Notes: a model not told the origin generated them from the sequence alone. A stretch of 64,000 nt of DNA from Lentisphaerae bacterium GWF2_49_21 (GCA_001804805.1 MHBH01000039.1:1-64000); one strand, 5' to 3'; positions 1 through 64,000 are shown, numbered from the stretch's first letter. Numbers and translations are program-made.

Positions 1-2
1 CC

Positions 3-110
3 AGCCTTGCCGGTGTCATTTCCATCGGCGACATACTGAAAAGCCTCCACGACGAGAAAAGCACCAAGATACGCTATCTTGAAAGCTATATTTCCGGCGG
101 GTACATGTGA
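3..110 (+). CDS. CBS-domain protein, C-terminal fragment
   Basis: The first reading frame is open from the window edge to a TGA at 108-110 and encodes 35 residues. They contain GVISIGDILKS, the signature strand-turn-helix that ends a CBS domain (usual form GIVSIGDVV), followed by a short C-terminal tail (YLESYISGGYM) of the kind found in small two-CBS proteins. CBS pairs bind adenosine nucleotides and regulate partner domains. Only the last part is in the window, so domain count and partner are unknown. The assignment rests on this single motif. Confidence 0.6.
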   Translation, partial: SLAGVISIGDILKSLHDEKSTKIRYLESYISGGYM

Positions 111-202
111 TCTCCCGAGAGGGAGGGCTAATTATTAAACGGCACCTCGACGTACGTAGCAGAATATAAGGGAGTTTTATAACCGGCATAGGAGTGATGA
201 AA

Positions 203-403
203 ATGGCGAAATTAAATGTCGACATGCAGGTTGTCCAGGATGCAAAAGATACCGGACATCCGGATATAGTTGGTGCGCTGTACGCTGAAGGAACAAAAGT
301 AATAAGCGCCGGCGGTGAAGTGTCCATAAAGGGCATTACAGGGACGACCTATACGATTTCACAGCAAAATGCCTGGGACAAATGGTACAAGGCCAATAAA
401 TAG
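203..403 (+). CDS. small hypothetical protein (66 aa)
   Basis: The ATG at 203 is preceded by AGGAG at 190-194 with 8-nt spacing, which fits better than the in-frame GTG (194) or ATG (197) that overlap this ribosome site. The product is 66 residues, soluble, with no signal peptide or membrane segment; it ends in a lysine- and tryptophan-rich tail (AWDKWYKANK). I do not recognise a family. Its last 68 bases overlap, on the other strand, the decayed 3' end of the nuclease gene, so the two meet tail to tail and the nuclease end was probably lost at this junction. Confidence 0.5.
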   Translation: MAKLNVDMQVVQDAKDTGHPDIVGALYAEGTKVISAGGEVSIKGITGTTYTISQQNAWDKWYKANK

Positions 404-827
404 GCTTCTGCTGATAGTGTCGATTGTGGCCGCCGCCCCAGTCCCCGTCGTTGAAGTCGTGCTTCATGGGAGTGATGTTGGACATGATAAAGGTTTCGTT
501 CAGCAGCTTCTGGTCACTCCTGAAGTCGGCGGATGGACACAGGTGTCCCCGGTCATAGCCGCTGTTCGTATAGTCGGAATTGTCTGCGCTCTGCGTGGGC
601 ACAAGGGGATCGGACTTGAAACCTGAGGGCCGCTTCGCAGTACCGTTCACCGTGTCCTTCGTGATCCTGTAGGCGACCCAGTCGGCCTGCTCATAGGATT
701 CATTGTACTTGAGGGTGTAGTTGGAATGCTTTACGATCTCGTCGCCGGGATTTATCCTAGGCAGCTCGTACTGCTGGGCGTATAAGACTGCTGGCAAGAA
801 GAAAATAGATACGATAAGCTTGTTCAT
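336..827 (-). pseudogene. truncated DNA/RNA non-specific endonuclease (NUC1 family)
   Basis: The frame starts with a signal peptide (MNKLIVSIFFLPAVLYAQ) and continues into a NUC1/EndoG-type nuclease. The catalytic DRGH motif is present in GYDRGHLCPSADF, as is the following FIMSNITPM segment. Family members continue with FN(R/K)G.W..LE and another 80-100 residues holding the metal-coordination helix and C-terminal sheet. Here homology stops at DFNDGDW (near base 425), and the remaining ~35 residues look random, overlapping the neighbouring gene. The enzyme would have been secreted and degraded nucleic acid; as it stands it lacks part of the catalytic fold. Treated as a truncated remnant, although a short protein could still be made. 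Confidence 0.65.
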
Positions 828-846
828 TGTCTTTTTTAGTCAACGC

Positions 847-2061
847 TTAGATCTTTACAGGAGGACGTTTATTAGAACGCTTCTTTAAACGTTCTAGTAG
901 ATTTTCAAGATTACCCATTAGCTCATCGTATAGAATAATATCCACATTCTTTAAGGATGAAGATAACAAGCGGAAGTCATCGTTCATTTTATTATCTATA
1001 AACTGACTACTGTTACCAACAACGATAAATCCTCGTGGACGGACTATCTTAACCTCAATTCCACACTTCTCATTAATTATTTCCCGTACTTCTAGGTCCT
1101 TTTTAACGAGCATCTGAACATACTTCTCTGTTTGTGAGATCGCTTTTGAAACCTCTACATCCCAGTAGTAATTATCTCGGCTATCATCGTGGCGAAGAAG
1201 ATTGGTAGTAGGTTTCTTAATTTCGTAAATATCAATATAACCGTAAACATTCACAAGCAAGAAGTCGGGATATTTACCACGAAGATCTACGCTGAGCTTC
1301 TCTACGACATTAACGTATGAGGTATTAAAAAGAAGGATGTATTTCTGAAGGAAGCGTTGCCAGTCAGCTTCAGAAAGATTTTTGTTTGCTAACCTTTTGC
1401 GGAACTCACCAATTACTGATTGCAGATAAATGCGCTCGTTGCGTCGTTTGGATTCCTCCGCTACCGTAATAGATGTGAAATCAATGTGCTTGTCCTCAAC
1501 TAAGGAAGCGTGAAGGCGAGCTATTGTTTCAATGTCAGCCTTGCTTAATATTTCGTGTGGATCATTTAATCCCGAAAACATTTTTGAGAGCTTATCTTCT
1601 TCATATGTATAGGCTGTAGATACTATATCGGACTTTTTGAAGTGTTTAGGAAATAATATGCCAAGGATATATGCTATATGTGAATTAGACTTCACATTTC
1701 GTTCATGCCGGATTTCGCGAAGCGGCTCGAGTATCCTAAGATAATCGGAATGATTCAGGTTGACTTTCCATGAAGTTTTTATTTTCCTCGCGTTTGTTGC
1801 TGTGGCTTTGCTAATTATTAGACTGATGCCGTCTCCAAAACCCTCGTTAAGAGCGGATGTCAAGTATGTCCCCGCTGGAGATGCAAAACCATACCCGTCC
1901 GATGAAAATCCTTTTGGCAACTTTGAAAAACCCGTAAACCTGACGCTTTTACACAATGAGTTAAATTTACAATCTGAAGCGGCATGATAAATACCTGTCA
2001 GCTTGCACTCGTCGAATTCATAGACTATTTTTCCAGTCTTTTTGCTATTGTGTGTTTTCAT
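847..2061 (-). CDS. sduA: Shedu immune nuclease family protein (DUF4263)
   Basis: The product has 404 residues. The C-terminal half carries the Shedu/DUF4263 core: LSEADWQRFLQKYILLF, then VEKLSVDLRGKYPDFLL, then YIDIYEIKKPTT. The D...EIKKP stretch is the PD-(D/E)xK-like nuclease centre (D of PDF, E and K of EIKKP), and it is followed by the helical VSKAISQTEKYVQ segment. The N-terminal half (about residues 1-200) is a variable region, as is usual for Shedu sensors. Shedu is an anti-phage DNA nuclease. The gene is a single transcription unit directly upstream of, and divergent from, the CRISPR-Cas locus, which supports a defence island. No strong ribosome site precedes the ATG at 2061. GC content is visibly lower than in the cas genes, suggesting separate acquisition. 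Confidence 0.85.
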   Translation of the reverse strand: MKTHNSKKTGKIVYEFDECKLTGIYHAASDCKFNSLCKSVRFTGFSKLPKGFSSDGYGFASPAGTYLTSALNEGFGDGISLIISKATATNARKIKTSWKVNLNHSDYLRILEPLREIRHERNVKSNSHIAYILGILFPKHFKKSDIVSTAYTYEEDKLSKMFSGLNDPHEILSKADIETIARLHASLVEDKHIDFTSITVAEESKRRNERIYLQSVIGEFRKRLANKNLSEADWQRFLQKYILLFNTSYVNVVEKLSVDLRGKYPDFLLVNVYGYIDIYEIKKPTTNLLRHDDSRDNYYWDVEVSKAISQTEKYVQMLVKKDLEVREIINEKCGIEVKIVRPRGFIVVGNSSQFIDNKMNDDFRLLSSSLKNVDIILYDELMGNLENLLERLKKRSNKRPPVKI

Positions 2062-2095
2062 GCGGGAAAGACTTGATGTTAGAATTTGAGTTGTG

Positions 2096-2125
2096 TTGTT
2101 GAGAAATGGATTAGAAATATATTAT
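2096..2125 (+). promoter_or_regulatory. putative promoter of the cas operon
   Basis: TTGTTG (2096-2101) and TATTAT (2120-2125) are 18 nt apart, inside the AT-rich 309-base gap between the Shedu start (2061) and the cas3 start (2371). This is the best sigma-70-like pair I find in the gap and would give a leader of about 235 nt before cas3. A 66-codon open frame at 2093-2293 in the gap has no homology I recognise and is probably not a gene. Nothing else was seen in the gap. Confidence 0.35.
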
Positions 2126-2370
2126 ATCTGTAAAGGACAATTAGGCAATTCGGAAAATGAAATAATGTTGTTAAATGGTTGCATGGACTTAAAATGTCCT
2201 ATATCCATATGCATAGTCATGTCCGGAAAACTACTAGTCAGTGGTGAAGCAAAAAATATTCCGTGTGAATGGAATTACCGGTTACAGCATTGATTTCACC
2301 TGACCAAGAGTTAATGTTCCAATGCAAGGACATTATACCACGCACGCTGAAGCATCTGCTAGGGGGCAAA

Positions 2371-4557
2371 GTGAAAAGATACGCGCACTCTTTGAAAAAC
2401 CAGCCTCAGGAATACTGGCAGCCTCTGGAAGTCCACCTTTCTGAAACCGCCCTGCTCGCCAAGGAATTCGCCACCTTGTTCAGTTCTGGGGATTGGGCCC
2501 ACAACGCAGCATGGCTCCATGACCTTGGCAAAGCCGATTCTTCATTCCAGGGATACCTGCTGAGGGAAAACGAACTCGACGATGCCGGCTACGATTCAGG
2601 CAGGATCAACCACTCATCGGCAGGTGCTGCACTGGCTGAACAGAAGCTGGGGCCTCTAGTCGGCCGAATACTCGCCTATATTGCAGCCGGACACCATGCC
2701 GGACTGCCGGACTGGTTCCCAAGTGATACAGGAAAAGCTGCCCTTCAGGTTCGTCTGGAGGAAGGAAAAGAAAACCTTATGCGCATCGAAAATTATGCGG
2801 AAGAAATTCTCAAGAGGCTTAGCCCCCTGCAGCGCCCACCGCCTTTTGTAAATTCAAAAGAAAAAAATTTCCATCTGTGGATCAGGATGCTGTATTCATG
2901 CCTGGTGGATGCCGACTTCCTCGATACCGAGGCGTTCATGAATCCGGCCCAGAAGCATGTCCGAAAAGGATATGGGAAACTGGATGAGCTCAAGCCCGCG
3001 TTTGATGTGTTTATGGACAGAAAAATTAAAGAAGCCCCAGGGACGGAAGTCAATATCATCCGTCGGGAGATACTTGGATATTGTCGGGAGGCATCACAGC
3101 TGCCGTCCGGACTGTTCTCCCTCACCGTTCCTACTGGCGGAGGCAAGACGCTCTCCAGCATGGCCTTCGCCATGGATCATGCCGTCAAGCATGGCAAGAG
3201 CCGTATCATATACGTAATCCCCTACACCAGCATAATAGAACAGACCGCCAGAGTACTGGGGGAAATATTCGGACCGGAGAATATTGTGGAACACCACAGC
3301 AACCTTGATCCTGAAAACGAGACCCAGCATTCGAGACTTGCCTCTGAGAACTGGGATGCTCCGATCATCGTGACCACAAATGTACAGTTCTTCGAATCCC
3401 TCTATGCTTCAAGGTCGGGCCGGTGCCGCAAGCTGCATAATATTGTAAACAGCGTGGTGATCCTGGATGAAGCCCAGCTGCTGAAGCCGGAACTTCTCAC
3501 CCCGTGCATCGATGCGATCAACCAGCTTGTCCGGCATTATGGCGTGACCATGCTTCTGTCTACGGCTACCCAGCCCGCTCCGCCTGGACTGGATCCGATG
3601 CGTGAAATCATCCCTCCGGCGGCAAACCTATACGGACGCCTCAGGCGCACCGAATTCACTATCCCTGACCTGAAAGTGTCCACTGGCTGGCCTGAACTGG
3701 CAGAACAGCTCTGTAAGCACGAACAGGTTCTCTGCATCGTCAACACGCGGCGGGACTGTTACGACTTGCATAGTATGATGCCTGAAGGGACAATACATCT
3801 TTCAGCGCTCATGTGCGGGGAGCACAAGTCAAAGGTGATATCGGAAATCAGACGGCTGCTCAATGAAGGACGCCCGGTTCGCGTCATCAGCACCCAGCTT
3901 GTTGAAGCTGGCGTTGATATTGACTTTCCCGTCGTATACCGGGCCCTTGCCGGCCTTGACTCCATCGCACAGGCCGCAGGCCGCTGCAACCGGGAAGGCA
4001 GGTTGAACAAGGAAAAGCGACTCGGTCAAGTACATGTTTTTGTCCCTCCCAAGCCGGCTCCACGGGGGCTGCTGCGGAAAGGTGAGGATACGACGAGGGA
4101 GCTATGCGCAATCTCCGGCCTTGATCCGCACCAGCCTGAATCCTTTACCCGCTACTTCAGCCTCTTCTATTCGAAAGTGAACGATACCGGTGACCGGTTC
4201 AATGACTGGCTCGTCAAGGATGCAAGTCCGGATCTCCATTTCCAATTCCGCACCGCCGCAGAGAACTTCAAGCTCATAGACGACCAGGCGCAGAGACCTG
4301 TGTTTGTCCGGTACGGAAAAGGAGGGGAACTGATTGAAAGTCTTCGCGCAACCGGACCTACCCGTGAAATCATGCGCAGGCTCCAGCGCTATACTGTGAA
4401 CATATCTGTCCGGATTCTGGAGCAGATGAAAATAACTGGGCAGGTTGAAGAAATTGGAGATGGATTCTTTGCGCAGGCCCTGCCAAGCCTGTATGACGAC
4501 ATGGTCGGACTTGATGTCTTCAGGGAAAATTTACCAGTGGAGGATTTAATACAATAA
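2371..4557 (+). CDS. cas3: CRISPR-associated helicase/nuclease Cas3 (type I-C)
   Basis: Cas3 is the effector that degrades DNA marked by Cascade. The N-terminal HD nuclease domain shows HLSETALLAKEF and WLHDLGKADSSFQGYL (HD near residue 50). The SF2 helicase has Walker A PTGGGKT (near 253), Walker B ILDEAQLL (near 366), LLSTATQP (near 397) and motif VI GRCNREG (near 540). The frame is open from 2269, but type I-C Cas3 proteins begin with a short Y-A-H-S-L lead into the HD domain. That matches the GTG at 2371 (KRYAHSLKNQPQEYWQPLE), preceded by AGGGGG at 2361-2366. From there it is 728 residues, a normal length. ATG 2269 is the alternative start. First gene of the cas operon; cas5c follows 19 nt later. 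Confidence 0.93.
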   Translation: MKRYAHSLKNQPQEYWQPLEVHLSETALLAKEFATLFSSGDWAHNAAWLHDLGKADSSFQGYLLRENELDDAGYDSGRINHSSAGAALAEQKLGPLVGRILAYIAAGHHAGLPDWFPSDTGKAALQVRLEEGKENLMRIENYAEEILKRLSPLQRPPPFVNSKEKNFHLWIRMLYSCLVDADFLDTEAFMNPAQKHVRKGYGKLDELKPAFDVFMDRKIKEAPGTEVNIIRREILGYCREASQLPSGLFSLTVPTGGGKTLSSMAFAMDHAVKHGKSRIIYVIPYTSIIEQTARVLGEIFGPENIVEHHSNLDPENETQHSRLASENWDAPIIVTTNVQFFESLYASRSGRCRKLHNIVNSVVILDEAQLLKPELLTPCIDAINQLVRHYGVTMLLSTATQPAPPGLDPMREIIPPAANLYGRLRRTEFTIPDLKVSTGWPELAEQLCKHEQVLCIVNTRRDCYDLHSMMPEGTIHLSALMCGEHKSKVISEIRRLLNEGRPVRVISTQLVEAGVDIDFPVVYRALAGLDSIAQAAGRCNREGRLNKEKRLGQVHVFVPPKPAPRGLLRKGEDTTRELCAISGLDPHQPESFTRYFSLFYSKVNDTGDRFNDWLVKDASPDLHFQFRTAAENFKLIDDQAQRPVFVRYGKGGELIESLRATGPTREIMRRLQRYTVNISVRILEQMKITGQVEEIGDGFFAQALPSLYDDMVGLDVFRENLPVEDLIQ

Positions 4558-4576
4558 CCAGAATGCGAGGTGCATC

Positions 4577-5284
4577 ATGAAAGGATTCTGTCTTGAGGTG
4601 AGCGGGGAATTCGCCTGCTTCACCCGGCCGGAGATGAAGGTTGAGCGCGTCAGCTACGACGTCATCACCCCGTCTGCGGCCAGGGCCATCTTTGATTTCA
4701 TACTGTGGAAGCCGGCGATACGCTGGCAGGTGGGGAAAATCGAGGTGCTGTCGCCCATACGTTGGGCATCCGTCCGCCGCAACGAGGTGGGGAAGGTCGC
4801 ATCACCGCGTGCGGAAAGCATCTTCATCGAGGACGAAAGGCAGCAGCGTGCGGCGCTCATATTGAGGGATGTAAGATACAGGCTCCATGCGGAGTTCGAA
4901 TATATTCCTCCCGACAAACGCGGAAAGGCCATGAACCCACTTCCGGAATGGATTGTAGATGCGGAGGAGAAGATCGAACTTAAAAAGGATGAGACGCCTG
5001 CAAAGTACGCGTCCATGTTCGAGAGACGGGCCAAAAAGGGGCAGTGCTTCAACCAGCCCTATCTGGGATGCCGGGAATTCTCATGCTCGTTCAAACTTGT
5101 CGGTCCTGAAGACGGGCCGGCAGTTTCCCCCAAGGAACTGGAAGGATCACGAGACCTTGGATGGATGCTCTATGACCTGGATTATACCGACAGCCAGAAC
5201 ATCAGGCCGCTTTTTTTCCGTGCGACCATGGTCAACGGAGTCATAGCCGTCCCCGGACGCAGATCGGAGGAGGTGAGAGGATGA
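4577..5284 (+). CDS. cas5c: Cas5c (Cas5d) pre-crRNA endoribonuclease, type I-C
   Basis: The 235-residue RAMP protein starts with the glycine-poor beta strand and F-x-R-P-E-M-K-VERVSYDVITPSAARAI segment typical of Cas5d, followed by the WKPAIRW and SPIRWASVRRNEV segments. In type I-C systems, which have no Cas6, Cas5 cuts the pre-crRNA within the repeat and then stays as the crRNA 5'-handle subunit of Cascade. The ATG at 4577 has an AGGTG-like site just upstream. Its stop overlaps the start of cas8c (ATGA at 5281-5284), so the two are translationally coupled. Confidence 0.92.
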   Translation: MKGFCLEVSGEFACFTRPEMKVERVSYDVITPSAARAIFDFILWKPAIRWQVGKIEVLSPIRWASVRRNEVGKVASPRAESIFIEDERQQRAALILRDVRYRLHAEFEYIPPDKRGKAMNPLPEWIVDAEEKIELKKDETPAKYASMFERRAKKGQCFNQPYLGCREFSCSFKLVGPEDGPAVSPKELEGSRDLGWMLYDLDYTDSQNIRPLFFRATMVNGVIAVPGRRSEEVRG

Positions 5285-6990
5285 TACTCCAAGCCCTCAA
5301 GCAGTACTACGACAGGAAGCCGGAACTCCCCCGCCTGGGATTCGAGGAGAAGGAGATCCCGTACATAATTGTCCTGGACAGGGAAGGCAGGCCTGCCAGC
5401 CTCAATCAGACATATGAAGGATCCGGCAAGGCCAGACGCGCCAAGCGGTATCTTGTCCCGCAGGCGGTAAAGAAGACCAGCGGCATCGCGTCCAACCTCC
5501 TGTGGGAAAACCCGGAATACGCCCTTGGCGTGAAAATAAAAGGTAAAAAGGCGCGTATCGCCGAACAGCATGAATTCTTCAAGAAGAGAATTGCAGACCT
5601 TGGCGACTTGAAGGATGACGGTCTCGCCGCCGTCAAAAAGTTCCTTGCTGAAAAGGACAAGGCATCCCTGCTGGAGCCTTTCGGAGAGACATGGAAACAG
5701 CTTTTGGAGGAAGGCGGCAACCTTACATTCCAGCTTGCCGGGGAAACTGGGATAGTCCTTGACAGTCCATTGATAAAGGATGCCATCCGGAGTGCCCTTT
5801 CAGAGGAGGGGCAGGAAAAGTCGATCTGCCTTGTCACCGGTGAAAGGGAACCGATGGAACGGCTGCACTCCTCAATAAAGGGCGTCTGGGGCGCGCAGTC
5901 GAGCGGAGCCAATATCCTATCGTTCAATCTTGATGCTTTCAATTCATACGGCAAGGCACAGGGGGCGAACGCGCCCGTGGGCAAGAGCTCAGCATTCGCC
6001 TACACGACGGCGCTCAACCATCTGCTGGACAAGGATTCGAAACAGAGGATACAGGTAGGAGATGCATCAACCGTGTTCTGGTCGGAAAAGACCACGGAGT
6101 TTGAACAGAAGCTGGCCGATTTCTTCGGAGAACCTCCGAAGGACGATCCCGACAGGAATACGCGCGCAGTAGAGAGCCTTTTCCGTTCTGCAGAGACCGG
6201 AGCTTTCTCCGAGGGGGAAGGCAATACGCGCTTCTATGTCCTCGGGTTGGCCCCCAACGCCTCACGCATATCCGTCCGTTTCTGGATCGTTGACACGGTT
6301 TCAGGGATGGCCGGAAAAATCCGGCAGCACTTCGAGGATCTGCGGATCGCGCATGGACAGAAGGGAAAGGACTCGTTCTCCCTGTTCCGCCTGCTTGTCT
6401 CCACGGCTTCACAGGGGAAAGCCGAGAACATTCCGCCCAACCTTGCCGGCGATACGATGCGTTCAATACTCGCAGGACTTCCATATCCTGCGACGCTCCT
6501 GCAGGCGGCCATCCGCCGCATTATCGCGGAGCATGACATCAGCCATGTGCGCGCCGCGCTGATAAAGGCATGCCTCAACCGCTCGATCAGATATTCAAAT
6601 TCAAATAAGGAAAAGGAGATCACCGTGAATCTTGATCCCAGCAGCACAAACATCGGATACCGCCTCGGTCGGCTTTTTGCGGTACTGGAGAAAATCCAGG
6701 AAGAGGCCAACCCCGGCATCAACGCGACAATACGGGACCGCTTTTATGGAGCCGCCTCAGGGGCGCCAGTGACCGTCTTCGGAAACCTCATGCGCCTGAA
6801 GAACCATCATCTCTCCAAGCTGGAGAATGCAGGCCGCCGGATCAATTTCGAAAAGATGATCGGTGAAATCCTGAGCGGCGTGGACGACTTCCCTCCGCAC
6901 CTGATCCTCGCCGACCAGGGACGTTTCGCCATCGGTTATTACCACCAGAAACAGGAATTCTACATCAAGAAATTAGACAAGTCAGAATAA
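5281..6990 (+). CDS. cas8c: Cas8c (Csd1) Cascade large subunit
   Basis: The 569-residue product begins [20 protein letters not shown], the standard Csd1 opening, and carries the conserved ICLVTGE segment and the [12 protein letters not shown] segment near the middle. The C-terminal region ([17 protein letters not shown] to the end) is the helical part that also exists as separate Cas11c. Cas8c recognises the PAM and starts R-loop formation. It overlaps cas5c by 4 bases and precedes cas7c by 25 bases. Length and order match type I-C. An internal ribosome site with a GTG start lies at 6613-6627 (see the Cas11c entry). Confidence 0.93.
6625..6990 (+). CDS. cas11c: predicted Cas11c small subunit from an internal start in cas8c
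   Basis: Inside cas8c, AAGGAG at 6613-6618 is followed after 6 nt by an in-frame GTG (6625), giving a 121-residue product [17 protein letters not shown]... with the same C-terminus as Cas8c. Established knowledge: type I-C Cascade contains a Cas11c small subunit made by internal initiation near the 3' end of cas8c, about 120 residues long and starting just before the [11 protein letters not shown] helix. Position, frame, length and ribosome site all agree. The start codon is inferred and has not been shown experimentally for this locus. Confidence 0.75.
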
Positions 6991-7015
6991 AAAAACAAGG
7001 AAAGGAAAAGAAAAC

Positions 7016-7945
7016 ATGAATTCGATCAAGAACCGCTACGACTTTCTCCTCGTCTTCGACGTGAAAGACGGAAACCCCAACGGAGATCCCGACGCCGGCA
7101 ACCTGCCGAGGGTCGACGCCGAGACCGGATGCGGCCTCGTAACCGATGTCTGCCTCAAGCGCAAGGTCAGGAACTATGTCGACATGACCCAGCGTGACGC
7201 CAACAAGGGCATCAAACCCGGCTACGACATCTTCGTGCGTGAGAAGGCCGTGCTGAACAAGCTGATCGACGGGGCGTATCAGGCGCTGAAGATAAAGCTT
7301 GATGAAGCGCCGAAAGACGCGAAGGACGGTAAGAAGCGCAACAAGGAAGGTTCAGGACAGGGCAGCGAAATCGATCAGGCGCGCGTAAAGATGTGCGAGA
7401 CATATTATGACATCCGCACTTTCGGCGCCGTAATGGGAACAGGAGCCAACGCGGGACAGGTGCGTGGACCGGTACAACTGACTTTCGGCAGGTCGATCGA
7501 TCCCATAGTGACACAGGAACATTGCATAACCAGGATGGCGGTGACCAATGAGGCGGACGCGGAGAAGCAGGGCGGCGACAACCGCACGATGGGACGCAAG
7601 AACACAGTCCCATATGGCGCGTATGCCGCTCATGGATTCATCTCCGCGCACCTTGCCGCACAGACGGGATTCACGGACGATGACCTGAAACTCCTGTGGA
7701 GCGCCCTGGTCAGCATGTTCGAACATGATCATTCTGCGGCCAGGGGCATGATGTCCACGCAGAAGCTGATCGTCTTCAAACACGACTCAGCGCTAGGCTG
7801 CGCCCCTGCGCACAAGCTCTTTGAACTTGTTGGTATCAAGAGGAAGGACGGGAGCGCCGGACCGGCGAGAACGTTCAGCGACTATGCTGTGAGTATTGAC
7901 AAGAAGAATATTCCAAATGGCGTAGAACTGATTGAAATGCTCTAA
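7016..7945 (+). CDS. cas7c: Cas7c (Csd2) Cascade backbone subunit
   Basis: The 309-residue RAMP-superfamily protein has the Csd2/Cas7 opening [20 protein letters not shown], then [14 protein letters not shown], then [19 protein letters not shown], and the [14 protein letters not shown] segment. All are hallmark stretches of the type I-C/I-B Cas7 family. Multiple copies line the crRNA spacer in Cascade. A purine-rich site (AAGGAAAGG) lies at 6999-7007, before the ATG at 7016. cas4 follows 11 nt after the stop. Confidence 0.94.
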
Positions 7946-7956
7946 GATGGGGAAAG

Positions 7957-8601
7957 ATGTATTTCGAAGATGATTACATCCAGCTCTCGGCATTGCAGCA
8001 CTTCCTTTTCTGCAGGAGGCAGTGTGCCCTTATCCATATAGAGCAGAACTGGCAGGAAAATAAATTTACAATTGAGGGCAAGATCCTGCATGAAAAGGCT
8101 GACGCTCAGTGTGCTAGACGCCAAGGCTCGGATGTAAAAATAGAATACGGCCTTCTTATCCGGTCCCGGGAACTGGGTCTTTCCGGCAAGGCTGATGTCG
8201 TTGAATTCCATAGGAGCGGAACACATGATTGGAATCCCTTTCCTGTAGAGTACAAAAGAGGAAAGCCAAAGGAAATAAGATGCGACGAGGTGCAGCTCTG
8301 CGCCCAGGCTCTTTGTCTTGAGGAGATGATGGGGGTTAAGATTCCATGCGGATTCCTCTACTATGGTAAGACGCGTCATAGGGATGATGTACTTTTTGAT
8401 GACGTCCTGAGGAAACTGACAATTCAAACGATATCGGATCTCCGTAAACTTATTGAAAGCAGGCGGACTCCGGAACCGGCCTATGAGAGGGAGAAATGCG
8501 ACAGCTGTTCAATGCTGGAACTGTGCATGCCGAAAGCGGCGGCGAAATCAGCTTCCGCCTATGTCAGGAAATGCCTGGAGGATAATGAAAAAGCTCCTTA
8601 A
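7957..8601 (+). CDS. cas4: Cas4 PAM-selecting 3'-5' exonuclease
   Basis: The 214-residue RecB-like nuclease carries one N-terminal cysteine in FCRRQC (near 18-22) and three C-terminal cysteines in CDSCSMLELC (181-190), which would hold a 4Fe-4S cluster. The nuclease core shows EGKILHEKAD (motif I histidine) and PVEYKRGKPK (catalytic E and K near 97-100). Cas4 trims prespacers and sets PAM and orientation together with Cas1-Cas2. The ATG at 7957 is preceded by GGGGAAAG. The 3' end overlaps cas1 by 17 bases. Confidence 0.92.
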   Translation: MYFEDDYIQLSALQHFLFCRRQCALIHIEQNWQENKFTIEGKILHEKADAQCARRQGSDVKIEYGLLIRSRELGLSGKADVVEFHRSGTHDWNPFPVEYKRGKPKEIRCDEVQLCAQALCLEEMMGVKIPCGFLYYGKTRHRDDVLFDDVLRKLTIQTISDLRKLIESRRTPEPAYEREKCDSCSMLELCMPKAAAKSASAYVRKCLEDNEKAP

Positions 8602-9610
8602 CACTCTTTTTGTGACAACCCAGGGTTCCTATCTTTCCAAGGAAGGCGAATCAGTCCTCGTGAACGTGGAAAGGGAAGTCAAGCTTCGCCTGCCCATACA
8701 TACAATCGGAGGGATTGTGTGCTTCGGACAGGTCTCCTGCAGTCCGGCGTTGATGGGGCTTTGCGCAGAAAAAAATGTCCTGCTTTCGTTCCTGAGCGAA
8801 CACGGGAAGTTTCTTGCACGGATACATGGTCCTGTTTCTGGCAATGTCCTGCTCCGAAAGGCGCAGTATAAGATGTCCGATGACAATGCGGGATCCGCAC
8901 AGGTCGCAAGATCTGTCCTGACAGGGAAACTCTGCAACTGCCGCACCGTTCTCCAGAGATATCTCCGAGATCATGGAGAAAGCTCAACAGAGGTGGGGAT
9001 TGTGTCAAGGAGAATAGACCAACATATTGAACGGCTGAATGGGATATCGGATTTGGAATCCCTGAGAGGGATAGAGGGGGATTCCGCAAGGGCTTATTTC
9101 TCAGTTTTCGGCAACCTCATAACAGCACAGAAGACGGATTTCGTATTCCAGGGGAGGAACAGGAGACCTCCAATGGACAACACAAATGCCCTTCTGTCGT
9201 TCGTCTATACCTTGCTTGTCCACGATGTACAGGCCGCTCTTGAGACTGTCGGGCTTGACCCGGCAGTGGGCTTCCTGCACAGGGACAGGCCGGGCCGACC
9301 CGGTCTCGCCCTTGATCTCATGGAGGAGCTGAGGCCGTTTTTTGCAGACAGGATTGTACTGTCACTGATCAATCTCCAAAGGGTGAATGGAAAAGGTTTC
9401 AGGAAGATGGAAGGAGGAGCTGTTGTCATGGACGACACCACCCGTAAAGAAGTCCTCGTAGCCTATCAGGAACGGAAAAAGGATGAACTGACTCATCCGT
9501 TCATTGATGAAAAAATATATGTCGGAATGATCCCATATGTGCAGGCATTGCTTTTTGCTAGGTTCATCAGGGGCGATTTGGATGCCTATCCGCCTTTTAT
9601 CTGGAAATAA
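8585..9610 (+). CDS. cas1: Cas1 integrase (type I-C)
   Basis: The ATG at 8585 has GGAGG at 8577-8581 and gives 341 residues beginning KKLLNTLFVTTQGSYLSKEG, the usual type I-C Cas1 start. The frame is open further upstream inside cas4, but that part is not Cas1-like. The catalytic metal ligands are visible: E in RGIEGDSARAYF (near 162), H in GFLHRDRPGRP (near 230) and D/E in LALDLMEELRP (near 243-248). Together with Cas2 it inserts new spacers at the leader end of the array. Overlaps cas4 by 17 bases. Confidence 0.94.
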   Translation: MKKLLNTLFVTTQGSYLSKEGESVLVNVEREVKLRLPIHTIGGIVCFGQVSCSPALMGLCAEKNVLLSFLSEHGKFLARIHGPVSGNVLLRKAQYKMSDDNAGSAQVARSVLTGKLCNCRTVLQRYLRDHGESSTEVGIVSRRIDQHIERLNGISDLESLRGIEGDSARAYFSVFGNLITAQKTDFVFQGRNRRPPMDNTNALLSFVYTLLVHDVQAALETVGLDPAVGFLHRDRPGRPGLALDLMEELRPFFADRIVLSLINLQRVNGKGFRKMEGGAVVMDDTTRKEVLVAYQERKKDELTHPFIDEKIYVGMIPYVQALLFARFIRGDLDAYPPFIWK

Positions 9611-9630
9611 ATTTACAGAGGTAAATTAAA

Positions 9631-9921
9631 ATGCTTGTGCTTGTCAGCTATGATGTCAAGACTTCTTCCATGACCGGACAGAAACGGTTAAGAAGAGTCG
9701 CCAAGGCGTGTCTGGACTACGGACAGAGGGTTCAGAATTCTGTATTCGAATGCCTCGTGGATCAAACGCAGTTTACAGTATTGAGAAATAGACTTATTGA
9801 TGAAATTGACGAAAGCCAGGACAGCTTGAGATTTTATTTTCTGGGAAATAACTGGCATGGTAAGATTGAGCACATCGGGGCAAAAGCTACAGTAGATCTT
9901 GAGGGTTCCCTGATAGTATGA
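9631..9921 (+). CDS. cas2: Cas2 adaptation protein
   Basis: The 96-residue ferredoxin-fold protein opens with LVLVSYDVKT (conserved aspartate of the first strand), followed by KRLRRVAKACLDYGQRVQNSVFEC, a textbook Cas2 pattern. It forms the dimer that bridges two Cas1 dimers. AGAGGT at 9616-9621 precedes the ATG. It is the last cas gene; the leader and array follow directly. Confidence 0.95.
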   Translation: MLVLVSYDVKTSSMTGQKRLRRVAKACLDYGQRVQNSVFECLVDQTQFTVLRNRLIDEIDESQDSLRFYFLGNNWHGKIEHIGAKATVDLEGSLIV

Positions 9922-10105
9922 ATAATATTTGCGAACCTGTAGCGAATGCGATATGCGTCGAAAGTTCGCATAAATCATAACAAGATGATCACCAGGATGA
10001 TACAAATCAGCATTCAAAAACTTGTCCCCTTCATGAATACTTTTTTATGGGCTTCGCGAATAAACATGATTTGTTCTTTGATAATTAAAGAGTTATAATT
10101 TGACA
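9922..10105 (+). promoter_or_regulatory. CRISPR leader with promoter abutting the first repeat
   Basis: This AT-rich 184-base stretch lies between cas2 and the first repeat. TTGTTC (10071-10076) and TATAAT (10094-10099) are 17 nt apart, which would start transcription within a few bases of the first repeat at 10106. Near its start a 7-base inverted repeat (TGCGAAC at 9930-9936, GTTCGCA at 9964-9970) encloses a GC-rich loop. It could be a weak terminator for cas2 or a protein-binding site for adaptation. The leader end is assigned because the opposite end of the array carries the degenerate repeat. Confidence 0.7.
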
Positions 10106-12149
10106 GTCGCTCCCCGCGAGGGGGGCGTGGATTGAAACATTTTAAAAGGGTTCTTAGGGGTGACCCTAAGGGGTGTCGCTCCCCGCGAGGGGGGCGTGGA
10201 TTGAAACAGGCAAACTACGAATCTGAAATCATGCAGCAGAGTCGCTCCCCGCGAGGGGGGCGTGGATTGAAACAAAACAGGAACTGGCAAAGCGCAGGAA
10301 AAGGATTATGTCGCTCCCCGCGAGGGGGGCGTGGATTGAAACCTTTAATCGTTACAATAGTTCCATCGGGCTTGTGGTCGCTCCCCGCGAGGGGGGCGTG
10401 GATTGAAACAGAGTCGGAAGGATGCTCGAACAGTGTCATGGAAGTCGCTCCCCGCGAGGGGGGCGTGGATTGAAACAAAAAACCTTGCGTTAATGTGGAA
10501 GGCTGGCGGCGTCGCTCCCCGCGAGGGGGGCGTGGATTGAAACAAAATGATGCAACCCCTCCCTTGGTTGTGTCTACAGTCGCTCCCCGCGAGGGGGGCG
10601 TGGATTGAAACTGAAATGATGATACATGACGCATGGGGCATAGGCAGTCGCTCCCCGCGAGGGGGGCGTGGATTGAAACAATTGTGATTGTGCCGCCCTG
10701 ATATCCAGCCGGAAGTCGCTCCCCGCGAGGGGGGCGTGGATTGAAACATAGGTGGTCGCATCTATGGTTGTCAGGTTTATTGTCGCTCCCCGCGAGGGGG
10801 GCGTGGATTGAAACAAGATCATAGCCTAAATCATGGCAAGCTATGCAAAGTCGCTCCCCGCGAGGGGGGCGTGGATTGAAACAGATATGCCTAATCCATA
10901 AACTGCCATACAAGGTGTCGCTCCCCGCGAGGGGGGCGTGGATTGAAACACCAGTGATCTTGTGTCACTGGTCCCGAGAATCGTCGCTCCCCGCGAGGGG
11001 GGCGTGGATTGAAACCTGATAGAGGCGCTGGCAAGGAAAAAGGATGAGGTCGCTCCCCGCGAGGGGGGCGTGGATTGAAACATTCTTTGGTTTCTCGTTT
11101 GCATGTTTCGCTTCCTTGTCGCTCCCCGCGAGGGGGGCGTGGATTGAAACAACCATTTGCGGTCACTTGCAGGGTATAGTTATCCAGTCGCTCCCCGCGA
11201 GGGGGGCGTGGATTGAAACAAGGAGTGTATGAACGGAATACAGACAAGGCCAGTCGCTCCCCGCGAGGGGGGCGTGGATTGAAACAATGTGGATAAGGTT
11301 GTATCTCGGGCAACGCTTAGTCGCTCCCCGCGAGGGGGGCGTGGATTGAAACAGCCAGAAACACAAGGATAAGTATTGGAATCGAGTCGCTCCCCGCGAG
11401 GGGGGCGTGGATTGAAACCGAGAAAATCGCAAGGGAACACGGCGTTTCCGAGTCGCTCCCCGCGAGGGGGGCGTGGATTGAAACGATCCGGACAAAACAT
11501 TACGCTTTTAACAATCTCGGGTCGCTCCCCGCGAGGGGGGCGTGGATTGAAACAAGATCACGAAAAAGGAAAAGACCGCGACCGTCAGTCGCTCCCCGCG
11601 AGGGGGGCGTGGATTGAAACAGATTACCGACACCGGCCCTTGACGCAGGAATAAGTCGCTCCCCGCGAGGGGGGCGTGGATTGAAACATGATTAACACCC
11701 TCGAAGAAACCTACAAGAAAGTCGCTCCCCGCGAGGGGGGCGTGGATTGAAACAAGTATTCGACGCAAGATTTGACAAGCCCCTGAGGTCGCTCCCCGCG
11801 AGGGGGGCGTGGATTGAAACGTGGTAGATGCGACGCTCTCATACGTCTATTTAGTCGCTCCCCGCGAGGGGGGCGTGGATTGAAACAGGGTAACGGATTG
11901 GCTTCCGTTGGAACTGTCCGTCGCTCCCCGCGAGGGGGGCGTGGATTGAAACAGGGTTTGGATGATATCACAGCAGGAGTATGCAGAGTCGCTCCCCGCG
12001 AGGGGGGCGTGGATTGAAACGTGTCCAATGAACAGCGGGAACAGGCGGTAAATGTCGCTCCCCGCGAGGGGGGCGTGGATTGAAACCGGATTGTGCTGGT
12101 TAAGGAATGGGGCTTTGCTGAGTCGCTCCCCGCGAGGGGGGCGTGGATT
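10106..12149 (+). CRISPR. type I-C CRISPR array, 30 full repeats + 1 truncated, 30 spacers
   Basis: Thirty identical 33-base repeats, beginning GTCGCTCCCCGCGAGG and ending CGTGGATTGAAAC, are separated by 30 spacers of 33-36 bases. The last repeat (12122-12149) keeps its first 28 bases and then diverges (GGATT followed by CCAG), marking the old end. The repeat contains a CGCTCCCC/GGGGGGCG stem and the GATTGAAAC 3' handle typical of type I-C, processed by Cas5c. First repeat 10106-10138, second 10175-10207, and so on. Two spacers (10139-10174 and 10950-10982) contain perfect inverted repeats. 22 of 30 spacers start with A. Open frames across the array are artefacts of the repeats. Confidence 0.98.
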
Positions 12150-12188
12150 CCAGAAATATCTATGCTCGCAGGGTTTGCCATGCCAGCT

Positions 12189-12211
12189 AAAAAAAGGATT
12201 TCAAATCCTTT
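12189..12211 (-). terminator. rho-independent terminator of the RT/ubiquitin-like cassette
   Basis: On the minus strand a perfect 9-base inverted repeat (AAAGGATTT at 12193-12201 and AAATCCTTT at 12203-12211, one-base loop) is followed by a run of seven T. It overlaps the stop codon of the last gene of the minus-strand cassette and lies about 40 bases from the end of the CRISPR array, separating two converging units. The stem is AT-rich, so termination may be partial. Confidence 0.65.
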
Positions 12212-12476
12212 AATCTTCCCTCCTTTCCTCCGTGTTGCATCCTATCTCCAGCAGGAACATCGACACGAAGCCGATGAACAGCACTCCTGGATTGAACAGT
12301 AGCATGATCCAGAAGAGTATGCTCGCGGCCATCAGCGATCCAGAGACATCCCCCTTGGCCTTCCGTGCCACGTAGAGCAGCCCGTAGAAAACGGCCACCG
12401 CCACGGTCCAGCCCATTCCGAATGCCAGCAGCGTGAACAGCATTCCGATCCCGCCAGCTGTCAGAAGTACGCTCAT
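12210..12476 (-). CDS. small membrane protein (paralogue of the upstream gene)
   Basis: The 88-residue protein consists of hydrophobic helices: about residues 5-36 (long, or two helices with a break), a basic loop VARKAKGDVSG, then a second pair near 48-80. It aligns end to end with the preceding gene product (shared WT...FY..RRKAKG and F.SM.LLEIG), so the two come from a tandem duplication. The start (GGAGG at 5-nt spacing) overlaps the upstream stop as ATGA. I do not recognise a family. As the last members of the cassette, the pair could be membrane effectors or anchors, but this is inference only. Confidence 0.7.
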   Translation of the reverse strand: MSVLLTAGGIGMLFTLLAFGMGWTVAVAVFYGLLYVARKAKGDVSGSLMAASILFWIMLLFNPGVLFIGFVSMFLLEIGCNTEERRED

Positions 12477-12781
12477 GACGCCCTCCTGCCGATGAAACCT
12501 ATTTCAAGCAGCAGCATGGATACGCCTCCGAAGACGAACATGGCCGGGCAGAATATAAGTATGACCCAGTAAAGGATCCAGGCGGCGGCTTCCAACCCGG
12601 TAGTGTTCCCTTTTGCCTTCCGTCTTATGTAAAATAAAACGTACAGGACACCCATCACCAATGTCCACCATAACCCCAGCATCACCACGGAAAACACAAG
12701 CCCTGCGACGCCCAGCATCATTGCAAGGTTTATGTCGAAGAGCGGATTCCAGCCGCGGGGTTTTGTATCAGCATCAGCCAT
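12473..12781 (-). CDS. small membrane protein (102 aa)
   Basis: A soluble N-terminus of about 18 residues (MADADTKPRGWNP) is followed by hydrophobic segments near 19-50, a basic loop FYIRRKAKGN and a second hydrophobic region near 65-95 ending in LLLEIGFIGRR. It is paralogous to the next gene. AGGAG sits 8 nt before the ATG. It is separated from the ubiquitin-like gene by about 70 bases that hold nothing obvious. Possible role: pore-forming or membrane-tethered component of the cassette, a guess from position and hydrophobicity. Confidence 0.7.
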   Translation of the reverse strand: MADADTKPRGWNPLFDINLAMMLGVAGLVFSVVMLGLWWTLVMGVLYVLFYIRRKAKGNTTGLEAAAWILYWVILIFCPAMFVFGGVSMLLLEIGFIGRRAS

Positions 12782-12854
12782 AATTAAATTCTCCTTCCAG
12801 TAAAAAATAAGGCGGAGCCATTACAGCCCCGCCTGTGTTCCAGTTCCTTCCGGA

Positions 12855-13082
12855 TCAGGCCGCGCGCAGTCCCTTCTCGCCTGACTCCTTGACGAATTCG
12901 ATCTCGTCGCCCGCGTTGATGACGGTGTCCTTGTCGCTGGTTTCATCGCCGTTGACGAGGATCGTGCAGTTGTCCCTGGGGATGTTCAGCAGCTGGCCAT
13001 GGCTCCTGATGGCCTCGTTGATGGTCTTGCCGTTGAGATCCTCGAGTTCGATTTCGTTCACTCCGCAGATCAGCTTTGGCAT
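12855..13082 (-). CDS. ubiquitin-like beta-grasp protein (ThiS/MoaD-like)
   Basis: The 75-residue product has a beta-grasp pattern: strand MPKLICGVNEIEL, a helix (TINEAIRSHGQLLN), then TILVNGDETSDKDTVINAGDEIEFV. The L-VNG...D-T-V...GDEIEF sequence is the ThiS/MoaD/ubiquitin-like signature. It ends in ESGEKGLRAA and has no terminal GG. If conjugated it would need trimming or would use another Gly, or it may bind non-covalently. With E1, E2-like and JAB genes in the same run, it is the natural modifier. GGAAGGAAA precedes the ATG. Fold assignment is by eye. Confidence 0.7.
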   Translation of the reverse strand: MPKLICGVNEIELEDLNGKTINEAIRSHGQLLNIPRDNCTILVNGDETSDKDTVINAGDEIEFVKESGEKGLRAA

Positions 13083-13348
13083 TGTATTATTTCCTTCCTT
13101 TTGTTTTTACCGCCGGCGTTATGCGTGGCGGCTCTGGTTTTGAAAAGTTGCACAAGGGAGGCTGTCCCTCCCAGGTGGCTGACGCTTCTGCCGCTTGCGT
13201 TGATGCGGGGCAAGGTCCCGCTGCACCTCCCAAGTTTTGCATTGAAAACCCGGTGCGCGAAAAAGTTTCAGGATATTGGACATCCCGGTTATTTAGAGAA
13301 AATGCTTCATAAGGCCTCCCTGTGTTTTTGCTTTTGAATCCGAAGTCA
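13083..13348 (-). other. 266-base gene-less stretch with hairpins inside the cassette
   Basis: No convincing gene is present. A perfect 6-base hairpin with 5-base loop (GGGAGG/CCTCCC, 13156-13172) is enclosed by a second CCTCCC and T-run at 13226-13237. A GCGGG/CCCGC pair lies near 13205-13221. On the minus strand a Shine-Dalgarno-like GGGAGG is followed by a five-codon frame (MKHFL). The region could be a second structured RNA or an attenuator before the ubiquitin-like gene. Evidence is base pairing by eye only. Confidence 0.3.
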
Positions 13349-13582
13349 TCAGTCCAGCAGGACCATGTACGCATCGGGCCAGTTCCTGCTGAATATCGCC
13401 AGGCCTGTCTCGACATTCTCATAATCGCCGATCATTTCGGCGCCTTTTATCAGGTCGTATAGCGCGACCGCCTCGGGGCAGAGCTCCACGCTTTTGCCGG
13501 AATACGGATTCGTGACGACTTCGTTCTCAGTGCCGATCATGAGTCCGCCGATCAGGTTTTTCTCCTCCTCCATGACTTGCAT
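13349..13582 (-). CDS. hypothetical protein (77 aa)
   Basis: An acidic 77-residue soluble protein (starting MQVMEEEKNLIGGLMIG) lies 18 bases after the E1-like gene. It contains TENEVVTNPYSGKSVELCPEAVALYDLIKGAE, which reads like a beta hairpin followed by a helix, and ends NWPDAYMVLLD. A GGAGCAATAAG-like site precedes the ATG. I do not recognise the family. Position between E1 and the ubiquitin-like gene suggests it belongs to the same unit. Confidence 0.6.
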   Translation of the reverse strand: MQVMEEEKNLIGGLMIGTENEVVTNPYSGKSVELCPEAVALYDLIKGAEMIGDYENVETGLAIFSRNWPDAYMVLLD

Positions 13583-13600
13583 CTTATTGCTCCTCCCTTG

Positions 13601-14281
13601 TTATGCCGCGCGTTTTACTGTTCTTGCAATGTTCTTGTCGATGTCGAAATACACCTCGCCATACGACAGGGTTGCTCCGCCCATGATCTTGTAGTATGCG
13701 TTCATCATCACTGCCGCCGCCATGAAGTTCGTGAAGACAAGCTGCGGACTTTGCGGGATCTCCTCGTCGCAGCCGATCTCGTCAGGCCTCCGGTCCCGTG
13801 GGTAAGCTATTTCCGGATGATGCTTCGTTATCGGAGCAGTCAAAACACGCCCTTTTTTCTTTACGAAGATCTGCACGTTGCCATCTGTGTAGTCATTGCC
13901 TCCGGACACCAGTATGGCGTCCCTGAGCCTTACCATGTGCTCCTGCACAAGGTTCCTCGTCGCATGGTTGTCCACGCAGAGCATCACGGTATCTCCCGCA
14001 AGGATCATCCTTTGAATGTTCGCCGGCGTGACATAGTCCGTGACGCTCTTGATATCCAAGCCGGAGAACATCCGCGACAATCTTCTGGCCCATGCATCCG
14101 CCTTGTGCTGGCCGATCTCATCGCCAGTCACGCGCTGCCTGTCGGCGTTCCTGGTTTCATACCTGTCGCCGTCAATGAGCAGGATCTGCTTTCCTCCATC
14201 GCTGTGCGCCATATATCTCGCCAGGGGTTCGGCCAGCGCGCCTCCGATTCCGCCCAGGCCGATTATTATCAGTTTCGACAT
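13601..14281 (-). CDS. ThiF/E1-like adenylyltransferase
   Basis: The 226-residue protein is a minimal E1/ThiF Rossmann domain. The nucleotide loop GLGGIGG is at 8-14, acidic D37 in LLIDGDRYE, N45 and R48-Q49-R50 in the NADRQR stretch, K60, and D104-N105 in LCVDNHATR. These are the MgATP-binding set of the MoeB/ThiF/E1 family. Cysteines C102 and C171 are candidates for the thioester site. E1 enzymes adenylate the C-terminus of a ubiquitin-like protein and pass it to a cysteine. Size and neighbours (JAB, E2-like, beta-grasp) resemble the PRTRC cassette ThiF, but no ParB gene is present here. 15 bases downstream of the 92-residue gene. Confidence 0.85.
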   Translation of the reverse strand: MSKLIIIGLGGIGGALAEPLARYMAHSDGGKQILLIDGDRYETRNADRQRVTGDEIGQHKADAWARRLSRMFSGLDIKSVTDYVTPANIQRMILAGDTVMLCVDNHATRNLVQEHMVRLRDAILVSGGNDYTDGNVQIFVKKKGRVLTAPITKHHPEIAYPRDRRPDEIGCDEEIPQSPQLVFTNFMAAAVMMNAYYKIMGGATLSYGEVYFDIDKNIARTVKRAA

Positions 14282-14296
14282 TATGCCTCCATTGGT

Positions 14297-14575
14297 TTAT
14301 TGTTCTTCCTTCCCATCCTTCCATGTCACGTCCCTGTCGTACTTCCTGTAGACGCCTCCGTCCGCAGGCACGCACTCATTGATATGGAACCCGCACGTGT
14401 AGCCCAGCCCGTCGCCGGGATCATTGGTCACGGTGCCGCGTGCGCCTCCGAAATGCTCCGCTATCAGGTCGCCCAGCGCCTCCAGGAATTTCTGGTAATG
14501 GTCCGTATCATCCAGCTCCTGCGGCGCGCGCCTTATGATGTCGATCATTTCTTTGTCCTTGAGAATCTTTGGCAT
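14297..14575 (-). CDS. hypothetical protein (92 aa)
   Basis: Start chosen at 14575, where AAAGGATAGG precedes ATG (MPKILKDKEMIDIIRRAPQE); the frame is open further upstream without a ribosome site. The product is soluble and acidic with a helical first half (YQKFLEALGDLIAEHFGG) and a glycine/aspartate-rich second half. I do not recognise it. The start lies 68 bases inside the 3' end of the preceding zinc-ribbon gene, which suggests coupled translation or that the end of the upstream gene is over-extended. Confidence 0.55.
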   Translation of the reverse strand: MPKILKDKEMIDIIRRAPQELDDTDHYQKFLEALGDLIAEHFGGARGTVTNDPGDGLGYTCGFHINECVPADGGVYRKYDRDVTWKDGKEEQ

Positions 14576-14762
14576 GTTTCCTATCCTTTCCTTCGATGCA
14601 TTTCCTGCATATGTTTCCGTCTTTGGCCCTGGCGACATCCTCCCTTGAAAACAGATGCCCGCAGGCATCGCATTCAATTTTGCGGCCATAGGCGTCTTCG
14701 CACTGCCTGCAGTCCGAACCAGCAGGCGCGTCCGCATTTGTCATTTTTGCTCTCGTCATCAT
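14508..14762 (-). CDS. small zinc-ribbon protein (84 aa)
   Basis: Two cysteine pairs, IECDACGHLF and GNICRKCIEG, spaced about 20 residues apart, form a treble-clef/zinc-ribbon-like unit. A further DCRQCED pair lies before them. The C-terminal tail is basic and low in hydrophobics (KDRKHAKDSQGQRND). ATG 14762 is preceded by GAGGAAATAG. It may bind nucleic acid or act as a RING-like adaptor, but no RING spacing is evident. The overlap with the next gene lowers confidence in the C-terminus. Confidence 0.5.
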   Translation of the reverse strand: MMTRAKMTNADAPAGSDCRQCEDAYGRKIECDACGHLFSREDVARAKDGNICRKCIEGKDRKHAKDSQGQRNDRHHKARAAGAG

Positions 14763-14806
14763 TTTTCTATTTCCTCTATGTGCATTTAACACCTGTCCTT
14801 TCCTTG

Positions 14807-15031
14807 TCAGCCAGGGTGTCTTTCGTATATTCCAGACAGCTTGAGGATGTCATCCCACGAACGGCCGCAGTCCGTACATTTGGTCTCCTGTGCGCTGACT
14901 CCGGCGCCTATCGCCGCAGATCCAACACCCCATATTCCCCGGCTTCCGCAGTAAGGACAGTGCTTCCCGCCGGACTCCACATATCGGGCAATGGCCTTTT
15001 TGGACAGTTTCCTTTCTATCGGTTTCGCCAT
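14807..15031 (-). CDS. small zinc-ribbon protein (74 aa)
   Basis: The protein has HCPYCGSRGIWG and TKCTDCGRSWDDILKLSG, that is CxxC...CxxC with about 27 residues between, a classic zinc ribbon. It is clearly related to the gene at 15483-15692 (shared K.A.RYV/AYL...CP.C...CGR.W...KL..I). GGAG lies 7 nt before the ATG, inside the end of the upstream gene. The two ribbons flank the 136-residue gene, so this part of the cassette may derive from duplication. Confidence 0.7.
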   Translation of the reverse strand: MAKPIERKLSKKAIARYVESGGKHCPYCGSRGIWGVGSAAIGAGVSAQETKCTDCGRSWDDILKLSGIYERHPG

Positions 15032-15032
15032 G

Positions 15033-15443
15033 TCAGCACTCCGCCTTGGTTATGTTCCTGCCGAGCTTCTTCACCCTGGGATCGCTGTAGATGTCCGACA
15101 GGCATATTGACACGCACTCCATCCTGTTGTTTATTGCGAAGGCATCCCCGGCCAGGTAGCGCAGCTTCTCATAGCCGATGGACATGAAGACCGCCACCTC
15201 GCCGTCCTCCAGACGCGGGGCCACGATGTCGATGATGTTGAAGTTGATTTCTTTGCCGTTGCCGTCGACATATGAGCTGTCCCAGCCCGCCTCGCCTGTC
15301 GCCAGCAGGGCCACCTTGCCCTTCCTGCCCCTGCCGACGCCGGTGATGATCCTGACATCGCACTTGTCCATTGCGGCCTTGAACCTGGCCATGTCCTTCA
15401 CCCGGAAATAATTGCTCCTCGCATATCCATAGTAGTCAGCCAT
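15033..15443 (-). CDS. hypothetical protein (136 aa), YFRVKD-type
   Basis: The 136-residue soluble protein begins ADYYGYARSNYFRVKDMARF and ends DPRVKKLGRNITKAEC. It contains alternating beta strands and a conserved-looking DGEVAVFMSIGYEKLRYL stretch. From memory, similar YFRVKD proteins occur on plasmids and integrative elements without known function; I cannot name the family. It starts 40 bases after the first zinc-ribbon gene and ends one base before the second, so it is in the operon. Confidence 0.65.
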   Translation of the reverse strand: MADYYGYARSNYFRVKDMARFKAAMDKCDVRIITGVGRGRKGKVALLATGEAGWDSSYVDGNGKEINFNIIDIVAPRLEDGEVAVFMSIGYEKLRYLAGDAFAINNRMECVSICLSDIYSDPRVKKLGRNITKAEC

Positions 15444-15482
15444 GATTCCTCCTTTATGTTTTCTAGCAGACGGTCCATTATT

Positions 15483-15692
15483 TCATATCTCCTCCTGTAT
15501 CCTTGCCAGTTTGTAGAATTCGGTCCAGCATCTGCCGCATTTGCTGCATCTCGCCGACTGCCTGGCCTCTCCGGAATCAGCTTTCAGTTCCGATACCGAG
15601 TCTATGTCGCCGGACCTGCACCACGGGCAGCGCAGCGGCGACTTCAGATATGCAGCCCTCATCTTCTTTGTGAGCCTCCTCTCAGCAGTCAT
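15483..15692 (-). CDS. small zinc-ribbon protein (69 aa)
   Basis: A basic N-terminus (MTAERRLTKKMRAAYL) precedes LRCPWCRSGDIDS and SARCSKCGRCWTEF, again CxxC...CxxC. Paralogue of the 14807-15031 product. The ATG overlaps the JAB-gene stop by one base (TGATG), so translation is coupled to the protease gene. Likely binds zinc; could bind RNA/DNA or recruit substrates. Function not known. Confidence 0.7.
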   Translation of the reverse strand: MTAERRLTKKMRAAYLKSPLRCPWCRSGDIDSVSELKADSGEARQSARCSKCGRCWTEFYKLARIQEEI

Positions 15693-16396
15693 CAGAATTC
15701 CTCCATTTCAATTATCCTGTTTCCGAACTCTGCATCACGGCCTGGGAAATCCAGTTCATGATCATGCTCGTTGAACGGGAATTCCTTTTCAGCAGGCTTC
15801 ACATGCTTCAGCCAGGGATGCCTTTTGGCCTTTCCATTCGTGTGGCCGGGCATGTCGCTGATTATGTCCTGCGGCCTGCACTCGAACATCCTGCCGTTGA
15901 TATACACGGCGCTTGCTATCTCGGGGAACGGCTGGCTGATCCTGCCCAGCACGATGTGCAGCCCGTCGAAGCTGGCCACATCATTGTCATCGGTCCCCGA
16001 GAAGAACGCGCCCATGTTGCAGTGCGAGTGTATCGTGCCGGCAGGCGTGACTTTGTCCACGCTTTTATATTTCAAATGCGCGGACTGCACGATCTGTTTG
16101 GGCACGCTGATGTCCCAGATACCGCTGTCATGCGTGATTAACACGATGGCCTCGCCCTGGTACTTCATGTAGACGGCCCGGAAGAACTCCAAGGTGCTCT
16201 CAATGAGGGCCCAGGGCAGCTTCGTTGCCGTCCAGTTGACATTTTCTTTGACTTCAGGATAGTCCGGCAGCTCCGGCACCTTGACAGTGCATTCGTAGAG
16301 AGGCGTCCTCTTCTTAAGATAGAATCCGTCCTTCCCGACTATGTACGACGGGGCATCAGGTTCTCCTTGTCCTGCGTTGAACACTGGTATCGGCAT
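15692..16396 (-). CDS. JAB/JAMM metalloprotease (deubiquitinase-like)
   Basis: The 234-residue product contains the complete JAMM zinc motif H-x-H-x7-S-x2-D: H123, H125, S133 and D136 in TIHSHCNMGAFFSGTDDND, with a candidate upstream glutamate at E82 (GEAIVLITHD). JAMM proteases remove or mature ubiquitin-like modifiers. The N-terminal ~60 residues resemble the variable lead of PRTRC protein A, and the C-terminus is charged. AAAGGAAAGGA precedes ATG 16396. The start overlaps the end of the 102-residue gene by 41 bases. Confidence 0.85.
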   Translation of the reverse strand: MPIPVFNAGQGEPDAPSYIVGKDGFYLKKRTPLYECTVKVPELPDYPEVKENVNWTATKLPWALIESTLEFFRAVYMKYQGEAIVLITHDSGIWDISVPKQIVQSAHLKYKSVDKVTPAGTIHSHCNMGAFFSGTDDNDVASFDGLHIVLGRISQPFPEIASAVYINGRMFECRPQDIISDMPGHTNGKAKRHPWLKHVKPAEKEFPFNEHDHELDFPGRDAEFGNRIIEMEEF

Positions 16397-16664
16397 TTTC
16401 AGATCCTTTCCTTTTTGTTGTTTTGTCAGGGCAGCGCTTGATCACTGCCGCCAGCTTTCCGAATTCCTCCTCTTCGATCTCCTGGTTGATGCAGCTGCGC
16501 TCCTCCCTGAGGTGGATGGTCAGCCGCGCCGCCATCATCTCCTCGAATGAGCCACGGAAATCCTTGAGCTGGAATGTATCCTTCTCGAAGAACCTTCTGA
16601 AGGCGCTGTCCAGCGTAAGCGGACAGTTCTTCACCTTTTCCAAGGCCTTTTTGATCCTTTCCAT
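16356..16664 (-). CDS. hypothetical helical protein (102 aa)
   Basis: GGAGGG lies 7 nt before ATG 16664 and only three bases separate it from the stop of the E2-like gene, so the two are coupled. The protein is highly charged and helical (MERIKKALEKVKNCPLTLD, then FEEMMAARLTIHLREERS). The last ~15 residues (QRRTRRT) overlap the JAB gene start and are probably not conserved. No family recognised. In this context it may be a partner of the E2-like protein, similar in place to the short PRTRC accessory genes. Confidence 0.6.
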   Translation of the reverse strand: MERIKKALEKVKNCPLTLDSAFRRFFEKDTFQLKDFRGSFEEMMAARLTIHLREERSCINQEIEEEEFGKLAAVIKRCPDKTTKRKGSENADTSVQRRTRRT

Positions 16665-16667
16665 TGT

Positions 16668-17348
16668 TCAGCCCTCCAGGAGATCTGTGGCGATCTCGCT
16701 GAGCTTCGCCAGAGGTTTCCACTTCACTTCCGACACCTTGAAGCCGCTGTCGCTGCTGAGCCGCTCCCATACAGCAAGAGGGTCCGCGCTTTCTGCCGGA
16801 CTCCTGCCTTGCTTGAATACCTCCGGCAGGGCTTTCTGGAAACTGTCGTCAAGGTCGGAGTTGAACTTCGACTCCCAGAAGAAGTTCTCGGTGCCGGCGA
16901 TCTTGTCACCGAGCCGGCCTTCAAGGCTGAACTTCAGGTCGTCGCCTATGCACACCAGGCCGTCGTCATGGATGTTCTTCAGCGGCAGCCTGCACAGCAT
17001 ATCGGCTGTGTCATTGACCGAAACACCCGAGCAGTAGACATAGAGGTTCTCCATCGCTGAGTTGAAATACACATGCATGAAGTAGACATGCGGCAATGAC
17101 AGCGAATATTCCCTGATGGTGTCGTCCACCGTCCTCACATCGATCTCCTTCACAGCTGGCTGTTGGTGCGTCAGATAGATTTTCCTCTCATTCTTAGAAG
17201 CGTAGAAGACCACTCTCTCGGGAAGTACCGGCGTCCTTATGCCGGCAGACTGCGAGAGGCTCTCGTAGAAGTCATCGACTGTGACGGACCTGGTCTCCTG
17301 CACGGAGCGCAGTACGACCTTGCCGCCTGTGATCAGAATCTCGTCCAT
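16668..17348 (-). CDS. E2-like protein (prokaryotic E2 family D / PRTRC protein B-like)
   Basis: Start chosen at 17348, where AAAGGA precedes ATG (MDEILITGGKVVLRSV); the longer frame to 17459 lacks a ribosome site. The 226-residue product shows the pattern of bacterial E2-like proteins of the PRTRC B type. A run of beta strands (PERVVFYASKNERKIYLTHQ, LPHVYFMHVYFNSAMENLYV) is followed by a proline-rich turn and the segment HDDGLVCIGD with C133 where an E2 catalytic cysteine would lie. C106 and C119 are alternatives. It would carry the ubiquitin-like protein from E1 to targets. Family call by eye. Confidence 0.6.
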   Translation of the reverse strand: MDEILITGGKVVLRSVQETRSVTVDDFYESLSQSAGIRTPVLPERVVFYASKNERKIYLTHQQPAVKEIDVRTVDDTIREYSLSLPHVYFMHVYFNSAMENLYVYCSGVSVNDTADMLCRLPLKNIHDDGLVCIGDDLKFSLEGRLGDKIAGTENFFWESKFNSDLDDSFQKALPEVFKQGRSPAESADPLAVWERLSSDSGFKVSEVKWKPLAKLSEIATDLLEG

Positions 17349-17367
17349 GGGAAGTTTCCTTTCTTTT

Positions 17368-17466
17368 TTAGGGCAGGGGTGGCTTGCCTTCTGCGGGCGG
17401 CGGATCCAGGAAATCCCATTCCTGGATCCATAGCCGCAGAACTTTGAACAGGATTTCACTGTTCAT
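17368..17466 (-). CDS. possible 32-residue peptide upstream of the E2-like gene
   Basis: A short frame starts at ATG 17466 (MNSEILFKVLRLWIQEWDF) and ends with LDPPPAEGKPPLP, 19 bases before the E2-like start. Codon use resembles the flanking genes and it lies between the structured RNA and the E2-like gene. There is no good ribosome site, so it could be a leader peptide or chance. Confidence 0.3.
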   Translation of the reverse strand: MNSEILFKVLRLWIQEWDFLDPPPAEGKPPLP

Positions 17467-17578
17467 CCGATGGCGATGTTGCACCGCCCGGTGTTTTCCA
17501 GTAGTTCATGAGAATCAATGGAAAGCACAATACCAAGCCACTGGGGGGAACGTAGTTCCTCCCTTGTTTTCTTGAATG

Positions 17579-17788
17579 AAGTATCTTGCATAAGTCTGGG
17601 AGCGGTCCCCGGATGAGCGTCCGCGTGACTGCGCTTCGGCAGTGACGCGGTAAGCGGTTCCGGGGACCCGGAAGACCATTGAACAGGCATAACCTGATTG
17701 GAACGCTGTGGCGTTGCGCCGCAGTTCGCGCCTACTATGAATTATCCGAAGACAGTTCACGCATAGACGGCATGTTGCCAAGACACTT
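17579..17788 (-). ncRNA. candidate retron msr-msd RNA, downstream of the RT gene
   Basis: Read on the minus strand, AAGUGUCUUG (17788-17779) can pair over 10 positions, one of them G-U, with CAAGAUACUU (17588-17579), like the a1/a2 stem of a retron RNA. Between them come short stem-loops: GGCA-aca-UGCC, a GAAC..GC/GC..GUUC stem around a GGCG-CGCC hairpin, and CAGG-uuaug-CCUG. They are followed by one long hairpin with outer arms GGTCCCCGG/CCGGGGACC (17604-17612, 17660-17668), then CCGCGT/ACGCGG (17621-17626, 17645-17650) and ACTGC/GCAGT. Small loops then one long hairpin is the msr-then-msd order. It begins 10 bases after the RT stop. Canonical retrons place this RNA before the RT, so the order is unusual. 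Hand folding only. Confidence 0.6.
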
Positions 17789-17798
17789 GTTTTTGAAA

Positions 17799-18656
17799 CT
17801 AAGCTGCGATATTCATCTTTAAATTTACTGAACGGACCTCAAGGAGCCTTTCGATCTCCCTGATGTCCTGTTTGAAGCTTCGTGTCGCATCAATGTTCAC
17901 CGACTGGAAGTACGCGGCCATCCCTTTAAGGCTTTCATACTGCTTTTCATCATAGGGCTGGCTGTTGAGCAGCGCCATCTTGATGTTGTGCAGCCCTGCG
18001 CGGATATTGCGCCTGAGCTTCCTGGGAATGTTTACCTTGCGGTTCACGACAATCCCGGTGACGATCTGCCTGCGGCCTTTACGCATGACGCGGGTCTTCT
18101 TGTCGTTCAAGGTGTAGCCGCACTGCTCAATGACGAACTTTACTGCAGGAAGCATCTCGTTCAGTTTCGGATTGTCCGAGCTGAAGCAGAGATCATCTGC
18201 ATAACGTGAATAAGTGGCATCATAATTCTTTGCGAGCCCGGCAAGCCTAACGTCCATACCCTTCACCGCGAGATTTGAAAGCATCGGGCTCGTAGGTCCT
18301 CCTGTTGGAAGAGCGCCATCCAGAGTGCATGTGTTCGTGATGTCCTTTGCGGTTGCTGCCGGCAGTCCGGCCTTCATCAAAGCAGTAATGACCTGTCCGG
18401 ACTTCGTAGATCCGAAGAAGTCCTTCAGGTCAATTTTAATGACTACCTTCTTATTGACGTGCAATCTGGCATGTGTGGCCGTCGAACGCCCGGTCACGAA
18501 GCCGTGGGCGTATGAGCTGGGGCGTATCCCTCGGGCGGTGAGCCAGCGGAGTATGCCCTGCTGCTTCTTTTTTAGCTCCGGCACTGGCTCGGATATGATC
18601 CTCATCGTGCCGTCGCGCTTGGGGATCCTGTGGAACCTGTAATTGCTGGAGTCCAT
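17799..18656 (-). CDS. retron-type reverse transcriptase
   Basis: AGGAG at 8-nt spacing supports ATG 18656 (MDSSNYRFHRIPKRDGTMRI), giving 285 residues; the TTG at 18707 is an alternative. RT motifs are all present: IKIDLKDFF (D76), LPTGGPTSPMLSN (115-128), SRYADDLCFSS with the YADD box at 152-155, and KKTRVM. Retron hallmarks are the VTG triplet in RRQIVTGIVVN (199-201) and HARLH (62-66), matching the NAxxH-type motif apart from its first residue. No maturase or DGR accessory domain is present, so a group II intron or DGR enzyme is unlikely. The enzyme would make msDNA from the adjacent structured RNA. It is the first gene of the minus-strand cassette. Confidence 0.85.
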   Translation of the reverse strand: MDSSNYRFHRIPKRDGTMRIISEPVPELKKKQQGILRWLTARGIRPSSYAHGFVTGRSTATHARLHVNKKVVIKIDLKDFFGSTKSGQVITALMKAGLPAATAKDITNTCTLDGALPTGGPTSPMLSNLAVKGMDVRLAGLAKNYDATYSRYADDLCFSSDNPKLNEMLPAVKFVIEQCGYTLNDKKTRVMRKGRRQIVTGIVVNRKVNIPRKLRRNIRAGLHNIKMALLNSQPYDEKQYESLKGMAAYFQSVNIDATRSFKQDIREIERLLEVRSVNLKMNIAA

Positions 18657-18728
18657 GGGGAAATCTCCTATGCTGGGGTTAAATGGGTGGGTATCTGCAA
18701 GGGACAAGGGCTAAGTCCTTACCTATAT

Positions 18729-18734
18729 ATTATA
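18729..18734 (-). promoter_or_regulatory. possible -10 element for the RT cassette
   Basis: On the minus strand a perfect TATAAT occurs here in GGGTATAATATATAGG. No good -35 box is found at 16-18 nt. Transcription from here would give a leader of about 65 bases before the RT start, too short to hold a canonical upstream msr-msd RNA. Confidence 0.35.
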
Positions 18735-18768
18735 CCCGAATAATGGGCAAAATTAAGAGGGGATGAGG

Positions 18769-18796
18769 GACTTCTGCACAGAAAGAGGCAGAAGTC
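18769..18796. repeat. inverted repeat, 9-base arms
   Basis: GACTTCTGC (18769-18777) and GCAGAAGTC (18788-18796) form a perfect 9-base stem with a 10-base loop. It lies just upstream of the RT promoter region and at the edge of the dispersed repeat copy A. There is no T-run on either side, so it is not a clear terminator; it may be an operator or RNA hairpin. Confidence 0.5.
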
Positions 18797-18848
18797 GGGG
18801 GCAGGGGATAGAGGGGAAGGTCAACGTCTGGGCAAAGTTGCCCAGATG
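18788..18848 (+). repeat. dispersed palindromic repeat, copy A
   Basis: The core TCTGGGCAA-AG-TTGCCCAGA (18827-18846) has perfect 9-base arms. The preceding 35 bases (GCAGAAGT, GGGGATA, GGGGAAGGT blocks) match those in front of copy D at 45.2 kb. The 3' side runs directly into the thermonuclease remnant, whose frame also reads through the palindrome. The gene-less stretch 18657-19198 holds only the -10 box, the 9-base hairpin, this repeat, that remnant and the promoter of the next gene. Confidence 0.6.
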
Positions 18849-19019
18849 TTCGACAAATACGGCCGCATATTCGCCTATGCCTGCATCCTCGATAAAAACA
18901 AAAGCTTTATCATGCTCAACGAACAAATGCTAAAAGACGGTTTCGCCTATCTTTTGACAATTCCGCCGAATAGTAAACACATATTCCTGCATTTTCAATC
19001 TGCCAGGTTGGCAAATTGA
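18846..19019 (+). pseudogene. thermonuclease (SNase-like) remnant
   Basis: A 57-codon frame encodes FDKYGRIFAYACILDKN, then FIMLNEQMLKDGFAYLLTIPPN, then a final helix ending FQSAR. This is the second half of the staphylococcal-nuclease fold (D-x-YGR-x-LAYV, LNE.L...G.A.V). The N-terminal half with the calcium ligands and the first catalytic arginine is missing and the palindromic repeat sits at the break. It is therefore a decayed fragment, although it still lacks internal stops. Confidence 0.6.
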
Positions 19020-19103
19020 TATATCATCCTTGCTATTTCCAAGAGAAATTTCATTCTTTGACAAGGAATTATACCTCATTATCCCTATGTCATATCATCA
19101 TGC

Positions 19104-19191
19104 AATGGATATATTAATGGAAACATTAGAACATGTACTTGACAAATATGCTATATGGTAATATAATAATTATAAATGGATATATTAATGG
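19104..19191 (+). promoter_or_regulatory. 17-base direct repeats flanking a promoter (probable operators)
   Basis: AATGGATATATTAATGG occurs at 19104-19120 and again at 19175-19191, identical over 17 bases. The first copy lies upstream of the -35 box and the second at the expected transcription start and just before the start codon of the GntR-type gene. This is the layout of autoregulation by the downstream regulator, perhaps with looping between the two sites. The core ATATTAAT is itself nearly symmetric. Confidence 0.6.
19139..19167 (+). promoter_or_regulatory. consensus sigma-70 promoter
   Basis: TTGACA (19139-19144) and TATAAT (19162-19167) are both perfect consensus with the ideal 17-nt spacing. 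The start would be near 19174, about 25 bases before the regulator ATG at 19199, so the message has a very short leader. A promoter this strong next to two operator-like repeats fits tight repression. Confidence 0.8.
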
Positions 19192-19198
19192 GTATAAT

Positions 19199-20608
19199 AT
19201 GAAAGATTACAAGTACATTGCCATTGCGAACCAGCTCCTGAATGATGTTCATTACAGGAAGTCGGGAAGACGTCTCCCCAGCGAAAGGAAAATATGTGGC
19301 ATATTCAAGGTAAGCCGCATAACGGCCAAGAAGGCGCTGAACCATCTGAAGGAAAACTCCAAGGTTACAAGGCACGTTGGAAGAGGTACATTTATCTCGA
19401 CTAGTAAAAGCAGGATTTCAATTACTTTGCTTGTCACCCCTCATCTACCCGGAGTGGAAATGATTTCCTTCTTCAAGGATGAGATATCGAGATATGCGGG
19501 ACAAACTCCCGGAGTCGATATCTCGATTAAGGAAATACAGGGCAACGTGGTTTCATCCTCATACAGTATTCCAGGTGTGAAGATCATATATTGGCCCTAT
19601 GCCGGTTATGTTTCCCCCATGGATATACTAGTCCCGCTCGATGAATTTTCCGATTTCACCCAAGTCATGAGCCTTGTGAACAATAATTACTGCCATTGGG
19701 GAAATGACAGGACCGGACGGACAAGATGCTATTCGATTCCGATGCATCTCGGTGTTGATGCATTCATGTTCAACCGTGAATACGCAGGACTGCTTGGCCT
19801 AGATGCGGACAGAGGGCCTTCGGACTGGAACGACATACTGCACTGGTGCAAAGCCACCGGTGAAAACCGCAAGAGGAAGATCGCCCCGACATTCTTAAGC
19901 GACTTTGACGGTTTTCTGCTACCGAGTTCGTATTATTATACGCTGTCAGGAGGGAATAATTTCATATTCGACGATAAAGGTAAGATAAACTTTTCATTCG
20001 ATTCCGGGGTGAAATGGCTAAAGTTCTTCAGGGATCTGCACCTGCTGAAAAAAAACATGATCCTGACATCCCATCAGCCTGATCCAATATTTTCAGGGAA
20101 GACGTTGTTTACGCTGACAGGAGGAACTTGGATGTATTCCCAGAAGAAAAGGCTTGGGTCCGATGTTCCAGTGAAAGTTGTCCCCATTCCCCCATGTGAG
20201 AAAAACAATGGTTCAGTTTCAAGGGTTGGGAAATATGAACTTGCCATTGCCAGCGGTGGCTCCTCATCCGAAGATGAAATCCGTGGTGCATGGGACTTCA
20301 TAAAATATCTTACCTGTGAAGAAGATGTGCAGGAACGTTTGGTTGGGATCTTTTCATCTCTAGCAGCAAACAAGAATGTCTTCAGCAGGCAGGGGCAGGA
20401 TATGAAATGGGCGCCATTCATTCAGGCGCTGGCAACCGGAATAATCCCAACGCCACATCCCGTCATGTTTGCCATCAATGCTATCATGAAGAAGTATTTC
20501 AGGATGTCGGTCTTCGGCGGAATGGATCCCGAGGAGGCGACGGTAAAGATTGACGAGTTATGCAGGCTTCAGATAGAAATTGAGAAGGAAAGGAGCGGTA
20601 TCGCATGA
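19199..20608 (+). CDS. GntR-family regulator fused to an ABC-type solute-binding domain
   Basis: ATG 19199 gives 469 residues. Residues 1-70 are a GntR winged helix ([49 protein letters not shown]). From about 75 to the end the sequence is an extracellular solute-binding protein fold of the maltose/sugar type: [56 protein letters not shown]. There is no signal peptide, so the binding domain is cytoplasmic and presumably senses a sugar. The gene begins a cluster of pseudopilins and a glycoside hydrolase. Upstream frame to 19133 covers the promoter and is not coding. Few GntR proteins carry this sensor. Confidence 0.85.
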
Positions 20609-21222
20609 ATCCCGGTACTGGCAGAAACTTTACACTTATAGAATTACTAGTGGTAATTGCGATCATAGCGATACTAGCAGCCCTTCTTCTGCCAGCCCTG
20701 AAAGCCGCGAAACAAAAAGCAAACCAATCCCTTTGCCTTAGCAACATGAAACAGACATATATTGTTTTTGCGGGATATGGCACTGATTACTCGGATTTCT
20801 GGCCGCCGTTGCGGCAGATCGATTCGACCTCAGGCGATTTCTGGCATATGATTCTTTACTCCCATGACACAGGAAAAACAGCCACTGAAGCCCTGATGGC
20901 ACAGTCCATATTCAGATGTTCTACCGTCGAGCAATATACCACCTGGACGCCTGGGATTGGAATGAATGCAACCATTCCGTCGAACACAACTGGCAGCCTG
21001 GTTTGGAATGATTATGTGAACAAGCCAGTCAAGATTTCAGCCATTCCACGCCCATCATTGGATAAATGGCCCCTCGTCGGGGATCGCTACAACAACTGGT
21101 TCATAAGATCGAACATAATTACGTATATGACATTTACTTCACATGGCTACCAGGGCAACGTTGTCTATTGCGATGGACACGCCTGCGGACTTGGAATAGG
21201 CGATTATGAGAGGATTCCCTGA
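20605..21222 (+). CDS. type II pseudopilin-like protein with H-X9-DG end
   Basis: The start overlaps the regulator stop (ATGA). The N-terminus [20 protein letters not shown] is a type IV prepilin/pseudopilin helix; it lacks the usual glycine before the F, as is common in this phylum. The rest is a 170-residue extracytoplasmic domain ending with [10 protein letters not shown], the DG-type processing-associated motif. Such proteins are expanded in Lentisphaerota and are thought to sit in the envelope, possibly in glycan handling; the role is unproven. Coupled to the regulator gene. Confidence 0.85.
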
Positions 21223-21279
21223 ACCACAATATTGGATAACAGGCATGAATTTACATGCGGATTGCTCTATGAGGTTGTT

Positions 21280-22005
21280 TTGAAATCAAGAATTCCAAAA
21301 GTATTCACACTTGTTGAACTGCTGGTCGTAATTGCAGTCATCGCAATACTGCTGTCTCTTCTTCTGCCTGCACTCCAGAGTGCGCGGGAAGCTGCGAAAT
21401 CTGCAGTGTGCTACAGCAATCTTAGGCAGTCATATCTTTCCGAATATACATACGCAATAGACCAGCAGGGATACCTTCCATTGATTTATAATCCTACCCT
21501 CAATTGCTGGAGAAGCTGGGTGTTCATGCTGGGGGAGGAATACATGAAACAACCGGCTGACGTTGCAGTATGTCCTTCGGACAGTCCCTACAGATGGCAG
21601 GCAGGCCAGTGGAACCGCTGCTATGGTGTCGACAGGGAGATAACATCGCCATATAATCTAGGTCCTTCCATTGCAAGAGGGGAATACGCCATAATACCGG
21701 TTGATTTTGGTTCAGGATATTTTATTGAATACAGGATGTTGACAAGAATAGCAGAGCCGGCGATGAGATGCTTTGTCGCTGACAGTTGGCATATTGGAGA
21801 CAAGAACCAGCATTATGTGAATCCAAGGAAGGCATGGAATCCCGCTACTGTACAGGTAGGTGTCACCTTGAGGCACAGCGGCAGGGCGAATGCAGTTCTC
21901 TGGGATGGGCATGTCAACACCTACAACAGGAATGATCTGAGGAACATAGGTTTCGAATATGGAATAACAGGAAGGAATGGAAAGTACGCCCTGTATGGGC
22001 TATAG
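21280..22005 (+). CDS. second pseudopilin-like H-X9-DG protein
   Basis: Start placed at TTG 21280, with GAGG at 21271-21274, giving 241 residues starting [21 protein letters not shown] frame from TTG 21232 is longer but puts the prepilin helix too far inside. The helix is followed by [16 protein letters not shown] and a domain ending in [15 protein letters not shown], the H-X9-DG motif. It follows the first pseudopilin by about 57 bases and is probably co-transcribed. Two pilin-like genes in tandem may supply alternative envelope subunits for one sugar-use unit. Confidence 0.8.
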
Positions 22006-22064
22006 ATCATTTTATTGTGGAAATTTCCATAAAAGGGAATTGACCTGATACCCCTGGAACAATC

Positions 22065-23081
22065 ATGCATATGAAAACAGCAGTTAGGAGGAAAATGACA
22101 GGAATCAAAAATCTTATTCCTTTGGTACTCGGAATTGCCGCCATAAGTCTTTGGGCTGATGAAAAAATCATAGAAGGTGTTTCCTGCGATTCATCAGGAG
22201 TTGTTTCAATGCAGGATGGAATAAAGGTGTTCCTCGCCCACTGGAGCGACAAGTGGCAATACTCCGATCAGAAATGGGGTGCGTTGAAGGCCGAGCCCGG
22301 ATATCCCCTGAAAAAAGACGCCTCATTGCAAGTCAAAGGGATTTGGCAGTTGAAGGATGGCATTGGTTCATTCAACACAAATCTGGTGATTTCATCTGTC
22401 AACGCATCATCTTTTGAGTATGAAATAAATCTTCAGTCCCAGGAACCTGTTAATTCTAGGCTTGTCTGTCTATCTCTCGTCTTGCCTGCACCTGTTTTTG
22501 CCGGTAAAGAAATATTCTTAGGGGATAACAAATTGTCTCTGCCTGATAAATTATCAGGGGAAAAAATATCCCAGATGGGGAAAATACATAAAATAACGAT
22601 TCCCATGAAGGGAAAAACCCTTGTTATTGAAGGTGATTATGAAGCAGGTGTTTTCGATGACCGGGCATATAAGACCGATATGTTTTCAATAAAAATAAAT
22701 CTTTTACCGTCTTCCGGCGGAATTAAAGAGAGCAGGCTTAAGCTCAAGTTGAACTTAATCGAAAACACTTTCAGATGCATAGATTTAAAAAAGTATGCGA
22801 ACATGGGATTTAAGGATGATGTTCCGGATGACGGCAAAGGTGGCTGGACTGATCAGGGGCCGGCAAACGACCTTTCCTGCATGAAACCCGGACTCATAAC
22901 CCTTTGCTCAGTACCCTTCAAGATCATAGATCCTGATTCAAACAATGGCAAGGCATGCATGGTTTTTGCTGGACCTTCGCGGGATTACTTCATCAAGGAG
23001 GCTCGGCATCCCCATGAACTTGGAGAAAGCTCAGGCATTGTATCTTCTCCATGGCATAGCCTGGCCTCCAAAGGATATTGA
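22065..23081 (+). CDS. secreted glycoside hydrolase-like protein, N-terminal part (frameshifted gene)
   Basis: The first frame of a gene split by a frameshift: a signal peptide (IKNLIPLVLGIAAISLWA) followed by a beta-rich domain of about 250 residues and the segment FKIIDPDSNNGKACMVFAGPSRDY. The last ~25 residues are out of frame. Removing one base near 23005 (GCTCGGCATC to GCTCGCATC) joins it smoothly to the next frame as EARIPMNLEKAQALYLLHG. AGGAGG at 22086-22091 makes ATG 22095 an alternative start. The joined protein would be about 1110 residues and secreted. Confidence 0.7.
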   Translation: MHMKTAVRRKMTGIKNLIPLVLGIAAISLWADEKIIEGVSCDSSGVVSMQDGIKVFLAHWSDKWQYSDQKWGALKAEPGYPLKKDASLQVKGIWQLKDGIGSFNTNLVISSVNASSFEYEINLQSQEPVNSRLVCLSLVLPAPVFAGKEIFLGDNKLSLPDKLSGEKISQMGKIHKITIPMKGKTLVIEGDYEAGVFDDRAYKTDMFSIKINLLPSSGGIKESRLKLKLNLIENTFRCIDLKKYANMGFKDDVPDDGKGGWTDQGPANDLSCMKPGLITLCSVPFKIIDPDSNNGKACMVFAGPSRDYFIKEARHPHELGESSGIVSSPWHSLASKGY

Positions 23082-25407
23082 GCCCATCGGGACAATAGTC
23101 GTGGTATATGAGGATGGAAGCTCCCATGAACTGTCCGTCGTAAACAGGAAAGACGTTGCAAACTGGTGGCAACCGTTTGACCTGGAAAACGGAATAGTTG
23201 CTTGGCAGGGCGAGAATCACAGTTCAACCGTTGGCCTGCATCTTTCGAAATTTCTTCTGGAGAACAAGCCAATTAAGGAATTAAAATTCACTGGTACCGG
23301 GAAAGCAGTCTGGATTGTTGTCGGAGTTTCAATAGGTGACAGCATACCGTTAGTCAAAGAATATACTATTATAGAGAATAATGAATGGAAGCCTTTCAAC
23401 CATAAGCTCGGTATAAAGAAGGACAGCATATTTGATTTTTCCAGCCTTCTTGATGGCCCTGCCGGCAAGCATGGGCGCATCGTAGTCAAAAACGGCTGCT
23501 TTGAATTTGAAAGCAAACCGGGAACCAGGGTTAAATTATTCGGCTGTAATTTATGCTATCAGGCAAATTTCCTATCAAAGACAAAATGCGAGCAGGTTGC
23601 TGAGACTATTTCAAGAAGTGGATATAATTCAGTAAGGTTGCATCATATTGATAAATTCCTTGGAAGTCAGCCACCGCTGAAGTCTACGCAAATAGATGCT
23701 GACATGCAGGACAAACTGGACTATCTATTCTTCTGCCTTAAAAATAAGGGAATCTACATCACTATCGACCTTTATACTGATAGGCTTATAAAAGCTGGAG
23801 ATATTCCTGAAATTGACAAGGACATTAGAATACCTTTTGAATACTTCTGCCTGGTGTCGGAAAACGCCAGGAACAACTGGAAAGAATACAGCAGGAACCT
23901 CCTGACCCATAAAAATCCATACACAGGCATGACCTGGGCCGAAGATCCAGCACTTTTCCAGGTAGGCATACTCAATGAAGACACCATATATGACTCTTGG
24001 GATAAAATACCAGAAGCAAAAAGGCTGTTCGAGAATAAATTCACCGAGTATCTTGAGAAGAATAATATAAAAGTCAAAGACGACATTTCCAAAAAGCAGG
24101 TTTTCGTCCGGTTTCTTTCTTCTCTTCACTCCGATATGATTCAATACGCCAGATTATTTTTCAAAGAGATAAATCTCAAGGCAATTGTTTCCGATGTGAA
24201 TTTCATGGAGCCGATATGCCTGAGCGCCATAAGGAAGGATCTCGATGTGGTGGACAACCATCAATACTGGGATCATCCTGTTTTCCTCGACAAGGATTGG
24301 CAGTTGCCCTTCAAATATAAAAATACAAGTACTATTAAAGAACTGGCTGAGACTCCTAGGTCAATCATGCCGTCAAGAATATTTGGATCACCCTTCACTG
24401 TAACTGAATACAACTACTGTTACCCCAATTCCTACCGTGCCGAGGGAGGAGTTCTCATGGGAGCCTATTCCGCACTTCAGGACTGGGATGCCATATATAG
24501 ATTTGACTACTCAACCCGTGATTATTTCTTCGATAAGGTCTATCCCACCTACAGATTCTCTATAGCTACAGATCCCGTCGGGATTCTTTCAGAGAAAATA
24601 GCATGCATGATGTTCCTCCGTGGAGATATTGCTCCGGCATCCAAGGCGATCCCGTTTATCCTGCGTGATTCAAAAGAAAATCCGCTGGCTGGAATGAAAG
24701 AGAGATATCCTAAGGAATACAGTTTACTAGGCCTATACTCAAAAATAGGAACTGTCATCTACAAAGACGGTGATAAAATGAATCTCATCCCTTCATATTT
24801 TGCATGTGGATTGGATAATATGTCATCTTTGCCTGTTGCTTACTATAAGGCAGGCATCGGTTTCCAGGAATTGCTCGAAGGAATTCCGCTTCAAAAAACA
24901 GGAAGAATTGATTTCCAAGGAAAAAGCTTTGAAAGTGACACTGGCGAGATTGCAATTGATGCCGTTAAAGGAAGCTTTAAAGCTTTTTCTAAAAGAATTG
25001 AATGTTTCTGTCTGCCTGCAAATACCCAAGCCAAGGGACAGTATGTTTTTGTCTCCAACGGTGAAGCCCAGTCGGTTATTTCAGTCACCTCCATGGACGG
25101 AAAGAACCTTCCTGATAGCAGGAGAATTTTAATATTGCATATTAAGGACACACAAAACTCCCAAATTAAATTTCGCGGAACCAGCAGGACAGTTCTTGAG
25201 GACTGGGGGACTCTGCCCATTCTAGTCCGCAAAGGTAAAGCAACTGTGAATATTTCCTTCTTGAACAACAGGAAGACAATATTAAAACCGTTGGAAATAG
25301 ATGGAAGTGCCATGCGTCAGATCAACATGACAGGGGCTGAATATAACCTCTCGACCTTCAATGAGTTCGGGACATGCCTTGCATATGAAATTGAAGTTCT
25401 CGAATAA
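22945..25407 (+). CDS. secreted glycoside hydrolase-like protein, catalytic part (clan GH-A-like)
   Basis: This frame is open from 22945 but genuine coding appears to start near 23007 as the continuation of the preceding frame. After a carbohydrate-binding-like stretch (YLLHGIAWPP, VVVYEDGSSHE) comes a TIM-barrel-like region: VKLFGCNLCYQANFL, SRSGYNSVRLHHIDKF, KNKGIYITIDLYTD. A likely acid/base glutamate is in QVGILNEDTIYDSW and a likely nucleophile in FTVTEYNYCYPNSY, about 150 residues later, as in clan GH-A. The C-terminus is beta-rich. The exact GH family cannot be named. If the shift is real the enzyme is inactive or made by programmed frameshifting. Confidence 0.7.
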   Translation: MARHAWFLLDLRGITSSRRLGIPMNLEKAQALYLLHGIAWPPKDIEPIGTIVVVYEDGSSHELSVVNRKDVANWWQPFDLENGIVAWQGENHSSTVGLHLSKFLLENKPIKELKFTGTGKAVWIVVGVSIGDSIPLVKEYTIIENNEWKPFNHKLGIKKDSIFDFSSLLDGPAGKHGRIVVKNGCFEFESKPGTRVKLFGCNLCYQANFLSKTKCEQVAETISRSGYNSVRLHHIDKFLGSQPPLKSTQIDADMQDKLDYLFFCLKNKGIYITIDLYTDRLIKAGDIPEIDKDIRIPFEYFCLVSENARNNWKEYSRNLLTHKNPYTGMTWAEDPALFQVGILNEDTIYDSWDKIPEAKRLFENKFTEYLEKNNIKVKDDISKKQVFVRFLSSLHSDMIQYARLFFKEINLKAIVSDVNFMEPICLSAIRKDLDVVDNHQYWDHPVFLDKDWQLPFKYKNTSTIKELAETPRSIMPSRIFGSPFTVTEYNYCYPNSYRAEGGVLMGAYSALQDWDAIYRFDYSTRDYFFDKVYPTYRFSIATDPVGILSEKIACMMFLRGDIAPASKAIPFILRDSKENPLAGMKERYPKEYSLLGLYSKIGTVIYKDGDKMNLIPSYFACGLDNMSSLPVAYYKAGIGFQELLEGIPLQKTGRIDFQGKSFESDTGEIAIDAVKGSFKAFSKRIECFCLPANTQAKGQYVFVSNGEAQSVISVTSMDGKNLPDSRRILILHIKDTQNSQIKFRGTSRTVLEDWGTLPILVRKGKATVNISFLNNRKTILKPLEIDGSAMRQINMTGAEYNLSTFNEFGTCLAYEIEVLE

Positions 25408-25524
25408 GCAAATATAACAAGGAGAAAGGATAACAGCCGTGAAAAGAATATATTCTCTGTTGGATGCAATAGGATTTGGACTAAGCATCTCGGATTCGTA
25501 GCGTTTTTATTTACGACGATATCT

Positions 25525-26574
25525 TTGTTTTCGGCGGATGGAGATCTCGAACAAAGATTCAGGAACATGGATAAGAATGGAGACATGAAGATTACCAAGG
25601 AGGAGTTCACCGGTGACAACGAGCTTTTCAAGCGCCTGGATGTAAACGGCGACGGAGTTATCGCCAGGGATGAAGTTCTGGGCGGGGGAAAGGAGGAAAA
25701 GAAGCAAGGCAAGGAGATCAAGCCGGGAGGAATTGCTCCAACAATACTTGATGTCAAATATGGATCCAGGACTAATCAAACACTTGACCTCTATCAGGCA
25801 AAATCGGACAAACCTGCTCCGCTGGTAGTCTTTTTTCATTCAGGAGGCTTTTATAATGGCGATAAGAACGAGGTGAATCCACAGGGATTCCTGCAGTCAG
25901 GAATATCTGTTGCAGCAGTAAATTATACGCTTATTTCAGAAAAGCCGCTTCCCCAGGCCTTACATGATGCCGCCAGGGCGATTCAGTTCCTACGCCATAA
26001 CGCGGGAAAATATGGTATCGACAAAATACGCATATGCGCCTATGGTTATTCAGCAGGAGGATGTATTTCGGTGTGGCTGGCCCTTCATGACGATATGGTG
26101 AATCCCAAGAGTTCAGATCCTGTAGAGTGGGAATCATCGCGAATACTCGCAGCGGCGGGATGGGATGCACAAACAGCTCTGGATCCGGATACTTTGCGAA
26201 AATGGGCAGGTGAAGCCATGCTTAATCCGCGGACAGGTCTTCCCGGAAGATTCGGGGCGGATTCACTGGCTGAATTGGAAGGTCCTCAGTTCAGTAATGC
26301 AGTCCGGGAATCGTCTGCTGTCCAGCACCTTGATGCAAAGGACTCCCCTCTCTTTCTTTCATATGAACACGCAAGCCGGCCTGTGACAGGGGAGACTCCC
26401 TTGTCAATAGTGATACACAATCCTTTGTTCGGGGTGAAGTTCAAGGAGGCTACAGGCAAGGCCGGTCTTGAATGCCATGTCATGATCCAAGGGGTGCTGC
26501 AAGGTGAAAAAGCCGGGAGTAAATACTCAAACGGAGAACAGTTCCTCAAAGACAAAATGGCTCCGGGGCAGTAA
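25525..26574 (+). CDS. EF-hand / alpha-beta hydrolase (esterase) with disturbed start
   Basis: Two EF-hand loops (DKNGDMKITKEE and DVNGDGVIARDE) are followed by an alpha/beta hydrolase of the BD-FAE/HSL esterase type, with oxyanion motif FFHSGGFYNGDK and nucleophile elbow GYSAGG. Such enzymes deacetylate or deferuloylate glycans. In this frame, codons before TTG 25525 read TKHLGFVAFLFTTISLFSA, a good signal peptide without a start codon. AGGAGAAAGG and GTG 25439 lie upstream in a different frame that stops at 25498-25500. So a one-base shift near 25460-25485 has probably separated the start from the rest. It lies just downstream of the other frameshifted gene. Confidence 0.7.
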   Translation: MFSADGDLEQRFRNMDKNGDMKITKEEFTGDNELFKRLDVNGDGVIARDEVLGGGKEEKKQGKEIKPGGIAPTILDVKYGSRTNQTLDLYQAKSDKPAPLVVFFHSGGFYNGDKNEVNPQGFLQSGISVAAVNYTLISEKPLPQALHDAARAIQFLRHNAGKYGIDKIRICAYGYSAGGCISVWLALHDDMVNPKSSDPVEWESSRILAAAGWDAQTALDPDTLRKWAGEAMLNPRTGLPGRFGADSLAELEGPQFSNAVRESSAVQHLDAKDSPLFLSYEHASRPVTGETPLSIVIHNPLFGVKFKEATGKAGLECHVMIQGVLQGEKAGSKYSNGEQFLKDKMAPGQ

Positions 26575-26737
26575 TACGAGTAGCAAGGAGAATGAAATAG
26601 ACAGTTACGAGGGAAAATGTTCCATCTGTGGAAGGATGCTGGGAAAAGGTGATGGTAGGTTTAGGACTGTTGACCGGGTGTTTTGCATAAAATACTATTA
26701 TAAATGCCATCCTCCGTCAAAATCAAGAAGAGCATGA
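26573..26737 (+). pseudogene. degenerate small zinc-ribbon gene
   Basis: YEGKCSICGRMLGKGDGRFRTVDRVFC... matches the product at 40624-40815 (YEEKCSRCGRGLKAGEGRFRMSDQVICVEC) along its length. Here the second CxxC has become CIKY, the start codon is missing and the frame runs in from the end of the esterase gene. It is best read as a decayed copy. Both copies are followed within 50-230 bases by the dispersed palindromic repeat. Confidence 0.55.
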
Positions 26738-26963
26738 GAGATTGTTCCAAGTGGCGAGCCTGCAGAAAACTGGTAAAGGGGATCTGCCAGATCCATTTTA
26801 AGGATATGAATTATTGCCTGCTAGAGGAAGTATTTTGAAGGATAAGGACCTGATAAACAGTTCGACGTCGCTAGAAGAATTAAGTCCGGGGTCTTTCTCC
26901 TCAGAAACCCGGATGTTCCCCCGGCCGGCATCCTTTCTTATACGGGATATGGTACTTTTTTCC

Positions 26964-27022
26964 ACATCTGGGCAACTTTGCCCAGATGTCAGGCGATGTT
27001 AGGGAAATCAGGCGGATTGAAC
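26964..27022 (+). repeat. dispersed palindromic repeat, copy B
   Basis: ACATCTGGGCAA-CT-TTGCCCAGATGT (26964-26989) has perfect 12-base arms, the best of the four copies. The next 33 bases (GTCAGGCGATGTTAGGG... ending GGCGGATTG) match the stretch after copies C and D. The gap 26738-27113 otherwise holds a 6-base hairpin (GGATCT/AGATCC near 26780) and a TCCGGG/CCCGGA pair near 26885-26915, but no gene. Confidence 0.65.
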
Positions 27023-27057
27023 TTACTTTTAAAAATAAAAATTCTAGTAATAAATAC

Positions 27058-27092
27058 TTGACATGATCAATATGTGTACTATTATATACATA
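27058..27092 (+). promoter_or_regulatory. promoter with inverted repeat before the second regulator
   Basis: TTGACA (27058-27063) with TATTAT (27080-27085, 16-nt spacing) or ATTATA one base on. A near-perfect inverted repeat TATGTGTA (27071-27078) / TATACATA (27085-27092) covers the -10 box, so a repressor bound there would block the promoter. The downstream gene, a GntR/LacI-type hybrid, is the likely ligand. The design resembles the promoter at 19.1 kb. Confidence 0.6.
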
Positions 27093-27173
27093 TAATGAAC
27101 AATATAGGAGTTAATGCACAATAATTGTATAATAAATATTGTTGCATGTGTTGACCAGAATAAGGAGAATACC

Positions 27174-28346
27174 GTGATCATAGCAGAAGAGCCCCGGGTG
27201 CTGATGAGCAGTTCGCCAAGAATGCGTATAGCCAGGACATTCAGGGAATGGATTTCCAGCGGAAAGCTTTCAAAGGGTGACAGGGTCCCTGCGGAATACA
27301 GCATTGTCGAAAGCTTCAAGGTCTCGCGCGGTACTGTAAGATCGGCCTTGAAGCAGCTGGAGGAGGACGGCTTGATCAAGATGGAAGCAGGGAGGGGGAG
27401 GATAGTTTCATACGATAATCGCGGTGAAAGCAATTTCCTGTCAAAGACAATCGTGGTACTGTGCCGCCGCGTCGACGACACCAACCAGTTTGTGCATAGC
27501 GGGAAAATGGAGGCGGTTGATGCTGGGATAAATTCAAGGGCCAGGCATCTAAACCTCAATACAATGTTCCTGAATGATGTCAATTATGATGCGGGGTTCA
27601 TAAATGACATAGTAAAGAGCCGCCCCAGGGGAGTTCTCGCTATCCACCATATGGCCGAATCTGAAGAATGGCTGAAGACGCTTGCTTATTTAAAAGAATG
27701 CAAAATACCCGTGATAGTAAACGGTAATGATAGACATCTGGAAAAATATCACCGCATAATATCAGATCATGAGGCAGGCTCGTATGGATTGACCAAATTC
27801 CTGATTTCAAAGGGATGCAGGAGAATCCTCCGGCTTTGGTGCGTGAAAAAGCAGAGTTATTGGCTTAAAGACCGCAATGTCGGATATGAAAGGGCAGTAA
27901 GGGAGGCGGAGCTTGAGTCAATTCCTCCTGTCTATATGGATTCCCTGGCTCCGAGGGACGAATTCAACGAGGATGTTTTCAGGCAGAGGTGCCGTCAATA
28001 CGCCGGATATCTTGTTGAACATGTTGTCTCCAAGAAGCCGATTGATGGAATTATGCTTGTAAGCGACTGCGATGTTTTTCCTGTTGCCTCCGCCTGTAGG
28101 ATGTATGGCAAGGATCCCAACAAGGACGTGGCTATAGTGGGCTATGACAACTACTGGCGCGACTGCAATGAGGCAAGATGGGAACATTACGTGCCCCCGG
28201 CGACGGTTGACAAGAAGAATTTCACTACAGGCGAACAGATGGTGGAGATGCTTATACAAAAATATGAAGACCGCTTGGTTGACAAATCTGAGTGTATAAG
28301 GATTCCGCCCGAGATCATAATCACAAGATCGCGGGAAAGGAAATAA
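27174..28346 (+). CDS. GntR-type regulator with LacI-like sugar-binding domain
   Basis: Start placed at GTG 27174, six bases after AAGGAG; ATG 27114 (AGGAG at only 3 nt) is the alternative. Of 390 residues, about 13-80 form the GntR winged helix ([39 protein letters not shown]). The remainder is a periplasmic-binding-protein-like domain of the LacI/GalR type ([56 protein letters not shown]). This is the AraR-type arrangement: sugar binding releases DNA. It heads a pseudopilin, GH31 and GH-A gene run. Confidence 0.88.
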
Positions 28347-28356
28347 GGGGGAGGCG

Positions 28357-29076
28357 ATGAAAAAAACGTTTTTCACGCTTATTGAATTGTTGATTGTCAT
28401 TGCAATCATCGCCATTTTATTGGCAATCCTGCTGCCTGCGCTCCAGAAGGCGAAAAGGATGGCCCTTAACGCCTCATGCCAGAGCAATCTGAGACAGATC
28501 GGAATAAGCATTAACATTTACTATATAGACTTCAAGGTGCTGATACCTTCACAGCAGCCGGAGGAAGGATATCCATACTCCGCGCGTTTTGGTTCTCCGT
28601 TGAAATGGGTGAGGCTGGGCGTGTTATATGACAACGATTATGTGGTCAAGCCGGAGATTTTCTATTGTCCCCTGGAAAGCTGGTGGAAGCCGGAAAGGTC
28701 CTTTGAGGCCCGATGGCGTCCAGCGAGTAACACGTCCATCGGATATGCGACACGGGATTATTATTCGCCTTCCCTGCCTGGCTCCATGGCTATACCTTCA
28801 AAACCCCCCGGCTATGGAGCTTATGCCAAGAGAATCAGGAGTTGCCTGATGCCTCTGGTCAGTGATTCAATAGGAGGCGATGCAGGGAATCTGCATTACG
28901 ATTTCGCCCAGGACGGACGGATGGGTTATAACTTCTGCTTCACTGACGGTAGCGTCCAGCTGTTCCCCCTCCAGAATTTCCTCCAGTTTGGACTGACTGT
29001 TTCTCCGGATACTCCATATCTGGCACGGGGATTTTTCAATAATGCCGACACCATCTGGGGATGTAATCTGCCATGA
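28357..29076 (+). CDS. pseudopilin-like H-X9-DG protein
   Basis: GGGGGAGG precedes ATG 28357. The N-terminus [20 protein letters not shown] is a prepilin helix, followed by [20 protein letters not shown]. The extracytoplasmic domain ends near [14 protein letters not shown], a DG-type motif. 239 residues. It lies 10 bases after the regulator gene and its stop overlaps the GH31 start (ATGA), so regulator, pilin and hydrolase are one unit. This repeats the regulator-pilin order seen at 19-22 kb. Confidence 0.85.
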
Positions 29077-31226
29077 AAAAAGACGGGAGAGGGAAAAAAT
29101 CCGAAATCGAAGATATTTATCCTGGAATTGTCAGGCTCCGTTTTGGCAGCCCGGAAAAATTCACACCTTCTTTTTTCAAAAGGCCGGCATCTGATAGAAT
29201 CCTATCATCGATGCCTGTCCCGAAAAAAAGTCATCTTGACATAGACTGTATTGAATTCAGAAAAACCAGCAGGGGATGCCTGCTTGAAATTCCGCTGTCC
29301 TCCGGCGAAGACATCTACGGATTCGGCTCACAGATGAAATCATTCCGGCAGAACGGCAAAAAAAGGACGATAAGGGTGAATTCGGATCCACCATCCGATA
29401 CAGGCGAAACCCACGCCCCCGTGCCCTATTATCTTTCAACTGCAGGCTATGGAATCCTTGTGGACACGGCGCGATATGCCGTCTTCTACTGCGGGACTCA
29501 TGTGAAAAGAAGTTCTGGTAGGAATTCCGGCGGAGGCAAAGCCGGTTGTCTTAGCGACAGGACGGAGGAGCTTTATGGAGGATCGGATTCTCAAAGCAGG
29601 AAGGTCGTCATGGAAATCCCCTCTGCAAAGGGGATTGACATATATTTGTTTTACGGTGATACAGTGCTGGACGCATTGCGGCGGTATATCCTCTTCTCCG
29701 GCGGAGGCTGCTTCCCCCCCATATGGGCGCTTGGCATTCGTTATCGGGGATATACAAAGCTCGACCAGGAGCAGGTGATACAGCTGTGTGAAAGTTTCCG
29801 GAATGACAATATTCCCTGCGACGTATTCGGTCTCGAACCGGGATGGCAGTCCAAGGCATATTCCTGCAGTTATGAATGGGACAAAGTGCGGTTCCCGTCT
29901 CCTGACAGATTGAGGGCAGGATTGAAGGAGCTGGGATACAAAATTAGCCTGTGGGAGCACGCCTTTGTCAATCCTTCATCTCCTGTCTATGGGAAGCTCA
30001 GGCCGTTTTCCGGAGATTATCTTGTTTTCAACGGCCTGGTTCCGGACTTTTCAATTCCAAAGGCGGCTAAAATATTTGCGGACTATCACGAGAAGGAGTT
30101 TGTCAGGAATGGCATATCCTGCTTCAAGCTTGATGAGTGCGACAATTCCGACTACATAAGATCCCCGTGGTCGTTCCCTGAGAATTCATCCTTCCCCGGA
30201 GGGATGGATGGCGAACAGATGCATTCCCTTCTTGGAATCCTGTATCAGAAGACGATAGACGATGTCTACATAAGGAACAATATCCGCAGCTACGGGGAAG
30301 TCCGGTCGTCCCATTGTTTTTCCGCCCCTTATCCGTATGTCCTGTACAGCGATCTGTATGATCACCGGGAATTCGTGAGGGCCCTTGTAAACTGCGGTTT
30401 TTCCGGAATGCTTTGGGCGCCTGAAGTGAAGCACGGGCTCTCTAAAGAGGATTTTATCCACCGTCTGCAGACCGCAGTCCTTTCCCCGCTGGCGCTGGTC
30501 AATGCATGGACGATGGTCCACCCTCCATGGAAGCAATTCAGGCGGGCGGAAAATCAGCGGGGTGAGCTTATGGGAGACCGGAAGGACCTGATAGCTGTGG
30601 TGAAAAAGATATTCCAGTTCAGGATGAGCCTTGTCCCCTATCTCTATTCCGCTTTTTTACGGTATCATCTTGAAGGCATACCGCCGTTCCGCGCCCTTGT
30701 CCTAGATTATCCTGACGACCTGAAATGCCGGGAGATAGACGATGAATATCTTGTCGGCGACAGCATCCTTGCAGCTCCGCTCTTTGCAGAACAGCAGAAG
30801 AGGGAAGTCTATCTGCCGTCCGGCGGGTGGTTTGATTTCAATACAAGGAAATTCTTCCAGGGAAATGCCACATATGAAATCAGTCCTAAGCTTGATGAAA
30901 CCCCAATTTTTGTCAAGGAAAATTCAATCCTGCCTCTGTCCAGTACAAATGAATCCATAGACAAGGACACCTGTTTTAATTTGACGGTTTTGGCCTTTGG
31001 CGATAATCCGGAGCCTTTCAAACTTTGCATCGACGATGGTACAACATTCAATTATGAGAATGGCGATTCAGGCTGGATGGAGCTGTCCTGGGATCGGACG
31101 GCTGGGAAAGGCGTTGCCAAAATCCGTTCAAATTGCCGGATAAAACGCTACAGGATCTCGAAATGGGATCATGTTCAAGCTGCATCGGTTTCCGTGGCAG
31201 GAGCATGCGGCGGGGAAGTGCAATGA
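29073..31226 (+). CDS. glycoside hydrolase family 31 (alpha-glucosidase/xylosidase-like)
   Basis: The 717-residue protein has the GH31 layout: an N-terminal beta-sandwich with [18 protein letters not shown], then the barrel from about 220 ([22 protein letters not shown]), [12 protein letters not shown], and the catalytic segment [14 protein letters not shown] with the nucleophile aspartate. It continues with [13 protein letters not shown] and a C-terminal sheet domain. There is no signal peptide, so it is cytoplasmic and acts on imported oligosaccharides. Substrate (glucose, xylose or galactose at the alpha end) cannot be read. Overlaps both neighbours by 4 bases. Confidence 0.88.
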
Positions 31227-32665
31227 ACCGTTCCGGACAGAAAAAGAATCTCTTGAAACGCATGGACAAGTGCGTGGGGGTATGTACACATTTCCAGAGC
31301 AGGGATAACGGCTGGAAGGTGGAAAATCTCCTCCCTCTCATCCAGGCGGCGGGAATAAAAATTGTCCGGCAGGAAATCCACTGGCATCAGGTCGAAAAGA
31401 AGAAAGGCATTTATAAAATCCCGGAAGTATACCAGGAATGGGTTGACAAGGCCTCCGATGCGGGATTGGGCATTATCATGCTACTCTGCTATGGAAATCC
31501 GATATATGAAAACCCGCTTGATCCGTCCGCTTTCGCCAAGTATGCGAAGTTCATGGCCGGGAAATTGAAGGACAGGAACATCATAGCATATGAGATATGG
31601 AACGAGCCTACGAACTTCAGATTCTACGAACAGTATGGTGGCAGCTGGAGTGGAAAATCCCCGTCGTTGTGGAGGGATAAATTCTGCGAACTTCTCGCCA
31701 TGTCCGCAAAGGACATACGGGAGGAGGATGCGGAAACGCCGATTATTACAAACACCGGCGAACCGCAGTTTTTCAATATGATTGAAAATGAAGCTGGGTC
31801 GTTCAAGCATGTAGACGGTGTCAGCCATCACCCCTATCCAGTGATATTTCCCCCCGAGACTATCCCCTACGGCGGCGGACGCATCAGTTCCCAGGATGGA
31901 GTTTCGGTGGCAGACGACGACCATAGTTTCATATCCCTCTTTGAAATGACGCGCAGGTATGCGGAGGAACATCTCAAGCGCGGGTTCAAGACATACGCGA
32001 CTGAATTCGGATTTTCCACCTTCGACCATTCAAGGCATCCCGGTTGGCCTGCCGGATACAGGCAGGAGGCACAGGCCGCGTATATTGTCAGAAGTCTTGT
32101 CCTCGCTTTCGCTGCCGGCGTCCAATCCCCCTGCATCTACGATTTCATGGACGACGGGACGGATCGCTACAACGGCGAGCACAACTTCGGGCTGATAATG
32201 AATGAAAAAAGGGATTATGAGAAAAAACAATCATACCATGCCGTCCGTCGCCTGATCGGCTTTCTCGGAGACAGCTGGACCCATCTGGAAAAGCCTCCCG
32301 CAAACCTGATTGTTGAAAGAACGAATCCCAAGCCGGCCCTTTTCTGGCAGGCACCGGCGCAGGAGCCGTTCCTCCGCATAAGAAGTCCTCAGGCGTTCTG
32401 GTTTGACAAGGGAGATTCAATCCTGGCATTTGTCTGGATGGGAGGAAGGATCGGCGGTGAATTCAATGATCCTCTCGGGAAGATAATATGGGAGCGTCCG
32501 CCCAGGATCATGCCTGTTGAAATAAGGAACCTGGTCACCGGTGAGAAACTGCCGGTGAAACTGTCGCCTCCTGTCCGCTCCGGACAGTTCGGGGAGCGAA
32601 TCATACTTGACGAGATTCCAGTGGGTGGAGCCCCGATAGCCATAAGATGGAAGTATGACAGATGA
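31223..32665 (+). CDS. clan GH-A glycoside hydrolase (GH39/GH5-like)
   Basis: Start placed at ATG 31223 (GGGGAAG upstream, ATGA overlap with the GH31 stop), giving 480 residues; the longer frame lies inside the GH31 gene. The TIM barrel shows VCTHFQSRDNGWKVENLLP, IKIVRQEIHWHQVEK, acid/base glutamate in IAYEIWNEPTNFRF (near 124) and nucleophile in TYATEFGFSTFDHS (near 260). These match clan GH-A spacing, with the IWNEP box as in GH39/GH5/GH51. Cytoplasmic. A short beta-domain closes the C-terminus. Works with the GH31 gene in the same unit. Confidence 0.8.
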   Translation: MNRSGQKKNLLKRMDKCVGVCTHFQSRDNGWKVENLLPLIQAAGIKIVRQEIHWHQVEKKKGIYKIPEVYQEWVDKASDAGLGIIMLLCYGNPIYENPLDPSAFAKYAKFMAGKLKDRNIIAYEIWNEPTNFRFYEQYGGSWSGKSPSLWRDKFCELLAMSAKDIREEDAETPIITNTGEPQFFNMIENEAGSFKHVDGVSHHPYPVIFPPETIPYGGGRISSQDGVSVADDDHSFISLFEMTRRYAEEHLKRGFKTYATEFGFSTFDHSRHPGWPAGYRQEAQAAYIVRSLVLAFAAGVQSPCIYDFMDDGTDRYNGEHNFGLIMNEKRDYEKKQSYHAVRRLIGFLGDSWTHLEKPPANLIVERTNPKPALFWQAPAQEPFLRIRSPQAFWFDKGDSILAFVWMGGRIGGEFNDPLGKIIWERPPRIMPVEIRNLVTGEKLPVKLSPPVRSGQFGERIILDEIPVGGAPIAIRWKYDR

Positions 32666-32712
32666 ATTCTGCGTTACCTGTTGTTTAAACTTAAATACTA
32701 GGAAGGTTAACT

Positions 32713-33975
32713 ATGAGCTCAAAACCTATTACTCTTGCGATTTGCGGGGCTGGGAGCAGGGGACTGCTCTCTTATGCCCCATACGCGTTGAAACATCCGG
32801 ATGAACTGAAGGTCGTTGCCGTTGCCGAACCGAGAGAATGGTTCAGGGATGAAGCCATGAAAAGACACAAGATTCCTGCGAAGAGCGTCTTTTCCGACTG
32901 GAGGGAAATGGCCGCGAAGGAAAAGCTGGCCGATGCCGTTCTCGTTGCGACTCAGGATTCCCTGCATAAGGAGCCGGCCATTGCGTTCATCAAGAAGAAT
33001 TATGATGTCCTTCTCGAAAAGCCAATGGCGTGCAATGAAACGGACTGCCGTGAAATAGCAGAAGCTGCAAGGGGCAGGAAGAGCATCTTCGCGCTTTGCC
33101 ATGTCCTGAGATATACCCCGTACTTCAGGAGAATGAAGGCCATCGTTGAAAGCGGAGTTCTTGGCCAGATCGCCACTGTCAGGCATATTGAACCGGTTGG
33201 ATTCTGGCATCAGGCCCATTCATACGTCAGGGGAAACTGGCGCAATGAAAAACTGTCATCCCCCATGATTCTTTCCAAATCCTGCCATGACATGGACATC
33301 CTGCTCTTCATCCTCGGAAAGAAATGCCTTCGTATATCGAGCTTCGGCTCCCTGATGCATTTTCGGAAGGAAAACAAGCCAAAAAATGCCGAAGCCAGGT
33401 GTCTTGACTGTCCATTGGCCGATAACAAATGTCCGTACTCCGCAAAGGCGTTTTACATGAAAATGGTAAACGATGGCAACTTTGGATGGCCACTGAGCGT
33501 CATTTGTACTGAGATGACTCCAGTGGGAGTTGAGAAGGCCCTGCGTAAAGGTCCTTACGGGCGCTGTGTCTACTCATGCGACAACGACGTAGTAGATCAC
33601 CAGATCGTCTCGATGCTCTTTGAAAACGAGACCACCGCATCGTTCACGATGACTGCTTTCACCCCGAAGATGCACCGCGAAACAGATATATTCGGCAGCC
33701 TCGGATGTCTCAGGGGCGATGGCAATATAATTAAGGTGACAAATTTCCTGACCGGCAGAACGGACGAGTTCGACGTCAATCGTGAATCAGGCGACATAAC
33801 TGGAGGACACGGTGGTGGCGATGAGGGACTTATGAAGGATTTTGTCAAGGCTGTCAGGGCACGTGATTTTTCATTGCTGTCCTCTGGTCCTGAAGTTTCC
33901 CTTGAGAGCCACATGATGGCATTTGCCGCTGAACGCTCCCGCAGGAACAATACCGTCGAACGAATTGAACTGTAA
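32713..33975 (+). CDS. Gfo/Idh/MocA-family oxidoreductase
   Basis: AGGAAGG precedes ATG 32713; 420 residues. The Rossmann domain starts ITLAICGAGSRGLLSYAPYA, followed by VVAVAEP and the conserved DVLLEKPMACNETDC lysine-proline box. The C-terminal sheet domain contains HIEPVGFWHQAHSYVRGNW and SKSCHDMDILLFILG (catalytic H/D region). A cysteine group, RCLDCPLADNKCPYSA, seen in a subset of the family, may bind metal. These NAD(P) enzymes oxidise or epimerise sugars and inositols. It follows the hydrolases by 47 bases and likely processes their released sugar. Confidence 0.9.
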   Translation: MSSKPITLAICGAGSRGLLSYAPYALKHPDELKVVAVAEPREWFRDEAMKRHKIPAKSVFSDWREMAAKEKLADAVLVATQDSLHKEPAIAFIKKNYDVLLEKPMACNETDCREIAEAARGRKSIFALCHVLRYTPYFRRMKAIVESGVLGQIATVRHIEPVGFWHQAHSYVRGNWRNEKLSSPMILSKSCHDMDILLFILGKKCLRISSFGSLMHFRKENKPKNAEARCLDCPLADNKCPYSAKAFYMKMVNDGNFGWPLSVICTEMTPVGVEKALRKGPYGRCVYSCDNDVVDHQIVSMLFENETTASFTMTAFTPKMHRETDIFGSLGCLRGDGNIIKVTNFLTGRTDEFDVNRESGDITGGHGGGDEGLMKDFVKAVRARDFSLLSSGPEVSLESHMMAFAAERSRRNNTVERIEL

Positions 33976-34028
33976 AATCTGTGTGTGAATGGGCCTGATA
34001 TTTTCATAGGAATCAAGGAGCCTTTACG

Positions 34029-37000
34029 ATGAAATGTTTTTTCTTTTCCAGTACAATAATTGTATCCATGCTTTCACTGTCCCTGTTGCCGGGTGCGGCA
34101 AATCTTTCATTTGGAGCCGAAGGAGATACCGCTGTTCCAGCTCAGGTAAAAGTTGAAGTAAAGGGGGATTGGCAGTTCAAACCGGACAAGGAAAATATCG
34201 GGCTCAAGGAGGGATGGGACAAGCCTGGTCTGGATGATTCCTCATGGAAAGCCATTAAGGTTCCGATGTCATGGGAAAAACAGGGATATGATTATGATGG
34301 AGTTGCCTGGTACCGGCATAAGTTTACAGTTCCTGCGGACTGGCGTGGGAAAGAAATCGTTATAATGCTTCCGTGTGCTGACGATACTGATGACACTTTT
34401 ATAAATGGAACTAGGATAGGAGGTCTTAATAAGGCGCCGCTTGTAAGACGGGCCTACAAGATCCCCGGTAACATAATTAATCTAGTAGGAGAGAATCTTA
34501 TAGCCATAAGAGTTGAAGACCATACGGGAAGCGGGGGATTAACTGAAGGCAGGGCCGAACTTGTTGTTCAAAATCCTCCGAGGTCGGCCATGAAGAAAGG
34601 CAACCAGGATGAATCAGTCCCTGAAATGGAACTCTCATGCAACGAGAGCAGGAATATCGGCAGATGGAAAAGTCATGGCCATGTAGGCAACAGCCGCATC
34701 AAAACATCATTCCAGGAGAATGCGTTCAACGGAAAAAACGTACTGGTTGCGGAAATAGGTTTTCCCCAGGCCTCAAGTGAAAGACTCACATGTCCGCTGG
34801 AGAAGAATGAAAATGGCGATGTATGGGATGTACATGGTTACGGCTATATATCCTTCTGGTACAATGCTGAAGAAACCCAGGGGGATGTTTTCATTGACCT
34901 CCCAAGAGGAAATTCAACCTATAGGGGCAGAGTCGCCATATTGCCTGGGAAATGGAGAAAAGCGGTCCTCCCGTTTTCGATGTTCTATCTTGCGGGCTAT
35001 CATCCCCGTCCACCATACCCGAGGCTCGAGAACCTCAGAGGCATCGGCGAATTGAACATCACTACCTTGAGCAACTCCCTCAGGACACCCGGGAAAATTT
35101 CGTTTTCTGATTTCAAGGTCGGAAGCTTCAGGATGTCCAAGGCTTTCTCCAGGATAGATTTTTCACCGGTCAGTCTCGGAGATTTCTGGAACTGCTGTCC
35201 AGATAAAAATAACGAAGGAGAAAAAAATGGTTGGTTCAAGGCCGATTTCAATGATTCCTCCTGGAGTTCCATAATTGCAGGCGGAAAATGGAAGACACAG
35301 GGGATCGAGCCTGCCGACAGGACATGGATCAGGAGGAATATCTTCATTCCTGCCGAATGGCAGGGGATGCCTCTGGAATTCACCTGCAGGAATCCTGTCA
35401 GGGGCGCCTTGTGGTTCAACGGCGAAAAGTGTCCGCAGCAGTCTGTAAACAAGAGTTTCTTCATAACGGTAAAAAACATAAGATATGGAGCGCTGAACCA
35501 GATAAGCCTGTGCCTTGAGAATAGCAGGACCACCATACTCGAGGTTCCGGAGATTGTGCCAGGAATATTGTCCGTCGTCCTGAAAACCGAGGGTGAGCCG
35601 GAGCCGCCGCAGACATTTGATTTCGGAATACGACCGCCGTCTTCCATGGAAATATCATTTCAGTTTCCCGGCAATATGATTGAGCTTCCAGATGGGCTTA
35701 AGCTCAAATACGACCTTATAGACTATAATTTCCGCCGGCTGCAGACAGGCGAAGTACCAGTTGTGAAAAACCAGGACGGGATGCTTGTTGGAACTATAAG
35801 GTTGGACAAGGAAGGAACAAGGCAGCTGTACTATTCTGAATTCTTCGAATATCTCGCGGTCCTGAAGGACGCCGACGGCAACGTCGTCTTCACAGGAGGG
35901 GGGCGCATCAGCAACATATCATATGCCAGCAGGGACGCAAAAGAACTCGCACCGCTCCAGGAGGCATTCGAGGAGACTCCCTACGGCAGGCTCAGGCTTG
36001 TTGATAGGATCGATTGCGCGGCAGATCCCGAGAAAGACGATCATCCATACAAGGAAGGCGGCATAAACTGGGGGCGTTGGCTGGGAAGCCTATACTACTA
36101 CAATTGGATAAAAGGCATTGATGTCGAGGAAATACTTGGCAGGAAATGCCGAACAGCGGGTAACAGTGAATGGTTCGGCTACAGGATTGGGCGCGGACAG
36201 CTGAAGCCAGGAAGCCTGTATCTTTTAAGAGTCGTATATCCCGAGGACAAGCCCCGGTATGTCCCCATGCAGATTGAAACGGGCTGGAACTTCTCCTGTC
36301 CCGGCTGGAAGAACGGAGTTTCCCCGGAAGATCCGTTCGACAATTACCCGTTGAGCGGGAAATATGAAAATTATGACAATATTGTCGCCTTGGATGACAC
36401 TACTTACGGGCAGTGGGGCTTCTACGGGGACAATCCCTCCGGGCGCGGGTTCTGGGTCTTCTTCATGGATACGAATGGGGCTTTCAGGGGATATCCGAAG
36501 AGCCAGTTCAAGGGAGGGCCGGCTGTTGCTGAAATAAAGCTCTATGAAATAGGAAATCCTAAGGAGCATTACCCCCGAATAAATTTTCCTGAGGGGCTTC
36601 CCCAGAGGATACTTGCGGCGGATTGGGAACGCGAACCCCGGATAGATCCCGAAGGAGTCTCCGAGATGTCGAGGTTCATGGGACTGAACATGATATCTCC
36701 CGTAATACTCAAATGGCAGTTCATGGCCTACTGGGATACTAAGCTCGGTTACAATAACATGGAACCTTTCGGATGGGCTGCAGTCGCCAGGGACGGCAAG
36801 GAACATCTCGTATATCAGCGTTTCCTTGAAGCGACCGCCAAGGCAGGAATAAAAATGGCACCCCGGATTGAATATGGCGGTTCCAGCTTGCTCCCAGATG
36901 AGGCAAAAGTAATTGACCCGAACGGCAAAATTGCAAAACCAGTACGGTTTTCCGACTGGGGGGCGGATATTCTCCATCCAGCGACCTGGGAGGAGGTTTC

Positions 37001-38105
37001 GCAGCTGATTGATGAACTGGTCGGGAGATATTACAAGGAATATCCCCAACTATGCGGAATTTTCTTCAGGAGCCGCTGTGGACGCCTCCAGATGGGATTC
37101 AGCAAGTTTGACGTGGAGCTCTTCTGCAGTGAGACAGGCGAGAAATTCCCTGCAGCCGTTAAAACTCCCGCAGAAATTGCCAAGTGGGCATCATCAAAGA
37201 ACATATTTCCAAAATATGAAGAATGGTGGCAGAGGAAAAAAGCGGACTTCCTCACGAAAATAGAGAAGAAACTCCAATCATATAGGCCCGACATGAAGCT
37301 GTTCTACTACAACTGGGACGGGGACAACTGGACCATGAACATTCGGGGCCCGACGAACTCGGACGAATGGGCCATGCTGTACGACAACAGCAGGAAGAAT
37401 GTCATCTATGAGAAGGAACTTGAGCATTTCAGGAAATTTTCCAGTGCAGATTTATTGGATAAACTTAAAAATATGAGCCCGGCACATAATAAAGCCAGGC
37501 CCGATCTGCTTAAGAATATTTCAGGAATAAACTATCTGGCTCCTGTATCACTGAGATACTGCGCGGACAATCCGGAGTATCTCAAGTATTTTGAAACAGG
37601 CAGTGGGCTTGCCGTGAGCCACATGGTGCTCTATGAGGAAGTAATAGCCAAGTTCTGCCAGTACAGCAAGTTCGAGGGTAGCATGCTGACTCCTGCAGGT
37701 CCGGCATTCAGCATGGCTTTTGAACTGTGGGCGTGGTTTTACGGTGATGCGAACGTGCTGACGTTCACGTCATATACCTATGGACGCGGATTTGCCGACG
37801 CCCACCGCCGTTTTGCTCAAGCCTATCTGGCACTGCCAGCCATAAAGGGAACTGACGTGGATATTGGCAATCCAGACATAAAAGTAAGGACATACGATAC
37901 CAAGAACGGAATTTATCTCGGGGTAGGACATAAGGGATACAAGTCCACGGAATTGGCAATCACTATACCTGGAACCTGGAAAGGCTCGGAGACTGTGACT
38001 GATCTTGTGACGGGAAACAAAGTGGATATGGAAATCAAGGTTGGGAAAATTTCATTTAGAATTGAGGCAGGGCCAATTGAACTGAACAGCTATATCATAA
38101 AATAA
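34029..38105 (+). CDS. large secreted multidomain protein, sugar-binding/glycosidase-like (1358 aa)
   Basis: AAGGAG precedes ATG 34029. A signal peptide (IIVSMLSLSLLPGAANLSFG) leads into a GH2-type sugar-binding jelly roll (GDWQFKPD, DDSSWKAIKVPMSWEKQ, VAWYRHKFTVPADW, ADDTDDTFINGTRIGG). A second copy-like segment occurs near residues 395-500 (KADFNDSSWSSIIAGGKW, TWIRRNIFIPAEWQG). The C-terminal half contains a barrel-like region (MGLNMISPVILKWQFMAYWD, AGIKMAPRIEYGGSS, YPQLCGIFFRSRCG). Secreted and probably acts on complex glycans. I cannot name the GH family or the catalytic residues. Confidence 0.7.
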   Translation: MKCFFFSSTIIVSMLSLSLLPGAANLSFGAEGDTAVPAQVKVEVKGDWQFKPDKENIGLKEGWDKPGLDDSSWKAIKVPMSWEKQGYDYDGVAWYRHKFTVPADWRGKEIVIMLPCADDTDDTFINGTRIGGLNKAPLVRRAYKIPGNIINLVGENLIAIRVEDHTGSGGLTEGRAELVVQNPPRSAMKKGNQDESVPEMELSCNESRNIGRWKSHGHVGNSRIKTSFQENAFNGKNVLVAEIGFPQASSERLTCPLEKNENGDVWDVHGYGYISFWYNAEETQGDVFIDLPRGNSTYRGRVAILPGKWRKAVLPFSMFYLAGYHPRPPYPRLENLRGIGELNITTLSNSLRTPGKISFSDFKVGSFRMSKAFSRIDFSPVSLGDFWNCCPDKNNEGEKNGWFKADFNDSSWSSIIAGGKWKTQGIEPADRTWIRRNIFIPAEWQGMPLEFTCRNPVRGALWFNGEKCPQQSVNKSFFITVKNIRYGALNQISLCLENSRTTILEVPEIVPGILSVVLKTEGEPEPPQTFDFGIRPPSSMEISFQFPGNMIELPDGLKLKYDLIDYNFRRLQTGEVPVVKNQDGMLVGTIRLDKEGTRQLYYSEFFEYLAVLKDADGNVVFTGGGRISNISYASRDAKELAPLQEAFEETPYGRLRLVDRIDCAADPEKDDHPYKEGGINWGRWLGSLYYYNWIKGIDVEEILGRKCRTAGNSEWFGYRIGRGQLKPGSLYLLRVVYPEDKPRYVPMQIETGWNFSCPGWKNGVSPEDPFDNYPLSGKYENYDNIVALDDTTYGQWGFYGDNPSGRGFWVFFMDTNGAFRGYPKSQFKGGPAVAEIKLYEIGNPKEHYPRINFPEGLPQRILAADWEREPRIDPEGVSEMSRFMGLNMISPVILKWQFMAYWDTKLGYNNMEPFGWAAVARDGKEHLVYQRFLEATAKAGIKMAPRIEYGGSSLLPDEAKVIDPNGKIAKPVRFSDWGADILHPATWEEVSQLIDELVGRYYKEYPQLCGIFFRSRCGRLQMGFSKFDVELFCSETGEKFPAAVKTPAEIAKWASSKNIFPKYEEWWQRKKADFLTKIEKKLQSYRPDMKLFYYNWDGDNWTMNIRGPTNSDEWAMLYDNSRKNVIYEKELEHFRKFSSADLLDKLKNMSPAHNKARPDLLKNISGINYLAPVSLRYCADNPEYLKYFETGSGLAVSHMVLYEEVIAKFCQYSKFEGSMLTPAGPAFSMAFELWAWFYGDANVLTFTSYTYGRGFADAHRRFAQAYLALPAIKGTDVDIGNPDIKVRTYDTKNGIYLGVGHKGYKSTELAITIPGTWKGSETVTDLVTGNKVDMEIKVGKISFRIEAGPIELNSYIIK

Positions 38106-38116
38106 AACTTAAATTA

Positions 38117-40330
38117 ATGCTCATGAATTTAAAAATTAATCCACTTGCTGCCCTGATTATTACTACGTGTTTTATAATAATGACAGAAATATTTACCCTC
38201 ATCGCAGTTGAAAGCCAAGTTCCAAGATCTGAGGGAGCAAATGAAGAAATCCGAATTCAGAAGCCTGGCAGTGCAGTGAGCAATATAGAAAAGGAAGAGA
38301 AAAGCAGAGGGGATATCCATGGAATTAAAAAGGATGAACGCGTTGTTCTTGATCCTCCAGTTCCTGCAAGCGTATTGTCAAAAGTGCAGCTGGCTTTTGG
38401 ATTTGATAGGCTTGTACAGGGATACACAGGTCGCACGGTGCGCCTTAAAAGATTAACGGACGGGGTGGAAGCCGATTACGGATTTGACGGTGATGGTTAT
38501 TTTGAATTGGACGCAGTAAAAAAATGGGCAGGCCGTGGCGATGTCTCGGTGGTTTATTTCATGGACCAGAAAAAATCAGGAAAACTTCTGCTGGCGGAAG
38601 TTGGCATTGCCTATTTAATCAAGGATGGAGCCATATCGAGATTTGGCTGCAGCTGGGATCCCAAGACAGGATTACTGTCAATGATGGATGTTGGTGGTAT
38701 AGGGGCAAGGCTCGAAAATGGAGCATGCCTGAGTCTGCAGGATTCTGGAATTACTGTGGAATCTGGCCTTGAAATCATACCGTTGTTCTCAAGCCTGCTT
38801 CGCAAAGGGAACAATGTAAACGATCCAATAGTAAGAGGCTGCGATACAGGAGAAGAGTATTACCTGAGCTACGGCAATAAATCGGGCAGTCTCAACTATA
38901 GGACGATGGTGGGAGGATATGTCTTCTATTTGAACAGGTCCAACATCAGTCCAGCCGGAAGCATTTCAGCATTTCCAACAACTGGCAATCATCCTGTAAT
39001 CAAACAATACGGGCAGAGGGTTCTGGCTTTTGGTATGTCTGCTGATCGCCTGAAGGCATATGATTTTGGCAGGCTGCAGTGCAGCAAGGCTCTTACAGAT
39101 GCAATTATAAAGGCTAATACTAATGACAAATTCGGCAATGGCAGGCTGGTTATTGGTGCAGGAATAACAGCTTCCGGGGAAATAAACAACCTCGGCAAAG
39201 CAAGGATTTTGTTTGGTGGTGTGATTGTTACCTCCACACTTGCAGATTTAGAAAGATTCTTCCTGATGACAAAATTGGGGGCTGCCGGACAGCAGCATCA
39301 GCTTGCCACCAGATCACAGATCGAGGAGTTGTTTGATGAGATAGTGGATTTCAGGGATCTCGATACAAAAACATATACGGTTTCAGGCAAGAAGGGGAAG
39401 ATTGTATTTGAGCTGAACACCACTGAACCTGTGACCTACTACGGGAGGACAAAATATCCTGCATGGACATATGACCACACGATCCCCGACATAGGGCTCC
39501 ATGGATTGAACACCGATGATGAACTGAATTACGCCAATGTATTCGACTCAAAAAGCACATACTTTGCCGGACAGTCAACCGGCTCGATAATGTCAGTGCA
39601 TTGGAGAAGTCCGAAGTCCTTGGGCAACTCTCTCGGCCAATGGATTGCACAGGGGAATGGTTCCGTTCTTGACTTCAAAGGCGAACAGAAACTGTGCACC
39701 AATTGTTCATTGGCGCTGGGATTCGACCACGATGGTACGGGGATGACCAATCTAATGGCGTCCAGCAAGGACGGCAGCAACTTGTTCATAGGCAGGCCGT
39801 TTGCCGGCACCACCATGGTAAACCACACTTCCAACAGGGCATATGCCGGATATGACATACAACTGCTGAATAACAAGTTCACATATGGTGAAAAGGCGCT
39901 GGGGCTTGTGTGGACCGAACAGATCTGGCTGGAGAAACTGAACCTTAGAAGGCCCGTTCCTGAGAACATAGCATATCCATATACCAATGCCGGAAACTTG
40001 TACCTGCAGATAGGGACATTCCAGTCACCCGCCGGATATGATAGACATGGAACCCAGGCTGAAAGAGACGCTTTGGCATTCAAGGCGACCAACTACTCCT
40101 ATATATCCCCTCTTATGGGGAATGCGATGGGGCACATTGTCGGCGATATAGCCTGCCAGATAGAGCAAGGTTCTGTTACAGACAGCGTGGATGATGCGCG
40201 GATCATGTGTTCTGGACGTTTAGCCAATGTGAATGGCACAAGAATCCTCTGTGGATTTGCCAGGAGGCCCCTCTCTTTGCCGGAGATAGAGAAGATCACG
40301 GTCAACCTATATAAGATATTGGAGAAATAA
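38117..40330 (+). CDS. secreted or anchored protein with arabinofuranosidase-B-like lectin fold (737 aa)
   Basis: An N-terminal hydrophobic helix (LAALIITTCFIIMTEIFTLIAV) indicates export or anchoring. Then FDRLVQGYTGRTVRLKRLTDG, DYGFDGDGYFELDAVKKWAG and VSVVYFMDQKKSG follow. This reads like the start of GH54/arabinofuranosidase-B catalytic domains (S-Y-x-G-x-A-IRVRR...D-x-GF...TWYDQSG), a concanavalin-like sheet. A second sheet-rich half includes HDGTGMTNLMASSKDG. The resemblance is to the fold only, since the GH54 catalytic residues are not evident. 11 bases after the 1358-residue gene, so in one operon. Confidence 0.5.
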   Translation: MLMNLKINPLAALIITTCFIIMTEIFTLIAVESQVPRSEGANEEIRIQKPGSAVSNIEKEEKSRGDIHGIKKDERVVLDPPVPASVLSKVQLAFGFDRLVQGYTGRTVRLKRLTDGVEADYGFDGDGYFELDAVKKWAGRGDVSVVYFMDQKKSGKLLLAEVGIAYLIKDGAISRFGCSWDPKTGLLSMMDVGGIGARLENGACLSLQDSGITVESGLEIIPLFSSLLRKGNNVNDPIVRGCDTGEEYYLSYGNKSGSLNYRTMVGGYVFYLNRSNISPAGSISAFPTTGNHPVIKQYGQRVLAFGMSADRLKAYDFGRLQCSKALTDAIIKANTNDKFGNGRLVIGAGITASGEINNLGKARILFGGVIVTSTLADLERFFLMTKLGAAGQQHQLATRSQIEELFDEIVDFRDLDTKTYTVSGKKGKIVFELNTTEPVTYYGRTKYPAWTYDHTIPDIGLHGLNTDDELNYANVFDSKSTYFAGQSTGSIMSVHWRSPKSLGNSLGQWIAQGNGSVLDFKGEQKLCTNCSLALGFDHDGTGMTNLMASSKDGSNLFIGRPFAGTTMVNHTSNRAYAGYDIQLLNNKFTYGEKALGLVWTEQIWLEKLNLRRPVPENIAYPYTNAGNLYLQIGTFQSPAGYDRHGTQAERDALAFKATNYSYISPLMGNAMGHIVGDIACQIEQGSVTDSVDDARIMCSGRLANVNGTRILCGFARRPLSLPEIEKITVNLYKILEK

Positions 40331-40387
40331 TATGATAAAAATGATTGAAGTCCCGGGAATGATAATTGAGCTTATGAGATTTTAAAT

Positions 40388-40618
40388 ATGGGCAAGTTCT
40401 TCAATGCAGTCGATAATCTTGGTTCATGCCTCAGGCATTTTCGTTCCGCAAAAGCAAGCAATGATCTGCGCGCGGAGGATTTAGCCGGCAAGTCATTCAA
40501 TGAGCTGATGAAAGCAGATGTTTTAGACATGGACGACAGGAAGGTGCTTGAGTTCATTCTCAGGATTGAGGGCAGGAGAGGCGATGTTCGGTATGAAAGG
40601 GAAGATTTTAAAAGGTAA
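40388..40618 (+). CDS. small hypothetical protein (76 aa)
   Basis: A charged, helical 76-residue protein (MGKFFNAVDNLGSCLRHFRS, DLAGKSFNELMKADVLDMDD) with a basic end (RGDVRYEREDFKR). No recognised family, membrane segment or metal site. The start has only a weak ribosome site. It sits 5 bases before the zinc-ribbon gene, so the two are probably a pair. Confidence 0.5.
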   Translation: MGKFFNAVDNLGSCLRHFRSAKASNDLRAEDLAGKSFNELMKADVLDMDDRKVLEFILRIEGRRGDVRYEREDFKR

Positions 40619-40623
40619 GCATC

Positions 40624-40815
40624 ATGGGAGAATCTGATAATAAAGAAGACACGTATGAAGAAAAATGCTCTCGATGCGGGAGAGGACTGAAGGCGGGGGA
40701 GGGAAGGTTCCGTATGTCTGATCAAGTTATATGCGTGGAATGCTTTTACAAATATCATCCCCTATCTCATGCTCAATCTGGAGATAGGGCGCAGAAGGGA
40801 TTACTCCTCATGTAG
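40624..40815 (+). CDS. small zinc-ribbon protein (63 aa)
   Basis: Two CxxC pairs, KCSRCGRGL and ICVECFYKYH, separated by about 22 residues, define a LIM/zinc-ribbon-like unit. AAGG at 40614-40617 precedes the ATG. A degenerate copy exists at 26573-26737. The tail after HPL is not conserved between the copies. Likely zinc binding; function unknown. Dispersed repeat copy C begins right after it. Confidence 0.6.
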   Translation: MGESDNKEDTYEEKCSRCGRGLKAGEGRFRMSDQVICVECFYKYHPLSHAQSGDRAQKGLLLM

Positions 40816-40841
40816 GGTACTTCCCGTCCTGTGAGCAGGAT

Positions 40842-40902
40842 GACTTCTGGGCAACTTCGCCCAGATGTCAGACAATGTAAGGGAATTCCGGCGGACTGGG
40901 CT
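40842..40902 (+). repeat. dispersed palindromic repeat, copy C
   Basis: TCTGGGCAA-CT-TCGCCCAGA (40846-40865) has 7 perfect outer pairs and one mismatch. The following bases (TGTCAGACAATGTAAGGG... CCGGCGGACTGGG) match copies B and D. It lies between the zinc-ribbon gene and the convergent AraC gene, possibly acting as a two-way terminator, though no T-run follows. Confidence 0.6.
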
Positions 40903-40951
40903 GTAAGAAAAAGTGGATTATTGAGGCAATTGAATTCCCTGGACACGCGCA

Positions 40952-41785
40952 CTAGATATGCCTGGCGTTCCGGAACTGTGAAGGAGTAAGCTTCTTTTTC
41001 CTCATTAAGAACTTGGCAAGATAATTTGCGCTGGCAAAGCCACACGCGCGCGCCACGGCTGATATCGGACTGTTGGTCTCCCTCAGCAGTGCAAGAGCCT
41101 TCTGTAGACGGATTGAATCGAGATATTTCTTCGGGGACATACCGAGTTCGGCCTTGAACTTCCGGTGCAAGGTGCAACGGCTTTGACCCGCCCTTTCGGC
41201 CAGCGCGTGGACATTCAGATCAGGACAGGAGATGCCTGCGGCTATTTCTGCCAATGGCAATTCTGTCTGGCATCCTCCGATTTTTCTTTTCTTCCTGGAA
41301 CTCCTGTAGGCGATATCTGCAATGAACCGGTAGGCTTCCCCGCTTGCGGACTTTTCCCCGGCTGGAGAAGGATTCCTGATATATGTCGCAAGAGTGGAGA
41401 ATCTATTTTCCGGACACGGTCCTGCAAAAAAGGGATGCCGGGGGATTTGGAATGCTGTAATTAGGGCTTCTGCATAAGTTCCGTCAACCGTGAACCAGCG
41501 ATATACCCACGCCTTCTTGCCCGCTGTCAGCCTGTGTGGGCTGTCAGGAAAACAAACTGCGATGCAGCCTGTTCCAACCGGATAATCCTTTTTCCCGATT
41601 AGAACTGATCCTTCCCCCTGCACAGTCCACAGTATCTGCACAAAATCAATTGTCCTTAGTCCACTGCTCATGCCCGGTGGGAAGAACGCACGTCCGACAG
41701 AACGAAGTCCCAGCGGTACACCTGGGCTGATGGGATCCGTCCGAAGCAGGAACATTTCACTTATTCTTGATACATTATTACCCAT
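40952..41785 (-). CDS. AraC-family transcriptional regulator
   Basis: The 277-residue protein has a cupin-like N-terminal sensor (VQILWTVQGEGSVLIGKKDYPV, CFPDSPHRLTAGKKAWVYRWF). The C-terminal double helix-turn-helix follows: LNVHALAERAGQSRCTLHRKFKAELGM, PISAVARACGFASANYLAKF and the F-R-x-x tail). The first HTH is followed by SPKKYLDSIRLQKALALL, the usual linker helix. It is divergent from the QueG-like gene, with repeated ACATTATTACC sites at its own start, so it probably controls both. Ligand unknown; AraC proteins with cupins mostly sense sugars. Confidence 0.88.
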   Translation of the reverse strand: MGNNVSRISEMFLLRTDPISPGVPLGLRSVGRAFFPPGMSSGLRTIDFVQILWTVQGEGSVLIGKKDYPVGTGCIAVCFPDSPHRLTAGKKAWVYRWFTVDGTYAEALITAFQIPRHPFFAGPCPENRFSTLATYIRNPSPAGEKSASGEAYRFIADIAYRSSRKKRKIGGCQTELPLAEIAAGISCPDLNVHALAERAGQSRCTLHRKFKAELGMSPKKYLDSIRLQKALALLRETNSPISAVARACGFASANYLAKFLMRKKKLTPSQFRNARHI

Positions 41786-41860
41786 AGATGAAACATTATT
41801 ACCGTTGTGTTATCTCTGACAAAATAATATCTTGTGTTATAGACGTGATACAATATTACC
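41772..41860. promoter_or_regulatory. operator-like repeats between the AraC and QueG-like genes
   Basis: ACATTATTACC occurs at 41772-41782 and 41793-41803 (21 bases apart, two helical turns), and ACAATATTACC at 41850-41860. A second direct repeat, TTGTGTTAT, lies at 41805-41813 and 41832-41840. Same-orientation repeats spaced by whole turns are typical half-sites for AraC proteins. The first copy lies within the first codons of the AraC gene, so binding there could also repress the regulator. Confidence 0.6.
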
Positions 41861-41883
41861 ATTTAATAGGAAGGATTGCAAGC

Positions 41884-44157
41884 ATGAAAGCAAAAGACAT
41901 GAAGGAGTTTACTGATTCAGTGAAGAGTTATGCGTTACAGGAAGGGGCAGACCTTGTCGGAATAGCGCCTGTGTCACGGTATGAAGGTGCTCCACACATG
42001 CTGCGGCCACAGGCGCATCTGCCGGAGGCCAGGACCGTAATTGTCATGGCGATTCACCATCCCGACGCCTCCGTCGAATGGGGCTCGGAACCGAACAGCA
42101 ATTATTCAGGAGGATTCCAGATAGGCATGATACCCAAGCTTGACACCATGGCCCTGAGGGTGGCGCGATTCGTGGAAAAACAGGGATATGCCGCCGTGCC
42201 TCTCTCCTGCACCTTCTACTGGCGTCACCGCAAATACAAGGATGTCAATTATGATCACGCGGCATCGTTCAGCCATATGAACGCTTTTGTCGCCGCCGGA
42301 CTTGGAGAATATGGCTGGCACGGAATGGTCATGTCACCGAAATACGGCCCGCGCCAGAGGATCATTTCGGTCATCACATCCGCACCGCTTTTAGCCGATC
42401 CGCTCTATAATGGAGAATCCCTCTGCGACCGCTGCAAACAATGCGAAAAAGCATGCTGGGGGATGAACTACAAGCCGGAATATCTGCTGGAACCCAAAAC
42501 CATAAGTTTCAGCATCGAAAGCAAGAAGTTTGAATATGCAAACGTCAACCGCTGGCGCTGTTTCTGGGGCGAGCAATGCCATTTGGACATGAACCATCTG
42601 GCAAAGCAGGAAAATCTCGGCGAACAGGAAATCTATGACGCGATGGAAGACGGAGTCAAGCGCACAGGAGTTGGCGGTGCGGGCTATATGTGCTCATCTT
42701 TCAAATATTGCATGTCCGAACCTGTAAGGCAATGGGACAAGAAATATACTTCAGGGCCCAGACGCAGGAAAACTTCGCTGAGTCTAAGCGCGAACGAGCT
42801 AAGAAACATTATACTCGAAAAAGCAAAGGCTTGCGGAGCCGACAGATGCGCCATCCAGCCGATCTCATCATTTGAAAATCTCAAGGACGGATTCTATGAA
42901 GGGTTCCGCACGGAAGATCTTTTCAAGACATTCCGGTGGGTTGTCACTCTTGGTCGCGAGATCCCAATATGCCTTTCAAAAGACGGACTGCTGGCTCAAA
43001 AAAACGATACTGCCTTCTCTATGGCAAGAGGTCGAATGATGGCTGGAATCCTCGACATTGCCCGACAATTTGACGACTCAGGTCTTGAGGCTATGCAGAC
43101 ATGGGGGCAGTCAGGATTCAGTGGCCAAGCCGCAAAACTTGCCGGATGGGCCGACAAATTCAAATACCCGGCAGAGGGACAAAGCAGCTGTCTTACATTG
43201 GAGTCTGTGGTCTGCAATGCATCTTTAAGCGAGGAGATCATATCAATCCCCGGTGAGCTTGATGACATTGCTCCGCAGGATATCGTCTCTTCCACCGTCG
43301 GACGCCTGCCCCACGTTGATCTTATTGGTATGGCAAAGCTCAGAAGCCTTGAATTTCCCACGGGAAAAGAGCTGCAGAAGCTGATTCCTCAAGGCAGGAC
43401 ACTGATCGCCATTGCAGTCGAGATGCCGGAAAGGGTAGTCGAACTCGCCGGACTCCAGGAGGCCGAATGCTCTGTTTCTTATCAATATGTGAGTTATCAT
43501 GCGACAAAAGAGGCATTTTGGGCAGCCCATGACATTGCTTCGTCGCTGGCAGCTAAAGGTCATTTTGCCTTGCCCTTGCTCGAGTTGGATTCTAGTGCAA
43601 TTGGAAGATCCTCGTTTTATGGAGCTAAAGTTCCCGACCTTCACGCGCAATCGCCTTTTGCGGCTGCAGCCGGACTTGGCATCTTGGGTAAAAGCGGTCT
43701 TCTTATCACCTCGCAGTTTGGTCCGCGCCAGCGTCTGGCCTTCGTTGTTACAAGCGCCGATTTACCGGAGAAAAAAATAATTTCGAAGGAGCCTGTATGC
43801 CCCGAAGGTTGCGTTGCGTGCGCGGAAAAATGCCGCGTAAAGGCGATTGATACGGAAAAGGCGGTCGAAATGAAGATCTCTGCTGGCAGGAGTTATCCTG
43901 TGTTTGAAAGGAACAAGGTCCGTTGCGAATGGGCAAGATCTCTTGGGATGATCGCCGGAGAGGGTTCCGATTTATTAGGTTGGAAACTTCCAGCGCTTCC
44001 GATTCCAGACAAGCTTGATGACAACTCCAGGAAGGTAGCCCGTGACAAAAAGGATCCTATCCAAAGGCTTTGCTATTGCAATCCCAACCATTCCGATACA
44101 CAGGTTGAACGATGCCTCCAAGCCTGTCCTCTCGGAAGAGCTGGGAAAAGAGTATAA
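41884..44157 (+). CDS. duplicated QueG-like iron-sulfur flavoprotein (tandem fusion)
   Basis: Start placed at ATG 41884 (AGGAAGG 8 nt upstream), giving 757 residues. The first module (1-290) resembles epoxyqueuosine reductase/reductive dehalogenase cores: EGADLVGIAPVSRY, ARTVIVMAIHHP, AAGLGEYGWHGMVMSPKYG and a 4Fe-4S motif CDRCKQCEKAC. A second, diverged module follows (VDLIGMAKLRSLEF, AAGLGILGKSGLLITSQFG, CPEGCVACAEKC). Both contain the GLGxxGxxGxxxxPxxGPRxR flavin/cobamide-type stretch. A linker of about 200 residues (SANELRNIILEKAKACGADR) is between them. QueG itself is one module of about 370 residues with a HEAT tail. Substrate unknown; regulated by the divergent AraC gene. Confidence 0.75.
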   Translation: MKAKDMKEFTDSVKSYALQEGADLVGIAPVSRYEGAPHMLRPQAHLPEARTVIVMAIHHPDASVEWGSEPNSNYSGGFQIGMIPKLDTMALRVARFVEKQGYAAVPLSCTFYWRHRKYKDVNYDHAASFSHMNAFVAAGLGEYGWHGMVMSPKYGPRQRIISVITSAPLLADPLYNGESLCDRCKQCEKACWGMNYKPEYLLEPKTISFSIESKKFEYANVNRWRCFWGEQCHLDMNHLAKQENLGEQEIYDAMEDGVKRTGVGGAGYMCSSFKYCMSEPVRQWDKKYTSGPRRRKTSLSLSANELRNIILEKAKACGADRCAIQPISSFENLKDGFYEGFRTEDLFKTFRWVVTLGREIPICLSKDGLLAQKNDTAFSMARGRMMAGILDIARQFDDSGLEAMQTWGQSGFSGQAAKLAGWADKFKYPAEGQSSCLTLESVVCNASLSEEIISIPGELDDIAPQDIVSSTVGRLPHVDLIGMAKLRSLEFPTGKELQKLIPQGRTLIAIAVEMPERVVELAGLQEAECSVSYQYVSYHATKEAFWAAHDIASSLAAKGHFALPLLELDSSAIGRSSFYGAKVPDLHAQSPFAAAAGLGILGKSGLLITSQFGPRQRLAFVVTSADLPEKKIISKEPVCPEGCVACAEKCRVKAIDTEKAVEMKISAGRSYPVFERNKVRCEWARSLGMIAGEGSDLLGWKLPALPIPDKLDDNSRKVARDKKDPIQRLCYCNPNHSDTQVERCLQACPLGRAGKRV

Positions 44158-44299
44158 ATTTAACGGGAGTAGCTATGTCTTAAACCTGATTTTCAACCCC
44201 CGAAAATCGCTTGTAAGACAATTTTTATCAGCAATTAGATTTCTTAAAAGGTGATGCGGTTTAAACACGAATGCGGACAAAATAACAGCGGAGTGCGAA

Positions 44300-45064
44300 A
44301 TGAAGTTAATAAAAAATAGATTTACCATCATAGAGCTGCTCGCTGTGCCAGCCGTAGCTAACGGACAGTTCTATCCGGAGCGAAGGCAAGTTCGAAAAGC
44401 ATTTACGCTTATCGAACTGTTGGTGGTGATTGCGATTATCACAATCCTTGCAGCTCTTCTCCTGCCAGCATTGCAGATGGCGAGGGAAAGCGCCTTGAGC
44501 ATAACGTGCAAGTCCAACATGAAACAGTTAGGCACAGGTTGTTTGATGTACGCGGGGGATTTCCAGGATCGCTTTCCACCTAACACTGTGCGTTTTGACA
44601 GTTTTACCTGGAAAGGGGTGACGAGGAGTCCTGCTTGGTTGAGATGGGACTCGGCGATATATCTCGGGCAGTATCTGAACAGCGACACCGTTTGCTCTTC
44701 ATCGTTTGCCCCAAGTGAACAATATCCCTCCTCGCCAGTCTTCTTCTGTCCGAAATGGTATAGCGAATACTTCCTTAACCCGCCCGGAGAGAAGTTGGGC
44801 ATAGGCTATAGCTGGTGTAGCACTAACTTCAACGGAGGAGATTGGCTGCCAATAACCAAGGCCAACAATGCGAGTAAAGTCTTGACATTTGCCGACACTC
44901 CCGGCATATGGCAGTTCAACAGTATTGATATTACTGGACAGTACCCGCCGATGTACCGGCATAACAGAAGCTGTAATCTGACTTTTATGGATGGACACGT
45001 TGAATTTACAAACAGCATACGCAATGACTACAACGCTGGCCTTATCGATTTATATATGAGGTGA
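44300..45064 (+). CDS. pseudopilin-like H-X9-DG protein with doubled prepilin motif
   Basis: CGGAG lies 7 nt before ATG 44300. The N-terminus has two prepilin-like stretches: [17 protein letters not shown] (near 6-22), cut short by a proline, and [18 protein letters not shown] (near 33-50), the functional-looking helix. The domain ends with [15 protein letters not shown], the H-X9-DG motif. The first copy may be a relic of a duplicated start or a leader piece. 254 residues. The 140 bases before it hold no gene. Confidence 0.8.
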
Positions 45065-45202
45065 GTTCAAAGTTACGAAGATGAAATAAGAGCTGAGAGA
45101 ATTCCGTGCTATTTTAATTTTGCGTAAAAAAGATAGCAAACACAAACCCGTGGGAGAGTGCTTATGGGAATTCTTTCAGGAGTATTTAATAGCATACAGA
45201 AG

Positions 45203-45300
45203 TGGGCAGAAGCTGAGGGTAGGGGATAACAGGAAAGGTAACTTCTTGGCAAGGTTGCCCAGATGTCAGGCTAATGTGCAGGATTTCCGGCGGACTGGAG
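45203..45300 (+). repeat. dispersed palindromic repeat, copy D
   Basis: TCTTGGCAA-GG-TTGCCCAGA (45244-45263, one mismatch) is preceded by the GCAGAAG...TAGGGGATAACAGG block shared with copy A. It is followed by GTCAGG...TTTCCGGCGGACTGG shared with B and C, so this is the fullest copy. The gap 45065-45455 holds only this repeat; a 93-codon frame at 45120-45401 runs through it and shows no protein features. Confidence 0.65.
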
Positions 45301-45455
45301 AGGTGATGGAAGGAGTCCAATGCAGTCTCCTCCGCTGTAAAACAGGTGATATTTTCAAAACCCTCCTAATAAATATCCATCGCCTGCGTCTTATCATCTG
45401 AAGCGCGGAGCATCCCGCCCCGCGCAACCAGAACTATTCAACGCAAGGAGATCCC

Positions 45456-46217
45456 ATGAAAGCAAAAGCACTGGCCGCAATCCTCGCAGCAATGGCTGTA
45501 TGCCCGCTCATGGCGCAGCAGCCGCAGATGTACGACGACCGCCCGAAGATCACCGTCGGCGGTGAGGCCGTGGTCAACGTGGAGCCGGACAAGATCGTAA
45601 TCTCGCTCGGGATTGAAACCAAGGACAAGGACATCATGGCCGCCAAGCAGCAGAACAACGACATCATGAAGAAGACCATTGCCGTGCTCAGGGAGTCCGG
45701 CATTGCCGACAAGGATATCCAGACTGACAACCTATCGATCGAGCCGAGGTACGGCAACAACTACACCAGGGAGGACTTCCACGGCTACTTCGTAAGGAAC
45801 ACGCTTGCCGTGACGCTGAAACAGGCAAACAAGGTCGAGGAGGTCGTCACCAGGGTCCTGCAGGCCGGGGTGAACTACATCCACGGGATCGACTTCCAGA
45901 CCACCGAGCTGAAGAAGTACCGCGAACAGGCCAGGGAGCTTGCGCTCAAGGCGGCGAAGGAGAAGGCCGTGAAGATGGCGGAAGTGCTGGGGCAGTCGGT
46001 CGGGATGCCCGTGCAGATCAGCGAGAACAGCTATGGAACCCCGTGGTGGTACTATTCGAGCTGGTCGGGCTGGGGCTATGGCCGCGGGCAGGGCGGCATG
46101 TCGCAGAACGTGGTGCAGAACGTGCAGGGCGGCTCCGGCGAGATCTCGGAGAGCATCGCACTCGGGAAGATATCCATAAGGGCGAATGTCAATGTCACCT
46201 TCGAGCTGAAGAAGTGA
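45456..46217 (+). CDS. SIMPL domain protein (DUF541), periplasmic
   Basis: AAGGAG precedes ATG 45456. A signal peptide (LAAILAAMAVCPLMAQ) is followed by the SIMPL domain: KITVGGEAVVNVEPDKIVIS, QQNNDIMKKTIAVLRESGI, DIQTDNLSIEPRY, FVRNTLAVTL and KAAKEKAVKMAEVLGQSVG. The C-terminal part has a tryptophan/glycine-rich insert (WWYYSSWSGWGYGRGQGG). The family is periplasmic or outer-membrane associated and linked to oxidative or envelope stress; activity is not established. GC-rich codon use contrasts with the preceding region. Confidence 0.92.
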   Translation: MKAKALAAILAAMAVCPLMAQQPQMYDDRPKITVGGEAVVNVEPDKIVISLGIETKDKDIMAAKQQNNDIMKKTIAVLRESGIADKDIQTDNLSIEPRYGNNYTREDFHGYFVRNTLAVTLKQANKVEEVVTRVLQAGVNYIHGIDFQTTELKKYREQARELALKAAKEKAVKMAEVLGQSVGMPVQISENSYGTPWWYYSSWSGWGYGRGQGGMSQNVVQNVQGGSGEISESIALGKISIRANVNVTFELKK

Positions 46218-46268
46218 ATGCCGGAAGGCCGGCCTGGTCAGCCATGCCGTCTGCAAGAGGGAGCTTCT

Positions 46269-47132
46269 TCATGGCGCCGCCATGGGCTCCCTGAACTCGA
46301 AGTCCGTCCCGGGATTGTTGGGATTCCAGCGGTACAGCTCGTCGGACATCACGAACTGGGTGTCGGCCACGCCGCGCCAGCCTATCCTGACCTGCGGCCC
46401 CTCGAGATCCTTGAGCCTCTTCAGCTGAGCGGAACTCAGGCATGCTGCGACCGCCTGGTCCCTTTCAATGAGCATGCCCTTGATCTTCACCAGCAGCGCA
46501 ATCTGCTCCTTCTCCAGTTTTATAGACTCCTCGTCGGTGACCCTTTCCTTCAGGAATATAAGGCCGCCGACCCTCTTCCTGGGCACGTAGAGCCGCCTGT
46601 CCCAGTCATCGACGACGGTCTTAATGCTTATCTTCTGGTTGTCGGAAATCTCCAGTTGTGCGGCGAGCCTTTCATCGTAGTTGACCAGCAGCGGGCCGCG
46701 GGTCTGCAGCTCGATCCTCCTCAGTACGTCCTTCTGCTCCTGCGTCAGTACGGAGTTGATGCCGTTTTCATAAAAGGAGTAGACCAGCCTGCCCTTGCGC
46801 AGCTGCCACTGCTTCCTGTAGGCGAGATTGGCCTCGCTGGTCATGCCGCCCGGAGCGAATATCGTGTCATGCCGTTCCCTGGCCAGCTCCGCATATCCGG
46901 GCATCGCCTCGGGCATGGTCGTGAAAACCTTCTGCAGGGCCTGCTTCTGCGCGCCGGTGAGCTGCAGCAGGGCGCCCACCTCCTGCTGGGCGAAGGGGTA
47001 GAGGAGGCGCTTCAGGGAGAGCTTGTATTCCGGAACGTCGAGATAGCGGCGCGCGGGGCTCTCCTCGTAGGTCGCACAGCCTGCGAGCAGTGCGATGATG
47101 ATGCAGAGGAAGATCAATGAGGATGATTTCAT
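46269..47132 (-). CDS. lipoprotein of unknown function (287 aa)
   Basis: The lipobox IALLAGCATY places C18 as the lipidated residue. The mature part is mainly helical with LTGAQKQALQKVFTTMPEAM and LTQEQKDVLRRIELQ, and three repeats of a Q/K-rich helix that resemble the Spy/CpxP-like LT-x-x-Q motif. It would sit in the periplasmic face of a membrane. The start overlaps the stop of the XRE gene by four bases, so the regulator and lipoprotein are co-expressed. No close family recognised. Confidence 0.75.
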   Translation of the reverse strand: MKSSSLIFLCIIIALLAGCATYEESPARRYLDVPEYKLSLKRLLYPFAQQEVGALLQLTGAQKQALQKVFTTMPEAMPGYAELARERHDTIFAPGGMTSEANLAYRKQWQLRKGRLVYSFYENGINSVLTQEQKDVLRRIELQTRGPLLVNYDERLAAQLEISDNQKISIKTVVDDWDRRLYVPRKRVGGLIFLKERVTDEESIKLEKEQIALLVKIKGMLIERDQAVAACLSSAQLKRLKDLEGPQVRIGWRGVADTQFVMSDELYRWNPNNPGTDFEFREPMAAP

Positions 47133-47485
47133 CTGTCCCGCCTTTTCAGTTTTTTAGCGTATTCCAGGAGTTCCATCCTTCCGTGGCGGTCCATCTTCCG
47201 GTAGAGCTCGAAGAGCTTCAGCATCTCCTGGGCTCCGCTTCCTTCAAGCCAGTTGCCTATGGCATCCCTTGCGCTGTCTGACTCGTACCTGCGCATGTCC
47301 ATGTTCTCCTTCCTGGCGAACGCGAGCAGCTTCTGCTTTGTGCGGATTCCGGGATTCCTGATCTCGTTCTTCCATAACGAAACAGACTGCTGGCTTATGC
47401 CGCATGCGGCGGCCAGCTCCTGCTGGTTCATGCACTTCAACTCCATGATGTCCCTTACGAGGAGGTACCAGTCGATTGTCTTCAT
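47129..47485 (-). CDS. XRE-type helix-turn-helix protein (118 aa)
   Basis: LKCMNQQELAAACGISQQSVSLWKNEIRNP is a canonical Cro/CI helix-turn-helix (residues 16-45). It is followed by a helical tail with GAQEMLKLFELYRKMDRHGR, a stretch frequent at the end of XRE repressors (dimerisation). Probably represses its own operon with the lipoprotein. An AAAGGAACC-like site precedes the ATG. Confidence 0.85.
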   Translation of the reverse strand: MKTIDWYLLVRDIMELKCMNQQELAAACGISQQSVSLWKNEIRNPGIRTKQKLLAFARKENMDMRRYESDSARDAIGNWLEGSGAQEMLKLFELYRKMDRHGRMELLEYAKKLKRRDR

Positions 47486-47548
47486 GATCAGGTTCCTTTG
47501 CTTTCAATATACATATCAGTGGTTTCTTTTCCATGCAGCGACCGGGAA

Positions 47549-48712
47549 TCACACCAGCAGCATGATCACAGCAAGAATTACGAAAAATATGCCCATGGCG
47601 ATCTTGCCGATCACAACGTCCCGCTTCGACCAGTTGCGCATTGTGGCAAGTCCTGTTCCCAGATACGCTGCTGCAAACACCGCGATCAGCGGGATTATGA
47701 ACATTACGTTATACAGGAGAAGATAGAATATCCATTTCAGGGATGACGCATCCTGCTTGGCCATCAGGGCCAGGGCCGGGACATAGACCTGCCCGGTGCA
47801 GACGCTTTCAATGAGTGTGACCAGGAATCCTGTCACAAGCGCACCTGTGGCGAGATATCTGAAATGCGTGCCTTTCTTTATGATATTATGGATTCTTTTT
47901 TTCAATGACTCGGGCAGCTGCAGCAGGACTCCACCGGCATTGCCTGTCTTCCTGAAGATCCAGGCGTCCCTAAAAGATATGATCGCGAACACCAGCAGGA
48001 CGGCGAACATTCCCCGGTTCAAGATCGTCCTCATCATTTCATATCCATAGAATATCTTTATGAACCTCAGTATTCCGAGACCGAGCAGAAAGTATGTGAT
48101 GAAACAGGTAAGGCAGTAGATCAGACCGAAAAAAAGAAGCCTCCTGCCTTTCACTCCGGAGACCGCAAGGACGCTCATGAAGAATACAAGCGTTGAAAAG
48201 ACACAAGGATTTATCCCGTCGACAAGACCGGCGGCCGATACCGCCGCAACTGTAATTTTGCCGCTCCTCCCTTCCATGATCTTTCTGGCATTGGCCGGCG
48301 CATATTCGTCCTTGGCCGGCTCTTCCCCGTTGGAGAGGATTTCATTTATTTTCGCCGGCATTCCGCGTTCTATCTCCTTATATCCGTTAAAAGGATACTT
48401 TCTGTTCAGGATCATGCATACCGGCTCGTTCGCCGTGATGCCAAGCTTCTCCTGGTAGTATGCCAGCCTTATGAAATTCTCCTTTTTCCCGATATCGAAC
48501 TGGGTCAGGCGGTATCTGCCGGAATATCTGTCATCGAGCGAAGGTATAGTGAACTTGCTTATGAGTTCGCATTCTGCGCATCCCGGCTGGTAAAAATATT
48601 CGATTATCACCATGGCAGGAGCATCGCCATTCCCATCCTCCACGGAAGTGCCGGATGCCTGAGCCCCCGTTAAAGCAAGCAGAAGGATAAATACTATGGA
48701 AATCATTTTCAT
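47549..48712 (-). CDS. thioredoxin-like / DsbD (CcdA) membrane fusion
   Basis: A signal peptide (ISIVFILLLALTGAQA) is followed by a periplasmic thioredoxin-like domain with the CxxC site in FYQPGCAECELISKF. From about residue 145 come six or more membrane helices of the DsbD/CcdA electron carrier with its cysteines in GLVDGINPCVFSTLVFF and VTLIESVCTGQVYVPAL. Electrons would pass across the inner membrane to reduce periplasmic thiols. 387 residues. Neighbours (transglutaminase, rhodanese, DUF1573) form a redox/envelope group. Confidence 0.88.
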   Translation of the reverse strand: MKMISIVFILLLALTGAQASGTSVEDGNGDAPAMVIIEYFYQPGCAECELISKFTIPSLDDRYSGRYRLTQFDIGKKENFIRLAYYQEKLGITANEPVCMILNRKYPFNGYKEIERGMPAKINEILSNGEEPAKDEYAPANARKIMEGRSGKITVAAVSAAGLVDGINPCVFSTLVFFMSVLAVSGVKGRRLLFFGLIYCLTCFITYFLLGLGILRFIKIFYGYEMMRTILNRGMFAVLLVFAIISFRDAWIFRKTGNAGGVLLQLPESLKKRIHNIIKKGTHFRYLATGALVTGFLVTLIESVCTGQVYVPALALMAKQDASSLKWIFYLLLYNVMFIIPLIAVFAAAYLGTGLATMRNWSKRDVVIGKIAMGIFFVILAVIMLLV

Positions 48713-48785
48713 ATTTTACGCACTCGCATGCTTAACCATGCCACGCAGAATTATCCGCAGGCGTACTGGCATCTCCCGGCGGACA

Positions 48786-49700
48786 TCAGTGCATTTCCGC
48801 CTTCATTCCATCGCCGAGGATGCGGAACCGGCTGAACCCGGACATTGGCGAATCCGGAGCGGAACCGAGAATATTGGTTGCAATGAACTGCTCTCTTTTT
48901 CCGTCGAATATCCTCTTCTGGGGATCTGCAATATGCCATGATCCGTTTTCCCGGTATTCAGCCCAGTTATGGTAGGAAGAGGTTGAGATCACGGCATCCT
49001 TGGAACAGACATAACCACCAATTGTCCTCGAGGGAATTCCGGAAGCCCTGCACAGGGCCGTGAAGAGGAAGGCGGACTCGGTACAGTCGCCCTTCCTGTT
49101 GCGCAGGGCGTACATGGCGCCTTTTTCCTGGGGGGAATAACCTTCATAGGCAATGTTGCCGGAGACCCATTCATAGACCTTCCTGGGATTTCCGAGGGTT
49201 CCAGCAAGCCGGATTATCTCGGGCGCATCGGATTCGATGTTCTTTTCAGGCTTAAGGAAACGTTCCGGAGGGCAGGTTGCATCCGACGGTGTCAGGCCTG
49301 AGAGCGGCACCTGCACCTTGATGGTCAACACTATCTTCTGGAAAGGCGCGACATCCTGGAACACAAAGTGCAGAATCGTATTGCCGAGTTCGTCACCGAG
49401 TGCCTCGTATCTATAAGAGGAGGAGATTCCCGAGCCCTTTTTAGCATCGTCCAGCCCAATCGGCGCAAAAGTCCAGAAATCAACCTTCGGCAAAGGTCTG
49501 TTTGTAGTGTTTTCGAGCGTGAATGAATACGAGATGTTCCTGACTGTGGAACTGTTTTTCCCTTCCGCTGAAGGGATGTCTGGCAAGACGGATACTGTCG
49601 CTGTCCTTTCCGTCCCGCATGAGGCCAGCGCCAAAATGGAAAGCGCAAGCAAGCATTTGCTGATCATTCGCACCGCCTTGCCGAAGCCGTTTACTGCCAT
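48786..49700 (-). CDS. transglutaminase-like lipoprotein
   Basis: A lipobox (LALSILALASC, cysteine at 28) marks a lipoprotein. The C-terminal domain is transglutaminase-like: the cysteine in RKGDCTESAFLFTALCRASG, the histidine in SSYHNWAEYRENG and the aspartate in WHIADPQKR make the C-H-D triad. The region before is beta-rich (SYSFTLENTTNRPLPKVDFW). Likely a peptidase or crosslinker acting in the envelope. 304 residues with GGGGGAAA before the ATG. Confidence 0.88.
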   Translation of the reverse strand: MAVNGFGKAVRMISKCLLALSILALASCGTERTATVSVLPDIPSAEGKNSSTVRNISYSFTLENTTNRPLPKVDFWTFAPIGLDDAKKGSGISSSYRYEALGDELGNTILHFVFQDVAPFQKIVLTIKVQVPLSGLTPSDATCPPERFLKPEKNIESDAPEIIRLAGTLGNPRKVYEWVSGNIAYEGYSPQEKGAMYALRNRKGDCTESAFLFTALCRASGIPSRTIGGYVCSKDAVISTSSYHNWAEYRENGSWHIADPQKRIFDGKREQFIATNILGSAPDSPMSGFSRFRILGDGMKAEMH

Positions 49701-49750
49701 AAAGAAGATTTCCCCCGGTTTTTTTTACAGCCCACGTCTGCCTGACAGGA

Positions 49751-50980
49751 TCATTTGCATCCGCAGTCCGTCAGGCTCGTTACAAATTCTGTTTTTTTTC
49801 CGGACACGAATTTCCGGACGTAGAGCTTGAATGCGTTTATGCCGCCGTCCAGGTAGAAGACATTCTTCACGCCTATCTCCCTGAGGTATGAGTCAACAAG
49901 AAGATATTTTTTCTCGTCGTTGTCGCAGATCACTATTCTGGAAGGGGGCGTCTTTTCATATGCCTTCTTCCATTCGCCGATGAACTGCTCCTTGCCTGCC
50001 AGGGATACTTCAAAGGAAGGCATCTTGTCAAGGATTTCACTTCCTGTCGCGCCGCCTGCGAGGTTGACAATCACTACGCCCTTCCTGTGCGCGCAGAGGA
50101 AAAGCTGGGCCGGCGATATGCCTGAGACCGACATCAGCTTCGGATAGCCGTAGATTTCATGTCCGGACCTCCACCAGGCGTTTATTCCGCCGTCCAATAC
50201 AAGGACGTCGAATCCGGTCTTGGAAAGCAATGAGGCCGCCTCCACGAGCGGATGCCGGTCGAATCCGTTGTCTACCAGGACTATTTTCTTCTTCTCAAGC
50301 CATTTCGAGCCCCTGATCGACTGCACAGGCATATTGATCGAATCCTTTATCCTGTATTCCTTGAACTCTTCGGCATTCCTTGTGTCCACGACGACGACAT
50401 CCTGTCTGGATCCGACAAGCTCGGAGAACTTCTCCACGGAAATCAGGATTTTCTCCTCGGACAAGGATCCCGTGCCAGTCTTTTCCTCGGGTGAAACTAT
50501 CTCTCCAGTCACCTTGGCCGCCTCCTTTGTCCCGTCCCCGTAGAATATCTCGACCTTGGAATCTATCTTCGAAGCCTGCCTGGGCCAGATGACAATGCTG
50601 ATGGTGCCGGACTTTCCTTTCGGGACCTTCGCCGGGAAATCGGCAATGACTACCTGCGGATCTGAAGAAAGAACCTTGTCTATTCCGACATCGGCCGCTC
50701 CGGTGTTTTCGATTTCAAGCTTGATTGCTCCTGTATCGGACAAGGGGATCTTATCGAAGCTTGCGGTGCGGGACTTTAGAAATGACGGTTGAAGAGGCTT
50801 GTCATCAGCTGCAAGGACGGAGGTGTGCAATGAGAGAATGAAGGACATCGCGGCCAGCGTCCCGATCCCCCGGCAAAAAGACAACGGAAGTAATCGCAGG
50901 AGGGATCCCGGAAGGACGGCATCACCCACGCGACAACCTGATATTCCTGTACCTGATAGGATAAAAAACCTCATTTTCAT
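49751..50980 (-). CDS. DUF1573-like domain with two rhodanese domains
   Basis: After an export signal (around 36-58, ending SVLAADD) comes a DUF1573/ASH-like sandwich (KSRTASFDKIPLSDTGAIKLEIENTG, cut here by domain not length). Then rhodanese domain 1 (VDTRNAEEFKEYRIKDSINMP) and domain 2 (VIVNLAGGATGSEIL, VKNVFYLDGGINAFKLY). The active loop of domain 1 reads VLVDNGFDRHP with no cysteine. Domain 2 has VICDNDEKK, with a cysteine but no arginine loop. Both are probably non-catalytic or binding-only. 409 residues, divergent from the DUF1573 gene at 51122. Confidence 0.75.
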   Translation of the reverse strand: MKMRFFILSGTGISGCRVGDAVLPGSLLRLLPLSFCRGIGTLAAMSFILSLHTSVLAADDKPLQPSFLKSRTASFDKIPLSDTGAIKLEIENTGAADVGIDKVLSSDPQVVIADFPAKVPKGKSGTISIVIWPRQASKIDSKVEIFYGDGTKEAAKVTGEIVSPEEKTGTGSLSEEKILISVEKFSELVGSRQDVVVVDTRNAEEFKEYRIKDSINMPVQSIRGSKWLEKKKIVLVDNGFDRHPLVEAASLLSKTGFDVLVLDGGINAWWRSGHEIYGYPKLMSVSGISPAQLFLCAHRKGVVIVNLAGGATGSEILDKMPSFEVSLAGKEQFIGEWKKAYEKTPPSRIVICDNDEKKYLLVDSYLREIGVKNVFYLDGGINAFKLYVRKFVSGKKTEFVTSLTDCGCK

Positions 50981-51121
50981 AATTATTAAATTGCAATGAC
51001 AGTCATTTGATTTAATTTACCAATATATAATACGCCACGGCACTTTCAAGCTGTAGCCATCTGTATCGGTGTCGGGGAAGGGCTGGAAGACATATCTTTC
51101 CAAATATGGGGTTCTCGCAAG

Positions 51122-51865
51122 ATGAAGTCTGGAGGGCAAGATAGTTTCAATCTCATTATTCCGCTCTTTGCCTTCCTGCTTTTACTTCCCGCAAGCGCCT
51201 ATCCGGCCCCGACAATATCCGTAGAGGGCAATTCCCAGGCAGATCTCGGGACATTCGAGACGCGTGAATCCAAGGGCACATCCTTCAAAATCACAAACAA
51301 GGGGAATGAGATCCTGAAGATAGGCAAGATCCAGACCACATGCAAGTGCAGCAAGCTGGACATCTCCAGCAAGGAGATAGCTCCGGGGGCGTCTGCAGTC
51401 CTGGAAGTCGAAACCACTCCATACACCCTCGAAGGGAAATTTACGCGCAGCATCTACATTGAAACGAACGATCCGGCCAACAAGTTTGTACAGTTGAGCA
51501 TAGTCGGCAATGCCACCACGCTTGCTAATGTCGAACCGGGCAAGCTCGTATATGCAGGAAAGCTCAGCCCCGGCCAGCTGTGGAGAAACACCTTCGTGAT
51601 CAAGGGCGCCGATTCCAGAAAATTGTCCCTTGGGCAGCCATTTGTCGAGAGCAACCAGCCGGCACGTGCGATTCTCAAGGGCGTATCGGATACGGAATTC
51701 CAGATTGCCGTCGAAGTGCAGATAGGCCCGGAATACGACTCCATGAAAACCCTGATCAAGGTTCCCGTGATCCAGCCCGCAGGCTGGAGCGAAATCGAGA
51801 TACGGGCGGCCGGACAGGTTGTCAAGGATACCGAAAAGAAGGAAACTGATTTAAAGAAAAAATAG
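51122..51865 (+). CDS. DUF1573 domain protein, exported
   Basis: A signal peptide (LIIPLFAFLLLLPASAYPAP) is followed by a DUF1573 domain: DLGTFETRESKGTSFKITNKG, LKIGKIQTTCKCSKLDISSKE with the paired cysteines CxC, and APGASAVLEVETTPYTLEGKF. A second sandwich follows. The end is lysine-rich (DTEKKETDLKKK). The family is envelope-associated in Bacteroidota and relatives; function unknown. 247 residues. It is divergent from the DUF1573-rhodanese gene, so both may answer one signal. Confidence 0.88.
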   Translation: MKSGGQDSFNLIIPLFAFLLLLPASAYPAPTISVEGNSQADLGTFETRESKGTSFKITNKGNEILKIGKIQTTCKCSKLDISSKEIAPGASAVLEVETTPYTLEGKFTRSIYIETNDPANKFVQLSIVGNATTLANVEPGKLVYAGKLSPGQLWRNTFVIKGADSRKLSLGQPFVESNQPARAILKGVSDTEFQIAVEVQIGPEYDSMKTLIKVPVIQPAGWSEIEIRAAGQVVKDTEKKETDLKKK

Positions 51866-51885
51866 GTTCTCGTCAGTTAATACAC

Positions 51886-51913
51886 TTGACAACAGGCGGT
51901 ACAGTCATATAAT
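51886..51913 (+). promoter_or_regulatory. promoter of the giant repeat-protein gene
   Basis: TTGACA (51886-51891) and TATAAT (51908-51913) are perfect boxes with 16-nt spacing. The transcript would begin near 51920 and carry a leader of about 90 bases before the start at 52009. It lies just after the DUF1573 stop, so the giant gene has its own strong promoter. Confidence 0.75.
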
Positions 51914-52008
51914 ACTGAAGTTTTCGTTTTTGTCTTCTGGTTGCGTATTGCGGTTTTTTGCTGTTGCTGCAGTTGTGATATTGATGTAAAGCAGGGGGGT
52001 GGCATGTG

Positions 52009-55000
52009 ATGAATATTCCGAGAATCATGTCTAGGACTGCAACCATTCTGGCCATTTCCCTCTCTCTTCTGATCCTCCTCTTCGCTTCCACCGTCCATGC
52101 TGAGGATTCAACGACACTTTGCGCGCAGGTCCAGCTGACCATAAGCCAGGAGGCCTCCTTCGAGCGCCAGGGTTTTGAGGCCCATATGAAGATCAGCAAT
52201 GCCGTCGAAGGAGTGCCGATAACGGACGTCGGAGTCACAGTCCTTTTCGAGGATGAGAAGCACAATCCGGTTGTTGCAACCATGGATCCGAATGCAAGCG
52301 GCAGCGACATCCGGTTCTTCTACCGCCTCGATACCGACAAGACGAACATCTCCGGTAGCCTGCCGGACGGAACAGCCAGGGTCGACGGCGGAAAATCCTC
52401 CGATATCTACTGGCTGATAATCCCCTCGCACGATCCTACCAATACCTCCCCGAAAGGCAAGCTCTATTTTGTGGGGGCGGAACTGAGATACAAGATCGGA
52501 GGAGAGGACAACAAGACCGTCGTGTCTCCGGATTTCATCTATGTGAAGCCGACTCCCATGCTCAGCCTGGACTACTTCCTCCCGAAAGTCTGTGTCGGCG
52601 ACGACCCCAACACCTCGATAATCGAGCCTTCGGAACCATTTGCCCTTGGAGTCCGTGTCCGGAACGACGGGTACGGCCCGGCCAACTCCTTCACCATAGA
52701 TTCTGCACAGCCCAAGATCGTCAACAACTCACTCGGCCTTCTCATTGGTTTCAGGATCAACAGCTCGGAAGTAAACGGAAGCGCTGCCGAACCCACCCTG
52801 AAGGTCAGCTTCGGGGACGTCAAGCCGCTTTCAGTAAGTTCTGCCGCATGGTGGATGGAGACGACGCTTGCCGGAACGGTCCAGGACTTCAAGGCGGACT
52901 TCTCCCACGCTGACGCCCTTGGTGGAAAGGTGACATCCCTCATAAGCCAGGTAAATACGCATTATCTCGCGCACCGTGTGCTTTCGGACGCCCCCGGAAG
53001 CGACAGCATCCGCGATTTCCTAGCGGTCGATGGCACCACATATTCCTTGTACAATTCTGAAATCCTCGCCCCGCAGGAGGTCACAGATCAGAGCTCCCGG
53101 GCCACACTTACTCAGAAATCCGTAAGCGGTTCAGTAGTCAGCGAAGGATTGGATTTCCCTCAGACAAGCGGGTACGTATTTGTGCGAGTACCTGATCCTT
53201 TCAATGGAGGGAAGGTCATCAGCTCGGTGATACGCTCTGACGGCAAGAAACTCCTTGTCGACAACTTCTGGGTATCGCGGGAACCCACGGTAAACGGAGG
53301 ATGGAGCTACTACCTGAACCTCTTTGACTTCAATACTCCTGGCAGTTATGTGTTTTCACTGAATGATGCCGCCAATACTCCAAAAGCCCCGGTGCTCCAG
53401 TATATCTCGGACAAGACTGTAGCTCCTGGAAAGCAGGTCTCCTTCATAGTGGAAGCTTCCGACCAGAACGGAGATGCCATCACGATTTCATCTTCCACTC
53501 TTCCATCCGGGGCAAAATTCAACTATCTGGAGAAAAGAGGGGTTCTTACCATATATGCATTCGACTGGACTCCGACTGCGGCCCAGATAGGCGAGTGGCC
53601 TTTCACATTTACCGCCTCCGACGGCGCCCTCCAGAGCAAGCGCTCTATGACCATAACCGTAGGAGACGGAGGCTACAGCCTGTCTGTAGTTAACGGAACA
53701 GGCTCTGGAAGCTATGCTCCCAACCATTCCGTAAGCATAGCAGCAAATCCTGCCGAGAGGGGGAAAGCTTTCGACCGCTGGACTGGTGATATTGCGGGAA
53801 TTGCCGATATTAATTCATCTTCCACAACTTTAACCATGGCTTCTTCTGACATTGCCGTAACCGCGACATACAAGGATCTGCCCCAGTACAACCTTGCTGT
53901 CGTAAATGGTTCCGGCTCGGGGCAGTATTATGCCGGTGACAAGGTGGACATTGCGGCAGGTCAGCCGGGCGAAGGCTATGTTTTCGGCAAATGGAAAAGC
54001 GATACCCAGGGGGCTCTGGCAAACTCCATGACGTCAACTACGACTGTCACAATGCCTTCATCCAACCTGAAGGTCGAAGCCGTATTTGCAAGGCTTGGCG
54101 CCAGCTTCTACACCTGGAACGCCAGCGGTGCGCTTTTCCAGCAGAAGGCAAGGGACAGCATAGTCTCGCTGCATCCTGATTTCATTTTCCTCACGGATGC
54201 GGGAAGCAGCGAGGATCTTGACATCCTTGTTGCAGATCTTTCACTGGAAAGCGGTTTTACATATTATCTGCATAAAAATGATCTTGATGGTGCTGAGAGA
54301 ATGGCCTTCATAAGCCGTTTCCCGATTGCAAACCCCGATGTCATTGCAGATCCTGCCTTGGCGCACCAGCTGATGAAGGCCGACATTGCAGTCGGGGATA
54401 AGCTGTTTACGGTCTTTGGCGTCAAGGCAAGGGAACCTTCAGATGCCCAGGTATATTCTGCCGAGGCCGACCAGATCCTTTCCCTTATAGAATCTGCAAC
54501 AGGCAACTCGGACACCGTCATACTTGGAGAACTCAATTCCCGTTCCGTCCTGGACGGCGCCTCAGATTTCCTCCAGGATACCGAGGCGAACAACGATGGC
54601 CGTGGCTATGCAACTCCGGGATATGCATATCCGAACACATATTTCACGACCGCTCTTTCCGCAAAAGGATATGTCGACACGTGGCGGTCAGCCCATCCGG
54701 ACATCGCCGTCGTTCCCACAAGGACCATAGGCGCAGACGGGACTTTGACCGCCAATTCCGGTGAAAGGGTCCACTACTGCCTTGTCTCCGGCGATCTCGC
54801 ACCGGTATTGCTTGACGCGGGGATCAATTCTGAATTCGACAATTCAATTTCCACCTCAAGACCGGCATGGAGCCTCTTCGCGGCCACCGATGGCACTTCT
54901 TCATTCGGTGCAGTCAAAGCCCCGGAAACTCCGACAATCCAAAAATCGTCCCTTGCACCGGACGACTCATATGTCGACATAACATTCAATCAGGACGTAT

Positions 55001-58000
55001 TTGCTGATTCTGCAGCTTCCCAGCCCCTGACTGCGGACAATTTCGAACTGACGTTCAACAGGCACGGCACGGGAAGGGCGACGGCGTACAGCATCGTTTC
55101 CGTCAAGGCTCCCGACAGCACTGTTGAAGCTGAGGCGTCCCAGCTGGCGGGAGGGGAAAAAGTTGTCAGGCTGTTCATTCAGCCGTCGGGTTATCCCAAT
55201 GGAAATGAGACGGTCATGATCCATCTCGCAGGAGGAATAGCCACAGCCCAGAACAAGGCGCCGAAACATATCTACAACAGTTCGGGAGTCTCGGATCTGT
55301 GGACCGTATTGTCAGGAGATATTCCATATTCTTCCACCATAAGGACCAACTATCACCGCCTGAACAGGGTGGATCCGCCCATCCAGGCAGTCGCCGACAA
55401 CTACCAGGTTGACGAGGACAATGTATTGACAGTCCTGGCTGAAAACAGCCTGACAGCCAATGACAGGGCCGAAGGCGCAGTTGTCGTCATTGATACCGCA
55501 GTTCCCGCCGAACAGGGAGTTTTAAACCTCGACCAGGACGGAACGTTCACTTTTATTCCTGCGCTTAATTTCAACGGCAATGTGACTTTCTCGTACCATC
55601 TTGCCAAGGATGGAGCTAATTCCGAATCTGCCGATGTAGCCATTGCAGTCAACGCCGTTGACGATGCGCCTGCCGTATCCAATGCAATCGCGGATGTCGC
55701 TGTCGATGAGGACAGCGCCGCACAGAATATCGACCTGTCCAACGTATTTACCGATGTGGACAGCGATGTAGCAGCAATAACCAAGACTGTTGCCGGCAAC
55801 ACCAATGAAGCCGTCGCTGCCGTCGTCATTACCGATAACACCCTAACTCTGACACCTGTGGCGAATGCCAACGGGACGTCCACCATCACTGTACGCGGAA
55901 CCTCGAACGGGAAGACAGTGGACACAGCATTCAAGATCACTGTCAATCCCGTGAACGATGCACCTCTGGCTGTGGCGGATGCTGCAGCAACCGACGAGGA
56001 TACGCCTGTTGCGATAAACGTCCTCGCCAATGATACTGACATCGACGTAGACACGTTGAGCATATCCGCCGTGACACAGGGTGCGCACGGCGCAGTGGCG
56101 ATTGTCGACGGGCGGGCCGTATATTCGCCTGCCGCAAACTTCAACGGCACAGACGTTTTCACATACACTGCAAGCGATGGCAACGGAGGAACCGCCGCCG
56201 CCGAAGTCACAGTCACTATCAGCGCAGTCAATGATATCCCGGCAGCCAACGGGCAGAACATCGAGACCGACGAGGATACAGCAATAGCCATAGTCCTTGC
56301 TGGAGGCGACGTGGACGGGGATGCCATGACCTTTGCAGTAGCCACCCAGCCTGAGAATGGAACATTGACAGGTACGGCTCCGAATCTTGCCTATACCCCG
56401 AACGCAAACTTCAACGGTACGGACAGCTTCACCTTCAAGGCTAACGATGGCAAGGCCGACAGCGCCGCCGCCACAGTAAGCATAACTGTCAAGCCTGTAG
56501 ATGACCCTCCATATGTCGCCAACGCCATAGCGGATCTCGTCGTAGATGAAGACGCACCGGCGAAGACTATCGATCTCAGCACCGTGTTCGGGGACATCGA
56601 CAGCGATGCAGCCCAGATCACCAAGGCAGTGACTGGAAACACCAATGGCGGCCTCCTGGCTGCAACCATCACGGAAAATACTCTCACATTGACGTTTGCG
56701 GCCAATGCGAACGGAACAGCCACAATTACCGTAAGGGGTACGTCCAACGGCAAGACCGCAGATGCGAGTTTTGCAGTGGCGGTCAACGCCGTCAATGACG
56801 CGCCTGTTGCCGTTGCGGACACGGCGGCTGCAAACGAGGACACGCCTGTAACAATAGACGTCCTCGCGAATGATACGGACGTGGACGGCGATGCACTGGG
56901 CATTGCCTCCGTGACGCAGGGGGCGCACGGCAGCGTTGCGGTGGTCGATGCAAAAGCCGTCTATACTCCTGCCGCCGATTTCAACGGCGCTGATTCCTTC
57001 TCATATACCATAAGCGATGGGAAAGGTGGAAATGCGACTGCGGTTGTGACGTTGACAATTAACGCCGTGAACGATGCGCCCGTGGCGAACGACGACATTG
57101 CCGTTATTGAAATAAAGGCGAATCCATCGTCCATCCTGATCGACGAGTTGACCGGCACCCTCAGTATCAATCCATCCAACTCCCAGAACAACATCTTTTC
57201 CATCACCACGGATGAAGGCGAACTCATAACACTTGATACATTGACAGCCCAGGGGCACAGCTATGAGTATAACAGCGTGATACAGAGGATGAATGTGAAA
57301 ACCAAGGGCCAGGAGAGGACGCTTCACATAAACGGTACAGCCCTCAGCATCCCGACCACTACCAACTTCGCATTCGACGGGGAGATGTCCGTCCACATAC
57401 ACTGGAATAATTCCGGACAGGGCAGCTGGGTGGTCGATTTCAGCGGAAGCATGATATCGATATCCCCGGTTCCACCTGGTGCGAGCAGCCTGCAGAGGCC
57501 GTCCGTGGTCGTCGACGTGCTTTCCAACGACACGGATATAGAGGATGACACCCTTGCGGTCACCGCCGTTACAAATCCCCAGAACGGAATCGCAGTGATA
57601 AACAGCGACGGTACGGTCACCTACAAGGCGAACATCGGCTTCACCGGTTCAGACAGCTTCGAGTATACCGTCGCCGACGGCAACGGCGGAACCGACACCG
57701 GAGCAGTCAAGGTTGGCGTGATCTCCCAGAACGAAGACGCGGCCGCTGCGGCATTCGACAGCATCGAAGGAGATCTCAACATCAATCCTGCTACGGCCTC
57801 ATGTGAATCGTTCTACATCAAGAACTCAACAGGTACGGTGATAGGCATTGAAGATATAATCGCCGGCGGCACGGACTACACATATACCGGATTTGCCACC
57901 GAGGTGAGGATCAAGGTGAAGGAACAGGGGAAGACCGTGCAGATAAACGGAATCCCGTTCATCCTCAAGACCGACCTGACATACGTGTTCACCGGAGACA

Positions 58001-58104
58001 TACTGTCCGTGATAGGCAACAGGAACGCCAACGACGCCCTGAACAGCTGGTGGATCAGCATAAGCGGACAGGATGTCTCGATATCGCTTGCGCCGGCGCA
58101 GTAA
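52009..58104 (+). CDS. giant secreted protein: InlB-type repeats, degenerate EEP domain, cadherin-like tandem repeats
   Basis: GGGGGG precedes ATG 52009 (the GTG at 52006 is an alternative). A signal peptide ends near VHAED. Two InlB B-type repeats (about 555-695) contain YSLSVVNGTGSGSY and YNLAVVNGSGSGQYYAGD. Residues 698-951 look like an endonuclease/exonuclease/phosphatase fold but with altered active sites: GELNSRS for GDxN, RVHYCLV for RIDY and STSRPAW for SDHRP. From about 1130, cadherin-like tandem repeats (VDEDNVLTVLAEN, NVLANDTDIDVDTL, DGNGGTAAAEVTVTIS and the VNDAP linker) recur to the end. 2031 residues. Likely extracellular adhesin or matrix protein; no clear sorting signal was found. 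Confidence 0.8.
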   Translation: MNIPRIMSRTATILAISLSLLILLFASTVHAEDSTTLCAQVQLTISQEASFERQGFEAHMKISNAVEGVPITDVGVTVLFEDEKHNPVVATMDPNASGSDIRFFYRLDTDKTNISGSLPDGTARVDGGKSSDIYWLIIPSHDPTNTSPKGKLYFVGAELRYKIGGEDNKTVVSPDFIYVKPTPMLSLDYFLPKVCVGDDPNTSIIEPSEPFALGVRVRNDGYGPANSFTIDSAQPKIVNNSLGLLIGFRINSSEVNGSAAEPTLKVSFGDVKPLSVSSAAWWMETTLAGTVQDFKADFSHADALGGKVTSLISQVNTHYLAHRVLSDAPGSDSIRDFLAVDGTTYSLYNSEILAPQEVTDQSSRATLTQKSVSGSVVSEGLDFPQTSGYVFVRVPDPFNGGKVISSVIRSDGKKLLVDNFWVSREPTVNGGWSYYLNLFDFNTPGSYVFSLNDAANTPKAPVLQYISDKTVAPGKQVSFIVEASDQNGDAITISSSTLPSGAKFNYLEKRGVLTIYAFDWTPTAAQIGEWPFTFTASDGALQSKRSMTITVGDGGYSLSVVNGTGSGSYAPNHSVSIAANPAERGKAFDRWTGDIAGIADINSSSTTLTMASSDIAVTATYKDLPQYNLAVVNGSGSGQYYAGDKVDIAAGQPGEGYVFGKWKSDTQGALANSMTSTTTVTMPSSNLKVEAVFARLGASFYTWNASGALFQQKARDSIVSLHPDFIFLTDAGSSEDLDILVADLSLESGFTYYLHKNDLDGAERMAFISRFPIANPDVIADPALAHQLMKADIAVGDKLFTVFGVKAREPSDAQVYSAEADQILSLIESATGNSDTVILGELNSRSVLDGASDFLQDTEANNDGRGYATPGYAYPNTYFTTALSAKGYVDTWRSAHPDIAVVPTRTIGADGTLTANSGERVHYCLVSGDLAPVLLDAGINSEFDNSISTSRPAWSLFAATDGTSSFGAVKAPETPTIQKSSLAPDDSYVDITFNQDVFADSAASQPLTADNFELTFNRHGTGRATAYSIVSVKAPDSTVEAEASQLAGGEKVVRLFIQPSGYPNGNETVMIHLAGGIATAQNKAPKHIYNSSGVSDLWTVLSGDIPYSSTIRTNYHRLNRVDPPIQAVADNYQVDEDNVLTVLAENSLTANDRAEGAVVVIDTAVPAEQGVLNLDQDGTFTFIPALNFNGNVTFSYHLAKDGANSESADVAIAVNAVDDAPAVSNAIADVAVDEDSAAQNIDLSNVFTDVDSDVAAITKTVAGNTNEAVAAVVITDNTLTLTPVANANGTSTITVRGTSNGKTVDTAFKITVNPVNDAPLAVADAAATDEDTPVAINVLANDTDIDVDTLSISAVTQGAHGAVAIVDGRAVYSPAANFNGTDVFTYTASDGNGGTAAAEVTVTISAVNDIPAANGQNIETDEDTAIAIVLAGGDVDGDAMTFAVATQPENGTLTGTAPNLAYTPNANFNGTDSFTFKANDGKADSAAATVSITVKPVDDPPYVANAIADLVVDEDAPAKTIDLSTVFGDIDSDAAQITKAVTGNTNGGLLAATITENTLTLTFAANANGTATITVRGTSNGKTADASFAVAVNAVNDAPVAVADTAAANEDTPVTIDVLANDTDVDGDALGIASVTQGAHGSVAVVDAKAVYTPAADFNGADSFSYTISDGKGGNATAVVTLTINAVNDAPVANDDIAVIEIKANPSSILIDELTGTLSINPSNSQNNIFSITTDEGELITLDTLTAQGHSYEYNSVIQRMNVKTKGQERTLHINGTALSIPTTTNFAFDGEMSVHIHWNNSGQGSWVVDFSGSMISISPVPPGASSLQRPSVVVDVLSNDTDIEDDTLAVTAVTNPQNGIAVINSDGTVTYKANIGFTGSDSFEYTVADGNGGTDTGAVKVGVISQNEDAAAAAFDSIEGDLNINPATASCESFYIKNSTGTVIGIEDIIAGGTDYTYTGFATEVRIKVKEQGKTVQINGIPFILKTDLTYVFTGDILSVIGNRNANDALNSWWISISGQDVSISLAPAQ

Positions 58105-58173
58105 GAACAGTGACCGGCGGATACTGGCAGTAATATTATAAGAACCATTAACGGAATTAAAGGATGCAGCGGG

Positions 58174-61100
58174 ATGCAAAAATTCTTAACGACATTTCTT
58201 TTCCTTCTTTCACTGCAGATTTTACCACATCAGGCATATGCCCAGGATTTCGACAGCGACGGACTGCCGGACACATATGAGCTTGACCAGGGATACGACC
58301 CGAACCGCTATACGAAAATCTTCCATGTGGACGGTTCGGCTTTGGACGACACGGGCAGCGGACTTGCCACAGATTCACCGAAGAAATACATCTCCAGCGG
58401 AGTCGCCCTCGCAAAACAGGACGACAGCGTTGAAAACGTGGTGCTGGTGGCCGACGGAACCTACACCGGGGCTCTGAACAGGAACTTGGATTTCGAGGGA
58501 CACAACATCAAGCTCAGATCCATGAACGGTGCATCAAAGACCATTGTCGACTGCGAATTGACTGACAACGAGCGTTTCCTCAAGCTGGGCGGCGGCGAAG
58601 ACAGGAGTTCATGGCTGGACGGCTTTACCATACGCAACAGCCGCTACAGCGCCGGAGCGCCCCTGGGGTATCTCCTGTCGGATACGGGTTATTCCGGAGG
58701 CGCCGAGGGACGCTATCTTCCGGCAGGCCAGTATAATGGAAAGAGCTACTTCAAGCACGAGAGCCGGGAATTCTACCTTTTTTGGTCAAATAACTATGGA
58801 TACGGGTATTGGTTTATAAGCTATGGAGGCATGTATGATTGGGAATCAGGATGGCCTGAGTACTACGCATACAGCAGCAGCGACACTCCTCCTCTGACCG
58901 GATGGTACAGTTCAAATTACTACTCAGGCTGCAGTATGTCCGCGATATTCGACAACCATGGCTCTGCCCTGACGCTGAGGAATTCCAGCATTACTGTCAG
59001 GAACTGCGTCTTTCATAATAATGCATCCGGAGGAAACGGAGGTGCGGTATACGCTGAAAATTCCAGTTCCCTGTTTGAAAACTGTATCTTCAGTGGCGGC
59101 GTTTCGCAGCTTTCGGGCGGCGCTTTTTCCGCCAAGGCCGGTTCTATCGAATTCAAGAGATGCTCCTTCGACGGGAATTCCGCCGTGGAATATGGAGGAG
59201 CCCTTTCCCTCTCCGGAACGGGACAGGCGAACTTCGAGAACTGCCTGTTCATCCGCAACAGGGCTGACATCGACGGAGGCGCGGCATATGTCGCTGATGC
59301 TCTCTCAACATCATCCTTCAAGAACTGCACCGTCGTATCCAACTCGAGCTATGGCATCCACAAGGGCATCGCCTCCCTTTCATTGGCAAGCGCCAAGGTC
59401 GACAATTCGATAATCAGGGATTTCTCCTTGCTCGGAGGCCACGACAACGCGGAGCCTCCAGTAAACAACAGCTGCATGTATCCGGGCTTTTCCGGCGAGG
59501 GATCGGGGAATTTCACAGATGATCCTCAGCTTACCCTGGACGGGTTCCTGAAGGTGGCATCCCCCTGTATAAATGCTGGAAATCTGGCTACGGCCCCGTC
59601 TGCCGACATCCATGGGCAGCCGCGCCCGTTCGGTTCAGGCGTCGACATAGGCTGCGACGAGTTTACAGATTCGGATGCCGACGGGCTCCCGAACTGGTTC
59701 GAAACCGCTTCCGGGGGGGATATTTCCGCTGCAGCCGACATTGACGGGGACGCCCTGTCCAACCTTGACGAATATGCATATGGTCTTGATCCTCTTCTTC
59801 CGGACACGGATGGAGATCAATTGAACGACGGGGTTGAAGTCGTCAACGGCTATGATCCCTCCAACGGCACACATCTTTTCTTCGTAAACGGGGTAATGTT
59901 GGATGATACCGGCGACGGATTGACGGCATCGTCCGCCAAAAAATACATTTCCAGCGCGGTGGCCCTTGCCAAACAGCAGGATGACGGCAGAAGCGAATAC
60001 ATCGTCATTGTCGCAGACGGCGCCTATACGGGAGCACAGAACCGCAATTTGGATTTCGACGGACATGGCATATGGCTGCGCTCTGCAAACGGCCCCGCAG
60101 CCACGGCCATCGACTGCGAAGGTGCGGACAACGCCCGCGTACTAATATCCAAGAAGCCCGGAGACTCAAGGGGCTGTCTTGACGGATTCACGCTCAGGAA
60201 CGGCCTCATAGCCAGCAGCGGCGGCGGCCTGACATCAGTCGCCGGATACATAGTCCATGGCGGAGGACTGCCCGATGCGACAGGCCGTTACGCCTATGCC
60301 GGGCAGCTCAACGGCAAGAACTACTTCAAGCATGAGACAAATGACTATTACCTCTATTGGACGTCGAACTACACCGGTGTCTGGTACATAAACATGGGCA
60401 ACACCGTCGACGATGACGGGAACACGGAATACTACTATTATGGAACCGATGCTGACGCGCCTCCTCTCACAGGCTGGGAAGGCAACTACACGAACCCTCC
60501 CTCATCCCTTGAACCATTCTACCGCAACAATGGCGCGTGCGTCTATATAGAGAATTCCAGCATCACCCTGAGAAACTGCATCCTCGAGAACAACAGCAGC
60601 CAGGATCCGGATGGCGGTGGCTATGGCGGAGCTGTCTTCGCATACAACTCAAGTTCCCTGATCGAGAACTGCGTGTTCCGCTCAAATCTGGCGAAGTTCG
60701 ACGGCGGCGCCTGCTATATCGGCGGCGGCAGGCCCTTGTTAAAAAAATGCAGCTTCAGCGGCAACTCCGCCCAGACAGGCAGCGGCGGAGCTATCCATGT
60801 CCAGAACGGCGCCTTTGCCGGAATTGAAGGCTGCACGTTTGTCGGCAATTCATCCGCTGCGAGCGGTGGGGCGTTGAATTCAAATGCGGCGACGGCCAGT
60901 ATCAGGACAAGCATCATGACTGGCAACCAGGCCGGCACACAGGGTGGTGCAATTGCCCTTTCGGGGACAGGCGCTTCGGCTCTTCTTGAAAACTGCGTCC
61001 TTCTCCGCAACCAGGCAACGGCCGATGCGGGCGCCATCTACTGCGACAATGCAGGAATCTCCATTTCACTTATGAACTGCACTGCCGCCTTCAACCTGGG

Positions 61101-64000
61101 AGGCGGAACCTATCCGGGAATATATTCCGCCGGGAATGCCAATGTCACAAACTCCATTGTCAGCGACAACTCTTATTTCGGAGGTTCCTCCTCTGCAAAT
61201 TACAGCTCCATGTTTTCCGGCTTTGCCGGATCCGGCACGGGAAATATAACCGGAGACCCCCAGTTGACCGCAGAAGGCTACCTCCTGCCGACCTCCCCGT
61301 GCATAGACACCGGCACGGCGACCGGTGCGCCAGAAAGGGATCTTGCAGGAAGCGCGCGCTACGATCATCCGAACCATCCGAACACATCTTCCATAGTGGA
61401 TATCGGGGCCTATGAGTTTGTTGAACAGATGCCGGACATACAGGTCGTTTCACCGAGGCTCGACAGGAACACAGTGAACGCCGGACAGCAACTGACCGTC
61501 TCCTGGCAGGTCTTCAACTCCGGCAGCATGTCTACGGTTTCCGACTGGAAGGATGCAGTGTATTTTTCCAGGGACACCGTGCTGGACGGGAACGACATAC
61601 TTGGCATTCTGATGGATTCCACTCCTCTTCCGGCCCAGTCCAGTTATTCACGCCAGACCGTCGTGACCATACCCCAGTCATTTGCGGGAGACTACCATGT
61701 ATTGGTCAAGGCGGACAGCCTTGGTCAGATGCTGGAGGGCAACGAACAGAATAATGTTGCTGACGCGGGGATCGTTTCCGCCACCGACACCCAGAATCCC
61801 ACAATCAGCATAACGGCCGCTCCGGCTGGCGGTTCAACGATAATGCCTGGCGTGTTCCGCTTCAAATGGGAGGGCTATGACAGCTCCCTTGATCCCCTTT
61901 CCTTCGCATATGTGCTTTCAAACGACCAGAACGCGGATCCTTCCACCCAGCCTTTCACCGCAACAACACAGGTTGACATCCAGCTGGCGGAAGATGGTGC
62001 ATACTATTTCAAGGTCGTAGCAAAAGATCATACTGGTAACATGAGTCCGGTAGCATCCCGCCAGTTTGCCGTAGACGGCACGCCGCCCCAGATCACCTCG
62101 GTCAACCCCGGCGCCTCCATTTCAACACCCCTTGCCACAATACAGCTGACATTCAGCGAGAATGTTCCCCTGGCGGCAATTGCGGATATTTCCCTGACCG
62201 GCCCTTCCGGACAGAGCATCGCCGCGACAGCTGCGACCAGGATCTCGGCGAACGTATGGCAGTTCACATTTCCAAGACAGTTCCAGGTAGGCACCTATTC
62301 CTTCACGGTCTCCCAGAACATAAAGGATGCCGTTGGAAACAGGATGGCGTCGGACTTCCAGGGTTCCATAACAGTATCACTGCCGAATCTGACCGGGCTT
62401 TCGCTGTCGGTGCCGGCGCAGGTTGCAGCCGGTACTTCCGCGGCAGTCTCATGGACGGACAGGAACGCGGGCAACGCCGCGACATCCGGAACCTGGACCG
62501 ACAGGATTTATATTTCGAATGACAATACCCTTTCCTCCAACGATACGCTGCTTGGTGAAAAGGCTGGTCCTTCCTCATCCCTTGCCCCATCGGAAAACTT
62601 CCAGTCCAGCGCATCCGTGACGGTTCCTCAGCTCACTGCCGGAACATATTATGTGATTGTATGCATTGATGCAGGCGCCTCCGTCGATGAGAACAGCGAA
62701 TCAGACAACACTGTCAGCGCTTCCCTGACGGTAAGGAACATGAACCTGGCTGTTGCTGACAGCTCGATCTCAGTCCCCCAGACATCCAATATCGGGGACC
62801 GCGTTACAGCCACCTGGAGGGCGACCAACACCTCGGAGGATTCCATCGCGATGGCCCCATGGGATGATGCAGTCTATATATCTTCAAACGCGGTATTCGG
62901 AGACTCCGACGATGCTCTTCTGGCGACATCTCCCAGGACGACCAATCTTTCAACCGGAACCTCCTACAACGCAAACGCCACATTCAATGTTCCAACTAAC
63001 CTGACTGCGGGGACATATACTATCTTTGTTAAGGCGAACTATCTTGGAAGCCTGCCTGAATCGAACATGGCCGACAACGTAAAATCGACGACAATCAACA
63101 TCACCAGGAAATTCGCACTGTTGATTGCCAGACAAGGTGAGGGTCAGGTTGAACTCAAGATTGGCAATGGTGACTATGCTCTTATCCAACTGCCATATTC
63201 GGCCATGTTCGACGACGGCACCTCAGTCTCACTGCGGGAGACACCCGCAACGGAATGGCATTTCCTCTCCTGGCAAGGTTCACTTACAGGAGCAGAACAG
63301 GAGAAGAGCCTGACAATAAATGCGGCGACTTCACTGACTGCGGCCTTCCAGAAGATACTGACGAACCCGGCCAATATTACCGCAGTCCCGGGCGATGCGC
63401 AGGTTTCCCTTGCATGGGATGCTGTCGAGACATTCAACGTATTGAAGGAATACAGGATCTACTGCGGGGAAGGTTCAGTTCCATTCACATCAGTTGAAGG
63501 CATGATCCCGGTAAAGACGGTCTCCGGCGCGGCTTCCGCTACTGTCACGGGGCTGACGAACCGCACCCAGTACCAGTTTGCCGTAACCAGCGTAAACGTG
63601 TCTGACGTGGAGCGCAAGACCGTCGCCAGCGTATCTGCGACCCCGCGCGGCGATGAGGCCGGACCTGTCCTTACATCTGTCAAATGGAACTCAACTGAGA
63701 TTGCAGCCGATGCTGCAAATACCATTTCATCCACCGGGTCATTTGTGATATCAGCCTACGACGAGACGGCAATCGGGAGGATTGAACTCCATCTGACCGA
63801 CAATACCACTTCAACAGTCCTTCCTGTGATAACTGCATCCAAGGCATCGAACACCTATATTGCAGAATGGAACAACACTGCGTTCGCCGACGGCGACGGC
63901 TTCACCCTTGTAATAAAGCTCTACGACACTCTCGGAAACGAAACTGTAAAGACCAGGGCATTCACACTCAATCTCGGACAGGCTCCACCGGCTCCGGCAA
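58174..64000 (+). CDS. giant secreted beta-helix / CARDB protein, C-terminus outside the window
   Basis: ATG 58174 starts a frame that stays open to the window end (at least 1942 residues). A signal peptide (FLTTFLFLLSLQILPHQAYA) is followed by a calcium-loop type segment DFDSDGLPDTYELDQGYDP. Two copies of a large beta-helix module follow, near 48-490 (LDDTGSGLATDSPKKYISS) and 567-1080 (LDDTGDGLTASSAKKYISS), each with N-x-S/C-rich rungs. At least three CARDB-type modules come near 1088, 1407 and 1525 (TVNAGQQLTVSWQVFNSGS, VPAQVAAGTSAAVSWTDRN). Then an InlB-like repeat (near 1650) and a fibronectin-type region (ITAVPGDAQVSLAWDA, near 1730). Probably a surface or secreted glycan-binding protein. 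Confidence 0.85.
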   Translation, partial: MQKFLTTFLFLLSLQILPHQAYAQDFDSDGLPDTYELDQGYDPNRYTKIFHVDGSALDDTGSGLATDSPKKYISSGVALAKQDDSVENVVLVADGTYTGALNRNLDFEGHNIKLRSMNGASKTIVDCELTDNERFLKLGGGEDRSSWLDGFTIRNSRYSAGAPLGYLLSDTGYSGGAEGRYLPAGQYNGKSYFKHESREFYLFWSNNYGYGYWFISYGGMYDWESGWPEYYAYSSSDTPPLTGWYSSNYYSGCSMSAIFDNHGSALTLRNSSITVRNCVFHNNASGGNGGAVYAENSSSLFENCIFSGGVSQLSGGAFSAKAGSIEFKRCSFDGNSAVEYGGALSLSGTGQANFENCLFIRNRADIDGGAAYVADALSTSSFKNCTVVSNSSYGIHKGIASLSLASAKVDNSIIRDFSLLGGHDNAEPPVNNSCMYPGFSGEGSGNFTDDPQLTLDGFLKVASPCINAGNLATAPSADIHGQPRPFGSGVDIGCDEFTDSDADGLPNWFETASGGDISAAADIDGDALSNLDEYAYGLDPLLPDTDGDQLNDGVEVVNGYDPSNGTHLFFVNGVMLDDTGDGLTASSAKKYISSAVALAKQQDDGRSEYIVIVADGAYTGAQNRNLDFDGHGIWLRSANGPAATAIDCEGADNARVLISKKPGDSRGCLDGFTLRNGLIASSGGGLTSVAGYIVHGGGLPDATGRYAYAGQLNGKNYFKHETNDYYLYWTSNYTGVWYINMGNTVDDDGNTEYYYYGTDADAPPLTGWEGNYTNPPSSLEPFYRNNGACVYIENSSITLRNCILENNSSQDPDGGGYGGAVFAYNSSSLIENCVFRSNLAKFDGGACYIGGGRPLLKKCSFSGNSAQTGSGGAIHVQNGAFAGIEGCTFVGNSSAASGGALNSNAATASIRTSIMTGNQAGTQGGAIALSGTGASALLENCVLLRNQATADAGAIYCDNAGISISLMNCTAAFNLGGGTYPGIYSAGNANVTNSIVSDNSYFGGSSSANYSSMFSGFAGSGTGNITGDPQLTAEGYLLPTSPCIDTGTATGAPERDLAGSARYDHPNHPNTSSIVDIGAYEFVEQMPDIQVVSPRLDRNTVNAGQQLTVSWQVFNSGSMSTVSDWKDAVYFSRDTVLDGNDILGILMDSTPLPAQSSYSRQTVVTIPQSFAGDYHVLVKADSLGQMLEGNEQNNVADAGIVSATDTQNPTISITAAPAGGSTIMPGVFRFKWEGYDSSLDPLSFAYVLSNDQNADPSTQPFTATTQVDIQLAEDGAYYFKVVAKDHTGNMSPVASRQFAVDGTPPQITSVNPGASISTPLATIQLTFSENVPLAAIADISLTGPSGQSIAATAATRISANVWQFTFPRQFQVGTYSFTVSQNIKDAVGNRMASDFQGSITVSLPNLTGLSLSVPAQVAAGTSAAVSWTDRNAGNAATSGTWTDRIYISNDNTLSSNDTLLGEKAGPSSSLAPSENFQSSASVTVPQLTAGTYYVIVCIDAGASVDENSESDNTVSASLTVRNMNLAVADSSISVPQTSNIGDRVTATWRATNTSEDSIAMAPWDDAVYISSNAVFGDSDDALLATSPRTTNLSTGTSYNANATFNVPTNLTAGTYTIFVKANYLGSLPESNMADNVKSTTINITRKFALLIARQGEGQVELKIGNGDYALIQLPYSAMFDDGTSVSLRETPATEWHFLSWQGSLTGAEQEKSLTINAATSLTAAFQKILTNPANITAVPGDAQVSLAWDAVETFNVLKEYRIYCGEGSVPFTSVEGMIPVKTVSGAASATVTGLTNRTQYQFAVTSVNVSDVERKTVASVSATPRGDEAGPVLTSVKWNSTEIAADAANTISSTGSFVISAYDETAIGRIELHLTDNTTSTVLPVITASKASNTYIAEWNNTAFADGDGFTLVIKLYDTLGNETVKTRAFTLNLGQAPPAPA

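Follow-up and report, generated by a model that had tools for sequence, protein, structure and literature searches.

A retron-type reverse transcriptase, tandem template-like RNAs and ubiquitin-like conjugation genes in one Lentisphaerae cassette

Main finding

The window, a stretch of 64,000 nt from Lentisphaerae bacterium GWF2_49_21, carries on its minus strand (18656-12210) a cassette with a retron-type reverse transcriptase (RT) gene and structured RNA, joined by genes for an E2-like protein (Prok-E2_D), a protease (JAB), an E1 enzyme (ThiF) and a ubiquitin-like protein (Ubl) that resembles ThiS. Gene order and co-inheritance across related genomes support a coupling of the RT to the conjugation genes. 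On this sequence-based evidence, the favoured reading, given slightly less than an even chance, is a mobile-element-borne retron variant in which RT and msDNA would gate a Ubl conjugation module. G numbers denote genomes and L numbers denote loci throughout.

Locus architecture and transcription

The minus-strand gene order was RT, E2, o102, JAB, zr1, o136, zr2, zr3, o96, E1, o77, Ubl, TM1 and TM2 (Table 1), with gaps of 450 nt between RT and E2, 266 nt before Ubl and 73 nt before TM1, and all other cassette genes overlapping or spaced by at most about 50 nt. The densely packed, one-strand union of an RT with a ubiquitin-like conjugation set that had been reported in the preliminary description proved real, RT, E2, JAB, E1 and Ubl all reaching Pfam cut-offs.

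Table 1. Features of the cassette, in the direction of transcription (window coordinates)
Feature	Position	Strand	Basis and remarks
TATAAT -10-like element	18722..18734	-	sequence and position; about 70 nt 5' of RT start; weak
Retron-type RT, 285 aa	17799..18656	-	profiles and motifs; ATG start, GGAG upstream
ncRNA A	17579..17788	-	a1 17788-17779, a2 17588-17579, msd-like hairpin about 17677-17593; conserved in L009
ncRNA B	17379..17541	-	a1 GUGGCUUG, a2 CAAGCCAC
ncRNA B hairpins	GGCGGUG..CAUCGCC 17488-17472; msd-like 17441-17389	-	comparison with relatives
E2-like protein (Prok-E2_D, PRTRC_B-like), 226 aa	16668..17348	-	profile, motif, AF2 model
Helper o102, helical	16356..16664	-	kept in all cassettes covering that place
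JAB/JAMM protease (PRTRC_A-like)	15692..16396	-	profile and motif
Small CxxC protein zr1	15483..15692	-	below cut-offs; homologue in L009
o136	15033..15443	-	among relatives checked, only in L009
Small CxxC protein zr2	14807..15031	-	below cut-offs
Small CxxC protein zr3	14508..14759	-	below cut-offs; overlaps next gene
o96	14297..14587	-	common to L009 and L010
E1-like ThiF enzyme, invariant Cys171	13601..14281	-	profile, alignment and tree
o77	13349..13582	-	ORF call; profile searches
Ubl beta-grasp protein ending ESGEKG-LRAA	12855..13082	-	profile and C-terminal motif
Intrinsic terminator after Ubl	12802..12834	-	terminator scan; 11-bp, strong
Small membrane protein TM1	12473..12781	-	ORF call; paralogue comparison
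Small membrane protein TM2	12210..12476	-	paralogue of TM1
Terminator-like stem with a T run, 3' of TM2	12189..12211	-	sequence and position

Separate promoters for the RT and conjugation parts had been named as grounds for rejecting the link; nothing promoter-like was found on the coding strand between them, and the minus-strand scan was empty from RT to TM2. The -10-like element 5' of the RT lacks a good -35 and was absent from the promoter-scan list. The end of the cassette needs correction: a terminator-like stem does follow TM2, but a further strong terminator already splits Ubl from TM1 and TM2, so a single transcript probably stops after Ubl, and TM1 and TM2 may lie outside the transcript of the RT-to-Ubl genes. 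Both proposed membrane proteins are present, as paralogues (46% identity over 69 aa), but set apart from Ubl; neither matched anything in any relative compared, and different small membrane-like ORFs follow Ubl in L009 and L012. For the three proposed zinc-ribbon proteins, three small CxxC proteins were recovered, but all of their Zn-ribbon matches fell below Pfam cut-offs. Structure prediction for the helper o102 was poor, with low confidence.

The cassette adjoins CRISPR-Cas and Shedu, as had been described: a type I-C system (cas3, 5c, 8c, 7, 4, 1c, 2), including a long CRISPR array that ends directly beside the cassette, occupies window 2269-12150, and a Shedu SduA homologue (SduA_C, 98 bits) lies at 847-2061. 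Window 20605-22005 and 44300-45064 encode several proteins resembling type II pseudopilins, with hydrophobic N-terminal motifs of the prepilin type. Two more retron-type RTs, both outside the cassette clade, were found in the same genome (G000 C69 and C81; L013 and L014), that of L013 being followed by a large helicase-like gene.

Reverse transcriptase and template-like RNAs

The RT carries both of the retron motifs claimed for it, VTG and YADD, and matched retron RT profiles, with scores of 72 bits for Pfam RVT_1, 264 bits for PADLOC RT_XIII (the best RT model) and 206 bits for the NCBIfam retron St85 RT (NF038233), the last being under its curated cut-off of 235. The RT families matched in profile searches were retrons rather than DRTs, and the closest solved structures were the Ec67 and Ec86 RTs. 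Region X of the cassette RTs reads HAxxH in place of NAxxH, the Asn of which varies in 2 of 16 validated retrons (PMC6868368). Cassette RTs formed one clade on the RT tree (support 100/100).

The fold of the structured RNA was upheld, region 17440-17798 folding far above shuffles (z -5.1), but it is not single: on side-by-side reading of relatives, the RT-E2 gap splits into two tandem msr-msd-like elements, A and B, downstream of the RT. Each has an outer CUUG/CAAG stem with co-changing outer pairs, inner hairpins and, mostly, a long terminal hairpin. Two elements were also found in L009 and L012, and one each in L011 and L188; a1/a2 repeats were found in the cassette ncRNAs, with the outer stem not resolved in L011. 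The a1 motif together with the GGCGAUG hairpin signature occurred only in cassette-clade loci when 209 loci and the window were scanned. Counted on hand-chosen segments of five sequences, the a1/a2 stem and hairpin had four pairs changed on both sides and 98.6% of cells paired, and the covariation score was 0.436 against 0.205 in shuffles (0/500 shuffles as high); since five related sequences are few, the covariation counts as support, not proof. The predicted a1/a2 stem, together with the inner hairpins and the long terminal hairpin that most copies have, makes up the msr-msd layout.

Whole-ncRNA alignment with MAFFT followed by RNAalifold recovered the inner hairpin alone, because msd lengths differ, and was replaced by the counts on hand-chosen stems. 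A pattern for finding the ncRNA across whole genomes lacked specificity, matching 163 of 198 genomes, and Rfam searches of the RNA region returned no family match. A candidate ncRNA 5' of the RT in the window (z -3.0) was set aside because in L012 the RT begins 4 nt before the end of the DUF6908 gene that precedes it, so that no upstream space exists for one.

Conjugation proteins

The E2-like protein claimed at this locus scored above the cut-off for Prok-E2_D (29.9 bits, cut-off 25), with an invariant Cys133 in the motif KN....G.VC.G, which is also visible in one PRTRC B protein; its AF2 model (pLDDT 85.9) had no Foldseek match at E<=0.001, so the E2 assignment rests on sequence. JAB matched Prok-JAB at 26.6 bits (cut-off 25), and its JAMM motif was complete, as reported, and invariant (H123-x-H125-x7-S133-x2-D136). 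The ThiF/E1-like enzyme was borne out by a ThiF score of 90.8 bits, with nucleotide-binding residues kept and Cys171 invariant, and the cassette E1s formed one clade on the E1 tree (support 99). The beta-grasp protein likewise exceeded the cut-off for ThiS (26.2 bits, cut-off 22.5). GxKG was present in 72 of 78 distinct Ubl ORFs, mostly at the very end; in the window Ubl, four residues (LRAA) lie beyond the G-x-K-G motif, a tail that JAB would naturally be supposed to trim. With an E1, a Cys-bearing E2, a JAMM motif and a Ubl C-terminal Gly, the set qualifies by sequence as a complete predicted Ubl conjugation module. A phage Ubl at L077 8104-8736 has three beta-grasp repeats each ending in GxKG, like a polyubiquitin precursor.

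Conservation among relatives

For the association in LENTISPHAERAE, E2 was present in 5 of 137 genomes of the order. The genome search proposed in the preliminary description, for the RT clade with E1, E2-like, JAB and beta-grasp genes, found them together in four genomes from two families. The order RT, ncRNA, E2, helper, JAB, E1, Ubl was kept in all four clade loci having downstream sequence, which represent two bacterial families and have RTs 54-86% identical to the window RT; in the window, G009, G060 and G070 the RT lay directly before the ncRNA, followed by E2. Contigs of G010 and G019 begin within the cassette. An RT search of the order added G004, two copies in G006 and an incomplete one in G010, on contigs that stop inside the RT or no more than about 0.65 kb past its end. 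No JAB, E1 or E2 was detected at the thresholds used in G004 and G006 (91-93% complete), in which the RT is present. These two genomes reflect either missing assembly or an RT without conjugation genes, and they form the main caveat: RTs lacking those genes had been named as a refuting observation, which applies in part, the pairing being kept in four genomes but the genes going undetected in G004 and G006, where contigs end early.

Upstream, genes for a PD-(D/E)XK nuclease, DUF932, DUF6908 or DUF4942 lie 5' of the RT in G009, G010, G060 and G004 (with RadC also in G009), which indicates a mobile element; none of these four was found in the window. A DNA-level search of plasmids for the cassette gave no match.

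Pairings in viral and archaeal contigs

Viral scans returned over a hundred contigs with E2-JAB-E1-Ubl. A same-strand RT lay within the flank in L077, L088/L089, L095, L165, L174, L175/L182 and L178, and also in L020, a contig from an archaeal MAG. RT and E2 share 4 nt in L165, RT, ligase and E2 overlap in L175, and the chain E2-JAB-E1-x-y-RT overlaps throughout in L020. These RTs fell outside the cassette clade, at several places on an RT tree in which many deep branches are unsupported. On the E1 tree, the RT-linked rows required 8 changes, at least 4 of them forced by starred branches. Among six RT12-family loci with 10 kb upstream, JAB, E1 and E2 were there in five, and E1 was at the edge in the sixth. 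The RNA 3' of the L077 phage RT, near the conjugation module, folded with z -6.1 and two possible closed elements; no significant fold lay directly after the RT in L174 or L178.

Outside the cassette, the 111 distinct E1 rows, drawn from viral contigs together with L019 and L020, included 9 that were RT-linked; the remaining 102, and with them most phage copies of the conjugation genes, had no RT within the flank. Conjugation genes without an RT in most relatives had also been listed as a refuter, which likewise applies in part; independent clades are paired, but these 102 E1s have no RT nearby. Plasmid PRTRC-like and ThiF loci that were examined had no RT. An RT near ligase control loci was found in 0 of 21 cases (Fisher p 0.35), a control too small to decide the RT background.

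Both L020 and L019 may be of viral origin, their contigs having been binned together with those of their hosts. L019, named Neisseriaceae, has a conjugation module beside an NAD-dependent ligase and homing-endonuclease-like genes, and resembles a large phage. In L210 (Salmonella phage Arash), genes matching E2 and E1 carry structural-protein annotation, and many phage modules (for example L026 13066) have a second, weakly E1-like ORF after Ubl.

Proposed mechanism and alternatives

In the retron-variant reading, the RT would produce msDNA from one or both ncRNAs, and the RT-msDNA complex would restrain or recruit the conjugation module. Disturbance of that complex by a phage or rival element would be followed by JAB trimming of Ubl after G-x-K-G, after which E1 (Cys171) and E2 (Cys133) would attach Ubl to proteins of the invader or of the host. 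Defence or competition between mobile elements would be the output. That conjugation machinery might serve as the retron effector had been suggested beforehand: the kept pairing, the lack of an internal promoter-like site and the independent RT clades agree with this, but the effector or defence role itself is inferred. The defence neighbours in the window speak for the retron-variant reading, and similar pairings in unrelated viruses suggest that protein tagging may be under the control of a sensor that makes DNA, perhaps in defence. The broader proposal, a new immune or competition system with a reverse-transcribed DNA sensor, a Ubl conjugation effector and twin msDNA templates, gained repeatedly by bacteria, phages and archaea, is put forward tentatively, as possible but doubtful.

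The RT and conjugation genes could instead be two independent modules on one mobile element, co-transcribed without mechanistic meaning, with a PRTRC-like Ubl system downstream of a retron serving element maintenance, replication or counter-defence. The mobile-element-type genes in G009, G060, G004 and G010, and the RT-free state of the plasmid loci and most phage copies, fit such an arrangement, which is nevertheless judged unlikely, if far from negligible: four genomes keep the RT directly before E2, and in contigs unrelated to these, conjugation operons are overlapped by RTs from other clades. An improbable variant makes the membrane proteins, or unknown small genes, the toxic effector, with Ubl conjugation tuning the RT complex or effector in the manner of Cap2/Cap3-CBASS; it draws on TM1 and TM2 after the window Ubl, on the different membrane-like ORFs in L009 and L012 and on CBASS, which primes its sensor enzyme by Ubl-like conjugation according to PMC10097602, and it has against it the strong terminator before TM1 and the lack of TM1/TM2 matches in relatives. 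It is very improbable that the RT acts without conventional msDNA, the RNAs regulating the operon or templating another product as in DRT. The position of the RNAs between RT and E2, the missing Asn in region X and the empty Rfam searches would suit this account; the msr-msd layout and the matching of retron rather than DRT families argue against it.

If the retron-variant reading is true, protein tagging would be an output different from described retron effectors; the PRTRC-like conjugation modules that large phages and plasmids commonly carry, and for which the analysis found no function, would have a possible job; and a link between msDNA and protein modification would become testable.

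Comparison with known systems

A literature search, with most subscription journals outside its coverage, found no retron with Ubl conjugation genes, and the retron effectors in the literature searched were toxins, nucleases and similar enzymes. The cassette resembles retrons in its RT (YADD and VTG), in the a1/a2 stem and long terminal hairpin of its ncRNAs, and in being an operon with accessory genes within a defence island. It differs in having two ncRNAs downstream of the RT, where retrons usually have the ncRNA upstream, in its region X (HAxxH) and in the Ubl conjugation set as accessory genes.

Like PRTRC and operon type 6d of Iyer 2006 (PMC1779556), the cassette has a separate JAB with an N-terminal extension, an E1, an E2 with a conserved Cys and a small Ubl with a C-terminal Gly. 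NCBIfam PRTRC scores were far below curated cut-offs (46 against 101.8 for A, 24 against 131.5 for B and 58.6 against 144.8 for ThiF), with no hit to PRTRC C in the cassette; unlike PRTRC, no ParB, E or F protein was recognised there, and an RT and ncRNAs are added. Large-phage E2-JAB-E1-Ubl modules share the same proteins, usually in the same order, and the GxKG Ubl, but they mostly lack the RT that the cassette has, and the cassette E1s form a separate clade.

E2 and E1 are separate genes without a CBASS-type or 6A-MBL fusion, the E1 part alone matching PADLOC E1-E2 models, and no nucleotidyltransferase was found in the cassette. Its unfused E1 and its RT set the cassette apart from Bil and CBASS Cap2/Cap3, with which it shares bacterial Ubl-type conjugation and a JAB, reported for those systems in anti-phage defence.
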